Shown here in pieces: positions 1 to 49,060 of a DNA stretch of 49,060 bases (its first letter is position 1; each line of letters opens with the position of its first letter). A program made the translations under genes and the position numbers. Source of the DNA: Ruminococcus flavefaciens (lineage in GTDB: Bacteria > Bacillota > Clostridia > Oscillospirales > Ruminococcaceae). The notes beneath the pieces are model-generated. The model saw nothing but the letters and a program-made list of their open reading frames with translations, searched no databases and was not told where the DNA came from. The DNA is taken from contig CACXEJ010000052.1 of the NCBI GenBank assembly GCA_902766595.1, positions 1 to 49,060 on the forward strand, written 5' to 3'.

Positions 1-1
1 A

Positions 2-406
2 AACAAGTTTGTATGCCGCCAGTGGTGCGACATACTCAATGTCACTACCGCAAAGGCTTATGCAGAGTACAGCGACAACTACTACCGATGCTGTCCGGCT
101 GTCACTATGAACCGCTACTGCAACGGAGTCGCTTACTATGTCGGAACTGTCTGCAAAACGGACTTCTACGAGAGCTTTGTTGGCAACATTATGCGCCAGA
201 CCGGTATGCCGAGACTCAAGGGACTTCCGAGAGGAGTCGAGGTCACAACGAGAACGAACGGTCTCGATGACTTCATATTCTTCTTCAACAATTCAGAGGA
301 AACGGCTACGATCACGCTTCCTAAGGCGATGTACAGCATCATCGACTCCGCCGGCAAGGATAAGCTCGAGCTCAAGCCCTTTGAGGTCGATATAGTGAGG
401 AAGTAA
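2..406 (+). CDS. Beta-galactosidase (GH42), C-terminal end only
   Basis: The reading frame is already open at the left edge and ends with TAA at 404-406, so only about 134 C-terminal residues are visible. They match the trimerisation and C-terminal beta-sandwich part of GH42 beta-galactosidases: a Tyr/Ala-rich stretch (RQWCDIL, AKAYAEYSDNYYRCCPAV), then GVAYYVGT, followed by RGVEVTTRTN and LDDFIFFFNN, and a short final strand ending FEVDIVRK. The catalytic TIM barrel lies outside the window. In the family the enzyme hydrolyses terminal beta-galactosides, often from pectic galactan or arabinogalactan, which fits the pectin theme of the dockerin enzyme at 43.9 kb. dtd follows after 3 nt, so they may be co-transcribed. 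Family assignment is fairly firm; substrate is inferred. Confidence 0.75.
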   Translation, partial: NKFVCRQWCDILNVTTAKAYAEYSDNYYRCCPAVTMNRYCNGVAYYVGTVCKTDFYESFVGNIMRQTGMPRLKGLPRGVEVTTRTNGLDDFIFFFNNSEETATITLPKAMYSIIDSAGKDKLELKPFEVDIVRK

Positions 407-409
407 GCT

Positions 410-844
410 ATGAGGATAGTTTTGCAGAGGGTGACCTCAGCGAGCGTCAGGGTTGACGGCGAGCTCACCGGCGCGATAGATACCGGCTACCTGATACTCT
501 TCGGAGTCGGTCACGGCGATACCGAGGAGGACTGCCGCAGACTTGCCGACAAGATCATAAATCTCCGGATATTTTCTGATGAAAACGACAAGATAAATCT
601 CTCGCTCGGAGATGTGGGAGGAGCGCTGCTGGTCGTGCCGCAGTTCACGCTGTATGCCGACTGCCGCAAGGGCAACCGCCCGAACTTCATACAGGCTGCC
701 AAGCCCGATGAGGCAAACCGGCTGTACGAATACTTCGTGGAATACTGCCGCAGCAAGGGCGTCAAGACCGAGACCGGCAGGTTTGGAGCGGATATGAAGG
801 TCGAGCTCCTCAACGACGGACCGTTCACGATAGTTCTTGAATAA
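410..844 (+). CDS. dtd: D-aminoacyl-tRNA deacylase
   Basis: This 144-residue protein has the usual DTD length and covers the whole family. It removes D-amino acids (and misloaded Gly) from tRNA in the cytoplasm, protecting translation. Visible signatures are the N-terminal [13 protein letters not shown] strand, the catalytic PQFTLYAD motif (usually SQFTLYAD, so the first Ser is Pro here), the RPNF segment, and the C-terminal GP motif [10 protein letters not shown]. The start ATG lies 3 nt after the preceding stop, with AGGAAG as SD. A hairpin follows at 857-883. Identification is secure; the Ser to Pro change next to the active-site motif is a minor oddity. Confidence 0.95.
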
Positions 845-856
845 CGAATAAAAACG

Positions 857-883
857 CCTCGGGAGCACATAATGTTCCCGAGG
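857..883 (+). promoter_or_regulatory. Hairpin that closes dtd and contains the SD of the next gene
   Basis: An 11-bp stem (one G-U pair) forms between CCTCGGGAGCA and TGTTCCCGAGG, with a 5-nt loop at 868-872. It follows the dtd stop and precedes TGATCTTTT, so it resembles a weak intrinsic terminator. The end of the 3' arm plus the next bases reads GAGGTGATC, a near-perfect anti-16S match placed right before the ATG at 893. Folding would hide the ribosome-binding site of the penicillin-binding protein gene. Confidence 0.6.
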
Positions 884-892
884 TGATCTTTT

Positions 893-2491
893 ATGCGCAG
901 ACGCTGCGAAAACGGTGTGATATGGCTGACGGCAGCCTTTTTTGTGATGTTTGTGGTGATAGCTGCAAACTACTTCACGATATGCTTCGAGCAGAAGTAT
1001 GTCAGCGCGGCGGAGGAGCGTTCGGAGTTCACGATAAGTGCCGGGGAGAGTCAGGGAACTATCTACGACCGGAATATGCGTCCGCTGAACAATACCGGTC
1101 ACGTTTACAAAGCCGTAGTCGTTCCGAAGGCTGTTGACTATGCGGAAACTGTGCGCTATGCGATCGACTCTGATGAATTCAGCGAAAAGTTCAGGGAGGG
1201 CGATCCGTTTATTTTCAGGTGCAGGAGCGATACTCCGGAGAGCGACGGACTGACGGTCTTCAAACTGCCGGAGAGGTACGGCAGCAGTGTTTCTGCACAC
1301 CACGTTCTTGGCTATGTTTCAGGAGAGGAAGGGGCTTCCGGAGTTGAGTACGCCTATGACAGGTTCCTGCGCAGCGCTGACGGCGATAACAGCGTTACCT
1401 ATTCGATAGACGGCTTCGGGAGAGTTCTCATCGGTGACGGGAAAAAGGTCTGCCGCCGCAGAGCGGACGAGGGCGGTGTCGTGACGACGATAGATGCGGA
1501 TATCCAGCGTATCTGCGAGCGGTGCGGCAGCAATATCGGCAGGGGAGCGATAGTCGCCGCGGACATCAGCTCCGGCGATATACTGGCTATGGCGAGCTTC
1601 CCCGATTATTCTGCCGCAGACCTTGATACTGCACTCAGTGACGAGAGGTGTCCGCTGATAGACCGCTGTCTGTATTCTTACAGCGTCGGCTCTATCTTCA
1701 AGCTGGTCACTGCCTGCGAGGCTGTCGACGAAGGCTATGCAGGCTATAAGTACGACTGCCGCGGAAATATAAACGTTGACGGTCAGAATTTCAACTGCCA
1801 CAAGCTCGCCGGACACGGTATGCAGACGATGAGCCGTGCGATGACGAATTCCTGCAACACCTATTTCATCAGCCTGAGCCGTGAGCTTGACTCGGCGGCT
1901 TTCAGGGAGACAGCCTGCCGTCTCGGCTTTGGAAAGGAGAACTATCTTTGCAGCGGCATAATCGGTTCGGCAGGAGTTCTTCCGACTGAGAGGGAGCTGA
2001 GAGTGCCTGCCGAGCTTGCGAATTTTTCGTTCGGGCAGGGCAAGCTCACTGCAACTCCGCTCCAGATAACCCAGCTCTGCTGCGCGATAGCCAACGACGG
2101 AGAAATGCCGGCTCTGCGCATCATACGCGGACTCACTATCGACGGAAAAAGTGTTGCAGGGGAAAAGTTCTTCCAGTCATCGAGGGCAATGGACGTCCGC
2201 ACGGCAGGACTTCTCCGGCAGATGATGATCTCAGCGGTCAGGGACAATCCGGAGTCGAAGGCGCGTTCGGAGGTAGTTGCAGCCGGAGCAAAGACCTCAA
2301 CTGCCCAGACCGGAAGGCTCGATGAAAAGGGCGAGGAGCTCTGTCACGCTTGGATAACCGGCTTCTTTCCGGCGGACAAGCCGAAATATGCCGTGACGGT
2401 GCTTGTCGAGGACGGCGGTTACGGAAACGACGCTGCCGCACCGGTATTCAGGGCGATAGCAGAGAATATTATGCGGCATTTCCCGGAGTGA
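893..2491 (+). CDS. Penicillin-binding protein, transpeptidase (FtsI/SpoVD/PbpA type)
   Basis: A 532-residue membrane-anchored D,D-transpeptidase that would cross-link peptidoglycan at the outer face of the membrane. Residues 9-28 form a single TM anchor. A short linker/dimer region follows (GTIYDRNMRPL near 60), then the transpeptidase domain with the catalytic SxxK motif at S267-I-F-K270, the SxN motif at S320-C-N322, and the KTG-box at K467, which here reads KTSTAQTG instead of KTGTAQ. The protein is shorter than classical PBP2B/SpoVD (over 600 aa), so the dimerisation domain is reduced and PASTA domains are absent. The ATG at 893 is supported by the SD GAGGTGATC, which lies within a hairpin. 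SpoVD-like versus PbpA-like cannot be decided by eye. Confidence 0.88.
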   Translation: MRRRCENGVIWLTAAFFVMFVVIAANYFTICFEQKYVSAAEERSEFTISAGESQGTIYDRNMRPLNNTGHVYKAVVVPKAVDYAETVRYAIDSDEFSEKFREGDPFIFRCRSDTPESDGLTVFKLPERYGSSVSAHHVLGYVSGEEGASGVEYAYDRFLRSADGDNSVTYSIDGFGRVLIGDGKKVCRRRADEGGVVTTIDADIQRICERCGSNIGRGAIVAADISSGDILAMASFPDYSAADLDTALSDERCPLIDRCLYSYSVGSIFKLVTACEAVDEGYAGYKYDCRGNINVDGQNFNCHKLAGHGMQTMSRAMTNSCNTYFISLSRELDSAAFRETACRLGFGKENYLCSGIIGSAGVLPTERELRVPAELANFSFGQGKLTATPLQITQLCCAIANDGEMPALRIIRGLTIDGKSVAGEKFFQSSRAMDVRTAGLLRQMMISAVRDNPESKARSEVVAAGAKTSTAQTGRLDEKGEELCHAWITGFFPADKPKYAVTVLVEDGGYGNDAAAPVFRAIAENIMRHFPE

Positions 2492-2520
2492 GCGTAGGTG
2501 TATGAAATTTCAATAGGGTA

Positions 2521-2549
2521 TTGACATTTTGGCGATACAGGGGTATAAT
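2521..2549 (+). promoter_or_regulatory. Promoter of the alaS T-box leader
   Basis: TTGACA (2521-2526), a 17-bp spacer, then TATAAT (2544-2549): both hexamers match the sigma-A consensus exactly. Transcription would start about 20 nt before the T-box stem I. Confidence 0.9.
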
Positions 2550-2569
2550 GTTTATATATGGCGTTGACG

Positions 2570-2775
2570 GGAATGACCGTTTGCGCACCTTGCAGAGAGA
2601 AAGCGGCTGGTGAGAGCTTTCAGGTGCGGCACGGGTGCTCCCCCCGAGTCTCCGCGGAAAACCGCGGCGTGTTTCCGCGTTAAGGAGCCTGAGAAAAGAA
2701 CTGCGGTTCTTTTGAATTAGGGTGGTACCACGAGAGCCTTCGTCCCTTTTTGGCGGCGGAGGTGTTTTTTGTTTT
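2570..2775 (+). promoter_or_regulatory. T-box leader (tRNA-Ala-sensing riboswitch) of alaS
   Basis: The leader has the conserved T-box sequence AGGGTGGTACCACG at 2719-2732, which pairs with the free CCA end of uncharged tRNA in the antiterminator. Upstream is a stem I region with the GCTGGTGAGAG motif, and GTGCTCC near 2636, where GCT (2637-2639) is a plausible alanine specifier codon. Downstream, CCTTCGTC (2737-2744) pairs, with G-U pairs, to GGCGGAGG (2755-2762), and a T-rich tract follows (2765-2775); this is the terminator. The arrangement is the standard transcription-attenuation T-box, allowing alaS expression when tRNA-Ala is uncharged. Confidence 0.92.
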
Positions 2776-2833
2776 CTGTGAACGGAAAACATAATCGTAA
2801 ATTATTATTTTTATCATAAAGGAGATCATTTAT

Positions 2834-5464
2834 ATGCAGTGGACAGGTCTTAACGATCTACGCGAAAAGTATCTTTCATTCTTTGAGAGCAAGAACCATA
2901 CCCGTATGGCAAGCGCTTCTCTCGTGCCTCAGGGCGACAAGAGCCTTCTTCTCATCAATTCGGGAATGGCTCCGCTCAAGAAGTTCTTCCTCGGACAGGC
3001 TACTCCTCCCAATAAGAGAGTGACGACCTGCCAGAAGTGCATCAGAACTCCCGACATCGAGAGCGTCGGCAAGACCGCCCGCCACGGTACATATTTTGAA
3101 ATGCTCGGAAACTTCTCATTCGGTGACTACTTCAAGAACGAGGCTATCGAGTGGGCTTGGGAATTCCTCACAAAAACTCTTGAGATCCCCGCTGAAAAGC
3201 TCTGGATCACTATTTTCGAGAGCGACGACGAGGCTGAGCAGATATGGGAGAACAAGATCGGTATCCCTCACGACAGGATAATCCGTCTCGGCAAGAAGGA
3301 CAACTTCTGGGAGCACGGTTCAGGTCCATGCGGTCCCTGCTCTGAGATACACTTCGACCGCGGAGAGGCTTACGGACCGTTCGAGAACTTCGAGCAGGCA
3401 AGCGACTGCGACAGAGTCATCGAGATATGGAACCTCGTATTCAGCCAGTTCGACAGCGACGGTGAAGGTCACTACGCTGAGATGAAGAATAAGAACATCG
3501 ACACAGGTATGGGACTCGAGCGTCTTGCCTGCGTAATGCAGGGTGTTGACAATATCTTTGAGGTCGATACCGTTCAGAATATTATGAAGCACATCTCGTC
3601 CATTGCAGGCGTTGAGTACAAGAAGGACGCAAAGACAGATGTCTCGCTCCGTGTTATCACTGACCACATCAGAAGCACGACTCTTATGGTCGGCGACGGT
3701 ATCCTCCCCTCAAATGAGGGACGCGGCTACGTTCTCCGCCGACTCCTCAGAAGAGCTGCACGTCACGGCAGACTCTTGGGCATCACACGTCCGTTCCTCT
3801 GTGAGGTATGCGACACAGTTATTAACGAGAACAAGGGTGCATACCCTGAGCTCGACGAGAAGCGCGACTACATCAAGAAGATCATCAGCGTCGAGGAAGA
3901 GGCTTTTGCAAAGACTATCGACAAGGGCACTGAGCTCCTCAACGGCTTCACAGATGCACTCAAGGCAGAGGGCAAGACCGTTCTCTCCGGCGACGACGCA
4001 TTCAAGCTCTCCGATACATACGGCTTCCCGATAGACCTCACCGTGGAGATCTGTGAGGAGAGAGGCTTCACCGTTGACCGCGACCGCTTCACAGAGCTTG
4101 CAAAGGAGCAGCGTGCAAGAGCTAAGGCTGACCACGCAGCAAAGGCTGGTTCATCGTGGGCTGACAACAGCATAAAGGTAGACGCTCCCAAGACAGTATT
4201 CACCGGCTATACTTCAATGAGCGAGAGCGACGTAAAGATCCTCGCGATATACAAGGACGGCGCTGAGGTAGAGACTGCCGCTGAGGGCGACGATGTTGTA
4301 ATCGTTCTCGACAAAACTCCTTTCTACGCTGAGAGCGGCGGACAGGTTGGCGATACCGGAAGTATCTTCTCAGGTGCAGGCGTTGCCGCAGTTGAGGACA
4401 CTATCAAGTCCGAGGGACACTTCCTCCACATCGCTTCTATCGAGCAGGGCAGCATCAGCAAGGGCGAGACTGCTACTGCAATGATAAACAATGAGCGCAG
4501 AATGGCTATTATGCGCAACCATACATCAGCACATCTTCTCCAGAACGCGCTCCGTACAGTTCTCGGCGACCACGTTCATCAGGCTGGTCAGCTCGTAAAC
4601 GAAAAGGCTTGCCGCTTCGACTTCAACCACTTCTCCGCTATGACTGAGGAGGAGATAGCTGACGTTGAGAAGATCGTAAACGCTTCTATCCTCGCAGCTA
4701 TCCCTGTAACTATGGAGGAAATGCCTATCGAGGAGGCTAAGAAGCTCGGCGCAATGGCACTGTTCGGAGAGAAGTACGGCGACACAGTAAGAGTAGTTAC
4801 TGCCGGCGACTCTATCGAATTCTGCGGCGGTACACACGTTTCAAATGCGGCTCAGATCGGACTCTTCAAGATAGTTTCAGAGAGCTCGGTAGCAGCAGGC
4901 GTAAGACGTATCGAGGCTGTTACAGGTAAGGGCGTTATGGACCTCCTCAACAGCTACAAGAACACTATCATCAAGTCTGCAAAGGCTATAAAGCTGGCTA
5001 ATATCAGCGAGCTTCCCGAGAAGTGTGCAGCACTCGCAGCCGAGGTCAAGGAAAAGGACAAGAAGCTCGAGAGCCTCAACCAGCAGATCGCCAATGCCAA
5101 GACAGCAGCTCTCTTCGACAATGCAAAGGAAGTTGCAGGCATCAAGCTCGTTTCCGCAAGAATGGACGGCTCTGCTCCGGACGCACTCAGAAAGCTCGGA
5201 GACAGCGTCAAGGACAGAAATGAAGCTATGATCGCTCTCTTTGCCGGAACAGTAGGCGAAAAGGGAACATTCTACTGCGTATGCACCAAGGAAGCTGTTG
5301 CAAATGGTGCTAACGCAGGAACTATCGTGCGCGAGGTAGCTGCCGTGACCGGCGGTAAGGGCGGCGGAAAGCCCGACGGAGCTATGGCTGGCGCAGGAGA
5401 CATCACAAAGATCGACGAGGCTCTTGCAAAGTTCGAGAGCGTAGTGTCAGGACTTGTTAAGTAA
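2834..5464 (+). CDS. alaS: Alanyl-tRNA synthetase
   Basis: An 876-residue, full-length class II synthetase that charges tRNA-Ala in the cytoplasm. In order: the N-terminal catalytic core (LREKYLSFFESKNH, then INSGMAPLKKFFLG and TCQKCIRTPDIESVGKTARH), the tRNA-recognition region, the editing domain with the zinc-binding HTSAHLL motif and the CGGTHV motif, a coiled-coil linker rich in Lys/Glu/Ala, and the C-terminal Gly-rich DHHA1 domain with TGGKGGGKPDGAMAGAG. The start has SD AAAGGAGATC 11 nt upstream. A T-box leader precedes it. Codon use is biased to C-ending codons, as expected for a highly expressed gene. No anomalies seen. Confidence 0.98.
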   Translation: MQWTGLNDLREKYLSFFESKNHTRMASASLVPQGDKSLLLINSGMAPLKKFFLGQATPPNKRVTTCQKCIRTPDIESVGKTARHGTYFEMLGNFSFGDYFKNEAIEWAWEFLTKTLEIPAEKLWITIFESDDEAEQIWENKIGIPHDRIIRLGKKDNFWEHGSGPCGPCSEIHFDRGEAYGPFENFEQASDCDRVIEIWNLVFSQFDSDGEGHYAEMKNKNIDTGMGLERLACVMQGVDNIFEVDTVQNIMKHISSIAGVEYKKDAKTDVSLRVITDHIRSTTLMVGDGILPSNEGRGYVLRRLLRRAARHGRLLGITRPFLCEVCDTVINENKGAYPELDEKRDYIKKIISVEEEAFAKTIDKGTELLNGFTDALKAEGKTVLSGDDAFKLSDTYGFPIDLTVEICEERGFTVDRDRFTELAKEQRARAKADHAAKAGSSWADNSIKVDAPKTVFTGYTSMSESDVKILAIYKDGAEVETAAEGDDVVIVLDKTPFYAESGGQVGDTGSIFSGAGVAAVEDTIKSEGHFLHIASIEQGSISKGETATAMINNERRMAIMRNHTSAHLLQNALRTVLGDHVHQAGQLVNEKACRFDFNHFSAMTEEEIADVEKIVNASILAAIPVTMEEMPIEEAKKLGAMALFGEKYGDTVRVVTAGDSIEFCGGTHVSNAAQIGLFKIVSESSVAAGVRRIEAVTGKGVMDLLNSYKNTIIKSAKAIKLANISELPEKCAALAAEVKEKDKKLESLNQQIANAKTAALFDNAKEVAGIKLVSARMDGSAPDALRKLGDSVKDRNEAMIALFAGTVGEKGTFYCVCTKEAVANGANAGTIVREVAAVTGGKGGGKPDGAMAGAGDITKIDEALAKFESVVSGLVK

Positions 5465-5482
5465 GCTGATAAACACTGAATA

Positions 5483-5583
5483 AATTCGGAATTAGGAGTT
5501 CGGAATTATGGTATCGCTTGCGCGATATGATTAAAATAATGTGCCGAATGCGCACAACAATTCCTGATTTCTCATTCCGAATT
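5483..5583. repeat. Palindromic repeat (MITE/REP-like) between alaS and the HIT gene
   Basis: An imperfect inverted repeat has arms of about 29 bp (5483-5511 and 5555-5583, 22 of 29 positions complementary, the outer AATTCGGAAT/ATTCCGAATT perfect). Between the arms lie two small hairpins: TATCGC-TTGC-GCGATA and TGTGC...GCACA. The left arm itself repeats TTCGGAATT. Nothing coding is visible. The design suggests a small non-autonomous mobile palindrome that may also act as the alaS terminator region. I infer the class from structure only. Confidence 0.6.
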
Positions 5584-5626
5584 CTGAATTATAAAAACAT
5601 AAAATTTTTGTAAAGGAGTAAAAAAT

Positions 5627-5980
5627 ATGGACTGCTTATTCTGCAAAATAATCGACGGCGACATTCCCAGCACAAAGGTATACGAGGACGACTTCGTATT
5701 CGCATTCAAGGACATCGCACCTATCGCACCATTCCACTGCCTTATTATCCCCAAGGTTCATATCAGCGGCGCTGACCAGATAACCGCTGAGAACTCCGAG
5801 GTCATCGGCAAGGTATTCGAGGCTGCTGCAAAGATAGCAAAGCAGGAGGGTATCGAGAGCTTCCGTATCATCAACAACTGCGGCGACGATGCAGGTCAGA
5901 CCGTAAAGCATATCCATTTCCATATGCTCGCAGGAGTAAAGATGGGCTGGGGACCTGAGTCTCTCGGTAAGACCGAATAA
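5627..5980 (+). CDS. HIT-family nucleotide hydrolase (HinT/PKCI type)
   Basis: A 117-residue cytoplasmic protein of the histidine-triad superfamily. It has the N-terminal CLFCKIIDGDIPS signature with a CxxC pair, the strand FKDIAPIAPFHCLIIPK, and near the C-terminus the catalytic HxHxHxx-like motif VKHIHFHML. HinT proteins hydrolyse purine nucleoside phosphoramidates and acyl-adenylates. The length is typical. The SD AAAGGAG lies 8 nt before the ATG. It heads a tight run of genes: the phosphoribosyltransferase starts 12 nt after its stop, consistent with nucleotide metabolism. Confidence 0.93.
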   Translation: MDCLFCKIIDGDIPSTKVYEDDFVFAFKDIAPIAPFHCLIIPKVHISGADQITAENSEVIGKVFEAAAKIAKQEGIESFRIINNCGDDAGQTVKHIHFHMLAGVKMGWGPESLGKTE

Positions 5981-5992
5981 GGAGGAATTGTC

Positions 5993-6532
5993 ATGGCTGA
6001 TACCTACAAGATGAAAATTGCCGGACTTGAAAGGGAGCTTATCCGCTGTCCGCTCAATGACAAGATAGACATCGCGGCTTTCATAATGTTCTCTGACGTA
6101 GAGCTGACAGTTGCGTGTGCAGAGGAGCTCCTCAAGAAGTGCGGAGACTTTGACATAATCCTCACAGCTGAGTCAAAGGGCATACCGCTTGCATACGAAA
6201 TGGCTCGTCAGAGCGGCAAGAACTACGTTGTTGCAAGAAAGTCCGTAAAGCTGTATATGACAGATCCTGTTGAGGTAACTGTTAAGTCGATAACGACAGC
6301 GAATGTCCAGAAGCTCTGTCTCTCAAAGGAAAAGGCAGATATGCTCCGCGGCAGAAAGGTGCTGCTCGTAGACGACGTTATAAGCACCGGAGAGTCGCTC
6401 ATTGCTCTTGAGAAGCTGACAGCGGCTGCCGGCGGAGACATTGCAGGAAAGGCAGCTGTTCTCGCTGAGGGCGATGCTGCTGACAGAACTGACATAATCT
6501 TCCTCGAAAAGCTTCCGCTTTTCTTCAAGTAA
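5993..6532 (+). CDS. Phosphoribosyltransferase (adenine-PRT-like)
   Basis: A 179-residue type I phosphoribosyltransferase. The PRPP-binding motif is clear at VLLVDDVISTGESL (about 123-136), preceded by the PRT-fold segments DIILTAESKGIPLAYEMAR and NYVVARKSVKLYM, the latter resembling the RKxxK loop of adenine phosphoribosyltransferases. The family joins a free base to PRPP for nucleotide salvage, or acts as a regulator (PurR-like). No DNA-binding domain is present, so an enzyme is more likely. SD AAGGAGGAATT precedes the ATG. It lies 12 nt after the HIT gene and 12 nt before comEC. The base specificity is not certain. Confidence 0.85.
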   Translation: MADTYKMKIAGLERELIRCPLNDKIDIAAFIMFSDVELTVACAEELLKKCGDFDIILTAESKGIPLAYEMARQSGKNYVVARKSVKLYMTDPVEVTVKSITTANVQKLCLSKEKADMLRGRKVLLVDDVISTGESLIALEKLTAAAGGDIAGKAAVLAEGDAADRTDIIFLEKLPLFFK

Positions 6533-6544
6533 AGGAATAATGAT

Positions 6545-8593
6545 ATGAAGCGAAAAATGATTTTAGCTGCGGTAGCATATATGGCGGGATTATTTTTCGC
6601 TTCGTTTTTTACAGGTGTAAGCTCGCTGCTCTTTCTGCTGCCGGCAGCCGCAGCGGTGTTCTTTATTGGACGTTACCGCGGAATGGTCCGCTGCGACTTC
6701 ATTATCGCCGGAGCGTGTTTCATAGCTGCCGCAGCCGTTTTCGGACTGTACACCTCCCTGAACTACGGCCGAGTAACTGCATACGACGGCGAGACCGGCA
6801 GTTTCCGCGGAACTGTCGTCTCCGTCAGCGATTATAACGGCGGAAAGTCGGTCTATACCCTCAGGGGCAGGATAGACGGCAGCCGTTCCGCGAAGCTGAG
6901 ACTTTATACGGACTCGCTTGATGTCCGGTACGGCGACATAGTAAAAATAGAGAACTGTACGTTCAGCATACCTCGCGGAGATTACCTCTATGATCCGGAG
7001 AACAGGCTTCGTTCGGAGGGCGTTTTCCTCGAAGCGGAATATCCTGACGGTATAAGCGCTGAAAAGAGCAGCGGTCACAAATTCAGGCGTAGCATCATCG
7101 ATTACAGGGAGCGTATGTGCAGGGAGTTCCGCAGCGAAATGGGCGAAGAGGCAGGCAGCTTCATTGCCGGTATGGTATTCGGGCGCTCATCGGAGCTCGA
7201 CAACAGCGTGAGGACGTCCTTTGCGAGGTGCGGCATAGCCCATATCCTCGCCGTATCCGGACTTCACGTCTCGATAGCGGCACTGCTGTTTATGGAGCTG
7301 CTGAAAATGCTGAGAGTGAACCGCTTTGCGGCGTTCGGAGCGATGAACGTTTTCCTGCTTATGCTCATATTGCTGGCGGACTCGCCAATCTCGGCTGTAC
7401 GCGCGGCGATAATGATGGATATGGTCTATGCGGCAGGGCTTTTCCGGCGGCAGAATGACACTTTCACGTCGCTGTCCGCGGCAGCACTGCTGATATGTAT
7501 AACAAACCCTTACGTCATATATAACGCTGGATTTCTGCTGTCTGTTGCCGGAACGTTCGGCATCGGAGTATGTGCGCCTTATATGACAAAGGGACTCAGA
7601 GAAAAGGGCTTGCTGTGGGGCGTACTTTCGGCGTTCCTGACGATGCTCTGCACCTCGCTCTGCATACTTCCGCTGAGTATGAAATTCTTCGACGAGACCT
7701 CGCTCATATCGCCGCTCTCAAACCTGCTGATAATACCTTTCTGCGGTGTTCTTATCGTTATCGGTATGCTCTATGTATTTACCGGCGGGGCGGTCTCTCT
7801 CCTCGCACCTGCAAAGTACGTTGCGGAGGCAATTCTCTCGCTGACAGACCGTATTTCTCACAGCGGACGGATCTACTTTTCAGCCGGAAGCGACAGAGTC
7901 ATCGAGCTTGCATTCGTGCTTGCCGTGGCAGTCGCTGCGGTGCAGTTCATAGCAAGAAGCCGGAGAGCCACAGCGTATGCGGCGGCTTTTTCATGCACGG
8001 CACTCTTCCTCGGTTCGGCGTTCAGCAGCAGGAGTTTTTACCGCAGCTTCAACGCGGCAGTGCTCGGAAAGGGCAGTAATGCCGCTGTTGTTCTGACCTT
8101 CAGCGGCAGAACAGACGTCATTGATCTCAGCGGCAGCAGCAGTTCACCGGATTATGTAAGGAAATACCTCGCAAGGAACAATATCAGCCACCCTGATGTG
8201 CTGGTGCTGACTCAAAATGTTCAGGCGCAGTATTCCGCGTACCAGAGCGCTTTTGACGGCACTGTTGCTGAGGAGTGCTATGCGGCAGGCGATACGCCTG
8301 TCTACGGCAGCGAGGATACGGAGATTTACGGCAACATCGGGTATGTTTACAGTGCGGACGACTACACGGTCGCATATGAGAACGGCGTTCTGACGGTGAA
8401 ATACGGCGGAGCGAGCGTCAGCTTTTCTGATGCGGCAAGCCATGCGGAGAATATGGAAGGGCTCCGCGTTTACTACGGAAATTCTGCTGCCGAAGCCGTT
8501 AAAGATGAAGAAGCCGTGTATGTCGCGGACTGCGGAAACTGCTTCGTGATAAGGCTCTCTGATGACGGAGGGCACAGGATAAGGAGGCTCTGA
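6545..8593 (+). CDS. comEC: ComEC/Rec2-family DNA-uptake channel protein, C-terminal domain degenerate
   Basis: A 682-residue polytopic membrane protein. Residues 1-75 have TM segments, then a periplasmic-side DUF4131-like beta domain (GSFRGTVVSVSDYNGGKSVYTL), then the competence core with the hallmark GIAHILAVSGLHVS and many TM helices to about residue 500. The remaining C-terminal part occupies the place of the metallo-beta-lactamase domain (GSNAAVVLTFSGRTDVIDL...) but I find no HxHxDH zinc motif: the expected position reads VLVLTQNVQAQYSAYQSAF. ComEC transports single-stranded DNA across the membrane; the beta-lactamase part is thought to degrade the other strand. The gene overlaps holA by one base (TGATG), a common comEC-holA arrangement. 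Confidence 0.88.
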   Translation: MKRKMILAAVAYMAGLFFASFFTGVSSLLFLLPAAAAVFFIGRYRGMVRCDFIIAGACFIAAAAVFGLYTSLNYGRVTAYDGETGSFRGTVVSVSDYNGGKSVYTLRGRIDGSRSAKLRLYTDSLDVRYGDIVKIENCTFSIPRGDYLYDPENRLRSEGVFLEAEYPDGISAEKSSGHKFRRSIIDYRERMCREFRSEMGEEAGSFIAGMVFGRSSELDNSVRTSFARCGIAHILAVSGLHVSIAALLFMELLKMLRVNRFAAFGAMNVFLLMLILLADSPISAVRAAIMMDMVYAAGLFRRQNDTFTSLSAAALLICITNPYVIYNAGFLLSVAGTFGIGVCAPYMTKGLREKGLLWGVLSAFLTMLCTSLCILPLSMKFFDETSLISPLSNLLIIPFCGVLIVIGMLYVFTGGAVSLLAPAKYVAEAILSLTDRISHSGRIYFSAGSDRVIELAFVLAVAVAAVQFIARSRRATAYAAAFSCTALFLGSAFSSRSFYRSFNAAVLGKGSNAAVVLTFSGRTDVIDLSGSSSSPDYVRKYLARNNISHPDVLVLTQNVQAQYSAYQSAFDGTVAEECYAAGDTPVYGSEDTEIYGNIGYVYSADDYTVAYENGVLTVKYGGASVSFSDAASHAENMEGLRVYYGNSAAEAVKDEEAVYVADCGNCFVIRLSDDGGHRIRRL

Positions 8594-9675
8594 TGCCATA
8601 TACTGAACCCAAAGCGGTCACAGCTGCCCTGAAAAAGGGAGAGCTGTCCAATATTTACTACATCTACGGACAGAACGTCACGGAGGTCGAAAAGCTCACA
8701 AAGCGCGTGATAAAGGCGGCGGTCGGGGACAATGAGGACTTCGCCCTCACCCGTATGAACGGAAAGGAGCTCGACTTCTCCGAGCTTTTTGACACGATAC
8801 AGATGATGCCGATGATGTCGGACTATAACTGCATACTCGTCAACGACTATAACTGCGAGCGTCCGCGTGAGGATATGCGCGGACAGAGCAGCGAGGAGTA
8901 TAACAAGAAGCTCATCGAGACTCTCAAGGATATACCTCCGATGACGGTGGTCATATTCAATGTGACCGGCTTCGAGGTCAAGACGAAGTTTGACAGGAAG
9001 AGCAGCAGCCGCGTCATTTCAGACAAAAACAAGAAGCTCGGCGACTTTGCTGCGAAGAACGGCACTGCCGTTGAGTGCCCGGTAAAGACTCCGGCTGACA
9101 TTGCAAAGGACATTGCGGCTTCCGTGTCGGCAAGGGGCGGCTCTATATCTATCCCCAACGCCAAGGAGATAGCGGAGCGCTGTCTTTCGGACACGCTTGC
9201 GATAAGGAATGAGATAGACAAGCTCTGTGCCTATGCGAACGGCAGGGAGATAACTGCTGAGATGATAGATATGCTTGTTCACCGTCAGAGCGGTGTAACG
9301 GTGTTCAAGCTCGCGGACGCCGTTGCGGCTTTCCGCAGGGAAGAGGCTTTCGAGGCTCTTGACGAGCTTATGGCTGACAAGAACAACCGCGGCTCTGTCC
9401 TCGGAAACATCACAACTTCATTCATAGATATGTACCGTGCCGCTGCCGCAAGAGCTTCGCGGCGCACGACAGGTGATATGAAGAATGATTTCGGCTATGT
9501 ATGGGCGTTCAAGGTGGACAACGCTTTCAGGGACAGCTCGCGTATGAGTATCAGGAGACTGAGAGCGTGTCTGGGAATACTCCGTGATACGTCAGTTTAC
9601 CTCAACTCGACCTCGACGGACGAAAAGACCGTCCTTGAGGAAATGGTTACGAAGATGCTTATGACCCAAAACTGA
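8593..9675 (+). CDS. holA: DNA polymerase III, delta subunit
   Basis: A 360-residue clamp-loader subunit that opens the sliding clamp during replication. The N-terminal ELSNIYYIYGQNVTEVEKLTKRV is the typical start of the AAA+-fold delta subunit, in which the Walker A motif is naturally lost; domain III near the C-terminus has FKLADAVAAFRREEAFEALDEL. It begins inside the comEC stop codon with SD AAGGAGG 5 nt upstream, so translation is coupled. Length and order (comEC-holA) agree with Firmicutes. No defect seen. Confidence 0.92.
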   Translation: MPYTEPKAVTAALKKGELSNIYYIYGQNVTEVEKLTKRVIKAAVGDNEDFALTRMNGKELDFSELFDTIQMMPMMSDYNCILVNDYNCERPREDMRGQSSEEYNKKLIETLKDIPPMTVVIFNVTGFEVKTKFDRKSSSRVISDKNKKLGDFAAKNGTAVECPVKTPADIAKDIAASVSARGGSISIPNAKEIAERCLSDTLAIRNEIDKLCAYANGREITAEMIDMLVHRQSGVTVFKLADAVAAFRREEAFEALDELMADKNNRGSVLGNITTSFIDMYRAAAARASRRTTGDMKNDFGYVWAFKVDNAFRDSSRMSIRRLRACLGILRDTSVYLNSTSTDEKTVLEEMVTKMLMTQN

Positions 9676-9700
9676 CCGGAGCGCTGTAAAGGAGAGCAGA

Positions 9701-10300
9701 ATGTTACAGGTAGATGAAGCAATAATCGTTGAAGGAAAATATGACAAGATAAAGCTGTCCTCGGTAGTAAGTGCTGTCATAATCGTGACGAACGGCTTCG
9801 GCATATTCAAGGATAAGGAGAAGCTCGAGCTGATACGCTACTATGCGCGGACGACGGGTATCATCATACTCACGGACTCCGACAGTGCCGGCAGGAAGAT
9901 ACGCGGCTATATACGCGGAGCAGTCGGTGAGGGCAGCATCAAAAACGTCTATATCCCGGACATCTTCGGCAAGGAAAAACGCAAGGAAAAGCCCTCCGCG
10001 GAGGGCAAGCTCGGAGTCGAGGGGATAGATGTGAGAACGCTTGAGGAAGCGTTCAGAAAGGCAGGCATAAGCAGCTCGGAGAACACGGTCCGGAGCGATA
10101 TAACGAAGATGACGCTGTTTGAGCTCGGACTCAGCGGCGGTCCGGAGAGCAGTATGCTGCGGAAAAGGCTTCAGAAGAAGCTGGGGCTGCCGGAGCATAT
10201 GTCGGCTTCGGCACTCGTGGAGGTGCTCTGCACTATGATGGACGCGCAGGAGCTTGCCGGACACGTCAGCGAACTCAAGGAGGAAGATAATGTTATATAG
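9701..10300 (+). CDS. rnmV: Ribonuclease M5
   Basis: A 199-residue endonuclease that trims 5S rRNA precursors in Gram-positive bacteria. The N-terminal TOPRIM domain is clear: AIIVEGKYDKIKLSSVV (Glu of the metal site), VTNGFGIFKD, then ILTDSDSAGRKIRGYI (the DxD motif) and the family-typical IPDIFGKEKRKEKPSAEGKLGVEGID. The C-terminal part binds the RNA/L18 region in the family. Start ATG at 9701 with SD AAAGGAGAG upstream. The next gene starts 11 nt before its stop. Confidence 0.95.
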   Translation: MLQVDEAIIVEGKYDKIKLSSVVSAVIIVTNGFGIFKDKEKLELIRYYARTTGIIILTDSDSAGRKIRGYIRGAVGEGSIKNVYIPDIFGKEKRKEKPSAEGKLGVEGIDVRTLEEAFRKAGISSSENTVRSDITKMTLFELGLSGGPESSMLRKRLQKKLGLPEHMSASALVEVLCTMMDAQELAGHVSELKEEDNVI

Positions 10301-11666
10301 CAGTCTGCTGTTCATATACGGTTTCCTGCCATTGTCGCTGCTGCTCTATTATGCAGTCCCGAGGAAGGTGCAGATACCGCTGCTGCTTGCGGTGAGTACG
10401 GTGTTCTGCGGATTTATCGGACTTAGATACCTGCTGTTTATGGCAGCGTATACCGTTATAAATTACGCTGCGGCAAGGCTCATAAGCCGTTACCGCGGAA
10501 AGAACGAAATGGCTTCGGCAGTATTTGCAATAGGAGTCTCGTTCGACATAATCTCGGTATTCATATTCAGAACGGCACTGTTTGCGCCGCTGCGCGGAGC
10601 ATTCGGCTTCCCGGAGGAGTTCTTCCCGATAGGCATATCGTTTATGACGCTTTCCGCGATAGGAACTCTTATGGACATTTACGGCGGCAAGGCGGAAGCT
10701 GACAGGAACTTTATTCGTTTTGCACTTTACTTCCTGTTCTTCCCGCGTCTCATTATGGGACCGGTGCTGCGTTACCGCAGCTTTGCGAAGATGCTCGACA
10801 GCCGCAAGCCTGAGCTTGCCGAGATAGGAGTCGGGCTGACGATATTTGTCAAGGGACTCGCAAAAAAAGTCCTCGCCGCGGACACGCTCTTTATGCTGTA
10901 TCAGGCGGTCAGGAGCAGGGACGTTCAGGATATGTCGCTGCTGACGGCGTGGCTGGGTATCAGTGCATATATGCTGTGCCTCTACTTCACTCTGTCCGGA
11001 ATGGCGGATATGGGTACCGGAGCCGGATACTGTTTCGGTATAAAGATGCCGCAGAGCTTCAATTACCCGATGTTCAGCACTAAGATACGCTACTTTGCTG
11101 CAAGGTGGCAGATACAGACGGTACAGTGGATGAGGAGATACATCACCAAGCCTCTCTATGCGCACTTTACCGGCAGGATAATGCGCCGGCTGATATTCAT
11201 AGGCGTGTGGTCTGTATTTGGATTCTGGTACACGTTCAGTCTCAATGGACTGCTCTGGGGTATGCTGATAGGTGCTGCCATTACGATAGAGAGCAGCATA
11301 AGCCGCGGCAAGCTGATAGACACGACCGGTGTGATCTATACAGCAGTTGTCGTAATGATAAGCGGTGTCTTTCTTGCAGGCGGCGACGTGGTCTACTCTC
11401 TCAGATATCTTCTTGCGATGATAGGCAGGGAAAGCATCGCGGACCGCTTTGGATTTTATCTGGTCAAGTCCTACATCGTTGTGCTGCTCATAAGTATATA
11501 TGCTTCGACGGATCTTTTCAGGAATATGATGATACGTTCGGGCAGGAGCCGTATAAGGTCAGCATTTGCGGTAATATCGCCGCTGGTCGTACTGCTTCTG
11601 TTCATCGCCTGCACGGCAATGATAATGTACGGCGGCAGCTCCGTGATAATGCTGATGAAACTGTAA
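10290..11666 (+). CDS. MBOAT-family membrane protein lacking both signature histidines
   Basis: A 458-residue polytopic protein of the AlgI/DltB-type membrane-bound O-acyltransferase family. The start at 10290 has a perfect AAGGAGG SD six nt upstream and overlaps rnmV. Family landmarks are FFPIGISFMTLSAIGTLMDIYGGK, FLFFPRLIMGPVLRY, and the two regions that normally hold the histidines. Here the first reads RWQIQTVQW (W273-Q274; family RWHxSLxxW) and the second reads GFWYTFSLNGLLWG (W313-Y314; family GxWHGxxWxxxxWG). Thus the catalytic His is Tyr. Normal members transfer acyl groups to extracellular glycans or teichoic acid. The DHHW gene follows by 12 nt, the usual partner. The protein may be a pseudoenzyme transporter/scaffold or an unusual enzyme. 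Confidence 0.82.
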   Translation: MLYSSLLFIYGFLPLSLLLYYAVPRKVQIPLLLAVSTVFCGFIGLRYLLFMAAYTVINYAAARLISRYRGKNEMASAVFAIGVSFDIISVFIFRTALFAPLRGAFGFPEEFFPIGISFMTLSAIGTLMDIYGGKAEADRNFIRFALYFLFFPRLIMGPVLRYRSFAKMLDSRKPELAEIGVGLTIFVKGLAKKVLAADTLFMLYQAVRSRDVQDMSLLTAWLGISAYMLCLYFTLSGMADMGTGAGYCFGIKMPQSFNYPMFSTKIRYFAARWQIQTVQWMRRYITKPLYAHFTGRIMRRLIFIGVWSVFGFWYTFSLNGLLWGMLIGAAITIESSISRGKLIDTTGVIYTAVVVMISGVFLAGGDVVYSLRYLLAMIGRESIADRFGFYLVKSYIVVLLISIYASTDLFRNMMIRSGRSRIRSAFAVISPLVVLLLFIACTAMIMYGGSSVIMLMKL

Positions 11667-11678
11667 GGGGGCGGTGAT

Positions 11679-12809
11679 ATGACAAAGCTGACAAGTAAGA
11701 TAACGGCAGTCCTTATGCTGGCATTTATCGGCGTATTTATGGTTTTCAGCATTTTCGGGAGCAAGAAGAGCCGCTCGTCAGAGGAGAACAGAGAGCTCAG
11801 TAAGTGTCCCGGAATTACCTCCTCATCGCTGCTTGACGGCAGCTTTGCTGAGCAGCTCGGTTTGTACAGTGCGGATCATTTTCCGCTCAGGAGCAAGTGG
11901 CTCAACCTGAATTCCAAGCTGCGCGAGGAGATAGGTGATGGCATCATAAACGGCGTTTACGCTGCTGACGATATGCTCCTTGACGCTGACACCTCACGAC
12001 GTGCTTCATCGGGGAGCTGTGCTGCTGAGATAAACCGTTTTGCGCGCGATCACTCTGGTGCTGTGTATGTGGTAGCCGTGCCGACCTCCTCCGGAGTTTA
12101 CCGTGAACGTCTGCCGGAATACCTCGACGATTACCGCGAGAGCCAGCAGATAAGCGATTTCTATGACAAGCTGAACAAGGATATTAAGAGGATAGATGCA
12201 TATAATATCCTTAAAATGCTCAACTCCAACTATATCTACTACCGGAGCGATACCAAGTGGACGAGTTACGGCGCATACTGCGTTTACCGCACCGTAATAC
12301 AGAAGCTCGGTTTCCTCCCGACTACCTTCGACAAGTATTCCATAAGGCACGTTACTTCCGATTTCCGCGGCAACCTATATAACAGGAGCCTCTGCACGTC
12401 TGTAAAGCCGGACATAATGGACTTCTATTACTGCAGCGGCGGTGCGGAGGTACTGAGCTGCACCGGAGTCGGCAAGGACAAAACGATAGTTTCCAAGCGC
12501 ATATACGACGAACAGCAGCTTGAGTCCGACTATCTGTACAACGCCTACCTCGGAGAGAGCATACCTCTTCTGAGGATAAAGACCTCAGTAAACAATGAAC
12601 GTAAGCTGTTGGTGATAAAGGACGGCTATGCGGACTGCTTTATCCCGTTCCTGACGCAGCATTACAGCGAGATAGACGTTCTCTCTCCTGAACTGCTCGA
12701 TGGCTCGGCGTCAGATTTCGTGGATTTTGACAAGTATGAGCAGACGCTTTTCCTGTTCGGTATCGAAAACCTCAGCGACAGCAGTATATTTGCTTCGCTG
12801 AACCGCTGA
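11679..12809 (+). CDS. DHHW/AlgX-like SGNH-fold protein lacking the catalytic Ser and His
   Basis: A 376-residue protein with an N-terminal signal anchor (residues 7-26) and an extracellular domain of the DHHW (AlgX/AlgJ-like) family, which cooperates with MBOAT proteins to O-acetylate surface glycans. Recognisable are ENRELSKCP, FAEQLGLYSADHFPLRSKWL, and the motif YYRSDTKWTSYGAYCVY (family Y..DxHWT..GAY); the catalytic His is K193. Later, LVIKDGYADCFIPFLTQHY corresponds to the family's KDSYANxxxPxLxxHY, but the nucleophile Ser is G316. Only D191 of the triad remains. It sits 12 nt after the MBOAT gene. The fold assignment is good; the function must differ from acetyl transfer if the motif alignment is right. 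Confidence 0.8.
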   Translation: MTKLTSKITAVLMLAFIGVFMVFSIFGSKKSRSSEENRELSKCPGITSSSLLDGSFAEQLGLYSADHFPLRSKWLNLNSKLREEIGDGIINGVYAADDMLLDADTSRRASSGSCAAEINRFARDHSGAVYVVAVPTSSGVYRERLPEYLDDYRESQQISDFYDKLNKDIKRIDAYNILKMLNSNYIYYRSDTKWTSYGAYCVYRTVIQKLGFLPTTFDKYSIRHVTSDFRGNLYNRSLCTSVKPDIMDFYYCSGGAEVLSCTGVGKDKTIVSKRIYDEQQLESDYLYNAYLGESIPLLRIKTSVNNERKLLVIKDGYADCFIPFLTQHYSEIDVLSPELLDGSASDFVDFDKYEQTLFLFGIENLSDSSIFASLNR

Positions 12810-12825
12810 TGAAAGGATGATTAAA

Positions 12826-13593
12826 ATGAAAGCACTTATCACAGGAGCAACCTCAGGCATAGGAAAAAGCATAGCGCGTTCACTCAGCAGACGCGGCTGG
12901 GAGCTGATACTCACCGGACGCAATGAGGAAGCACTGAAGGAACTCCAGCAGGAGCTCGGCAATACCGAGATAATCGCAGCAGACCTTGCAGAACGCAGCG
13001 AGGTTTTCAAGGTCTACGGCTTCTGCCGCGAAAAGAACGTGGATATGCTCGTGAACAACGCCGGCTACGGAATATTCGGACGCTTTGACGAGACCGATCT
13101 CGAGGACGAGCTGAATATGATAAACGTCAATATCACAGCGCTGCATATCCTCACAAAGCTCTTCCTGCGCGATTTCAAGAAGCGCGACAGCGGCATAATA
13201 CTCAACGTTGCGTCAGTGGCAGGCTTTATGACAGGACCGCTCCTCTCATCTTATTACGCTTCAAAGAACTACGTCCTGAGACTCTCTCTTGCTATTTATG
13301 AAGAGCTCCGCCGTGCAAAGTCCAACGTCAGCATAACCGTTCTCTGTCCCGGACCTGTTGATACGAATTTCAACAACAGAGCCGGAGTAACATTCAGCGC
13401 AAAGCCTGTTTCGGCTGAATATGTTGCTGAGTACGCAATAAAGAAAGCCCTTACGCACAAGCTGTTTGCAATACCCGGACTCACTATCAAGGCGTGTGCG
13501 ATAGGTCAGCGTTTCATACCTCACAAGCTGCTCTCAGCCGTGACCTATAACGTTCAGAAGGCTAAAGAGAGAACTGACGGAGACGGCAGATGA
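12826..13593 (+). CDS. Short-chain dehydrogenase/reductase (SDR)
   Basis: A 255-residue classical SDR. The N-terminal NAD(P)-binding TGATSGIGKSIA motif, the NNAGYGIFG motif, the catalytic Ser in NVASVAGF, and the YYASK active-site Tyr/Lys are all present, so it should be an active oxidoreductase; the PGPVDTNF segment after the active site is also typical. The length equals that of the family. An in-frame ATG lies 9 nt upstream (12817), but the SD AAAGGA overlaps it, so 12826 is the better start. Substrate unknown. It overlaps the next gene by 4 nt (ATGA). Confidence 0.9.
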   Translation: MKALITGATSGIGKSIARSLSRRGWELILTGRNEEALKELQQELGNTEIIAADLAERSEVFKVYGFCREKNVDMLVNNAGYGIFGRFDETDLEDELNMINVNITALHILTKLFLRDFKKRDSGIILNVASVAGFMTGPLLSSYYASKNYVLRLSLAIYEELRRAKSNVSITVLCPGPVDTNFNNRAGVTFSAKPVSAEYVAEYAIKKALTHKLFAIPGLTIKACAIGQRFIPHKLLSAVTYNVQKAKERTDGDGR

Positions 13594-14129
13594 GGGATAT
13601 AAGCTATCGTGTAGCGCTGGGAGGGATAGTGTCGGCACTCTGCCTTGTGACGATGTTCCTTGCTGGAGTCCTGCCGGCGCTGTACATCGTTCTTCCGATG
13701 ATAGCCGGAGTGCTTATGATGATAATTGCGGAGGAGGTCAGCAAGAGCTGGGCGCTGCTGACCTACATCTCCGTGAGCATACTTGCGATGTTCATAACAT
13801 TTGACAAGGAAGCCGCGCTGATGTTCATACTGCTCTTCGGACACTATCCTATACTGCGCCTGTATATCGACAGGCTGCCCCTGAAATGGCTGCGAAGAGC
13901 GGTGAGACTGCTCCTGTTCAACGTCTGTGTCATCATCTACTTTTACATCACTGTTTACATCTTCGGACTTGATCAGATGTTTGAGGAGTTCGACGACTTC
14001 GGCAGGTACGGCGCATATATTATGCTGCTTCTGGCGAACGTGATATTCGTTCTCTACGATCTCAACCTTGATAACGTACACCGCATCTACAAGAAAAAGC
14101 TGGCTGCAAGGCTCAGAAAAAACAAATGA
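13590..14129 (+). CDS. Multi-spanning membrane protein of unknown function
   Basis: A 179-residue, strongly hydrophobic protein with about five TM helices (roughly residues 8-28, 32-50, 54-70, 75-95 and 105-130, another near 145-160) and a basic C-terminus (KKKLAARLRKNK). The N-terminus (RVALGGIVSALCLVTMFLAG) resembles substrate-binding S components of ECF transporters, but I see no diagnostic motif, so I do not assign a ligand. It overlaps the SDR gene by 4 nt and is the last gene of the long operon before the terminator at 14130. Confidence 0.7.
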   Translation: MRDISYRVALGGIVSALCLVTMFLAGVLPALYIVLPMIAGVLMMIIAEEVSKSWALLTYISVSILAMFITFDKEAALMFILLFGHYPILRLYIDRLPLKWLRRAVRLLLFNVCVIIYFYITVYIFGLDQMFEEFDDFGRYGAYIMLLLANVIFVLYDLNLDNVHRIYKKKLAARLRKNK

Positions 14130-14164
14130 CCGCACACTCTCTTTACGGGAATGTGCGGTTTTTT
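14130..14164 (+). terminator. Intrinsic terminator ending the HIT-to-membrane-protein operon
   Basis: CCGCACA (14130-14136) pairs with TGTGCGG (14152-14158), followed at once by six T. It begins at the stop codon of the membrane protein. It also separates this operon from the convergent oxidoreductase gene. Confidence 0.9.
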
Positions 14165-14175
14165 ACGCTTAACGG

Positions 14176-15156
14176 TCACTCGTCCGGATAAACGAGCCCC
14201 CAGTCTTTGCGGCATTTATCCATTATCCTCATAACTGCGAGGGTAGAGGAGTGTGTGACGAGAGGGCTTTCCTTGAGACCTTTTTCAAGGCACCTCTGTG
14301 CCTCAAGGATCTCGTATTCATAGCCGTTCACAATTACAGGAATAATGGAGCGTTCAAGCTCCCTTCCTTCACGGTCGAAGAGGGTGATCTCGGACGAGCA
14401 GTGAAATCCCTCTCCGAAAACTATCATACCCTCATCGCCGGATATAAGAGCACGGTTTGGCAGCTGCATTTCAAAGCCTGACTGGAGCACAGCAGCGGAG
14501 TCTTTGTAGCGGAGAGTGATGCTGTTGCTCATATCGACGCCAAAGATGATATTTGCGTCAGTGATTATCTCATCGGGTGAGCTGCCGAGAATATCTGCGG
14601 CGAGCGTTATCGGATAAACGCCGAGATCAAGCAGTGCGCCGCCGCCGCATTCAGGTGAGAAGAGACGGTCGTTCCTGTTGTAGGGCACAGAGCAGCAGAA
14701 ATCCGCCTTGATATAGCGTACCCTGCCGATGCGTCCTGTATTTATCCATTCCAGAGCCTTGAGGTAGGTCGGGCGGCACTTCATCCACATCGCTTCCATA
14801 AAGAAAACGTCCTTGTCCTTTGCAGCAGCAAGCATTTTTTCAAGCTGAGCGGAATTGAGGGCAATGCTTTTCTCGCAGAGAACATTTCTGCCGTGATCTA
14901 TACAGAGCATAGAGTCGGCGAAGTGGCTTGCCATAGGGGTAGCGATATAGACAATGTCAACGCTGCTGTCCGAAGCGAGTTCCGCATAGCTGCCGAAGCT
15001 CTTTTCAAAGCCGAATTCTCCGGCGAAGGCTGCTGCTTTATCCGCACTGCGCGAAGCGACAGCATACAGCACAGCGTTATCTGAGCCTTTGATGGCTACT
15101 GCAAAAGAACGGGCGATCCTGCCTGTTCCGATGATACCCCAGCGGTATTTTTTCAT
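14176..15156 (-). CDS. Gfo/Idh/MocA-family oxidoreductase
   Basis: A 326-residue NAD(P)-dependent dehydrogenase. The N-terminus WGIIGTGRIARSFA is the Rossmann GxGxxA motif; VYIATPMASHF and VLCEKSIALN follow. The family's EKP motif here reads EKS, replacing a proline in the cofactor/active-site loop. The C-terminal alpha/beta domain contains GGALLDLGVYPITLA, with the conserved DxGxH-like element reading DLGVYP. Members oxidise sugars or polyols (glucose-fructose oxidoreductase, inositol dehydrogenase, dihydrodiols). The actual substrate is unknown. Transcribed alone from a good promoter at 15223-15251. Confidence 0.9.
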   Translation of the reverse strand: MKKYRWGIIGTGRIARSFAVAIKGSDNAVLYAVASRSADKAAAFAGEFGFEKSFGSYAELASDSSVDIVYIATPMASHFADSMLCIDHGRNVLCEKSIALNSAQLEKMLAAAKDKDVFFMEAMWMKCRPTYLKALEWINTGRIGRVRYIKADFCCSVPYNRNDRLFSPECGGGALLDLGVYPITLAADILGSSPDEIITDANIIFGVDMSNSITLRYKDSAAVLQSGFEMQLPNRALISGDEGMIVFGEGFHCSSEITLFDREGRELERSIIPVIVNGYEYEILEAQRCLEKGLKESPLVTHSSTLAVMRIMDKCRKDWGLVYPDE

Positions 15157-15222
15157 TGTAGGACACCTCCGTGTTTTTAGTGAGTGACGGCGGTTATTAA
15201 GGGATTTGTACTTCTAAAAATA

Positions 15223-15251
15223 ATTATAGCATATGAAGTATGACATTGCAA
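15223..15251 (-). promoter_or_regulatory. Promoter of the Gfo/Idh/MocA gene
   Basis: On the minus strand: TTGCAA (15246-15251), 17-bp spacer, TATAAT (15223-15228). Confidence 0.75.
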
Positions 15252-15265
15252 TAGTCCGGCAAAGA

Positions 15266-15317
15266 AAAAGATGAGGCAGCCCCTCTGTCCGTAACAGAGG
15301 AGGCAACCTCATCTTTT
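15266..15317 (-). terminator. Long hairpin terminator downstream of metF
   Basis: AAAAGATGAGG (15266-15276) pairs with CCTCATCTTTT (15307-15317); inside, CCTCTGT (15282-15288) pairs with ACAGAGG (15294-15300). The A/T ends give a T tract in the minus direction. A second inverted pair, GCATTTCTGCT (15322-15332) with AGCAGAAATGC (15376-15386), lies between it and the metF stop. Confidence 0.75.
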
Positions 15318-15387
15318 GACCGCATTTCTGCTTTTTTCTATGTTATACCATTGGCTATGCTGCTTGTTGAGGAGGAGCAGAAATGCT

Positions 15388-16263
15388 TTATGCGCGGGCA
15401 CAGGAGGTGACTGTTATAAGGCTCTGTACAGCATCGTATATCCTGTGTGCGACATAGGGGTTATTCATTGTGTAGAGGTGGATGCCGTCAACACCGTCGG
15501 TGATGAGCTCGGTTATCTGGTCGATAGCGTAGGCTATGCCGGCATCGCGGAGAGCAGTCTCGTTGTGCTCGTATTTTTCAAGAACACGCACGAACTTCTT
15601 CGGGAGCTCGACTCCGCAGAGCTTCACCATACGCTCGATCTGACGCTTGTTCGTAACGGGCATAATACCGGCTTCGATCGGCACGTCAATGCCGGAGGTG
15701 CGGGCCTTTTCGCAGAAGTCGTAGAAATATGAGTTGTCGAGGAAGAGCTGAGTGATGAGGTGATGAGCGCCGCAGTCAACCTTGTGCTTCAGCCATTTCA
15801 GGTCATCGGCGCAGCTTGAGCTCTCGGGGTGAACTTCCGGATAGCAGGCAGCGATGATGTTGAAGTCGTAGTTTTCTCTGATGAACGTGATAAGGTCGCT
15901 TGCGTGGCGGAAATCGCCCTGAACGCTGCCGGAGCTGTCTCCGCGCAGTGCGAGTATATTCTCGATGCCGTTATCCTGCATACTGTCGAGAATAGCGGCA
16001 GCCTGTTCCTTTGTCAGACCTATGCAGGGCATATGTGCAACGCTTTCAACGCCGTATCTGTCCTGAATGTCGGACGCTATCTGTATGGTCTTGCAGCCGT
16101 TTTTTCCGCCGCCTGCACCGTAGGTCACACTGATGAAATCAGGCGAAATATCGGATAGCTCCTCAAGTGTTTTATAGATAACGCTCTCATTGGCGTCGGG
16201 CTTGGGAGGGAAGACCTCCAGCGAGAACACGGTCTTTTCATCAAATATATCAGCAGTTTTCAT
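15388..16263 (-). CDS. metF: Methylenetetrahydrofolate reductase
   Basis: A 291-residue FAD-dependent enzyme that reduces 5,10-methylene-THF to 5-methyl-THF, the methyl donor used by MetE. The N-terminus has FSLEVFPPK (conserved active-site Glu in EFFPPK-type motif), then [22 protein letters not shown] and [14 protein letters not shown], all typical. Length is typical for a bacterial MetF. Its ATG lies inside the end of metE (14-nt overlap) with AGAGG as SD, so translation is coupled to metE. Both end at the hairpin at 15266-15317. Confidence 0.96.
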
Positions 16264-18523
16264 CTCTTGCCTCTTTCGCAGCGTTCACGAGGTTGATAAG
16301 GCTCGGAACTGTCTCTTCGTTTCCTCTTGTCTTGAGTCCGCAGTCAGGGTTTACCCAGAGCTTTTCAGCCGGGATACGCTCCTTCATCTTGTGGAGAGCA
16401 GCGAGTATCTCTTCCTTTGAAGGTACACGGGGAGAGTGAATATCGTACACGCCCGGACCTACCTCTGTGCGGAAGTTGCTTTCCTTGAGCACATCGAGAA
16501 TGGTCAGGTCAGACCTCGAAGCCTCAAAGGTGATGACATCGGCGTCCATATCGTCGATATCACGGATAATATCGGAGAATTCGCTGTAACACATATGTGT
16601 GTGTATCTGAGTTTCGGGCTTCACGCCGCTGTGAACATATCTGAATGCCGGGATAGCCCAGTCGAGATAATCCTCGCGCCAGTCGGCTTTGCGGAGAGGG
16701 AGCTTTTCGCGCAGAGCTGCTTCATCGACCTGAATTATGCGAATGCCATTTGCTTCAAGGTCGAGCACCTCTTCACGGATAGCGAGGGCTATCTGCAAAG
16801 CGCTCTCCTTCAGGGAAATGTCCTCGCGCGGGAACGACCAGTTGAGGATAGTCACAGGACCTGTGAGCATACCCTTCATCGGCTTGTCAGTGAGGCTCTG
16901 AGCGTAAACCGACCATCTCACAGTCATAGGCTTAGCGCGTGAAATATCGCCCCAGACAACCGGCGGTTTTACGCAGCGTGTGCCGTAGGACTGCACCCAC
17001 GCCTTCTCGGTGAATATGTAGCCGTCAAGACATTCTCCGAAGTATTCGACCATATCGTTTCGCTCGAATTCGCCGTGAACAAGAACGTCGAGACCGATCT
17101 TCTCCTGCAATGCAACGCATTCCGCGATCTTCTTTTCGATGAAGAACTCGTATTCGCTCTGAGAGATCTCGCCCTTGCGGAAAGAGCTTCGTGTGGACTT
17201 GACCTCTGCGGTCTGAGGAAATGAACCGATAGTAGTTGTCGGGAAGAGTGGGAGTCCGAAAATATCCTTCTGTATGCGCTCACGCTCGGCAAAGGCAGGA
17301 AGTCTTGTGTAATCCTTTTCGGTGAGTGCGGCGATCTTTGCTCTGACGGCGTCATTCCTGCCGGAGCGCTGTTCGCTGTGCAGAGCGGCATTGCTGCGGT
17401 ATTCAGCGGTATCCTCGGGGACGCTCGCTTCAAGGATATGCTTTATCTCAGCGAGCTCTGTGAGCTTTTCTGCGGCATATGCGAAATGCTTTTTGCAGCT
17501 GTCCGCGAGCTTTGTTTCATTAGCAAGAGTGCAGGGAACGTGCAGGAGCGAGCAGGAAGTATTCAGGACGATATTGTCAGTATATTTGCGGAGCTCGCTG
17601 ATAGTTGCAAGAGTTGAAGCGTAGTTGTTGCGCCAGATGTTCTTGCCGTTCACGACGCCGGCGAAGAGGAGCTTATCTTTCGGGAAGCCGTTTGCTCTGA
17701 CGAGCTCCAGTGACTTTTTGCCTTCAACGAAGTCAAGACCGACAGCATCAGCGTCAAGTCCGACGAGCTCGTTGTAGCAGTCGCGGACGTCGCCGAAATA
17801 GGTCTGGATAATTATTTTGAGAACGCCCTTGTGGGGAAGTATTTTCTCATAGAGCGATGTGAAGAGCTGAACGTCCTCAGCAGTCATATCCTTGACCAGC
17901 GAGGGTTCATCGAACTGTATCCATTCAGCGCCGAGGAGGTTGAATTTCTGGAGCAGCTCTGAATATGCAGCGGCTGCTGCGTCAGCGAAATCAGCGGCAT
18001 TTCTGCTGCCTTTGTACCTTGCGAGCTTGAGGAAGGTGTAAGCGCCGATGATAACGGGCTTGGTATTGACACCATTCCTGAGAGCTTCACTGAAGAGATC
18101 GAAGGGCTTTGTGCCTGCGAGCTTTATCTCAGTATCGTCATCAATTTCGGGTACCATATAGTGGTAATTGGTGTTGTACCATTTCTTCATCGCAAGAGCC
18201 TTAACGTCGCCCTTTTCTCCCTGATAGCCTCTTGCGGCTGCGAAGTATGTATCGAGCGCGGAAAGTCCGAGCGAGGTATATCTTTCGGGAACTGCATTCA
18301 GAAGGAAAGCAGTGTCCAGTACATTGTCATAGAATGAAAAGTCGTTTGAGGGTATCAGGTCGATACAGCTTTTTTTCTGGAGCTGAAGATTGTAAAGTCT
18401 TATCTTTTCAGCGGCAGTTTCGAGTTCAGCTGCGGTTATCTCACCGCGGAAGTATTTTTCGCTTGCAAATTTGAGTTCGCGAAGATCGCCTATTCTTGGG
18501 TATCCTATTATGGTAGTATTCAT
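16250..18523 (-). CDS. metE: Cobalamin-independent methionine synthase
   Basis: A 757-residue enzyme, full length, that transfers the methyl group of 5-methyl-THF(Glu)n to homocysteine. The two halves of the family are present: N-terminal domain beginning [21 protein letters not shown], and the C-terminal catalytic domain with [15 protein letters not shown] and the zinc ligands in HTHMCYSEF (His, Cys) and NPDCGLKTR (Cys). [14 protein letters not shown] and [12 protein letters not shown] are also present. It lies in an operon with metF and downstream of a promoter with a LysR-type site. SD AGGAGG (in CGGAGGAAC) precedes the ATG. No B12-dependent MetH or SAM riboswitch is visible here. Confidence 0.98.
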
Positions 18524-18556
18524 TGGCTGTTCCTCCGGTATGTTTAGTATGATTAT

Positions 18557-18586
18557 ATTATATCATACGCGGCAGAAATGTGTTAA
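18557..18586 (-). promoter_or_regulatory. metEF promoter
   Basis: On the minus strand: TTAACA (18581-18586), 18-bp spacer, TATAAT (18557-18562). The predicted start point is near 18550. Confidence 0.7.
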
Positions 18587-18608
18587 TACTAAAAAGAAAT
18601 GCACTACC

Positions 18609-18623
18609 ATAGCTAAAAGCTAT
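18609..18623. promoter_or_regulatory. LysR-type operator (T-N11-A) upstream of metE
   Basis: A perfect inverted repeat, ATAGCT-AAA-AGCTAT, containing T-N11-A. Its centre (18616) lies about 66 bp upstream of the predicted metE start point, the classic position of a LysR-type recognition site. It is just after the stop codon of the LysR gene, so part of a weak terminator is an alternative reading. Confidence 0.6.
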
Positions 18624-18624
18624 A

Positions 18625-19536
18625 TCAGAGCGAGTAGTTTTCGATGTAGCCTCTGAGGTGTTCGAGGTAGCGGTGCGTGAGCTCATTCATAGGACTGTCT
18701 GCGGCGGTGATGTAGCCTATCTCCATTATCTCATCGCTTTCGAGCGGTATCGAGACGATGTTGCTGCCGTTGAGATCAGAGCTGAGGATACCTGACGAAA
18801 TGGTGTAGCCGTCGAGTCCGATGAGGAGATTAAAGAGAGTCGCTCTGTCCGAAACTACGATATTCTTAGGACTTTCAGCCGTGATATGGAGCTCCTCGGC
18901 GAAGTAGAAGGAATTCCTTACCCCTTGATCGTAAGTAAGACGCGGAAAGGGCTTTAGGTCGTCGAGTGTAACGCTTTTTCTGCCGACAAGAGGGTTGCTC
19001 CTGCTGACGAAAACGTGCGGCTTTGCGGTGAAAAGCGGCTCGAACCTTATCTCCTCGTTTAGCAGGATATGCCTGATGACCTCCCGGTTGAAATGGCTCA
19101 GGAACAACACTCCGATGTCGCTTCTGTGAGTGCGGACGTCCTCGATTATCTCGGCGGTTTTCAGTTCGCGCAGGGAGAATTCGTATTTGTCCCTGCCGTA
19201 TTCACGAACGAGTTCAACGAAGGCGTTTACAACGAAAGCGTAGTGCTGAGCAGATACCGCAAAAGCTCTTCGCGGCGGCGCAGTAGACTTGTATTCATTC
19301 TCGAGCAGCTCAGCCTGTTCGACTATCTGACGGGCGTAGGAGAGAAATTTCGTGCCGTCCTCCGAGAGGTAAACACCGCGGTTGCTGCGGCAGAAAATAG
19401 TTATGCCCATTTCCTTTTCGAGCTCGGCAACGGCTTTTGAAAGGCTCGGCTGTGCTATGAAAAGTCTCTGAGCGGCTGTCGTGATCGAACCTGTTTCGGC
19501 AACTGTGATGATGTATTTCAGCTGCTGCAAAGTCAT
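18625..19536 (-). CDS. LysR-family transcriptional regulator (likely regulator of metEF)
   Basis: A 303-residue regulator. The N-terminal winged helix-turn-helix is textbook LysR: MTLQQLKYIITVAETGSITTAAQRLFIAQPSLSKAV. A C-terminal effector-binding domain follows (residues about 90-295, with SDIGVLFLSHFN and TYDQGVRNSFYF). The start at 19536 is chosen because AAGGAGGTCA lies just upstream and the LysR family begins with MxLxQLxY; a start 18 nt earlier exists but lacks an SD. It is transcribed in the same direction as metEF, not divergently. By position and the T-N11-A site it probably acts like MetR/CysB-type regulators of methionine synthesis (inference); the ligand is unknown. Confidence 0.9.
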   Translation of the reverse strand: MTLQQLKYIITVAETGSITTAAQRLFIAQPSLSKAVAELEKEMGITIFCRSNRGVYLSEDGTKFLSYARQIVEQAELLENEYKSTAPPRRAFAVSAQHYAFVVNAFVELVREYGRDKYEFSLRELKTAEIIEDVRTHRSDIGVLFLSHFNREVIRHILLNEEIRFEPLFTAKPHVFVSRSNPLVGRKSVTLDDLKPFPRLTYDQGVRNSFYFAEELHITAESPKNIVVSDRATLFNLLIGLDGYTISSGILSSDLNGSNIVSIPLESDEIMEIGYITAADSPMNELTHRYLEHLRGYIENYSL

Positions 19537-19567
19537 ATCCGTGACCTCCTTCAAGTAATATCAATTC

Positions 19568-19596
19568 ATTATATCATATGGACAGCAAAAAAACAA
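19568..19596 (-). promoter_or_regulatory. Promoter of the LysR gene
   Basis: On the minus strand: TTGTTT (19591-19596), 17-bp spacer, TATAAT (19568-19573). The -35 is weak, the -10 perfect. Confidence 0.55.
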
Positions 19597-19612
19597 GTAC
19601 GGACAGCCGGTG

Positions 19613-19647
19613 AAAAAAAGAAGCTCCTGCCGGTAAGGGCAGGAGCT
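19613..19647 (-). terminator. Terminator of the VTC-DUF4956-CotH operon
   Basis: A perfect 10-bp stem, AGCTCCTGCC (19622-19631) with GGCAGGAGCT (19638-19647), with loop GGTAAG. In the minus direction a T-rich run follows (complement of 19613-19621). It ends the CotH operon. Confidence 0.88.
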
Positions 19648-19688
19648 CCTGATATGAAAATATGTATAAGAGGAAAACCAAATGTGGA

Positions 19689-21773
19689 TTATCTTCTGAA
19701 TTTGAGTGCAAAGCCCAGACCTAAAATCAGTACAAGCCCGGATATTCCGAGGAGAATGTAAGCTGTATCGTGATCCTTTCCGCTGCCGGAAGAGCTGCCG
19801 CTCCTTGAAGGAAAGCTGTCCATTTTAGGTTTGCCGCCCTTGTCAGGTGAGGTAGTCTGACCGGAAGGAGAAGTCGCATCTTCGGAAGCTGATGCTGTTT
19901 CTTTGGACGAGTCCTCATCTTTGCCGGAGGGGAATGAGCCGTCCGGAGGAGTGAAGCCCTCAGGCATTTTGCCGCCAAAGTTTGAGGGATCGAAACCGCT
20001 GGGCATTTCGCCGCCGAAGTTTGAGGGATCAAAGCCGCTCGGCATATCACCGCCATTGAACTGCATATTGCTCATATTCATAAGTGAAGCATTACTGCTG
20101 CCAGACTGCTTGTTTCCGCCAAATCCGCCGAAGCCGCCTTTGCCGCCGCCCATATTCATCGAGCCCATATCGGAAATGTTGAGGTCGCCGGTATCAATGA
20201 GGGAAGAACTGTCGGCTTTCTGACCTTCTGATGTTGACGGGATAGAGCCGCAGAGCTGTCCGCTGACGCTTTCTGCGCGGAGGGTACAGAATTTGCTGAT
20301 AGCCTCAACGCCCTTTTGGAATTCGTCGTATGTGCAGAATTTAGTGGGATCCTTTTCAACGTATTCGTCGATGAGAGCAGCAGTATCCGAGATCATTTTC
20401 TCGAGGTCAACGCTGCTGAGAAACTCGCTGAAAAGCTTGTGGTACTGCTCTGTGTAGTCCTCGTCATCGAATATCCAGGAGACCATCGGACGGTCGCTCA
20501 TATCGTCTGAGACCGGTGTGTCAATTGGCGAATTGACCGAGGACGAAGCGTTTCCGCCGCTGAATGAACCGTATGCGAGATTGTAGTCCCACGGTATCAT
20601 AGAAAGCTGACCGTTTTTCTCGTAGAGGTAGTAATTGTGTATCATCTGACCGGTGTAGCTGTCGCCGTTGCAGAGGAAATTGTGCACCACGAAGTAGCGG
20701 ATGACCTCCTCAACATCGACGGTGCTTTCAAGGTCGGACTGCTCTGAGAGAGCCTTGAGTGAACGGATAAGGCGCTTCTTGTCAGCATCGTTCACAGTTG
20801 TTTTGGCGTTGTTGAAGATATTGGAGTAGCTGTCGAAGCTGTCATCAGTGTATTTCAGCTTGACATCGTCGCTGCCCATTCCGAAGCCGCCGGGCATATT
20901 GCCGCCGCTGAAATCGGGCATTTCGCCGTTTGCAAAATCCGGCATATTACCGCCGAAGTCAGGTATTTCACCGTTTGCAAAGTCAGGCATCTGTCCGTTT
21001 CCAAAGTCCTGCATATTACCGCCGCCGAAGTTGGGCATATTGCCTTTGCTCCTGCGCTCGGACTTGTCATTGTCATCGGAGCTGTCGCCGCTGTTCTTAT
21101 CCATAAACTCGCTCATACTGAAATCCTTGCCGTTTCCGGGACCGCCGCCGCCGAAGCTCATACTGTCCGGCTTGTAGAGGCCGCCGTAGTTGTTTCCGTA
21201 ATTTCTTGTGAGGAAGGACTCTTCGATAGCTTCAACAGCAAGGTAAAGTCCCCAGTCATCGCCGTTGACGGTTATGTAGGCGAAGCTGCAAAGGGGAGTG
21301 TCAACGCCGAAATCGTACATAAGGGTGTAGGCGAGGTAGTCCTTTATATATGTGTTGTCCTGTATTATGTTATTGAGACAGAGCTTGTCTAGACCGTGAT
21401 AGGACTTTGTGCTGTCGTACTGGTCAAACTCGACCTTGAAGCTGTAACGGTCGCTGTCCATATTCTTCACGGAGCTGAGAGAGGTGTTGCCCTTGGCGCG
21501 GATACCAACGTTCTTTGACGCTTCACCGTCGATCACGAGATCACAGCGGGAGTACTCCTCACTCTCGCACTTATCAATGAAGCCGTCCCAGTCGTCCATA
21601 ACGATATCAATTTTGTGGACCTTTGAACGGTCGAAGAGACGGTTCTCATAGCCGATAGCGTGAGCGGTTTTCTGTATGCCGAACGCCTGACCGTTGCAGA
21701 AAAGCACCGATATGATGATAGTGACCGCGATAGCGACAATGCATATTTTATCTATGCTCTTATGTGCTGACAT
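19689..21773 (-). CDS. CotH-kinase-like surface protein with Gly/Met/Pro/Phe repeats
   Basis: A 694-residue protein with an N-terminal signal anchor (residues 8-30) and a C-terminal TM helix (about 670-690) followed by KFRR, so the bulk lies outside the membrane. The CotH part begins at HKIDIVMDDWDGF, with VGIRAKGNTSLS, a substrate-positioning Lys region, and MIPWDYNLAYGSF. CotH proteins are atypical kinases that phosphorylate Ser/Thr of surface or spore-coat proteins. Two low-complexity stretches interrupt it: residues about 240-300 with repeats of N-M-P-D-F-x-N-G, and about 565-625 with 13-residue repeats [DE]MPSGFDPSNFGG. The gene is last in an operon with DUF4956 and VTC genes. The inserts resemble linkers in the MacAB-like operon at 28.7-34.3 kb. 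Confidence 0.85.
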   Translation of the reverse strand: MSAHKSIDKICIVAIAVTIIISVLFCNGQAFGIQKTAHAIGYENRLFDRSKVHKIDIVMDDWDGFIDKCESEEYSRCDLVIDGEASKNVGIRAKGNTSLSSVKNMDSDRYSFKVEFDQYDSTKSYHGLDKLCLNNIIQDNTYIKDYLAYTLMYDFGVDTPLCSFAYITVNGDDWGLYLAVEAIEESFLTRNYGNNYGGLYKPDSMSFGGGGPGNGKDFSMSEFMDKNSGDSSDDNDKSERRSKGNMPNFGGGNMQDFGNGQMPDFANGEIPDFGGNMPDFANGEMPDFSGGNMPGGFGMGSDDVKLKYTDDSFDSYSNIFNNAKTTVNDADKKRLIRSLKALSEQSDLESTVDVEEVIRYFVVHNFLCNGDSYTGQMIHNYYLYEKNGQLSMIPWDYNLAYGSFSGGNASSSVNSPIDTPVSDDMSDRPMVSWIFDDEDYTEQYHKLFSEFLSSVDLEKMISDTAALIDEYVEKDPTKFCTYDEFQKGVEAISKFCTLRAESVSGQLCGSIPSTSEGQKADSSSLIDTGDLNISDMGSMNMGGGKGGFGGFGGNKQSGSSNASLMNMSNMQFNGGDMPSGFDPSNFGGEMPSGFDPSNFGGKMPEGFTPPDGSFPSGKDEDSSKETASASEDATSPSGQTTSPDKGGKPKMDSFPSRSGSSSGSGKDHDTAYILLGISGLVLILGLGFALKFRR
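19971..20048 (-). repeat. Two 39-bp tandem repeats in the CotH gene
   Basis: Two adjacent 39-bp units (19971-20009 and 20010-20048) encode the 13-residue unit [DE]MPSGFDPSNFGG. A third partial unit (KMPEGF) lies on the low-coordinate side. The copies differ at several third positions, so the repeat is selected at protein level. Confidence 0.8.
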
Positions 21774-21785
21774 CGTATCACATCC

Positions 21786-22457
21786 TTAACCCATATAATC
21801 GCCGTTGTAGCTTACGAGAACAGCGCTGTTTACGCCGGGCATATCAGCGAGCTCGTTTACGAAATCTGTATTGTCGTCCTTGAGACGTATCTCCATATTC
21901 AGCTCAACAGAGCCCTTCTGAGCGGTCTTGCTCTTGACAACGCATCTTTCAGCCTTGCCGTCGAGGAAGGACTTTGCCTTGACCTCACTGTCGTGACCGT
22001 CGCAGCGGATAACGATGATGTAGGGATTTTTGCTGGACTTGCGGTTGACGAAAACGAGAAGGATAATACCGATCATTATGCTTCCGAAAACTGCAAGCGG
22101 TATCATACCGGCAGCGAGAACGATTCCGACTGCGATAGACCAGAACAGGAAAGCAATGTCAAGCGGTTCCTTAATGGCTGTACGGAAACGCACGATAGAG
22201 AGTGCGCCGACCATACCGAGTGAGAGTACGACGTTGCTTGTTACAGCGAGAATGACCACTGTTGTTATCATAGTGAGAGCAACGAGAGTGGTTCCGAAGC
22301 TGGCTGAATACATAACGCCGGAATAGGTCTTTTTGTAGACAAGGAAGATGAACATTCCGAGACCGAATGCGAGAACGAGAGCGATCGCCATATCGAGGAT
22401 ACTCACGCTTGTAACGTTGTCGATAAAGTTTGACTTAAAAACATCATTGAAACTCAT
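21786..22457 (-). CDS. DUF4956-family membrane protein
   Basis: A 223-residue protein with about four TM helices in the first 140 residues, then a small cytoplasmic alpha/beta domain (NPYIIVIRCDGHDSEVKAK...). The central motif LGMVGALSIVRFRTAIKEPLDIAFLFWSIAVG is the hallmark of DUF4956. The biochemical function of the family is not established. It is found together with VTC-domain proteins and CotH proteins, as here, which suggests one membrane-associated complex. Gaps are 12 nt to CotH and 18 nt to the VTC gene, so the three genes form an operon. Confidence 0.88.
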   Translation of the reverse strand: MSFNDVFKSNFIDNVTSVSILDMAIALVLAFGLGMFIFLVYKKTYSGVMYSASFGTTLVALTMITTVVILAVTSNVVLSLGMVGALSIVRFRTAIKEPLDIAFLFWSIAVGIVLAAGMIPLAVFGSIMIGIILLVFVNRKSSKNPYIIVIRCDGHDSEVKAKSFLDGKAERCVVKSKTAQKGSVELNMEIRLKDDNTDFVNELADMPGVNSAVLVSYNGDYMG

Positions 22458-22475
22458 TGTAAAAACTCCTTTGAT

Positions 22476-23144
22476 TTAACCGTAGATACGACAGGCAGCA
22501 TATTTTGAAAAAGCACCCTCGCGCCTGTCAGCAAGGGAAACAGCGTCTCTGATAATGTCGGGCAGGAAACCGTCCCACTTGACCTCGAGAATGATGCTGT
22601 CAGAGACAGGAACTGTCACGCAGTCGGGGGAGAGGAAGTCCGTACACCGCAGACCGCTTCTGATGTTATAATCGAGAGTCACACGAACGTTGCCGGCAGG
22701 GTATATGAAGGGCTCGCGTGTATAATCGACGATAGTTTTGGGAGCGATGCCCTGTGTCTGCATTTTTGAATAGAGCTCCCTGACGAGTGAAAATTCGGAA
22801 CTGAGCATCCATTTTGTATCGCCGTCAACTATGTTCTGAGCCTGCTGAGCGGTCAGCGGAGCACTCTGTTTGTTTCCGAGATGATCTATCTTGGTTTTCT
22901 TTTCAAGGTGGATAACAGAAGTGTCGCCGTTGTAGTATCTGATGCGGAATTTCTCACGTCTGCACATACCGTTTATCTTTTCCATAAGAGCCTTGTCCGC
23001 GAGGTTATCGAAGTAGAGGCTGCGTATGAGGTACTTGCCGTTTATGGTATGGGGATCTGGATAAGCAACAGTGCTGAGCCTGTGCCTGATAGTGATAAGA
23101 TCTGAGTAATTTATCTCGTGTTTGATTTCGTGTCTGAGATCCAT
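22476..23144 (-). CDS. VTC-domain (polyphosphate-polymerase-like) protein
   Basis: A 222-residue cytoplasmic protein of the CYTH-like tunnel fold, VTC group. Visible features: MDLRHEIKHEINYSDL (the EIKH pattern of the first strand), YLIRSLYFDN, EKFRIRYYNGDTSVIHLEKKTKI (the R-x-R and E-x-K basic strands that bind triphosphate/polyphosphate), VRVTLDYNIR, and SIILEVKWDGFLPDII. In yeast Vtc4 this domain makes polyphosphate; in bacteria the role is less certain. The start at 23144 has SD GAGGTG, whereas the alternative 30 nt upstream lacks one. It heads the operon VTC-DUF4956-CotH. Confidence 0.85.
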   Translation of the reverse strand: MDLRHEIKHEINYSDLITIRHRLSTVAYPDPHTINGKYLIRSLYFDNLADKALMEKINGMCRREKFRIRYYNGDTSVIHLEKKTKIDHLGNKQSAPLTAQQAQNIVDGDTKWMLSSEFSLVRELYSKMQTQGIAPKTIVDYTREPFIYPAGNVRVTLDYNIRSGLRCTDFLSPDCVTVPVSDSIILEVKWDGFLPDIIRDAVSLADRREGAFSKYAACRIYG

Positions 23145-23173
23145 ATTTTCACCTCTTTTCTGACTATGGTTCA

Positions 23174-23249
23174 ATTATACCGAAAATACCTTAAACGAAG
23201 CTGAAAACGTCTGCGCGGAGAGTAAAATCAGAGTGAAAGTTATGTGAAA
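23174..23249 (-). promoter_or_regulatory. VTC operon promoter with arrays of 11-bp-spaced direct repeats
   Basis: On the minus strand the -10 is TATAAT (23174-23179). Ten nt upstream is TTTAAG (23190-23195), then 5 nt, then TTTCAG (23201-23206). Further upstream are TTTTAC (23222-23227), TTTCAC (23233-23238) and TTTCAC (23244-23249), each separated by 5 nt. There is no recognisable -35. Direct hexamer repeats at 11-bp pitch overlapping the -35 are typical of PhoP/OmpR-type response regulators. The same layout precedes the gene at 28735. Confidence 0.65.
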
Positions 23250-23382
23250 ATATGCGGAAACCTGTCCGCGCCCAGTAAATAGGCGGCAGAAGCCTGACAA
23301 CGAAATACAGTAAAGTCTGACCTGCAAGCTGTCATTATTTACAAAAAATACGTATTTGAGAGGAAAAATATGCCTAATACAC

Positions 23383-23411
23383 TTGAAAAATCCGTGATAT
23401 TGTGGTATAAT
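23383..23411 (+). promoter_or_regulatory. Promoter of the EAL gene
   Basis: TTGAAA (23383-23388), 17-bp spacer, TATAAT (23406-23411). The segment between this promoter and the divergent VTC promoter (about 23250-23382) shows nothing else I can name. Confidence 0.8.
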
Positions 23412-23457
23412 TAGTTATAATTTCATAATGCTAATAATTTGAAAGGGTGGAATTCTT

Positions 23458-24648
23458 ATGAGTTATTCAGCAGAAGAGATCAGAGCAGCACTTGAAAATA
23501 ATGAGCTGACGGCATATTATCAGCCGCAGTACGATACATTAACGAACCGTCTTAAGGGTGCAGAGGCACTTGTGCGCTGGATAAAACCGGACGGCACGGT
23601 TATATCGCCCTTCCATTTCATACCTGTTGCGGAGGAGTCCGACCTCATAATGGAGATCGACTGGTACGTTACGGAGTTTGCCTGCAAGACACTTGAAAAG
23701 CAAAATCTTATGCCGCAGTTCCCGATCTCCGTAAACTTCTCGCGCAGACACATACTCGAAGATGATTTTGCCGAGAGACTGACGGCTCTCGTGGACAAAT
23801 ACGATCTGCCGCACCCTCTGCTCGAGGTGGAGATAACGGAGTCTGCAATGGTCGGCAACGAGGACAGACTACTCGGCTGGATCATTTCTATCAGAAAAGC
23901 CGGCTTCACCGTGGCGATAGACGATTTCGGCAGCGGACTTTCATCATTGCAGTTCGTAAAGGACGTTCCGGCAGATGTACTCAAGATCGACAAGTCACTC
24001 TTCAGCCGCAACTGTGAGGACGAGAAGGAGCGAATAGTTCTGGAGAGTATTTTCAGCTTTGCGCACAGACTGCGTATGAAGACCGTAGCCGAGGGTGTCG
24101 AGACCAAGGAGCAGCTCGCTTTCCTGCGCACCTGTGACTGCAGCAAGATACAGGGCTTCCTTCTTGCAAAGCCTATGACGGAGGAGGCTTACCTTGATCT
24201 CTGCCGTACATACAAGCTCGCTGACGAACAGACTGACATACTCCAGCTCCAGAACCCGACAGTTGCGAGCAATTTGCTTCTGGAGGTCATATTCCGGCGT
24301 TATCCGCTGGTCATCTTCACAAACCTTACGAGAAACACGTTCTATATGATGGCGTATCAGGATTTCACGCGGACGACCTGTCCCTCAACGGGAGTGTTCG
24401 ATGAGCTCATAGTCCACGGCTCTGCATCTATGCACCCCGACGACAGGGAGCTCTTCGCTTCCACCTTTGACCGTAAACGTCTGCTTGAGGATTACAAGTC
24501 AGGAATGCGCGAGAAGCGTCTTATAACGCGACAGCTCGGGGACGATGGCATATACAGAAGAGTGGAGACGTTTGACTATTTCGTAGACAACAACAGCTCT
24601 GACGATGTTCTCGCCATCACCCTGTGTGAAAACCTGCCTGATGAATAA
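23458..24648 (+). CDS. EAL-domain cyclic-di-GMP phosphodiesterase with a C-terminal sensor-like domain
   Basis: A 396-residue protein without TM segments. The EAL domain spans about 8-255 and retains the catalytic set: AEALVRW (EAL), VNFSRR (Asn), EITESA (Glu), IDDFGSGLSS (two Asp), LKIDKSL (Lys), AEGVET (Glu) and QGFLLAKPM (Gln). It should therefore hydrolyse c-di-GMP to pGpG. The C-terminal 130 residues look like a divergent PAS-type domain (FTNLTRNTFYMMAYQDFTRTT..., HPDDRELF). Start with AAAGGGTGG as SD. It is 70 nt upstream of a GGDEF gene, so the pair may set a local c-di-GMP level. Confidence 0.93.
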   Translation: MSYSAEEIRAALENNELTAYYQPQYDTLTNRLKGAEALVRWIKPDGTVISPFHFIPVAEESDLIMEIDWYVTEFACKTLEKQNLMPQFPISVNFSRRHILEDDFAERLTALVDKYDLPHPLLEVEITESAMVGNEDRLLGWIISIRKAGFTVAIDDFGSGLSSLQFVKDVPADVLKIDKSLFSRNCEDEKERIVLESIFSFAHRLRMKTVAEGVETKEQLAFLRTCDCSKIQGFLLAKPMTEEAYLDLCRTYKLADEQTDILQLQNPTVASNLLLEVIFRRYPLVIFTNLTRNTFYMMAYQDFTRTTCPSTGVFDELIVHGSASMHPDDRELFASTFDRKRLLEDYKSGMREKRLITRQLGDDGIYRRVETFDYFVDNNSSDDVLAITLCENLPDE

Positions 24649-24718
24649 ATTTACAGCAAACAGCAAAATGCTTTGACGTCTACTGATCAAGCACGGACTG
24701 TATAAAGGAAGTGAACTG

Positions 24719-26248
24719 ATGAGAATAACCTATTCCGTACTATATATTATACTGATCTTTGCAATGTTAGGCTGTACGCTGATTGCCAAACGTTCTACAC
24801 GTCCGTTCCGCAACTCGGTCGCATGGCTTGAGTCGTCTGTTACACTGCCCATATTAGGAAACCTTATGATAATACTGTCAGATAACAGAACTGTATCGTT
24901 CTTAGGTCACTACATATACTTCATAGGTATAGATATCGTGCTGTTCGCACTGGTGAATTTTACGAACCAATACTGTGCCGGTACCGGTGACGGAACGCAG
25001 AAACCAACTGTTATGTATGTCATGCTCGGTGCGGATATGGTGCAGATGATGCTTAATCCGCTTTTAGGACACGCATTCGATATTAAGAAAGCACCTAATG
25101 ACACCGGTGCATATTATACTCTGGTCATACACGCCGGACAGATAGTTCACCGTCTCGTTGACCACGGAATACTCGCCTGCGTTGTACTGATAATATTTCT
25201 TGTCTCCATTCAGACACCGAAGATCTACCGAGAACGCTTTACGGTAATTCTTGGTGCACTGATAGCAGTGTGTGTGATGCAGACATACTATGTTTTCACA
25301 GAGAGCAGCTATGACCGTCCTGTTATCGGATACGCATTTTTCGGAATGGTAATATTCTACTTTGCCGTTATTTACCGACCGCTCCGGCTGCTGGATCAGA
25401 TGCTCTCAAACATCATTTCTGACCTGTCAGATGCGTTCTATGTATTCGATCCGAACGGCAAGTGCATCTGGGCAAATGAACAGGGCTGCAAGCTCGTCGG
25501 CTTCACCGGCAAGAACTATGAAGATATAAATTCCGGACTTATTAAGCTGTTTGGCAAGCCGAATGATAACGATAATCATATCGGTAAGAAAACCGTCGGA
25601 GAGGGGGACGATGTCCGTTTCTACCTTCTTGACGAAAAGCAGGTAACGGGAAGCAGCGGCAAACGAAACGGCTCCTATCTGCGTATACAGGACGTTACCG
25701 ATGAGGAGCGCGAGATCAAGGCTCTTGATGAACAGATCGGACAGATAAGTCAGGAGGCGTACAAGGACTCTCTTACCGGTGTCGGAAATAAGAACGCTTA
25801 CAACAACAAGATCGGTGAGATCAATGAACAGATCGAGAACGGACTTACTGACTTTGCGGTCGTGATGGTCGATATGAACAACCTCAAACGCATCAATGAT
25901 GAGTACGGTCATAAGGCAGGTGATCTTTACATCAAGGGCTGCTGCTACCTCATATGTGAAGCCTTCAAGCATTCGCCTGTATTCCGTATCGGAGGCGACG
26001 AGTTTGTTGCCATACTCCGCGGACAGGATTTCGAGAGAAGGTTCCAAAATCTTCAGGATCTGCGCGACTCATTTGATGACGCAATGGAAAACGCGGAAGA
26101 AGATCCGTGGCTGCGCTACTCAGCTTCAGTCGGAATGGCAGAACACGGTTCTGACGATAATTCCTTTGAGCTGGTATTCAAAAGGGCTGACAGAGCGATG
26201 TATGAGGAAAAGAAACTCTTCAAGGCACTTCACGGAAGTTACAGATAA
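24719..26248 (+). CDS. Membrane diguanylate cyclase (7TM - PAS - GGDEF)
   Basis: A 509-residue protein. Residues 1-225 hold about seven TM helices of the HisKA_7TM type (first helix MRITYSVLYIILIFAML). A PAS domain follows at about 240-330 (ISDLSDAFYVFDPNGKCIWANEQGCKLVGF), a short linker with E-rich helix, then the GGDEF domain from about 350 (DSLTGVGNKNAY... FRIGGDEFVAIL). The GGDEF signature is intact, so it should make c-di-GMP; the RxxD inhibitory site is absent (KHSP at that position). SD AAAGGAAGTG precedes the ATG. It follows the EAL gene and ends at a terminator. Confidence 0.93.
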   Translation: MRITYSVLYIILIFAMLGCTLIAKRSTRPFRNSVAWLESSVTLPILGNLMIILSDNRTVSFLGHYIYFIGIDIVLFALVNFTNQYCAGTGDGTQKPTVMYVMLGADMVQMMLNPLLGHAFDIKKAPNDTGAYYTLVIHAGQIVHRLVDHGILACVVLIIFLVSIQTPKIYRERFTVILGALIAVCVMQTYYVFTESSYDRPVIGYAFFGMVIFYFAVIYRPLRLLDQMLSNIISDLSDAFYVFDPNGKCIWANEQGCKLVGFTGKNYEDINSGLIKLFGKPNDNDNHIGKKTVGEGDDVRFYLLDEKQVTGSSGKRNGSYLRIQDVTDEEREIKALDEQIGQISQEAYKDSLTGVGNKNAYNNKIGEINEQIENGLTDFAVVMVDMNNLKRINDEYGHKAGDLYIKGCCYLICEAFKHSPVFRIGGDEFVAILRGQDFERRFQNLQDLRDSFDDAMENAEEDPWLRYSASVGMAEHGSDDNSFELVFKRADRAMYEEKKLFKALHGSYR

Positions 26249-26259
26249 CATCATAAAGA

Positions 26260-26300
26260 AAGGCTGTATCGCACAGAGATGTACGATACAGCCTTTTTTG
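26260..26300. terminator. Bidirectional terminator between GGDEF and the LRR gene
   Basis: A perfect 12-bp stem AAGGCTGTATCG (26260-26271) with CGATACAGCCTT (26284-26295), then T's (26294-26299) on the plus side. It serves the plus-strand gene and lies 32 nt from the stop of the convergent minus-strand gene. Confidence 0.9.
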
Positions 26301-26331
26301 CCGGTTAGGGATATTAGCAGCACAGTTGGAC

Positions 26332-28317
26332 TTACAGGCTGCTCACCAGTCCGAGCTTGTATTTCTGAATGAGCAGTGCGTCTGAATTTGTAAGACCGGG
26401 AGTGCCGTCAACGTCAGCGAGTTCTTCACCCTTGGACGTTATGCTGGATTTAGTTCTGAATTTTCCGTATTTGTCGGGGTTAGTAGCGACCTGCATAACG
26501 AGTACCGCGTCTGAAATGTTGACCTTATCATCGAGGTTCGCGTCACCTTTGAGGAAAGGATCCTCCAGCGCCCTGAATTTGCAGCCGTATTTTTCTGCGT
26601 AAGCCTGAGCGGTGGAATTCCTGTAACCATATATGGTGACGTCCGGATCAACACTGTTTTTGTTCTCGTCAAAGACAATGTCGGGGTTGAGAAACGTTAT
26701 CGAGCGGAGAAGACCTTTGTAGTCAAAAGCGTCTCTTCCGATGTATTTGTAGTTTTCGGGAACTGTTATCGCTGAAATATCCCTGCATTTCCAGAAAGCG
26801 TTATCGCCGAGCTTTTCGATAACAACGCCGTCTTGTTTTTCGGGGAGGACTACGTCGCCGTACAGACCTGTGAAGCAGTGTGAGATAGTCGGGCAGTCGC
26901 TTACAATATCAACGTAAAACTCCTCATAGCCCTTGTAGCTTGTGGTCTGAACAGATGTGACAGTGGTATCCGGAGCAGAGGTCACAGTTGAGGAGGTTGT
27001 CGGCTGAGAAGTGCCGGACGTAATATCTTCGGAAATGGGTTCAAACTTGTAGCCGTACTTTTCAGCATATTCCTGAGCGGTTGAGTCTGCATAGCCAAAG
27101 ATAGTGCCATTGTAGAAAGGAATAAATTTGTATTCTTCGTAATTTTCACCGCTGCAAATCGTAAGACTATCATCAAAAATCTCGCAGGAAGAATTCAGAA
27201 TAGTAACTGATGTCAGATGTGTACAGTTGCTAAAGGCAGCTTCGTCTATGCTTTTTACAGACTCGGGAATAGTTATTGAAGTAAGGCTTAAACAGTTAGC
27301 AAAAGCATATCTATCTATACTTGTAACTGAACTTGGGATAATAATAGATTCAAGGCTTTCGCATTTTGCAAAAGTATCTTGTTTTATGGTTTTAACTGAA
27401 TCAGGAATATTAGCTGATTCAAGACTTGTGCAATGACTGAATGCACTGCTTCCGATGCTTGTGACCGAATCAGGGATCTTTATTGACCTGAGATTTACAC
27501 ATTCCTCAAACGCAAAATCACCAATACTCGTTACTGAATTTGGTATAGATACTGATCTGAGACTTGTACAGTTATCGAAAGCAGAATTGCCAATGCTTTT
27601 AACTGAATCTGGAATAACTACTGATGTAATTTTTCTGCAATCTTTAAATGCAGAGTCACCTATAACAGTGACTGAATCAGGAATAGTAATATCTCCTGAG
27701 CAAGCTGTACTGTCAATAAGGATATTATTAACAAAAACTGCCGGGTTTTCTTTTTGTTTAGCTTCAAGCCACGCAGTATTTTTGAACGCAGATCTGCCAA
27801 TGCTTGTAACAGACTCAGGGATTGTTATTGATGTCAGACTCCTACAGTTTTCAAAAGCACCAATACCTATGCTTGTAACAGACTCAGGGATAGTTACTGA
27901 CGTAAGGCTTTTACAATTATCAAAAAGACCGCTGTCAATGCTTGTAACTGAATCAGGGATAGTTATTGATGCAAGGTTTGTACAGTTAGAAAAAGCCCTT
28001 TGACAAATGCTTGTAACAGAATTAGGGATTGTAACTGATGTAATGCTTGCACAGCTATCGAAAGCACTCAAGTGAATGAATGTGACAGGAACTCCATTGA
28101 TTTTGTCGGGAATGATTATTTCTCCCGCTGCACTTTCGTCACACTTTACAACTTCGGCGTGATCTTCATAAACGTAGTATGTAAGAACGCCGTCCACGAC
28201 CTCATCACCGTCTTCTGCGCTTGCTGTGATAACGCTCGCCAGTGAAGAATGGTACGCAGCAGGCATAGCGCCGCCGACTATACAAAGTGCCATAATTGAT
28301 GCTAATAGTTTTTTCAT
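26332..28317 (-). CDS. Secreted leucine-rich-repeat (LRR_5/BspA-like) protein with dockerin
   Basis: A 661-residue secreted protein. It has a signal peptide (MKKLLASIMALCIVGGAMPA..., cleavage likely near residue 35). From about residue 70 to 395 there are more than ten tandem 23-residue repeats of the LRR_5 type, consensus x-L-x-S-I-x-I-P-x-S-V-x-S-I-x-x-x-A-F-x-x-C. A Ser/Thr-rich linker (about 430-460) follows, then a second short repeat region, and finally a type of dockerin: DANLDDKVNISDAVLVMQ and DVDGTPGLTNSDALLIQK. Dockerins bind cohesins of scaffoldins, so this protein is probably placed on the cellulosome; LRR_5 proteins bind ligands or surfaces and have no catalytic site here. Strong SD AAGGAGGT. 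Confidence 0.9.
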   Translation of the reverse strand: MKKLLASIMALCIVGGAMPAAYHSSLASVITASAEDGDEVVDGVLTYYVYEDHAEVVKCDESAAGEIIIPDKINGVPVTFIHLSAFDSCASITSVTIPNSVTSICQRAFSNCTNLASITIPDSVTSIDSGLFDNCKSLTSVTIPESVTSIGIGAFENCRSLTSITIPESVTSIGRSAFKNTAWLEAKQKENPAVFVNNILIDSTACSGDITIPDSVTVIGDSAFKDCRKITSVVIPDSVKSIGNSAFDNCTSLRSVSIPNSVTSIGDFAFEECVNLRSIKIPDSVTSIGSSAFSHCTSLESANIPDSVKTIKQDTFAKCESLESIIIPSSVTSIDRYAFANCLSLTSITIPESVKSIDEAAFSNCTHLTSVTILNSSCEIFDDSLTICSGENYEEYKFIPFYNGTIFGYADSTAQEYAEKYGYKFEPISEDITSGTSQPTTSSTVTSAPDTTVTSVQTTSYKGYEEFYVDIVSDCPTISHCFTGLYGDVVLPEKQDGVVIEKLGDNAFWKCRDISAITVPENYKYIGRDAFDYKGLLRSITFLNPDIVFDENKNSVDPDVTIYGYRNSTAQAYAEKYGCKFRALEDPFLKGDANLDDKVNISDAVLVMQVATNPDKYGKFRTKSSITSKGEELADVDGTPGLTNSDALLIQKYKLGLVSSL

Positions 28318-28536
28318 AACGATAACCTCCTTGTCATACGAACAATTTTAAATATATTTTACCACGTCCCCCTTAAAAAGTCGATACTTATTACCCGAAT
28401 TTAACATTTAGTTTAAAAAAACGTCATACTGCACAATTGCCGGCGGCTTAATTTGTGCGAAGTGCAGTCCGGAAAATACTGTCCCTTATACCAAAGAGAA
28501 AAGCTCTTCGCACGTGGGCTGCTAAAGAGGACGTTA

Positions 28537-28582
28537 TAAGTCAGAGCCTGAACTTTTGTATCAAGGTCATATGTCAGACAGG
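28537..28582 (-). pseudogene. Decayed dockerin 3' end
   Basis: The plus-strand sequence TAAGTCAGAGCCTGAACTTT... matches the end of the dockerin gene at 35063 (about 26 of 31 positions). Translated on the minus strand it reads LIQKFRL followed by stop TGA (28541-28543), the same as the dockerin LLIQKFKLGL. Upstream an in-frame stop lies near 28569-28580, so the module is broken. It sits in the 417-bp gap before the export operon; the rest of that gap holds an inverted pair GTGCGAAG (28455-28462)/CTTCGCAC (28506-28513) with no known role. Confidence 0.5.
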
Positions 28583-28631
28583 TGTGCGAAAAACGGCATA
28601 TGTGTTCGGTAAGTGAAAAACGGCTTTATTT

Positions 28632-28686
28632 TTTCATAAAAGTGTCATTTGGTTTTAAGCACTGTTTAAGTTTATTCTGCTATTAT
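28632..28686 (+). promoter_or_regulatory. Export-operon promoter with four 11-bp-spaced repeats
   Basis: In order: TTTCAT (28632-28637), TGTCAT (28643-28648), TTTAAG (28654-28659) and TTTAAG (28665-28670), each separated by 5 nt, then exactly 10 nt to TATTAT (28681-28686), a -10-like hexamer. No -35 is visible. The layout matches the VTC operon promoter (see 23174-23249). Confidence 0.6.
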
Positions 28687-28734
28687 TATTTATGAAGAGT
28701 GAATACCTCGAACACATAGAAGGAAGTGGAAGAT

Positions 28735-30804
28735 ATGAAACAGGAAAACAGCAGATCACGCCGTATCCGCGTGATCGCAGCTATATGTGCAATGGTCATA
28801 CTGGCAGGCAGTTCAGCCGGAGTATATTCGCTCCGCAGAAATCCAAACGCAAAAGCAGCTCCGGCAGAAAAAGCAGCTGCAAGCTCTTCTGCAAGTACCG
28901 ATGAAGAGATAATAAGTGCAGGCGGAACAGTAACGTCGGCACAGCTCGGAGAGTCGCTTTGTCTGGAGAATACATCAGTACGTCTCAGCGTTGAAAAGGT
29001 GCTGGTGGAGACAGGTCAGAGCATTACAGCAGGAACTCCTATCTGCCAGCTGAGCACTGACAGTCTGCAAAAGGCAGAAAAGACTCTGAAGTCAGAACTG
29101 CAGAGCGCTGAAAGTGCACTGCTCGAAGAGAAAATGTCTTATCAGACCGACAAGAACGAAGCATATCTGCTCTATAAATCTGATCTTCTCCTCGGAGAGA
29201 CAGCTCAGGCAGAATACGACAGCGGAATAAAGTCACTCGACAGTGAACTGAACAAGGCAAAGGACGAGTACGAAGCGGCTCTTGATACGATAAACAATTC
29301 TCCGGCAGAGATTGAGTCCAAGCAGGCAGAGCTCACTTCGCAGCAGAACAATGTAAGCACACTTACTGAGAAAAAAGAAGCTGCTCAGAGCAAGGCAGAT
29401 GAAGCCAAGAAGACTTACACCTCGGCGGCTGAGACTTATAACAGTGCAGCAGAGGATCACAACAGTGCTGCAAGTGTAGTGCGCTATCTCGGAAAGGCTC
29501 TCGGCAAGGACACCTCCGGTTTCAGCGGCGCACAGAAAGTAACTGCGGACATTCAGGAACAGGAAGAAGCTCCTGAGGAAAATGTTCAGCAGCCTGAAAG
29601 CGATAATCTGCCGGCAGATATGCCTGATAGTATGCCGGAAAGTATGCAGGGAGAACGTCCCGCAGCGGACTTCAATTTCGAGGATAAGGACAGCGGTGAG
29701 CGCAAGGCTCCCTCGTCAGGTATGCCGCAGGGGGAGGACGAAAAACAGTCCTCCGGCAGCGAAAAGACAGCTCCGGCAGAGCAGAAGGAACCAGCTTCCG
29801 CTGATACTCAGACAGCAAAGGTCACAGCGGATAAAAATGATAAAACTGAGAGCAAAGAGGTCACGGCAAACAGCAGCTCTTCCGAGCTGAATGACCTTTA
29901 CGAGACTGCACTTTCAGAGTACAACACACAGAATGAAAAACTGAAAAAGGCTGAGACTGCTATGCAGGAAGCCGAGAAGAATTACAACGAGCTTGCGAAG
30001 GAGCTTTCTGAATGCAGCAGCGAGCTGAAAGAAGCACAGAACGCAGTTTCCTCTCTTAATAAGGAGATAAGCAGTCTGAATACTGCGCTTTCAAAGGCGA
30101 AGAGCAATATCAGCAAGCTGCGTTCAGAGTACAACTCGCTTCAGGCTTCTTATGAAGCCGACAAGCTCGAACTGAAAAACAAACTCGATACCGATACCGC
30201 TTCCAGTGAGAATGCAGAATATCATTATCAGATAACCTGTTCAACACTCGACAAGGAGCTCGAAGAAAAGCAGACTGCTTATGACACAGCGCAGGAAAAC
30301 CTCCGCATATTCAGCGAGGATCTCGCAGACGGCAATATCTGTGCAAAGCAGGACGGTACGATCTATTCGTTGAGCTGTCAGGAGGGGAGGAGCATTAACA
30401 CAAATTCCCCCTACGTTTACTACGTTGATGAGAGCCGGTACAGCACAACGGTCGAGGTGGATCAGAACGATGTTACAAAGATAAACATCGGCGATGACGC
30501 TGCGATCTACTCATCAGAAACTGGCATCGTCACCGGCAAGATAACAGCGATCTCTGCCGGAACTTCAACATCACTCGCAGATGTCCGCTTCAATGTAACC
30601 GTAACGGCTGACGAGGGCGCAAGCCTCTATGTCGGACAGTCCGTAAACGTTTACTTCAACTACGGTGATATTAAAACAGGAGACTTTTCTGATTTTACCG
30701 GAGGCAAAGACTCAAGCGGCGGACGTCCCGATTTCAGCGGCGGTATGCCGGAGGGCTTTGATCCGTCGAATATCCCTGATTTCAGAAGCAGAAAGGATGA
30801 TTGA
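28735..30804 (+). CDS. HlyD/MacA-like adaptor protein with long coiled coils (first adaptor)
   Basis: A 689-residue membrane-fusion-type protein. The start ATG 28735 is preceded by AAGGAAG; a GTG at 28726 is less likely. N-terminal signal anchor (MKQENSRSRRIRVIAAICAMVILAGSSAGV). A biotinyl-lipoyl-like strand (VLVETGQSITAGTPICQLS) brackets two very long coiled coils (about 115-220 and 380-510) separated by an acidic, Met/Pro-rich disordered stretch (about 280-375). The C-terminal barrel has YYVDESRYSTTVEVDQNDV. The final 40 residues are low complexity with SGGMPEGFDPSN. Adaptors link an ABC permease to the cell surface. It is followed after 1 nt by a second adaptor. Confidence 0.85.
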   Translation: MKQENSRSRRIRVIAAICAMVILAGSSAGVYSLRRNPNAKAAPAEKAAASSSASTDEEIISAGGTVTSAQLGESLCLENTSVRLSVEKVLVETGQSITAGTPICQLSTDSLQKAEKTLKSELQSAESALLEEKMSYQTDKNEAYLLYKSDLLLGETAQAEYDSGIKSLDSELNKAKDEYEAALDTINNSPAEIESKQAELTSQQNNVSTLTEKKEAAQSKADEAKKTYTSAAETYNSAAEDHNSAASVVRYLGKALGKDTSGFSGAQKVTADIQEQEEAPEENVQQPESDNLPADMPDSMPESMQGERPAADFNFEDKDSGERKAPSSGMPQGEDEKQSSGSEKTAPAEQKEPASADTQTAKVTADKNDKTESKEVTANSSSSELNDLYETALSEYNTQNEKLKKAETAMQEAEKNYNELAKELSECSSELKEAQNAVSSLNKEISSLNTALSKAKSNISKLRSEYNSLQASYEADKLELKNKLDTDTASSENAEYHYQITCSTLDKELEEKQTAYDTAQENLRIFSEDLADGNICAKQDGTIYSLSCQEGRSINTNSPYVYYVDESRYSTTVEVDQNDVTKINIGDDAAIYSSETGIVTGKITAISAGTSTSLADVRFNVTVTADEGASLYVGQSVNVYFNYGDIKTGDFSDFTGGKDSSGGRPDFSGGMPEGFDPSNIPDFRSRKDD

Positions 30805-30805
30805 T

Positions 30806-32350
30806 ATGAAGAAGATTATTGCAGGCACTTCCGCACTTGTACTTGCAGGCGGCGGTGTACTGGGCTACAACATATATCAGAAGAATTCACAGAGCAGTGC
30901 TGCACCCGTGATAAAGGAAGTGACAGTTTCAAGAGGAAATGTCACCGCGGGAGTAACAGAAAGTGCAGCTGTCAGCGTTGAGTCGCTTGAACAGAACTAC
31001 GATCTTGTGCTCACGTCAACGAGCGTTTCTGCTTCGGTCGAGAGCGGAAGCTCTGCTCCGGGAAGCAGCTCTGTACCGGGCGGAAATTCAGCTCCGGGCG
31101 GAATGAGTATGGGCAGTATGATGGGCAGCGGTATGGCTGGCGGCGGAAGCTCTTCCGTCAGCAAGAGCTCAAAGAGCGGAAGCAGCGGCTCGACAAGTGT
31201 TTCGACAAAGTCCGAGTCCTCGGCGGTCGCACTCGTTGTTGACAAGGTCCTCGTCACAGAGGGACAGAATGTCAAAGCCGGCGATGTGCTTATGACTATC
31301 ACTCAGGAGAGTCTGGACGAAGCGCGTTCATCCCTAACAAAGGCAGTCGAGGACGCAGAGCTTGCTCTCCGTCAGGCGCAGATAGAGGAGAGCGAGACCA
31401 GCCTTTCAGCAAAGTACGACTACGATAAGCGTATTGCTGAGGGAAAGAACGCACAGTCCGTCTATAACGCGGCTCTTGAGGAGATCGCTCAGAATATCAG
31501 CGGACTTCAGAGCCAGATCGAAGATATAAACGCTCAGATCGCAGACTGTACCGATGAAAAGCAGCTCACACAGCTCAAGAGTCAGCTTGAGTCTCTCCAG
31601 TCTCAGCTCACCTCTGCTGAGAGCTCCCGTTCCGCAGACGAGCTCGCAGCAAAGCAGACATACGAGGAAGCCTGTATGTACTATGAGAGCGCTCAGGACC
31701 TCTATGATGTATCCGTGAGCGGAGTCGGTTCGGCAACAGAGGAAGCACAGGACGCAGTTGATGCAGCCAAGGCTGATCTGAAAGCGTTTGAGGAATACGT
31801 TTCCGACGGAAAGATACTTGCCGAATACAGCGGTACTATCACGGGCGTAGGCTACTCGTCCGGAGATACTCTTTCGTCAGACACTGCGATCGCGAGCTTT
31901 GCAGACGCTGAAAGCATAACCGTTACTGTAAATGTGACCGAGGACGATATAGCAGCCGTTCATCTCGAGGACGCTGTGGACATCAGCTTCCTTTCATATC
32001 CTGATGATATGTTCAGCGGATATGTTTCGGAGATAGGTTCCTCTTCAACGAGCGGCAATTCCTCGACCGTAAGCTACCCTGTCACAGTTGTGGTAACGAG
32101 CGTTCCGGAAACCCTTCTTTCAGGTATGACTGCTAACGTCACATTTATCTCAAAGCAGGTCAAGGACGTGCTCTGTGTTTCAAACAAGGCAGTAAATACA
32201 GACGGCTCAGTGAGCTATGTATGGCGTAAGAGCGATGACGGCGGCGAAGAAAAGGTCGATGTCAGAGTAGGCTTCTCAAATGGCAGCATAGCTGAGATAG
32301 AAGGCGTGTCTGAGGGCGATACACTTCTGATAAAAGGTAAGGTGTCCTGA
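30806..32350 (+). CDS. HlyD/MacA-like adaptor protein (second adaptor)
   Basis: A 514-residue adaptor. The start at 30806 is chosen because AAAGGATG lies 7 nt upstream and the resulting protein begins with a signal anchor (MKKIIAGTSALVLAGGGVLGYN). After the anchor: EVTVSRGNVTAGVTESAAV, a Gly/Ser/Met-rich loop (about 85-140), the half-lipoyl motif VLVTEGQNVKAGDVLMTI, a long coiled coil (about 165-310), the matching lipoyl half (GKILAEYSGTITGVGYSSGDTL), a beta-barrel, and a membrane-proximal domain ending LLIKGKVS. It belongs to the MacA/RND-like adaptor group. Stop and next start are separated by one base. Confidence 0.88.
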   Translation: MKKIIAGTSALVLAGGGVLGYNIYQKNSQSSAAPVIKEVTVSRGNVTAGVTESAAVSVESLEQNYDLVLTSTSVSASVESGSSAPGSSSVPGGNSAPGGMSMGSMMGSGMAGGGSSSVSKSSKSGSSGSTSVSTKSESSAVALVVDKVLVTEGQNVKAGDVLMTITQESLDEARSSLTKAVEDAELALRQAQIEESETSLSAKYDYDKRIAEGKNAQSVYNAALEEIAQNISGLQSQIEDINAQIADCTDEKQLTQLKSQLESLQSQLTSAESSRSADELAAKQTYEEACMYYESAQDLYDVSVSGVGSATEEAQDAVDAAKADLKAFEEYVSDGKILAEYSGTITGVGYSSGDTLSSDTAIASFADAESITVTVNVTEDDIAAVHLEDAVDISFLSYPDDMFSGYVSEIGSSSTSGNSSTVSYPVTVVVTSVPETLLSGMTANVTFISKQVKDVLCVSNKAVNTDGSVSYVWRKSDDGGEEKVDVRVGFSNGSIAEIEGVSEGDTLLIKGKVS

Positions 32351-32351
32351 T

Positions 32352-33752
32352 ATGCGCTTTTCGGAGATATTAAATCTTGTAAAACTCAATCTTATACAGA
32401 ATAAATTCAAGGTGCTGCTCACCTCGATAGGAATAATCGTCGGAGCGGCAACGATAGTAAGCGTTATCGCTATCGGAAAAGGCGGCAAGGCAGATGTTGC
32501 AGACCAGTTCCGCAATCTCAATGCCGGAGCACTCGACATCAGCTATGAGCAGTCGCAGAAGAGCAGCGGTTCTCCGTTCGGGAGCGGTTCGTCCGGCTCT
32601 TCAAAGGAGAGCGGCAGACCGAGCTTCTCTTCCGGCAGCTTCACTCCTCCCAGCGGCGGAGGTATGCCGGATCTCTCCTCAATGAAGAGCGGCGGCAGCC
32701 AGTCCGGCGGAAAAGGCGGCAGCTTCCCGGCAGGCTTCGGCGGATTTTCCTTCGGCGATACTAACGTAAAAAACAAGGAGCGGATAACACTCACGACCGA
32801 CGATATGGACGATATTACGGCTTCTGTTCCGGGACTGAGCGACGCTACCATTTCATATACGACCAAGCAGAATATCTATGGCGGAAATATTGAGGAGTCG
32901 GAGTCCTATACTATTGCAGGAACTCTTTCAAACTACGCAGATCTCAGCAACCTCTCGATGCTTTTTGGCGACTACCTTACGGACGAGGACAATGAGAACA
33001 AGAACAAGGTATGCGTGATCGGATATACGGCTGCAAAGAAGATCTTCGGCAGTGTTGAGGACGCATATGACAGCATTGTCTACATTGATGACCGTCCGTA
33101 CACAGTCGGCGGAGTGCTTGACGAGCAGGGCTCTGTCGAAGCAGGAATAAGTGCTGATGAAGCGATATTTATTCCATATGCGACAGGCATAAAGTACCTC
33201 ACCGGCAGCGACATCAGTCCGACTATCACAGTCATTGCTGAGGACGTAAACAACATCAGTACAGTCACTGAAAACGTGAGAAATGCACTTGCTGTCAGCT
33301 ATCCCAATGCTGAGTTTACGATTTCAGACGCAGGCAGCAAAATGGAAGCTGCAAACAAGTCTAACAAGACACTCACACTTATGCTTGCGGCTATGGCATC
33401 TATCGTGTTCATTATCGGCGGCATAGGTATTATGAATGTACTCTTTGTCTCAGTCAAGGAGCGAACTCAGGAGATAGGCATACTCAAGGCTATCGGCGGT
33501 TCGAGGAAGGATATTCTCATAGAATTTATGATGGAAGCCTGCTGTATAAGCCTTATCGGCGGAATTATCGGAATTGCGCTGAGCTTTGGAGTAAGTCCGG
33601 TCATTTCCGGTTTTAACATAAGAATGGAAATGTCTATGGCAGGAGCACTTACAGCGTTGGGATTTTCAGTTGCTACCGGAACTGTATTCGGTTTCTATCC
33701 GGCGTGGAAGGCTTCGAGACTCGTGCCTGTTGAGGCACTTTCGAGTGAATGA
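32352..33752 (+). CDS. MacB-like ABC transporter permease (FtsX domain)
   Basis: A 466-residue permease with four TM helices: one N-terminal (about 20-42), then a large extracellular domain (about 43-330), and three near the C-terminus (about 335-460) with MAAMASIVFIIGGIGIMNVLFVSVKERTQEIGILKAIG, the FtsX/MacB signature. The extracellular domain contains a Gly/Ser/Pro-rich insert (about 78-140) with GGGMPDLSS and FPAGFGGFSFGD, unlike normal MacB. MacB-type systems work as mechanotransmission pumps that export peptides, toxins or lipoproteins. The ATPase is the fifth gene (34284). Confidence 0.93.
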   Translation: MRFSEILNLVKLNLIQNKFKVLLTSIGIIVGAATIVSVIAIGKGGKADVADQFRNLNAGALDISYEQSQKSSGSPFGSGSSGSSKESGRPSFSSGSFTPPSGGGMPDLSSMKSGGSQSGGKGGSFPAGFGGFSFGDTNVKNKERITLTTDDMDDITASVPGLSDATISYTTKQNIYGGNIEESESYTIAGTLSNYADLSNLSMLFGDYLTDEDNENKNKVCVIGYTAAKKIFGSVEDAYDSIVYIDDRPYTVGGVLDEQGSVEAGISADEAIFIPYATGIKYLTGSDISPTITVIAEDVNNISTVTENVRNALAVSYPNAEFTISDAGSKMEAANKSNKTLTLMLAAMASIVFIIGGIGIMNVLFVSVKERTQEIGILKAIGGSRKDILIEFMMEACCISLIGGIIGIALSFGVSPVISGFNIRMEMSMAGALTALGFSVATGTVFGFYPAWKASRLVPVEALSSE

Positions 33753-33776
33753 TAAAATATGAAGAGGAGTAATGAT

Positions 33777-34271
33777 ATGAAAAAACAGCTTATTGCAGCA
33801 GCTCTTATAACAGCAATGTTTGCATCACTTGCATCGTGCGGAAAGAGTTCAAAGGCTGCTGATACGAATTATATTTACGGAAAAATAGACTCGATTTCCG
33901 GCAACGATGTCGTTCTGCTGCTCGCAGAAGAGAATACTGATAATACAGGCGCTGAGAATGACGAAGAAGAGACCGGTACTTCTGAGAAGAAGTCTTCCGT
34001 AAAACATTCAGGCAGAAATAAAGGCGAGAAGCCGGAGGGCTTTTCAAGACCTGAGAACGGTGAGAAGCCTGAACGTGGCGGAAATAACAGCAAGTACACT
34101 CTTACAGGTGAACAGGAAGAGGTCCGTATCCCTGTCGGAACAGATGTTACCACAAGTGACGGCGTAAAGACCGATTTTGACGCTCTTAAAGCCGGAAACA
34201 TCATAAAGTGCAGCGTCGAAAAGGACAGCGACGGCAAGGACGTTGTTAAAGAAGTTTGGATAGTTGAGTAA
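33777..34271 (+). CDS. Small lipoprotein in the export operon
   Basis: A 164-residue protein with a lipoprotein signal peptide ending LASC (Cys at about residue 21). It has SDs GAGGAG upstream of the ATG at 33777 (an ATG 18 nt upstream has none). The middle is charged and disordered with repeats GEKPEGFSRPENGEKPERGG-like, then a small beta domain (YTLTGEQEEVRIPVGTDVTTSDG) that resembles secreted beta-rich domains (DUF5666-like). It lies 24 nt after the permease and 12 nt before the ATPase, so it probably works with the exporter, as a substrate or periplasm-side accessory. No family is certain. Confidence 0.75.
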   Translation: MKKQLIAAALITAMFASLASCGKSSKAADTNYIYGKIDSISGNDVVLLLAEENTDNTGAENDEEETGTSEKKSSVKHSGRNKGEKPEGFSRPENGEKPERGGNNSKYTLTGEQEEVRIPVGTDVTTSDGVKTDFDALKAGNIIKCSVEKDSDGKDVVKEVWIVE

Positions 34272-34283
34272 TGAGGTGAGCGT

Positions 34284-34970
34284 ATGTCAGCAGAACAGAT
34301 AATATCAATGCAGCAGGTGCGCAAGAGTTACAAAATGGGAGCTGAGCAGCTGAACGTCCTCAAGGGGATAGATTTCACGGTCAACAAGGGCGAGTTTACG
34401 GCTATACTGGGACCGTCGGGCTCCGGAAAATCAACGCTTATGAATATCATCGGCTGTATGGATACTCTCGACAGCGGCTCATATTCCCTCAACGGCATTC
34501 CGATACACAATACCAAGGAGCGTGAGCTCACGAAGATAAGAAACCACGAGATAGGCTTCATCTTTCAGAATTACCACCTGATACCGACATACACAGTGAT
34601 ACAGAATATCATAATGCCGCTGCTAATGCGCGGTCAGGACAGAAGATCAGCCGAAAAGGACTGCGGCGAGATCATCGAGATGCTCGGACTCTCTGAACGC
34701 ATACACCACAAACCGTCAGAGCTTTCAGGCGGTCAGCGTCAGAGAGTTGCGATCGCCCGCGCACTGTGCAGCAATCCCTCACTGCTGCTTGCAGATGAAC
34801 CTACCGGCGCTCTCGATCAGAACAGCGGTACAGAGGTTCTTAAGCTCTTTAAAAAGCTCCACGAAATGGGAAATACTATCGTTATGATAACTCATGATCT
34901 CAATGTTGCTCAGTGGGCTGAAAGGACCGTTCGTATCGTGGATGGAGAAATGTTTGAAGAAACAGCGTAA
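34284..34970 (+). CDS. MacB/LolD-like ABC transporter ATPase
   Basis: A 228-residue ATP-binding protein. Walker A GPSGSGKST, Q-loop FIFQNYHLIP, signature [15 protein letters not shown], Walker B LLLADEPTGALD and the H-loop ITHDLNVAQWAERTVRI are all in place. The N-terminal MQQVRKSYKMGAEQLNVLKGIDF is typical of MacB/LolD/FtsE-type ATPases. It powers the permease at 32352. Starts 12 nt after the lipoprotein and ends before a terminator at 34980. Confidence 0.95.
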   Translation: MSAEQIISMQQVRKSYKMGAEQLNVLKGIDFTVNKGEFTAILGPSGSGKSTLMNIIGCMDTLDSGSYSLNGIPIHNTKERELTKIRNHEIGFIFQNYHLIPTYTVIQNIIMPLLMRGQDRRSAEKDCGEIIEMLGLSERIHHKPSELSGGQRQRVAIARALCSNPSLLLADEPTGALDQNSGTEVLKLFKKLHEMGNTIVMITHDLNVAQWAERTVRIVDGEMFEETA

Positions 34971-34979
34971 ATAAAAACA

Positions 34980-35003
34980 GGTCTCAATAAGAGACCGGTT
35001 TTG
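34980..35003 (+). terminator. Terminator of the export operon
   Basis: GGTCTC (34980-34985), loop AATAA, GAGACC (34991-34996), then GGTTTTG. The stem is short (6 bp). A stronger hairpin follows at 35020. Confidence 0.6.
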
Positions 35004-35019
35004 TGTTTGTATCTCAACG

Positions 35020-35048
35020 AGAAAACTCCCCGCGAGGGGGAGTTTTCT
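35020..35048. terminator. Hairpin between convergent genes
   Basis: AGAAAACTCCCC (35020-35031), loop GCGA, then GGGG(G)AGTTTTCT (35036-35048), a 12-bp stem with one bulged G. The T/A-rich ends could terminate on either strand. Confidence 0.65.
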
Positions 35049-35062
35049 GCTAAAAGGAATGT

Positions 35063-36262
35063 TTAAGACTCGAAGGAAGTAATAAGTCCGAGCTTGAATT
35101 TTTGTATCAGGAGTGCGTCTTCATTGGTGAGACCTTTCTTGCCATCGACATCGGCGTTGATCTCGCCCTGAGGCTTGATGCTGAGTTCTGATTTGCCCTG
35201 AGCGTACTTGTCGGGGTTGGTAGCTACCTGCATTACGAGAACAGCGTCAGCGATGTTTACCTGACCGTCGCAGTTAGCATCGCCTTTTTTAAGTTCTGTT
35301 TCTGATGTCGGAACATACTCCTCAAATACGACGGTCGCCCTCTGCAGGAACTGATCGCTTGCTGATTTCTCAACAGCGTCCCAGCTTTCTCTTGTGCCGT
35401 AGAATGTTATCGTTGCAGTTCCTTTAGCATCGGAGAAGCCGTAGCTATCTATGCTCTTTAATTTTTCGGAGAGCTTGAGTGATGTCAGCTTATCGCAATA
35501 GGCGAAAGCCATGCTTTCAATAGCTGTAGCACCCTTTGCTTCGACTGATGTCAGATTTGAGCAATAAAAGAATGTATTGTCTGATATCTTGTACACGCCT
35601 TCCGGATAAATCACGGAAGTTATATCCATATTTCGTGCAAACGCACTTGCAGCGACATATTTGACTTCGGAAGGGATTACAACATCTCCCTTTGCGTCCT
35701 GCGCGTCGATCAGAGAGCCGTTTACTATAACAAGAGGTCCATTTTTACGCTGCTCTTCGATCCATGGTGTACCGTCGAAAACCTTTGAAGAAAACTCGAC
35801 CACACGATCGGGAAATTCTACTGTCGAGAGAGACTTGCAGTATTCAAAAGCGCGTATACCAACAGTTTTCAGGTTAGCCGGTAATTTTACAGATTTCAGC
35901 TTCGTACACATATTGAAAGCGTAGTTTCCTATATCAGTAACAGAATTCGGTATAGTTACGTTTTCTAATGACGAGTATCCGCAAAAAGCGTTCATATGTA
36001 TCGCGGTTACGGGAACGCCTTCAATGGTATCCGGTATCTCTATTGAAGTTGCTGACAGATCGCCGCCGCTGATCTCAACATGGTCGGAATATTTCATATA
36101 TTTCAGAGTTCCTTCCGTACCAGTGGTATAAGCCTCTTCTGCGTTTGCCGAGATAGGTGCCGCCGAAAGCATAGTTCCCTGAAGCGCAGAAACAGCTCCA
36201 GTCGTGAGAGTGAATGCTGCTGCAAAAGCGGTGAGTTTCATTAATGCTTTTTTAGTGGTCAT
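35063..36262 (-). CDS. Secreted LRR_5 protein with dockerin (second copy)
   Basis: A 399-residue secreted protein, related to the one at 26332. Signal peptide about residues 1-41, then a conserved N-terminal beta strand set (GTLKYMKYSDHVEISGG), and about 8 LRR_5 repeats (SLENVTIPNSVTDIGNYAF type). The linker is short, and the dockerin reads GDANCDGQVNIADAVLVMQ and DVDGKKGLTNEDALLIQK, with both Ca-binding loops complete. It probably docks on a scaffoldin as a non-catalytic cellulosome component. Good SD AGGAGGGG upstream. The two LRR genes flank the export operon in the same orientation. Confidence 0.9.
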   Translation of the reverse strand: MTTKKALMKLTAFAAAFTLTTGAVSALQGTMLSAAPISANAEEAYTTGTEGTLKYMKYSDHVEISGGDLSATSIEIPDTIEGVPVTAIHMNAFCGYSSLENVTIPNSVTDIGNYAFNMCTKLKSVKLPANLKTVGIRAFEYCKSLSTVEFPDRVVEFSSKVFDGTPWIEEQRKNGPLVIVNGSLIDAQDAKGDVVIPSEVKYVAASAFARNMDITSVIYPEGVYKISDNTFFYCSNLTSVEAKGATAIESMAFAYCDKLTSLKLSEKLKSIDSYGFSDAKGTATITFYGTRESWDAVEKSASDQFLQRATVVFEEYVPTSETELKKGDANCDGQVNIADAVLVMQVATNPDKYAQGKSELSIKPQGEINADVDGKKGLTNEDALLIQKFKLGLITSFES

Positions 36263-36495
36263 AAATACCCCTCCTTAGTTGTTTCTCCATAAATGTATTC
36301 TTGGAAGCTTCTTGATTGTTCCGGCGGCAAATAATCGAGCAGTTTTCCTGCGCTTTTATAGCTCTGCATCTTCCGCAGAATGGGAAGCTATAAGGATATT
36401 ACGCTCAGAACTTCTTTCAGGTATACATTAATGGTATTGTCGTAGCAGCACGGACATATCGTATATATAATAACGCAAAAACAGTGCAGCTATAT

Positions 36496-37584
36496 TCATC
36501 CGCTGATAAAGCTTCTGAATCTGTTGATACCGGACTCGTAACTATATTCTATTCCTGAAGAATAGTTCTTAACTATCGAAGCAGAGATCTGATCACCGTC
36601 AGTGACAGGATCAAACCTTTCGCCTCCGTAAGTAACCTCAATATTTGAACTTCCATCAGATTCCGAGATCTCGATAGTTATGTATATAGGGAAAACATTC
36701 TCACGTACAGAAATTCCTTGCATAACTATCTCTTCAAAAACAAGTACAAGATTTCTGACCATTTTTGGAGACAGCATATTCCTCCTGCCGAAGTTCTCGA
36801 TTTCAGAGGAATGACCGATAAAATCAAAGTCTGCATTTCCCACAGTCAGCCTGAGCTGTTTCAGACGTTTTATGAACATTCTCGTTTTTTCCTTTTCAGG
36901 CGAACCGAATATTTTGTCGGCCGTTCCTTCTTCATAGATACCACCCTCGTCCATATAGAACACCCTCGTCGATACATCACGGGCAAATCTCATTTCGTGG
37001 GTGACTATTAGCATTGTCATACCATCTTTGGCAAGAGAGCGGATTACCTGCAAAACCTCGCTGACCATAGTCGGATCAAGGGCGGAAGTAGGCTCATCAA
37101 AAAGTATCACATCCGGCTTCATAGCTATCGCTCTTGCTATCGCCACACGCTGTTTCTGACCGCCGGAGAGCTCGTCCGGAAAATTGTATGCCTTTTCGGA
37201 AAGTCCGACCTTTTTCAGCAGTTCCATACCTTCTCTGAAAGCGTCCTGCTTCTTCATTTTAAGCAGATCAACGGGACCAGCCATAATGTTACCGATAACA
37301 TTGAGGTTGTTGAACAGATTGAACGACTGGAAGACCATTCCCATTTTTTGTCTGACATTCCTCATTTTACACTTTGATGAGGTAATGTCTTCTCCGTTAA
37401 ATATCACCTTACCGGAAGTAGGAGCCTCAAGCTGATTAAGACACCTGAGCAGAGTTGACTTTCCTGTTCCGGAAGGACCGATGACGGATATGACATCGCC
37501 CTTGTTTATCTCGGCACATACGTCTTTGAGCGGTGTGACATTCGGATATTCTTTTCTGAGATGCTCTATCTTTATCATACTCAT
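36496..37584 (-). CDS. Amino-acid ABC transporter ATPase with a GHKL-like C-terminal extension
   Basis: A 362-residue protein. Residues 1-245 are a polar amino-acid transporter ATPase (GlnQ type): Walker [10 protein letters not shown] (37-45), signature [16 protein letters not shown], Walker [15 protein letters not shown]-loop VTHEM. Normal GlnQ is about 245 residues. Residues 246-362 form a separate domain that resembles an anti-sigma/GHKL ATPase fold: [19 protein letters not shown] (the E...N box with Q289 in place of Asn) and [12 protein letters not shown] (the region of the DxGxG box without the Asp). The nucleotide site thus looks degenerate. A regulatory role is likely (inference). Overlaps the permease gene by 4 nt. 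Confidence 0.88.
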
Positions 37585-38324
37585 TTTTTCAACGCTCCTT
37601 TCGCAGTCCTCTTTCTTCTTTTCGGATCGATCTGTTTAAGCAGCAAGTTAAGCAGTATTGATATTATCCATGCAAGAATAAAGTAAATCACAGCCGTAAA
37701 GATAAGTGGGAAGAAAGCCTCATATGTACGGCTTCTGATGATGTCTGCCATCTTGTTCAGATCCTGTACTGCAATATATCCGACGATTGAGGTGTTCTTG
37801 AGAAGTGAGATGACCTCACCGCGATACACGGGAAGTGATCTCACAGCAGCCTGTGGAAATACGAATCTGAAAAACGTCTGATACTCGGAATAGCCGAGCG
37901 CAAGTGCAGCTTCACGCTGACCTTTATCGACGCTTTCTATTCCTGAGCGCAATATCTCGGAAGCATATGCGCTGAAATTGAGTGAGAAGCCAATTATCGC
38001 CACACGTTCCGCCGTGATGTCAGATTTTTCAAAAATTATATAGTACATTATCATCAGCAGAACTACTATCGGAGTTCCCTGTATCAGTTTGACATAGAGA
38101 TTGCATATGCCGCCTGCAAGGATACTGTCAGTTCGTCTGAACAGGCATATAAGAAATGCGAGCACAGTTCCGAACAGAACGGACATAAAAGTGATAAAGC
38201 AGGTAGTTTTTGTGCCGCGGATTATCAGCTTATACCTGTCCTCACGGATGAAGTTCTTGTTAAAACTGTCTTTAAGAGAAGAAAGCCATGAACTGCTGTC
38301 TCCTGTATCATTATCCTGCACCAT
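37581..38324 (-). CDS. Amino-acid ABC transporter permease (frameshifted from its binding protein)
   Basis: A 247-residue permease of the HisM/GlnP family with five TM helices and the EAA-loop region [31 protein letters not shown]. There is no SD in front of the ATG at 38324. The frame stays open upstream of it (38325-38366) and reads IDFSDPIYTANIAF, the exact continuation of a substrate-binding domain that ends in VTEEERRK in the other frame. Thus this gene and the one at 38363 look like one fusion gene broken by a one-base shift. Alternatively the permease is made by frameshifting or re-initiation. Confidence 0.85.
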
Positions 38325-38362
38325 AAAAGCGATATTTGCAGTATATATCGGATCGGAGAAAT

Positions 38363-39859
38363 CTATTTTCTCCTTTCTTCTTCAGTAACATTCAGATTTG
38401 CGAATATACAGTCTATCTCATTTGAATTTGCAGCTGTAATGATACCGGAATAATTGTATACCCTGTATTCTATATCTGCATTGATATAAGCGGCAAATCG
38501 TTTTGAAAGCTCAATATCAAAGCCGGAAAGTTCACCGTTCATATAGAAACTGTACGGTTCAACAATACCTGTTGTGCCAACGACTATCTTCATATCAGGA
38601 GATTCGGGTTTGGGGATATCAGGCTCTTCATAGTTTTTTTCAACTATCCACCTGTTGTTCATTTCGTCCAGCGTACCGTCAGACTTCAGCATATTCAGAA
38701 AACCGTTGAGTTTTGTTGTCAGGTCAGGTATGGATGTCTTGCGGGATATTCCCACAGCTACATTGACCGGTTCGCCAAGATCTTTGCCGAGGAGCTTTAC
38801 TCCGGAAAGTCCGTTTTCGATCGCAGTTTCCATTTGCTTTCTGTCATATATATAAGCATCTATTTTTCCGAGCTTTACAGCCTCATACGCTGAAATGTTA
38901 TCATCAAACATCAGGAGTTTTGCATTCGGCAGATACTTTTCAGCAGCAAGCATACCAGAAGAACCAGTTGCCACACCAAGTGTATACGACGGATCATTCA
39001 TTTGCAGAGGATCAATATCTGAGCTGATCTCGTCTGCCCTCAGAACGAGCATAGAACCGCCGTTGTAAATAGTATCAGTGAAATACATATTTTCTTTTCT
39101 CTCTTCAGTAACAGAAACAGGTCCGATCAGAACATCATATTTTCCTGTACCCAAGCCGGCAAAGCAGGCAGCAGCATTTCCGTATTCAAATTCGAGACTG
39201 TACCCGTATTTCTCGGCAAATATATTTATAAGATCAACTGCGTAGCCAACAGGGGCGTCATTATTTAAGTAGGTAAACGGCGGTACATCAGGAAGCAGCG
39301 ATACCTTTATCGTTCCGTTTTCGCCGGTCAGATCATATTTTTCAGATGTAGTCTCCGGATCACTGCTTCCTGTCCACTTATCCTTTAATTGTTCCAGTTC
39401 ACCGTTTTCTTTCATTTCTGTGAGCATTTTATTAAACTCAGAGACATATTTCTCTGATAACGGATTTGCCTTTGTGAAAGCAAAACTGTAATCGTCTTCG
39501 ATCAAGGGCTTCTTCAGGTATGATACGCTGCTGTTCTCTATGCGGAGCCTCCTTGCGACAGGCTCGTCTTCAAGAAATGCGTCGATCTTATTGCTTACGA
39601 GTGCGGCAGTAAGGTCGCCGGTGCTGTCATAGTAATAATACTCACTGTCAGGAAATAATGTGAAACTCGCTTCTTCAAAAGCTGAGGAAGTCTTGATGCC
39701 GATCTTCTTTCCGTTATAGTCAGTATAGTCAGTAACCTTATCTGAATAGGATGAGGCACCGCTATGTTTGCTGCTGAATAGAATATTCACAGCGACAAAA
39801 GCTGAAAAAGCAAGTATAACTGCAATTATTATGATATCTGTCCGTTTGATCCTTGTCAT
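38363..39859 (-). CDS. ABC transporter substrate-binding protein with three SBP units, frameshifted end
   Basis: A 498-residue extracellular protein with an N-terminal TM anchor (about 8-29). It has SBP_bac_3 units at about 45-165 (second half of one lobe only), about 183-405 (complete: IKVSLLPDVPPFTYL, GYAVDLINIFAEKYG, DVLIGPVSVTEERKENMYFTDTIY) and about 423-498 (start of a third: MKIVVGTTGIVEPYSFY). The last unit stops at ANLNVTEEERRK, where the second unit continues with VTEERKENMYFTDT. A one-base shift at AAAATAG restores the frame into the permease. The start is chosen because AAGGAGGG lies upstream of M at 39859. The likely ligand is a polar amino acid. Confidence 0.82.
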   Translation of the reverse strand: MTRIKRTDIIIIAVILAFSAFVAVNILFSSKHSGASSYSDKVTDYTDYNGKKIGIKTSSAFEEASFTLFPDSEYYYYDSTGDLTAALVSNKIDAFLEDEPVARRLRIENSSVSYLKKPLIEDDYSFAFTKANPLSEKYVSEFNKMLTEMKENGELEQLKDKWTGSSDPETTSEKYDLTGENGTIKVSLLPDVPPFTYLNNDAPVGYAVDLINIFAEKYGYSLEFEYGNAAACFAGLGTGKYDVLIGPVSVTEERKENMYFTDTIYNGGSMLVLRADEISSDIDPLQMNDPSYTLGVATGSSGMLAAEKYLPNAKLLMFDDNISAYEAVKLGKIDAYIYDRKQMETAIENGLSGVKLLGKDLGEPVNVAVGISRKTSIPDLTTKLNGFLNMLKSDGTLDEMNNRWIVEKNYEEPDIPKPESPDMKIVVGTTGIVEPYSFYMNGELSGFDIELSKRFAAYINADIEYRVYNYSGIITAANSNEIDCIFANLNVTEEERRK

Positions 39860-39998
39860 GACCTTCCCTCCTTCAGCATTATTTGTCATTTAGAATAATG
39901 TCTGTTCAGCAAGTCTTTCTCATAGTTTTCCTCTTTATCAAAGACTCGCTCAACCTGCTCGTATATCAATGTAAACTCTGACGGTGATGCTTAAAAAC

Positions 39999-42182
39999 TT
40001 AGTGTTTTCTCTTCCTTACTGCAAAGGCAGCTCCGCTTAAGGCTGCGATAAATGCTATCGGCATTGCAACACCGCTGTCGCCGGTCTTGGGACTGTCAGA
40101 ATTGTCGCCTGACTGTATTGCTGGCGATGTTGTAGATGTGGCAGTATTGTTTGCAGCAGCAGTGATCTCAGTAGTATTGCTGGTCTCAGAAGTTGTTTCG
40201 TTTGTTTCGGCAGTAGCAGTGACAGTCGTATCGCTTGTTGTATCTGTCTCTTCAGGAGCACTTGCGTAGCTCAGTCCATAGCCTGTGCCATAAAGTATCT
40301 CGTCTGTGTACTCAGACTTATCATTGACGCCGTAAACATCAACGGGCAGCTTGCCTGTGGGGGAATTACCTCCCAATATCGTTATCAGAGCCGCAGGATA
40401 ATTCACGCCGTATGCAGGATTTTCCTGACCGTCAACCGGGAGCGCGTTCATACCGTTTGCACAGTATGCAGCAACGATAGCGTCTGCTGACTGGAAACGC
40501 GCAACATCATAAGGGATATTTGCGCTGAGGAATATGACCTTCTTACCGTTTGCATGGGCAAGTTCGATAAGGTCATCGGCAAATTTCGCCTGCCAGCCGC
40601 GTGCTTCGTTGTTCTTATCAAGGTTTGCAGCACTGTACATCTCATATGCAAGTATCACGACATCACTGTTTTTGATATTTTCCTCAAATTCAGACGCATC
40701 GTGATTTCTTAGCAATATGCAGTCGGCAGTAACAGTGTCAGGTACCAATCCATCTTTTTTCAGTCTGTCAAGAGCAAAGTGAATAGTGTTTTCAACATTG
40801 GCGTAAGGATAGAAGTATGCTACCCTGCTGTTATCATTCAGCTTCAGCGGCAGAATATCGTCGTCATTCTTCACTAAGGTAACACCCTTTTCCGCTATCT
40901 GCAAAGCCTTTTCTCTGTTTTCAGCAGAGCCCACTATCTTCATAGCATTCTCAGTGCTGGGAGCTTCATAGTCGAGAACGCCTCTGTTCTGCTTCATAGT
41001 AAGTATTCTTGTAACGGACTTGTCTATGCTCTCCGCTGAGATCTCTCCATCTTCGACTCTCTTTGCAATATCCGCTACATATTTTTCCATTTTTGCGATG
41101 TCCTCGCTGTTCTGGACATACATCGGTTCAAGCATAATATCAACATCTGCGTTGATAGCAAGGACAGCGGCGTCAACATTGTCAAAGTTTTTCTGGATAG
41201 CGTCCATCATCATTGAATCGGTGGTAACAACGCCGTCATAGCCGAGATCGTTTCTGAGAATACCAGTTATCATCGTCTTTGAGAGCGTAGCAGGAAGGCT
41301 GACCTTCTCGCCGCTCGAAGTTGAGATATATGTACCTGTCTCTATCTGCGGGAACTGTATATGAGCAGTCATTATCATATCCGTACTATTGAGAACTTCT
41401 TCGGTGTACGGCTTCAGCTCCAGAGCCTTTATCTCGTCATAGCTTTTATTAATGAGCGGCAGACCAACGTGGCTGTCGGTAGCGGTATCGCCGTGTCCGG
41501 GAAAGTGCTTGCAGGTAGTGATAACTCCCTCGCTTTGCAGTCCCTTGATGTACTGTGTTCCCATCTGACTGACTATATCGGGATCAGAAGAGAACGAGCG
41601 TACATTGATCACCGGATTGGAGGGATTGTTGTTTACGTCCAGCACAGGTGCCAAGTCGGTATTAATGCCGACAGCCTTTATCTCGCTGCCGATTATTTTA
41701 GCGTTCTCGAATGCGAGGGCTGGATCGTTCGCTGCACCAAGAGCCATATTTCCACAGGTAGGAGTGCCCGTACCGAGACGATAAATTGAACCGCCTTCCT
41801 GATCGGCACTTATCAGCATAGGGATACCGCATCTGCTGCTGAGAGCGGCCTGCTGTATCTCGTTTGTGAGTTTGACACTCTGGTCAGTCGTCTGGATATT
41901 ATCTGCAAACAGACAAATTCCTGCAAAGTTGTGAGCTTGAATGAACTGCGTTAACTCGTCGTTGAGGGAGGTTACGCTTGTAGTTCCGTCACTGCCGTCA
42001 GACCACGGGCGTAATGACAGCATTATCATCTGCTCAATTTTCTCCTGTGTAGTCATTTCTGCGACCATCTGCTCAACGCCTGAACTGCTGCTTTCTTCTG
42101 CTGCTAAAGCTGCCGTTCCTGCTGTTGGGATAGCCATTGCCGCTGCACTTAACATTGCTAATAAAGTTCTTAGTTTTTTCAT
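39999..42182 (-). CDS. Glycoside hydrolase family 3 (NagZ-like), wall-anchored
   Basis: A 727-residue secreted protein. Signal peptide residues 1-28. The GH3 barrel (about 35-400) has SADQEGGSIYRL, the NagZ-type loop KHFPGHGDTATDSHVGLP (225-242; catalytic His 238), and GVVTTDSMMMDAI with nucleophile Asp322. This loop points to beta-N-acetylhexosaminidase-like specificity. A second, Rossmann-like domain (about 430-640) is present, as in long GH3. The Thr/Ser-rich linker (about 640-690) leads to the sorting-like signal SPKTGD (near 697) - hydrophobic helix - RKRKH, so the protein is probably anchored by sortase. It may trim wall or chitin-derived glycans. No gene of the same direction adjoins it closely. 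Confidence 0.88.
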   Translation of the reverse strand: MKKLRTLLAMLSAAAMAIPTAGTAALAAEESSSSGVEQMVAEMTTQEKIEQMIMLSLRPWSDGSDGTTSVTSLNDELTQFIQAHNFAGICLFADNIQTTDQSVKLTNEIQQAALSSRCGIPMLISADQEGGSIYRLGTGTPTCGNMALGAANDPALAFENAKIIGSEIKAVGINTDLAPVLDVNNNPSNPVINVRSFSSDPDIVSQMGTQYIKGLQSEGVITTCKHFPGHGDTATDSHVGLPLINKSYDEIKALELKPYTEEVLNSTDMIMTAHIQFPQIETGTYISTSSGEKVSLPATLSKTMITGILRNDLGYDGVVTTDSMMMDAIQKNFDNVDAAVLAINADVDIMLEPMYVQNSEDIAKMEKYVADIAKRVEDGEISAESIDKSVTRILTMKQNRGVLDYEAPSTENAMKIVGSAENREKALQIAEKGVTLVKNDDDILPLKLNDNSRVAYFYPYANVENTIHFALDRLKKDGLVPDTVTADCILLRNHDASEFEENIKNSDVVILAYEMYSAANLDKNNEARGWQAKFADDLIELAHANGKKVIFLSANIPYDVARFQSADAIVAAYCANGMNALPVDGQENPAYGVNYPAALITILGGNSPTGKLPVDVYGVNDKSEYTDEILYGTGYGLSYASAPEETDTTSDTTVTATAETNETTSETSNTTEITAAANNTATSTTSPAIQSGDNSDSPKTGDSGVAMPIAFIAALSGAAFAVRKRKH

Positions 42183-42508
42183 ATTCTTCTCCTTTGGTGA
42201 AAATTGGCGGATATTCGTATGTTATGCGTATTATTCTCTGTTGTCCTTTAAGTATCTTATTCACTCTGCGCCTGAGTATCAGCAGCGAGCCGAAACAGCA
42301 GACACATACGACAGCTGCCGTTACATCGGCATCAAGATAGCAGAACACAACACAGCACTGATATTTCCGTTTTTCCTTGTTTATGAAATATTACTCATAA
42401 CCCCACCTCTTTGAAGATACTTGCTGCAAAAAGGAGCAAATATTGCATATCTTATTTTAACATAATAATTGTAGATTTGTGTTAAGATTTTGTTAATATT
42501 TCCTTTAG

Positions 42509-42712
42509 AAATGCGCTAAGCTCATACAATTAGCAAAAACCACATCCGGTTATGTAGTAAGTATTGCAGATTTTATTGTAAATTCTTGTAATGATTACAG
42601 TTCTATGGGCTATCATATTATCTGGAAAGATGAAGAGTATGTTTTTGATTTGTCGGGGAATATATCAAGGGACGAGCTGCTTGATATATGCAGGCAAATA
42701 AATGCAGGATAA
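42509..42712 (+). pseudogene. Remnant of a DUF4367-like C-terminus
   Basis: An open frame without start: after TAG at 42506 it runs 67 codons to TAA (42710-42712). Its end reads GYHIIWKDEEYVFDLSG and ISRDELLDICRQI, a typical C-terminal strand-helix of DUF4367-type domains. The N-terminal part of the gene is missing. The remaining gap sequence 42183-42508 shows no convincing gene; a short minus-strand frame with one TM segment (about 42183-42360) lacks an SD. Confidence 0.45.
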
Positions 42713-42743
42713 TGAGCGGTGTAAAGCGGTCTTGTATTTTTAA

Positions 42744-42824
42744 TTGCGCTATGATAGTGAAAAAATAACCGTTCTCAAAATGTGGGAACGGTTTTGTTGT
42801 CTTATAGATGTTTTACTTGAAATA
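42744..42824 (+). repeat. Terminator-like short repeat, copy 1
   Basis: TTGCGCTATGATAGTG, A-run, then stem AACCGTTCTCA (42767-42777) with TGGGGAACGGTT-type arm (42783-42793), TTTTGTTGT, and TTTTACTTGAAATA at the end. Copies 2 (47691-47774) and 3 (about 48794-48856) share the stem, the TGATAGTG box and the TTTTGTTG tail. The first box is repeated at 42827. Confidence 0.75.
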
Positions 42825-42849
42825 CTTGCACTATGATAGTGCAAGTATT
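42821..42849. repeat. Perfect 29-bp palindrome
   Basis: Two 14-bp arms, AATACTTGCACTAT and ATAGTGCAAGTATT, around a single G at 42835. It directly follows copy 1 of the short repeat and contains its TTGC.CTATGATAGTG box. It has no T tail, so it is more like a dimer-protein operator or an att-like site. Confidence 0.7.
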
Positions 42850-42863
42850 AATATAATGTTAAA

Positions 42864-42890
42864 GGCTTCACATTTAGTGAAGCCCTTTTT
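42864..42890. terminator. Bidirectional terminator of the AraC gene
   Basis: GGCTTCAC (42864-42871), loop ATTTA, GTGAAGCC (42877-42884), with T's on both sides. It ends at the stop of the minus-strand AraC gene. Confidence 0.85.
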
Positions 42891-43665
42891 ATTGGTTGTT
42901 TTTTCTGTATTTTGATGGTGAAACACAAGCGTACTTCTGAAAGACTTTTGAAAAATGTGCGTAGTCTGTATATCCGCATTTCTCAGCCACCTCGATGGCA
43001 GACAGCTCAGTAGTGGACAGGAGATGTTTGGCGTATTCCATTCGGCCGGTGAGGATATCCTTCGTGCAGGGTATCCCGTATTGCTGTTTGTACAGCCTTT
43101 GAAAATGGGAAACCGATAGATTCAAGGTTTGTGCTATCTGAGGGATATTCCAGTCGGCAAAGGGCGTTTCGTATATCTGTTTGCGTATACCTTCAAGCTC
43201 TTTTTTATACTGCGAACGAGTGCTCCGAACATCAGGATTAGAGCAGCTTTTTATCTGCATAAAGACGGCATTCATAAGATAGCGAAGAGTTGTTTCTTTT
43301 TCGGAATTATTCGACTCGAAAACCTCTACACATATTCTTATCAGTTCGGAAACAACATCAGAATCGAGCTTGATCGGTACATTATGCTCTATGCCAAGGG
43401 AGTCAAGAAATGCGGCATCCTCGTCCTCCAGGTCGAATCTGATCCAGTCGTCAATATATTCTACGCCAACACCGTACAAAGCGTGAGGATAGCAGCTTTC
43501 AACAACAAAAATAGTGTTTTCTTCTACATCAAAAATATTACTTCCCATACCTATGCGTGCTTTTGACTGAACAAGAATGATCTGCATACCATGTATCCCG
43601 TTTGGGCGTTCCTTGTTAAAATCGGGAGCGTGTCTTGTATGCCAGCCGGACATATATGCCTTCAT
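42889..43665 (-). CDS. AraC-family transcriptional regulator
   Basis: A 258-residue regulator. The N-terminal cupin-like sensing domain (about 1-145: NGIHGMQIILVQSKA, NIFDVEENTIFVVESCYPHALYG) probably binds a sugar. The C-terminal HTH_18 (about 160-255) reads WNIPQIAQTLNLSVSHFQRLYKQQYGIPC and IEVAEKCGYTDYAHFSKVFQKYACVSPSKYRK, the family signature. It is divergent from the large pectinase gene, so it probably controls it in response to rhamnogalacturonan products (inference). SD GGGAGGG precedes the ATG. Confidence 0.93.
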   Translation of the reverse strand: MKAYMSGWHTRHAPDFNKERPNGIHGMQIILVQSKARIGMGSNIFDVEENTIFVVESCYPHALYGVGVEYIDDWIRFDLEDEDAAFLDSLGIEHNVPIKLDSDVVSELIRICVEVFESNNSEKETTLRYLMNAVFMQIKSCSNPDVRSTRSQYKKELEGIRKQIYETPFADWNIPQIAQTLNLSVSHFQRLYKQQYGIPCTKDILTGRMEYAKHLLSTTELSAIEVAEKCGYTDYAHFSKVFQKYACVSPSKYRKNNQ

Positions 43666-43697
43666 AGTTTCCCTCCCTGTGGTGTTATTCTATAAGT

Positions 43698-43726
43698 ATT
43701 ATACAGTGTTTTTTTTATGGTGTCAA
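43698..43726 (-). promoter_or_regulatory. araC-type gene promoter
   Basis: On the minus strand: TTGACA (43721-43726), 17-bp spacer, TATAAT (43698-43703), both consensus. Confidence 0.9.
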
Positions 43727-43770
43727 TAAATATCTGCAATAAAAAGACAAGTTTATGATAGAAAAAAACA

Positions 43771-43799
43771 TTGAAAAACCACAGTTTAAGTGTTACTAT
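43771..43799 (+). promoter_or_regulatory. Promoter of the pectinase gene
   Basis: TTGAAA (43771-43776), 17-bp spacer, TACTAT (43794-43799). The spacer includes CACAGTTTAAGTGT. It lies in a 192-bp divergent region with the AraC gene. Confidence 0.75.
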
Positions 43800-43857
43800 T
43801 TTATTAACAAACGAGAACGCAACACTTAAACCATTAATCAAACGGAGGGAATTGCAA

Positions 43858-46800
43858 ATGAGCAGAAGACTAAAAAAACTTGCTGTAATTGCGGCATCAA
43901 TGGTGATTGCTGCAACATCAAACGAAGGTGTGCTCAGCAGCGTAAAAGCGGATGCTGCATATGGTGTCGGCGGCAACGGAAAGGCTGTAATGGAGTACCT
44001 TGACAGAGGCATCTATGCCGTAAAGAACGGAAACGGTATGTTTGTCAGCTGGCGTTATAATGCGAATGATGCAGACAATGCGGAGTTCAGGCTATATCGC
44101 GATGACAAGGTCATCTATACCGGCAAATCCAACGATGCCACCTCTTTTCAGGACAATGGCGGTACCGTTAATTCAAAGTACCGCGTTGACTGCGTCGCAG
44201 GCGGAAAGGTAGTGAACTCTCAGACCTGTAAATTCAAATCAGGAACTAATTATTTTGACATTAAGCTTAACCGTCCAGGAAACCAGTATTCGCCCAACGA
44301 CTGCTGCGTAGGAGACGTTGACGGCGACGGACAGTATGAGATCTTCCTCAAATGGGATCCATCAAACCAGAAGGACAACTCCCAGGAGGGAAAGACAGAT
44401 AATGTATATATCGACTGCTATGCTCTCGAAGGCACGCAGCTCTGGAGAGTTGACCTCGGCAGAAATATCAGAGCCGGTCAGCACTACACCCAGATGTGTG
44501 TTGCTGACTTCGACTGCGACGGCAAGGCAGAGCTTATCACCAAGACCGCAGACGGAACGAAGGACGGAAAAGGCAAGGTCATTGGTGACGGTTCCAAGGA
44601 CTACAGAAACGGAAAGGGATATATCCTTGACGGTCCGGAGTATATGACACTCTTTGACGGACAGACCGGTGCTGCTCTCGATACTATTGACTTTCCCGTG
44701 CCCAGAGGCAAGGTTAGTGACTGGGGTGACAATTACGGCAACCGTGTTGACCGTATGAACAGCGGTATCGCCTACCTGGATGGTGTTCATCCATCAGCTA
44801 TCTACGGCAGAGGATACTACACAAGACTTACTTGGTCTGCTGTTGATGTAAAAAACAAGAAACTGGTCAAAAGATGGGTGTATGACTCAACTTTCAACAG
44901 GAGCACAAAGGGCTGGGGCTGTGGTAACCATAATGTAATGGTAGCGGACTGCGACAACGACGGAAAGCAGGAAGTATTTACCGGTGCAAATTGTATCGAT
45001 GATAACGGCAAGCTTCTCTGGTCAACGGGCGACCTTCACGGCGATGCTATGCATATAGGCGATTTTATCCCTGAGAGTGAAGGCCTTGAGGTGTTTGAGT
45101 GCCATGAGGATAAGCCCTACGGCGAGACCTGCTATGACGCTAAGACGGGAAAAAAGCTCTTCCACATAAACAATACAAAGGACACAGGACGCTGCGTAGC
45201 AGATAATGTATGGGCAGGCAATAAGGGCGCTGAGTTCTGGGGAGCTGCTGACGGCAATGTCTATGACAGCAGAGGAAAGAAAATTGCTGGTTCAAAGCCG
45301 GCTCAGAACTTCCTTATATACTGGGACGGCGATCTCGAGCGTGAGATCCTTGACGGCACTAAAGTATCAAAAATGACCGGGGCAGGTACATATAAAAACA
45401 TATTTACAGCCTCAGGCTGCGGTTCTAATAACGGCACAAAGAATAATCCGAGTTTAACAGTTGACCTTTTCGGCGATTGGCGTGAGGAGCTTATCCTCAG
45501 GACTGATGACAACTCCAAACTGCGCGTATGGTGTACAACAGAAACAACAAAGGTCCGTCTTACAACGCTCATGCACGATATGCAGTACAGAATGCAGAAC
45601 GGTTGTCAGCAGAGCGCATACAATCAGCCGCCTCATGTCAGCTATTACCTCGGCAGCGATGCACCGCTACCGGAAAGACCAAATATACTTCTTAACAATA
45701 AACCTCAGGACACGAATATTCCTGAAGATGTGACAGAGACTGCCACAACAACTGCTGTTACTACCACATCAGTATTTCCAGAGAAAGCTGATACATACAG
45801 CCGGAAGTTCGATCTCGGAGCTAATGCGGCAAACGGATATACTTCCGTGAAGGCATCTGATAAGTATGATAAGAGTAAGGGCTACGGCTTCTCGGGAAAT
45901 GACGTCAGGGATGTTGCTGCAGCCGGCAGGAACGAGCTCAGTGACGCTGTTCAATTCATGGGAAATACTACATTCAATGCAGATGTTCCCAATGGACTCT
46001 ATAAGGTAAAGGTAACTCTTGGCAACACAGTCCGCACAAGCATATATATGGAGAATATGCTCCAGATAGTCAATATGACAGGAAATAATGCTGTTGATGA
46101 GATCATTCTCCCTGTTACTGACGGTCAGCTCAATATTCGTGCGGCAGCCGGCAAAGAAGGAAATGCCTACTCTATCAGTGCGGTCGAGATAAACAAGATA
46201 TCAGACAGCCTTGTGATGCCATCAACAATTTGGCTTTGTGGCGATTCTACGGTATGCAATTATTATCCTGTTGATTCAAGCAGTCAGGCAGGCTGGGGAC
46301 AGATGCTCGGCAAGCATATTGACAGCGGATGGTACATAAGAAATATGGCAGCCAGCGGCGAATACGCAAAGGGGTTCGTGGAACACGGAAACTTCGAGTG
46401 TATAGAAAAATACGGCAAGAGCGGCGATGTCTTCGTCATCTCTATCGGCATCAATGACGGAAAATACTACAAGGGCGACGAATATAAAAAAATCGTTTCT
46501 GATATGGTAAAAAGAGCAAAGGCTAAGGGTATGGATGTTATCCTTATCAAGCAGCAGGGCAGAAAGGGCGATTATTCACTCTCACCGCTGCTAAAGAGCA
46601 GATACTTTGCTTCGGAGCTTGATCAGATCGCCTCGGAGCAGAATTGTCAGGTAATTGACCTGTTTACACTCTGGCAGGACTACTGCATATCGATCGGAGC
46701 TGCAAATGCGGATGCAATGTATATAGATAATGTTCATCCCAACCGTGCAGGTGCAGATAAACTGGCAGAACTGGTTGCTTCAAAGTTCACACATTCTCCT

Positions 46801-47475
46801 CACATCGGAACTGATGATGTGATAAAGAGGCCTGCATCAGATATTATCGACGGTCAGGTATATACTTTCAAAAATGCCGGCAGCGGAATGTATCTGTTCG
46901 CGGAGAACGCAGATGCTGCAAACGGAACAAATGTCGGACAGGCTGTTTCAAACGGAAAGCAAGCGCAGTTCAAAGCGGTAGCAGCGGGCGACGGTCACTT
47001 CTATCTCATTTCGCAGCTCGGCGATGGAGATTCCTACGCTCTCGATGTCAACGGCAAGAAAACCGCAGACGGTACTAATATCGAGCTTTATACGTTCAAC
47101 AAGGGAGATAACCAGAAGTTCAGGTTTGATAAAAATCCGGATGGGACTTACAGCATACTTACCAAGATCACGGATGATAAGTCCGCGCTCGATGTAAGTG
47201 GGGGATCAACTAAAGCAGGTGCAAATGTCCAGCAGTATACATTCAGCGGCGGCAAAAACCAGAAATGGTATGCAGAGCTTGCCGACAGCAGTTCCAGCGG
47301 CGATGTAAATGCCGACGGAAACTTCAATATCGCAGACGTTGTGCTTATGCAGAAGTGGCTCATCGCCTTGGACGGTGCGGAGCTTGTAAACTGGAGAGCC
47401 GGTGACCTCTGTGAGGACGGAAGACTCGATATATTCGATCTCGTTATGATGAAACGGGCGTTATTCAGAAAATGA
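43858..47475 (+). CDS. Cellulosomal rhamnogalacturonan lyase (PL11) - acetylesterase (CE12) - CBM13 - dockerin
   Basis: A 1205-residue secreted multidomain enzyme. The start at 43858 has SD GGAGGG; upstream in-frame ATG lacks one. Signal peptide about 1-33. Residues 40-620 are a PL11 rhamnogalacturonan lyase: VMEYLDRGIYAVKNGNGMFVSWR, DVDGDGQYEIFLKWDPSNQ, AELITKTADGT, GDWREELILRT. A Thr-rich linker (about 625) leads to a beta domain (640-785). Residues 786-985 are a SGNH acetylesterase of CE12 type: GDSTV (Ser797), GIND, and D957-x-x-H960. A ricin-type CBM13 (about 998-1140) follows and a dockerin ends the protein (DVNADGNFNIADVVLMQ at 1149 and DLCEDGRLDIFDLVMMK). It would remove acetyl groups and cleave the rhamnogalacturonan-I backbone on the cell surface. 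Confidence 0.93.
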   Translation: MSRRLKKLAVIAASMVIAATSNEGVLSSVKADAAYGVGGNGKAVMEYLDRGIYAVKNGNGMFVSWRYNANDADNAEFRLYRDDKVIYTGKSNDATSFQDNGGTVNSKYRVDCVAGGKVVNSQTCKFKSGTNYFDIKLNRPGNQYSPNDCCVGDVDGDGQYEIFLKWDPSNQKDNSQEGKTDNVYIDCYALEGTQLWRVDLGRNIRAGQHYTQMCVADFDCDGKAELITKTADGTKDGKGKVIGDGSKDYRNGKGYILDGPEYMTLFDGQTGAALDTIDFPVPRGKVSDWGDNYGNRVDRMNSGIAYLDGVHPSAIYGRGYYTRLTWSAVDVKNKKLVKRWVYDSTFNRSTKGWGCGNHNVMVADCDNDGKQEVFTGANCIDDNGKLLWSTGDLHGDAMHIGDFIPESEGLEVFECHEDKPYGETCYDAKTGKKLFHINNTKDTGRCVADNVWAGNKGAEFWGAADGNVYDSRGKKIAGSKPAQNFLIYWDGDLEREILDGTKVSKMTGAGTYKNIFTASGCGSNNGTKNNPSLTVDLFGDWREELILRTDDNSKLRVWCTTETTKVRLTTLMHDMQYRMQNGCQQSAYNQPPHVSYYLGSDAPLPERPNILLNNKPQDTNIPEDVTETATTTAVTTTSVFPEKADTYSRKFDLGANAANGYTSVKASDKYDKSKGYGFSGNDVRDVAAAGRNELSDAVQFMGNTTFNADVPNGLYKVKVTLGNTVRTSIYMENMLQIVNMTGNNAVDEIILPVTDGQLNIRAAAGKEGNAYSISAVEINKISDSLVMPSTIWLCGDSTVCNYYPVDSSSQAGWGQMLGKHIDSGWYIRNMAASGEYAKGFVEHGNFECIEKYGKSGDVFVISIGINDGKYYKGDEYKKIVSDMVKRAKAKGMDVILIKQQGRKGDYSLSPLLKSRYFASELDQIASEQNCQVIDLFTLWQDYCISIGAANADAMYIDNVHPNRAGADKLAELVASKFTHSPHIGTDDVIKRPASDIIDGQVYTFKNAGSGMYLFAENADAANGTNVGQAVSNGKQAQFKAVAAGDGHFYLISQLGDGDSYALDVNGKKTADGTNIELYTFNKGDNQKFRFDKNPDGTYSILTKITDDKSALDVSGGSTKAGANVQQYTFSGGKNQKWYAELADSSSSGDVNADGNFNIADVVLMQKWLIALDGAELVNWRAGDLCEDGRLDIFDLVMMKRALFRK

Positions 47476-47538
47476 ACACTCTCTATCTGCACTGTCAGAG
47501 GGTGAAATAAATGGTCAGAAATGTAAGGGACAGATCAG

Positions 47539-47568
47539 ATACCGCACTCTAATGTCAGGGTGCGGTAT
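47539..47568 (+). terminator. Terminator-like hairpin after the pectinase gene
   Basis: ATACCGCAC (47539-47547) pairs with GTGCGGTAT (47560-47568). A weak T-rich run follows (about 47571-47586). Confidence 0.7.
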
Positions 47569-47671
47569 TACTTTAGTGTTTTATTTTCAAGGATAAGAAT
47601 TCTGTTTCATCTACAATTAGCTTTGAAAATACTGAATATAAAGAGAACACACATGAATAATATAATAAAAA

Positions 47672-47774
47672 TGGCAGACGGTATGGTCCGGATTGCGCTA
47701 TGATAGTGAAAAAATAACCGTTCTCACAGATGTGGGAACGGTTTTGTTGTTTTATATATATTTTACTTGAAATA
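47672..47774 (+). repeat. Terminator-like short repeat, copy 2, with a tRNA-like leader
   Basis: First TGGCAGACGGTATGGTCC (47673-47690), which matches the D-arm/anticodon 5' part of the tRNA-Leu fragment at 48757. Then the repeat core: TTGCGCTATGATAGTG, stem AACCGTTC (47716-47723)/GAACGGTT (47736-47743), TTTTGTTGT, and TTTTACTTGAAATA. The last TTGAAA is also the -35 of the next gene. Confidence 0.7.
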
Positions 47775-47795
47775 ATCCGGATAACGTTGTATAAT
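47767..47795 (+). promoter_or_regulatory. Promoter of the lipoprotein gene
   Basis: TTGAAA (47767-47772), 17-bp spacer, TATAAT (47790-47795). The -35 is the 3' end of repeat copy 2. Confidence 0.75.
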
Positions 47796-47819
47796 AGCAG
47801 TATACAGGAGGAGTGGAAT

Positions 47820-48551
47820 ATGAAAAAACTAATTGCACTAATGACCACAGCAATACTTTCTGCATCTTTTATAACAAGCTGTCAACTTAAGTATTATGAT
47901 CCTTACGATGAAGATAATGCCCAAAAACTTGCAATTGAATATATGAAGGAAAAGTATGACAAAGAAATAGAGGTCACAGATACTTATTGTCAAAAGCACG
48001 GCAGTGATAAATACGTTGGAGTTAAGTTTAAACTTGAAGAAACTGATAATGAATCTTCTGATGACAGCTCTTATGAAGTAAGAGTATATGGAGATAAAGA
48101 TGAACATAAGCAGTATGTCAAGTGCGATAATTATATGGGAATAATATTCAGACCTTATTTGAAAAAAGAACTTAGCGGTTTGTTAGAAAAAAAGGGGATA
48201 GATGATTATTATTTAGAAATAATTACCTCAGATCAAATAGATGCAAACGATTTTAACTTCTATTTAAATGATTTTGATTTTTCTTATGATAGTAATATAA
48301 TATCAGTATTGAACGACTCGTTTTTCGGCATAAAATTTGGAATATGCTTTCCTAAAAAAGAATTTGATAATATAAGCATAAACTCAATAAGATCAATATA
48401 TGCTCCGCTTTTTGACGATGATTATGTTAGAATCAAAATAAAAGTATTTAGTGATGAAGATTATGAAAAGTATATTATCGGGAATGATGACTATTCAAAA
48501 AATGAACTTAAAGAGTTGAAATACGAAGAAATAGTTTTTAACAGTAAATAA
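47820..48551 (+). CDS. AT-rich lipoprotein of unknown function
   Basis: A 243-residue protein with a lipoprotein signal peptide (MKKLIALMTTAILSASFITSC, lipobox Cys about residue 21). The mature part is acidic, with many Asp, Tyr and Lys (YDPYDEDNAQKLAIEYMKEKYDKE...), and has no motif I recognise; the pattern resembles small surface proteins with a PepSY-like start (AxxxAxxYxxxKYxxxxxV). SD AGGAGGAG 8 nt upstream. Its base composition (very AT-rich) differs from the housekeeping part of the window, which suggests transfer. A small ORF follows 10 nt after the stop. Confidence 0.7.
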   Translation: MKKLIALMTTAILSASFITSCQLKYYDPYDEDNAQKLAIEYMKEKYDKEIEVTDTYCQKHGSDKYVGVKFKLEETDNESSDDSSYEVRVYGDKDEHKQYVKCDNYMGIIFRPYLKKELSGLLEKKGIDDYYLEIITSDQIDANDFNFYLNDFDFSYDSNIISVLNDSFFGIKFGICFPKKEFDNISINSIRSIYAPLFDDDYVRIKIKVFSDEDYEKYIIGNDDYSKNELKELKYEEIVFNSK

Positions 48552-48561
48552 GGAGGACACT

Positions 48562-48720
48562 ATGTCAAATGAATTGTTAAACAATATTAACGAAAACGAA
48601 TTGATAATGTTGGATGCACTTGCTTATTTCACGCGAAGAATTATGTATGTCGGAACAGCTAACATAAACAAGAATGACGTTGCCACCCCACAGAACAAAA
48701 CTTATCTAAAAAATACTTGA
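48562..48720 (+). CDS. Clipped small ORF (N-terminus of a Mbeg1/lipase-like protein?)
   Basis: A 52-residue frame with a perfect SD AGGAGG. It begins MSNELLNNINENELIMLDALAYF, which resembles the first residues of DUF2974/Mbeg1-like proteins, then loses similarity and ends ATPQNKTYLKNT. Its stop TGA overlaps the -35 of the tRNA promoter (TTGACA at 48717), so its 3' end is formed by upstream tRNA sequence. This points to truncation by a rearrangement. It could instead be a genuine small protein. Weak assignment. Confidence 0.45.
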   Translation: MSNELLNNINENELIMLDALAYFTRRIMYVGTANINKNDVATPQNKTYLKNT

Positions 48721-48745
48721 CAAATACTCGCGTTTGTGGCATAAT
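48717..48745 (+). promoter_or_regulatory. Promoter of the broken tRNA-Leu
   Basis: TTGACA (48717-48722), 17-bp spacer, CATAAT (48740-48745), 11 bp before the tRNA 5' end. Confidence 0.8.
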
Positions 48746-48756
48746 AATTCAATAAT

Positions 48757-48793
48757 GCGGATATGGCGGAATTGGCAGACGCGTATGGTTCAG
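48757..48793 (+). pseudogene. Truncated tRNA-Leu (CAG), 5' half
   Basis: GCGGATATGGCGGAATTGGC... is the exact acceptor 5' strand and D-arm of a tRNA-Leu. It continues ACGCGTATGGTTCAG, ending at the anticodon CAG. No 3' half follows: the anticodon 3' stem, variable arm, T-arm and acceptor strand are all missing. Immediately after come CTTCCGTTACGATAGTG and the repeat hairpin. Confidence 0.7.
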
Positions 48794-48856
48794 CTTCCGT
48801 TACGATAGTGTAAAAAATAACCGTTCTCACGATGTGGGAACGGTTTTGTTGTTTGT
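48794..48856 (+). repeat. Terminator-like short repeat, copy 3
   Basis: TTCCGTTACGATAGTG, A-run, then AACCGTTCTCA (48819-48829) with the arm TGTGGGAACGGTT and TTTTGTTG. It directly follows the broken tRNA. Confidence 0.75.
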
Positions 48857-48931
48857 ATCGATTATCTTTCTCTTTACATTTTGTCAAATGCATAGCGGCA
48901 GATGCGTACCGATGAAATTTTCTCAAAAAGT

Positions 48932-48959
48932 GTAAGCATTTGCGGGTTTGTTCCGTATA
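48932..48959 (+). promoter_or_regulatory. Possible ECF-type promoter of the sigma gene
   Basis: GTAAGC (48932-48937), 16-bp spacer, CGTATA (48954-48959), similar to ECF promoters (TGAAAC-N16-CGTATA). A sigma-A -10, TATAAT, also overlaps (48958-48963). Confidence 0.4.
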
Positions 48960-48989
48960 TAATAGCAGAAGGCGAAAGGAGGCGTACAG

Positions 48990-49060
48990 GTGGACGACAT
49001 AAAGCTGGTGCATCAGCTTAACAAAAAGAATGAAAAGGCACTTGGCGTACTGATAGAACG
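48990..49060 (+). CDS. RNA polymerase sigma factor (ECF-like), start only
   Basis: The frame starts with GTG at 48990 with SD GAAAGGAGG 7 nt upstream and is cut by the window end. The visible 23 residues, (M)DDIKLVHQLNKKNEKALGVLIER, match the beginning of region 2 in ECF sigma factors (LVxxLxxxdexAfxxLixrY). No more can be said. Confidence 0.6.
   Translation, partial: MDDIKLVHQLNKKNEKALGVLIE

What the first reader, a model, noticed from the sequence alone, without database searches (positions are those of the whole stretch)
19689..34271. Shared M-P-x-G-F-D-P-S-N linkers connect the CotH protein with the MacAB-like exporter
Seen: CotH has [DE]MPSGFDPSNFGG repeats and MPDFxNG repeats; adaptor 1 ends with GGMPEGFDPSN; the permease insert has GGGMPDLSS and FPAGFGG; the small lipoprotein has GEKPEGF. 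Such a rare Met-Pro-Gly-Phe signature in four proteins of two operons suggests a common partner, self-association, or phosphorylation by CotH (Ser in PSN/PSG). Together with the shared promoter this supports one surface system: VTC - DUF4956 - CotH kinase - two adaptors - FtsX permease - lipoprotein - ATPase.
Basis: partly seen in the sequence, partly recalled or inferred. Interest (0 to 1): 0.75.

Follow-up and report, generated by a model that had tools for sequence, protein, structure and literature searches.

The report
Sticky-looking tails on surface proteins
A gut bacterium of the rumen type decorates a surface kinase and parts of a neighbouring export pump with the same rare short peptide; the match is real, but relatives often have one without the other, so it looks like a shared kind of floppy connector rather than proof of one machine.

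Summary
The words are real. A DNA pattern for MPxGF[DETNKA]P hits the 2.47 Mb draft genome four times: three in CotH, one in the adaptor-1 tail. In 100 genomes of the genus (own included) it hits 78 times; 74 are in frame and 73 of those lie in four extracytoplasmic families: VTC-operon CotH (45), exporter lipoprotein (19), adaptor-1 tail (5), Cthe_2159 (4). Not chance.

"One eight-gene system" is weakly supported. CotH is in 7 of 12 genomes with the exporter permease, on another contig in 6 of those 7. In 125 genus genomes: exporter 7, CotH 36, both 5 (p=0.02, not tree-corrected). Each keeps its linkers without the other. I found no upstream similarity, no DNA copying, no genome-by-genome matching of words (p=0.45, n=6), no constant serine.

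New: the adaptor-1 tail is as conserved as its folded domains, and Met/Pro/Gly-rich tails occur on MacAB-like adaptors of other families of the order (loci partly selected). Best reading: a Gram-positive MacAB-like exporter with a constrained sticker tail, beside a separate CotH cassette that uses the same linker style.

The parts
19689..21773 (-). CotH-family surface kinase (694 aa), hydrophobic helix at each end (by reading and model); linker 1 inside the kinase fold (residues ~206-299), linker 2 between kinase and C-terminal helix (~539-648)
   Evidence: PF08757 E 1.8e-58; 5jd9 by sequence; AF2 model, mean pLDDT 65.5, matches 5jda TMt 0.80; both linkers pLDDT<50
19953..20045 (-). three MPxGF words of CotH linker 2
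20883..21038 (-). MPNF/MPDF/IPDF/MPGGF words of CotH linker 1
21786..22457 (-). DUF4956 protein
   Evidence: PF16316 E 2.5e-10; weak MgtC/SapB match far below its cut-off
22476..23174 (-). VTC-domain (polyphosphate polymerase-like) protein
   Evidence: PF09359 E 9.3e-36
28726..30804 (+). adaptor 1, HlyD-like, long coiled coil
   Evidence: PF13437 E 7.3e-8
30721..30801 (+). adaptor-1 C-terminal tail GRPDFSGGMPEGFDPSNIPDFRSRKDD, strongly conserved
   Evidence: columns 661-690 mean identity 0.75 against 0.23-0.33 in the coil-tip insert, 11 sequences, gaps counted
30806..32350 (+). adaptor 2, HlyD/RND type, with Gly/Met-rich insert near 31058-31147, N-terminal to the lipoyl turn
   Evidence: PF16576 E 4.1e-12; insert in the 8 sequences examined
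32352..33752 (+). MacB-like permease with M/P/G/F-rich ectodomain insert (about residues 67-137, by reading)
   Evidence: PF12704, PF02687; MacB 5lil E 3.1e-44; rich segment in 11 of 11 sequences
33759..34271 (+). small lipoprotein (lipobox by reading), OB-like barrel, linker between strands 2 and 3; 0 MPxGF here, up to 7 in orthologues
   Evidence: alignment A1; AF2
34284..34970 (+). MacB/LolD-type ATPase
   Evidence: PF00005 E 2.9e-35; NCBIfam MacB 2e-71, below its cut-off

Best explanation
Two separate extracytoplasmic systems share a linker idiom. (1) A Gram-positive MacAB-like exporter (two HlyD-type adaptors, MacB-like permease, OB-like lipoprotein, ATPase; shown by homology) carries Met/Phe-Pro-Gly-Asp or Gly/Met stretches on each part that faces outward: adaptor-1 tail, adaptor-2 insert, permease ectodomain insert, lipoprotein loop (shown). 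The adaptor-1 tail is a constrained linear element (shown). I infer that these stretches dock on each other or on the pump's base through spaced Met/Phe stickers, holding or sealing the adaptor tube on the permease-lipoprotein base. (2) A VTC-DUF4956-CotH cassette makes a membrane-anchored CotH kinase whose two disordered linkers use the same words but evolve fast; I infer a similar membrane-proximal docking or spacer role. The likeness between (1) and (2) most likely reflects repeated use of the same sticker-and-spacer composition, also seen in Cthe_2159 proteins, not one eight-gene machine.
For: Family restriction of the word. Adaptor-1 tail 0.75 mean identity, like the blocks from residue 451 to 660 (0.72-0.83), against 0.23-0.33 for the coil-tip insert. 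M/P/G/F-rich ectodomain segment in 11 of 11 orthologous permeases, against 1 of 28 readable more distant ones, a doubtful long frame (slightly different stretch measured). M-rich neighbour frames at 15 of 28 distant permease loci; when 20 loci were read, 14 of them picked for such a neighbour, 10 of 15 profile-detected adaptors had the rich segment, plus three more confirmed by Pfam. Phe in 121 of 129 CotH and 54 of 54 lipoprotein units (the pattern asked for F or M there). Independent occurrence of the operons. Third-base identity of shared codons 0.39 between proteins of one genome and 0.40 between genomes.
Against: No call shows docking. Some distant adaptors have Ser/Asn/Gly-rich tails with no hydrophobic stickers (L265, L266) or no such tail (L264, L267), as a passive tail would. 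This window's lipoprotein has nearly lost the word. CotH and lipoprotein linkers vary greatly in length. The operons co-occur somewhat more than chance (p=0.021), lie 5.5 kb apart here, and in G435 both are reduced, so a functional tie is not excluded. Sensor kinases beside both operons carry loosely similar words.
Confidence: 0.5

Rival explanations
1. One surface system: CotH and the exporter share a common partner or associate with each other through the MPxGFDP words.
For: Word rare and in both; operons neighbours here; both in 5 of 125 genomes where about 2 are expected. metE-MTHFR-LysR genes lie near the CotH operon in the window, G006 and G105, and near the exporter or its remnant in G442 and G445 (metE, MTHFR and LysR confirmed by Pfam for the window, metE for G442 and G445; the rest by likeness), hinting at an old neighbourhood. 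In G445 CotH and an exporter remnant are on one 150 kb contig, about 41 kb apart. In G435 both the exporter and the CotH cassette are reduced.
Against: CotH absent from 5 of 12 permease-bearing genomes, one of them 95% complete (G015); 31 of 36 CotH genomes of the genus lack the exporter; in G445 the exporter decayed while a full-length CotH stayed; no genome-specific matching of words.
Confidence: 0.15
2. Neutral low-complexity spacers: flexible linkers that drift to a Met/Pro/Gly/Phe-rich make-up, with no specific binding.
For: Length and copy number vary widely; order-wide tails range from MPGGG repeats to Ser/Asn-rich ones.
Against: Near-invariant adaptor-1 tail; F/P conservation; restriction to a few families, while the linker of the neighbouring LRR protein is S/T-rich.
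Confidence: 0.2
3. The repeats are CotH substrates: CotH phosphorylates Ser in its own linkers and in the lipoprotein and adaptor.
For: Kinase fold and conserved motifs present; Bacillus CotH phosphorylates serine-rich repeats of CotB (PMC7821199, abstract and passages).
Against: Ser at the PSN position in 40 of 129 and 27 of 54 units; repeats persist without this CotH, though other CotH paralogues could stand in.
Confidence: 0.08
4. Metal handling: Met-rich stretches bind Cu(I)/Ag(I); the lipoprotein is a CusF-like chaperone for the exporter.
For: AF2 lipoprotein is a five-strand OB-like barrel whose top PDB match is CusF (1zeq, prob 0.99), fifth SilB C-terminal domain (2l55); Met-rich adaptor-2 insert; heavy-metal regulator models rank second for the two-component pair beside the G108 exporter.
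Against: Foldseek E 0.089, no match below 0.001, model mean pLDDT 66; OB folds are common; profile search of solved structures found no CusF at E<=1; the window lipoprotein's word has Lys for Met; the regulator matches are far below their cut-offs (177 of 279 and 140 of 293 bits) and similar models rank high for many such regulators.
Confidence: 0.07

Closest known systems
Gram-positive MacAB-like exporters (Spr0693-0694-0695 of Streptococcus pneumoniae, PMC5768738, passages; YknWXYZ of Bacillus, abstract start in a listing)
   Same: Separate MacB-type permease and ATPase with a HlyD-type adaptor; permease matches MacB 5lil and the chain 5xu1 (that 5xu1 is the Spr structure is recalled)
   Different: Two adaptors, an OB-like lipoprotein inside the operon, M/P/G/F-rich inserts and tail; substrate unknown
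CotH - polyphosphate polymerase - DUF4956 accessory genes of Gram-positive Pel loci (PMC7112168, passages read)
   Same: Same three gene families together
   Different: PelG (PF16933) found in 0 of 125 genus genomes; linkers of this kind were not mentioned in the passages read
Bacillus CotH kinase with CotB/CotG (5jd9/5jda; PMC7821199, abstract and passages)
   Same: Kinase fold and HNY / IPWDY motifs
   Different: Anchored in the membrane, in a VTC-DUF4956 cassette, with two M/P/G/F linkers; substrates unknown
Cthe_2159 carbohydrate-binding family (PF14262)
   Same: Carries the same linker word in 3 of 100 searched genomes and related styles in many of the 30 loci looked at; matched together with CotH in one open frame at G000:C73
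   Different: Different family; not encoded in these operons

Membership tests
MacAB-like ABC exporter | MacB periplasmic core domain plus FtsX permease | tested here: met
   PF12704 E 5e-24, PF02687 E 1.3e-20; 5lil E 3.1e-44
MacAB-like ABC exporter | HlyD/MacA-type adaptor encoded beside permease and ATPase | tested here: met
   PF13437/PF16576 and PF00005 in one gene run
MacAB-like ABC exporter | export of macrolides or peptides | not testable with these tools
   no substrate data; NCBIfam MacB equivalog cut-off 966 not reached (190.5 and 241.2 bits for the separate permease and ATPase)
CotH kinase family | CotH kinase fold | tested here: met
   PF08757 E 1.8e-58; 5jda TMt 0.80
CotH kinase family | catalytic residues and activity (D228Q inactivates B. 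subtilis CotH, PMC7821199 passage) | tested here: inconclusive
   D371, H379, N380, D396 invariant in 18 of 18, but D228 was not mapped residue by residue and no assay is possible
One eight-gene surface system | the two operons co-occur | tested here: not met
   CotH in 7 of 12 permease-bearing genomes; exporter in 5 of 36 CotH genomes of the genus; a modest excess over chance remains
One eight-gene surface system | shared promoter or upstream sequence | tested here: not met
   local alignment 22 against shuffle mean 19.8, in this window only
CusF-like metal chaperone (lipoprotein) | OB fold like that of CusF | tested here: inconclusive
   top Foldseek hit but E 0.089
CusF-like metal chaperone (lipoprotein) | sequence relationship to solved CusF proteins | tested here: not met
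   profile search of solved structures gave no CusF at E<=1; the metal ligands of CusF were not mapped

The most novel reading that the evidence does not exclude
Spaced Met/Phe stickers in Gly/Pro/Asp spacers form an FG-nucleoporin-like cohesive mesh at the base of Gram-positive export tubes, built from adaptor tails, permease inserts and lipoprotein loops, and the same code recruits other surface proteins such as CotH and Cthe_2159 to membrane-proximal clusters.
Probability: 0.12. Interest if true: 0.72.

Novelty: new variant of a known kind. Interest (0 to 1): 0.4.

Why it matters
MacAB-like exporters occur across gut Firmicutes, yet how an adaptor tube stays seated on its permease in a cell without an outer membrane is little known (general knowledge). 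A constrained, recurrent Met/Pro/Gly tail on the adaptors gives a concrete element to cut or scramble. The CotH cassette has no settled extracellular role; knowing that its linkers do not depend on the exporter removes a misleading lead.

Tried and rejected
Shared upstream sequence: none beyond shuffles. DNA-level copying of repeats between proteins: not seen; third-base identity 0.39 between proteins of one genome, 0.40 between genomes, 0.48 within one protein. Genome-by-genome matching of linker words: none, 0.420 against 0.417, p=0.45, n=6 of 9 genomes tried; three dropped because the script did not find their lipoprotein. Pel connection: PelG found in 0 of 125. A pattern MP[DE]G(F/M/I/L)xPP over 291 class genomes hit 3, one of them this one; of the other two hosts one is Cthe_2159, one a fragment with no family. 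Literature: in the listings no title or abstract start names such linkers or adaptor tails (one search listed 12 of 925 papers; one search listed 8 of 10; two searches found none). Four papers were opened, passages only: PMC7112168, PMC2879425, PMC7821199, PMC5768738.

Dropped rows and caveats. Of 78 genus hits 4 were out of frame and 1 lay in a short unrelated ORF; that script labelled the G122 adaptor-1 hit 'other' and I assigned it. Unit counts use a pattern that itself requires P and F/M. Of 27 other genomes with distant permeases I read 20, of which 14 were picked because one search showed an M-rich neighbour, so the tail frequency is biased upward; the unselected figure is 15 of 28 loci with an M-rich neighbour frame, some of which may be unrelated frames. 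The 36 CotH genomes include three divergent ones and some partial genes; without the divergent three the co-occurrence p is 0.014. Most genomes are drafts, so absences are weak. The background sample of this genome took every seventh contig up to C120 plus C50, C53 and C73, the last three because they hold Cthe_2159 genes.
Full report
What is there. The window is contig C52 of a 145-contig, 82% complete draft genome. A genome of the same genus, G122, has a contig of the same length (221,080) as a record titled Ruminococcus flavefaciens SIG534. On the minus strand lie VTC (22476-23174), DUF4956 (21786-22457) and CotH (19689-21773). On the plus strand lie adaptor 1 (28726-30804), adaptor 2 (30806-32350), a MacB-like permease, a small lipoprotein and an ATPase (to 34970). 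EAL, GGDEF and LRR genes stand between.

Is the motif real? All quoted words are present. A DNA pattern for MPxGF[DETNKA]P hits the whole genome four times: three in CotH, one in adaptor 1; the reversed control gives none. In a sample of 302 ORFs, MP.GF is found only in these two. In 100 genomes of the genus, own included, the pattern hits 32 genomes 78 times, the control once. Mapping every hit: 45 CotH, 19 lipoprotein, 5 adaptor 1, 4 Cthe_2159, 4 out of frame, 1 in a short unrelated ORF. The signature is rare and family-bound. In the window the lipoprotein keeps only KPEGF; orthologues have up to seven MPxGF.

Are the operons one system? In 125 genus genomes the permease is in 7, CotH (E<=1e-80) in 36, both in 5; hypergeometric p=0.021, not corrected for kinship. 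A lipoprotein scan gave 13 named loci; 8 of their 13 genomes have a CotH match, one of them partial. Merged, 12 genomes have the permease (own, G006, G015, G022, G023, G108, G122, G436, G437, G441, G442, G443) and 7 of them CotH (own, G006, G022, G108, G122, G437, G442); in 6 of these 7 the two operons are on different contigs. Two more genomes keep exporter remnants only: G445, with a full-length CotH, and G435, where a single frame joins a VTC part to the second half of CotH, so that both systems look reduced. In the loci read, 13 of 22 around CotH and 6 of 8 around the exporter also hold a response-regulator gene of the respective type (text test); these differ between the two operons. So there is a modest association and no obligate tie, and linkers remain in each partner when the other is missing.

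What kind of element is it? CotH linkers are disordered (pLDDT<50 at 206-299 and 539-648); one interrupts the kinase fold, the other lies between kinase and C-terminal helix. The lipoprotein is predicted as a five-strand OB-like barrel with the linker between strands 2 and 3. In adaptor 1 (11 sequences) the tail block averages 0.75 column identity, like the folded blocks before it (0.72-0.83), while the coil-tip insert averages 0.23-0.33. The 11 orthologous permeases each carry an M/P/G/F-rich ectodomain segment, and the eight adaptor-2 sequences examined a Gly/Met-rich insert. Shared words are not recent DNA copies and do not match genome by genome.

Wider context. At 15 of 28 distant MacB-like permease loci from other families of the order a neighbouring frame is M/P/G/F-rich. 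I read 20 such loci, 14 of them chosen for that neighbour. Of 15 adaptors found by profile, 10 have the rich segment, nine at the C-terminus and one in a frame fused to the ATPase; three more, confirmed as HlyD-type by Pfam, also end this way; L263 ends FDPSNRPSGGIPSGFGG. Others have Ser/Asn-rich or no such tails. The exporter tail is therefore part of a broader exporter habit, independent of CotH. The published Gram-positive MacAB-like structure describes a hexameric tube and a gating ring formed by lipoyl-domain loops (PMC5768738, passages); the adaptor-2 insert lies N-terminal to its lipoyl turn and is not shown to be that ring.

Mechanism. Shown: homology, constraint on the adaptor-1 tail, family restriction. 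From family knowledge: placement outside the membrane. Inferred: that Met/Phe stickers dock exporter parts to each other. CotH phosphorylation of the linkers is possible but unsupported: Ser at the PSN position in 40 of 129 and 27 of 54 units. Metal binding is suggested only by a weak CusF fold match (E 0.089).

Verdict. The constrained adaptor tail is the part worth testing.

Noticed in passing
window 23458-26248: EAL and GGDEF genes sit divergently beside the VTC-DUF4956-CotH cassette; bifidobacterial Pel loci pair the same cassette with a cyclase/phosphodiesterase gene (PMC7112168, passage), but PelG was found in 0 of 125 genus genomes.
   Followed up: partly
L040:4343-5560, L097:7856-9085, L191:3954-5174, L036:1-959: Sensor kinases beside the CotH cassette carry KPDNMPDNIRLPFF-like words (matched in 13 of 20 loci) and three beside the exporter MPNFINTE/LPDFINSE words in the part between the two hydrophobic helices.
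   Followed up: partly
L191:5695-7121, L214:7743-8311: Decayed exporter operons: G435 keeps the permease end, lipoprotein and ATPase; G445 keeps a scrap of adaptor 1 and the lipoprotein.
   Followed up: partly
L218:8277-9947: In G435 one open frame joins most of VTC to the second half of CotH, including its linker, as if by deletion.
   Followed up: partly
window 15388-19554; L045:15004-19163; L198:7096-11249; L214:2003-6329: A metE - MTHFR - LysR cassette (window and two metE genes confirmed) neighbours the CotH cassette in some genomes and the exporter or its remnant in others.
   Followed up: partly
G000:C73:13803-15887: An open frame of about 929 codons holds both a Cthe_2159 match and a CotH match, two linker-bearing families in one frame.
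   Followed up: no
window 26332-28317 and 35063-36262: Two BspA-type LRR proteins flank the exporter; the first has a sub-threshold dockerin match at its end and an S/T-rich linker, unlike the M/P/G/F linkers.
   Followed up: no
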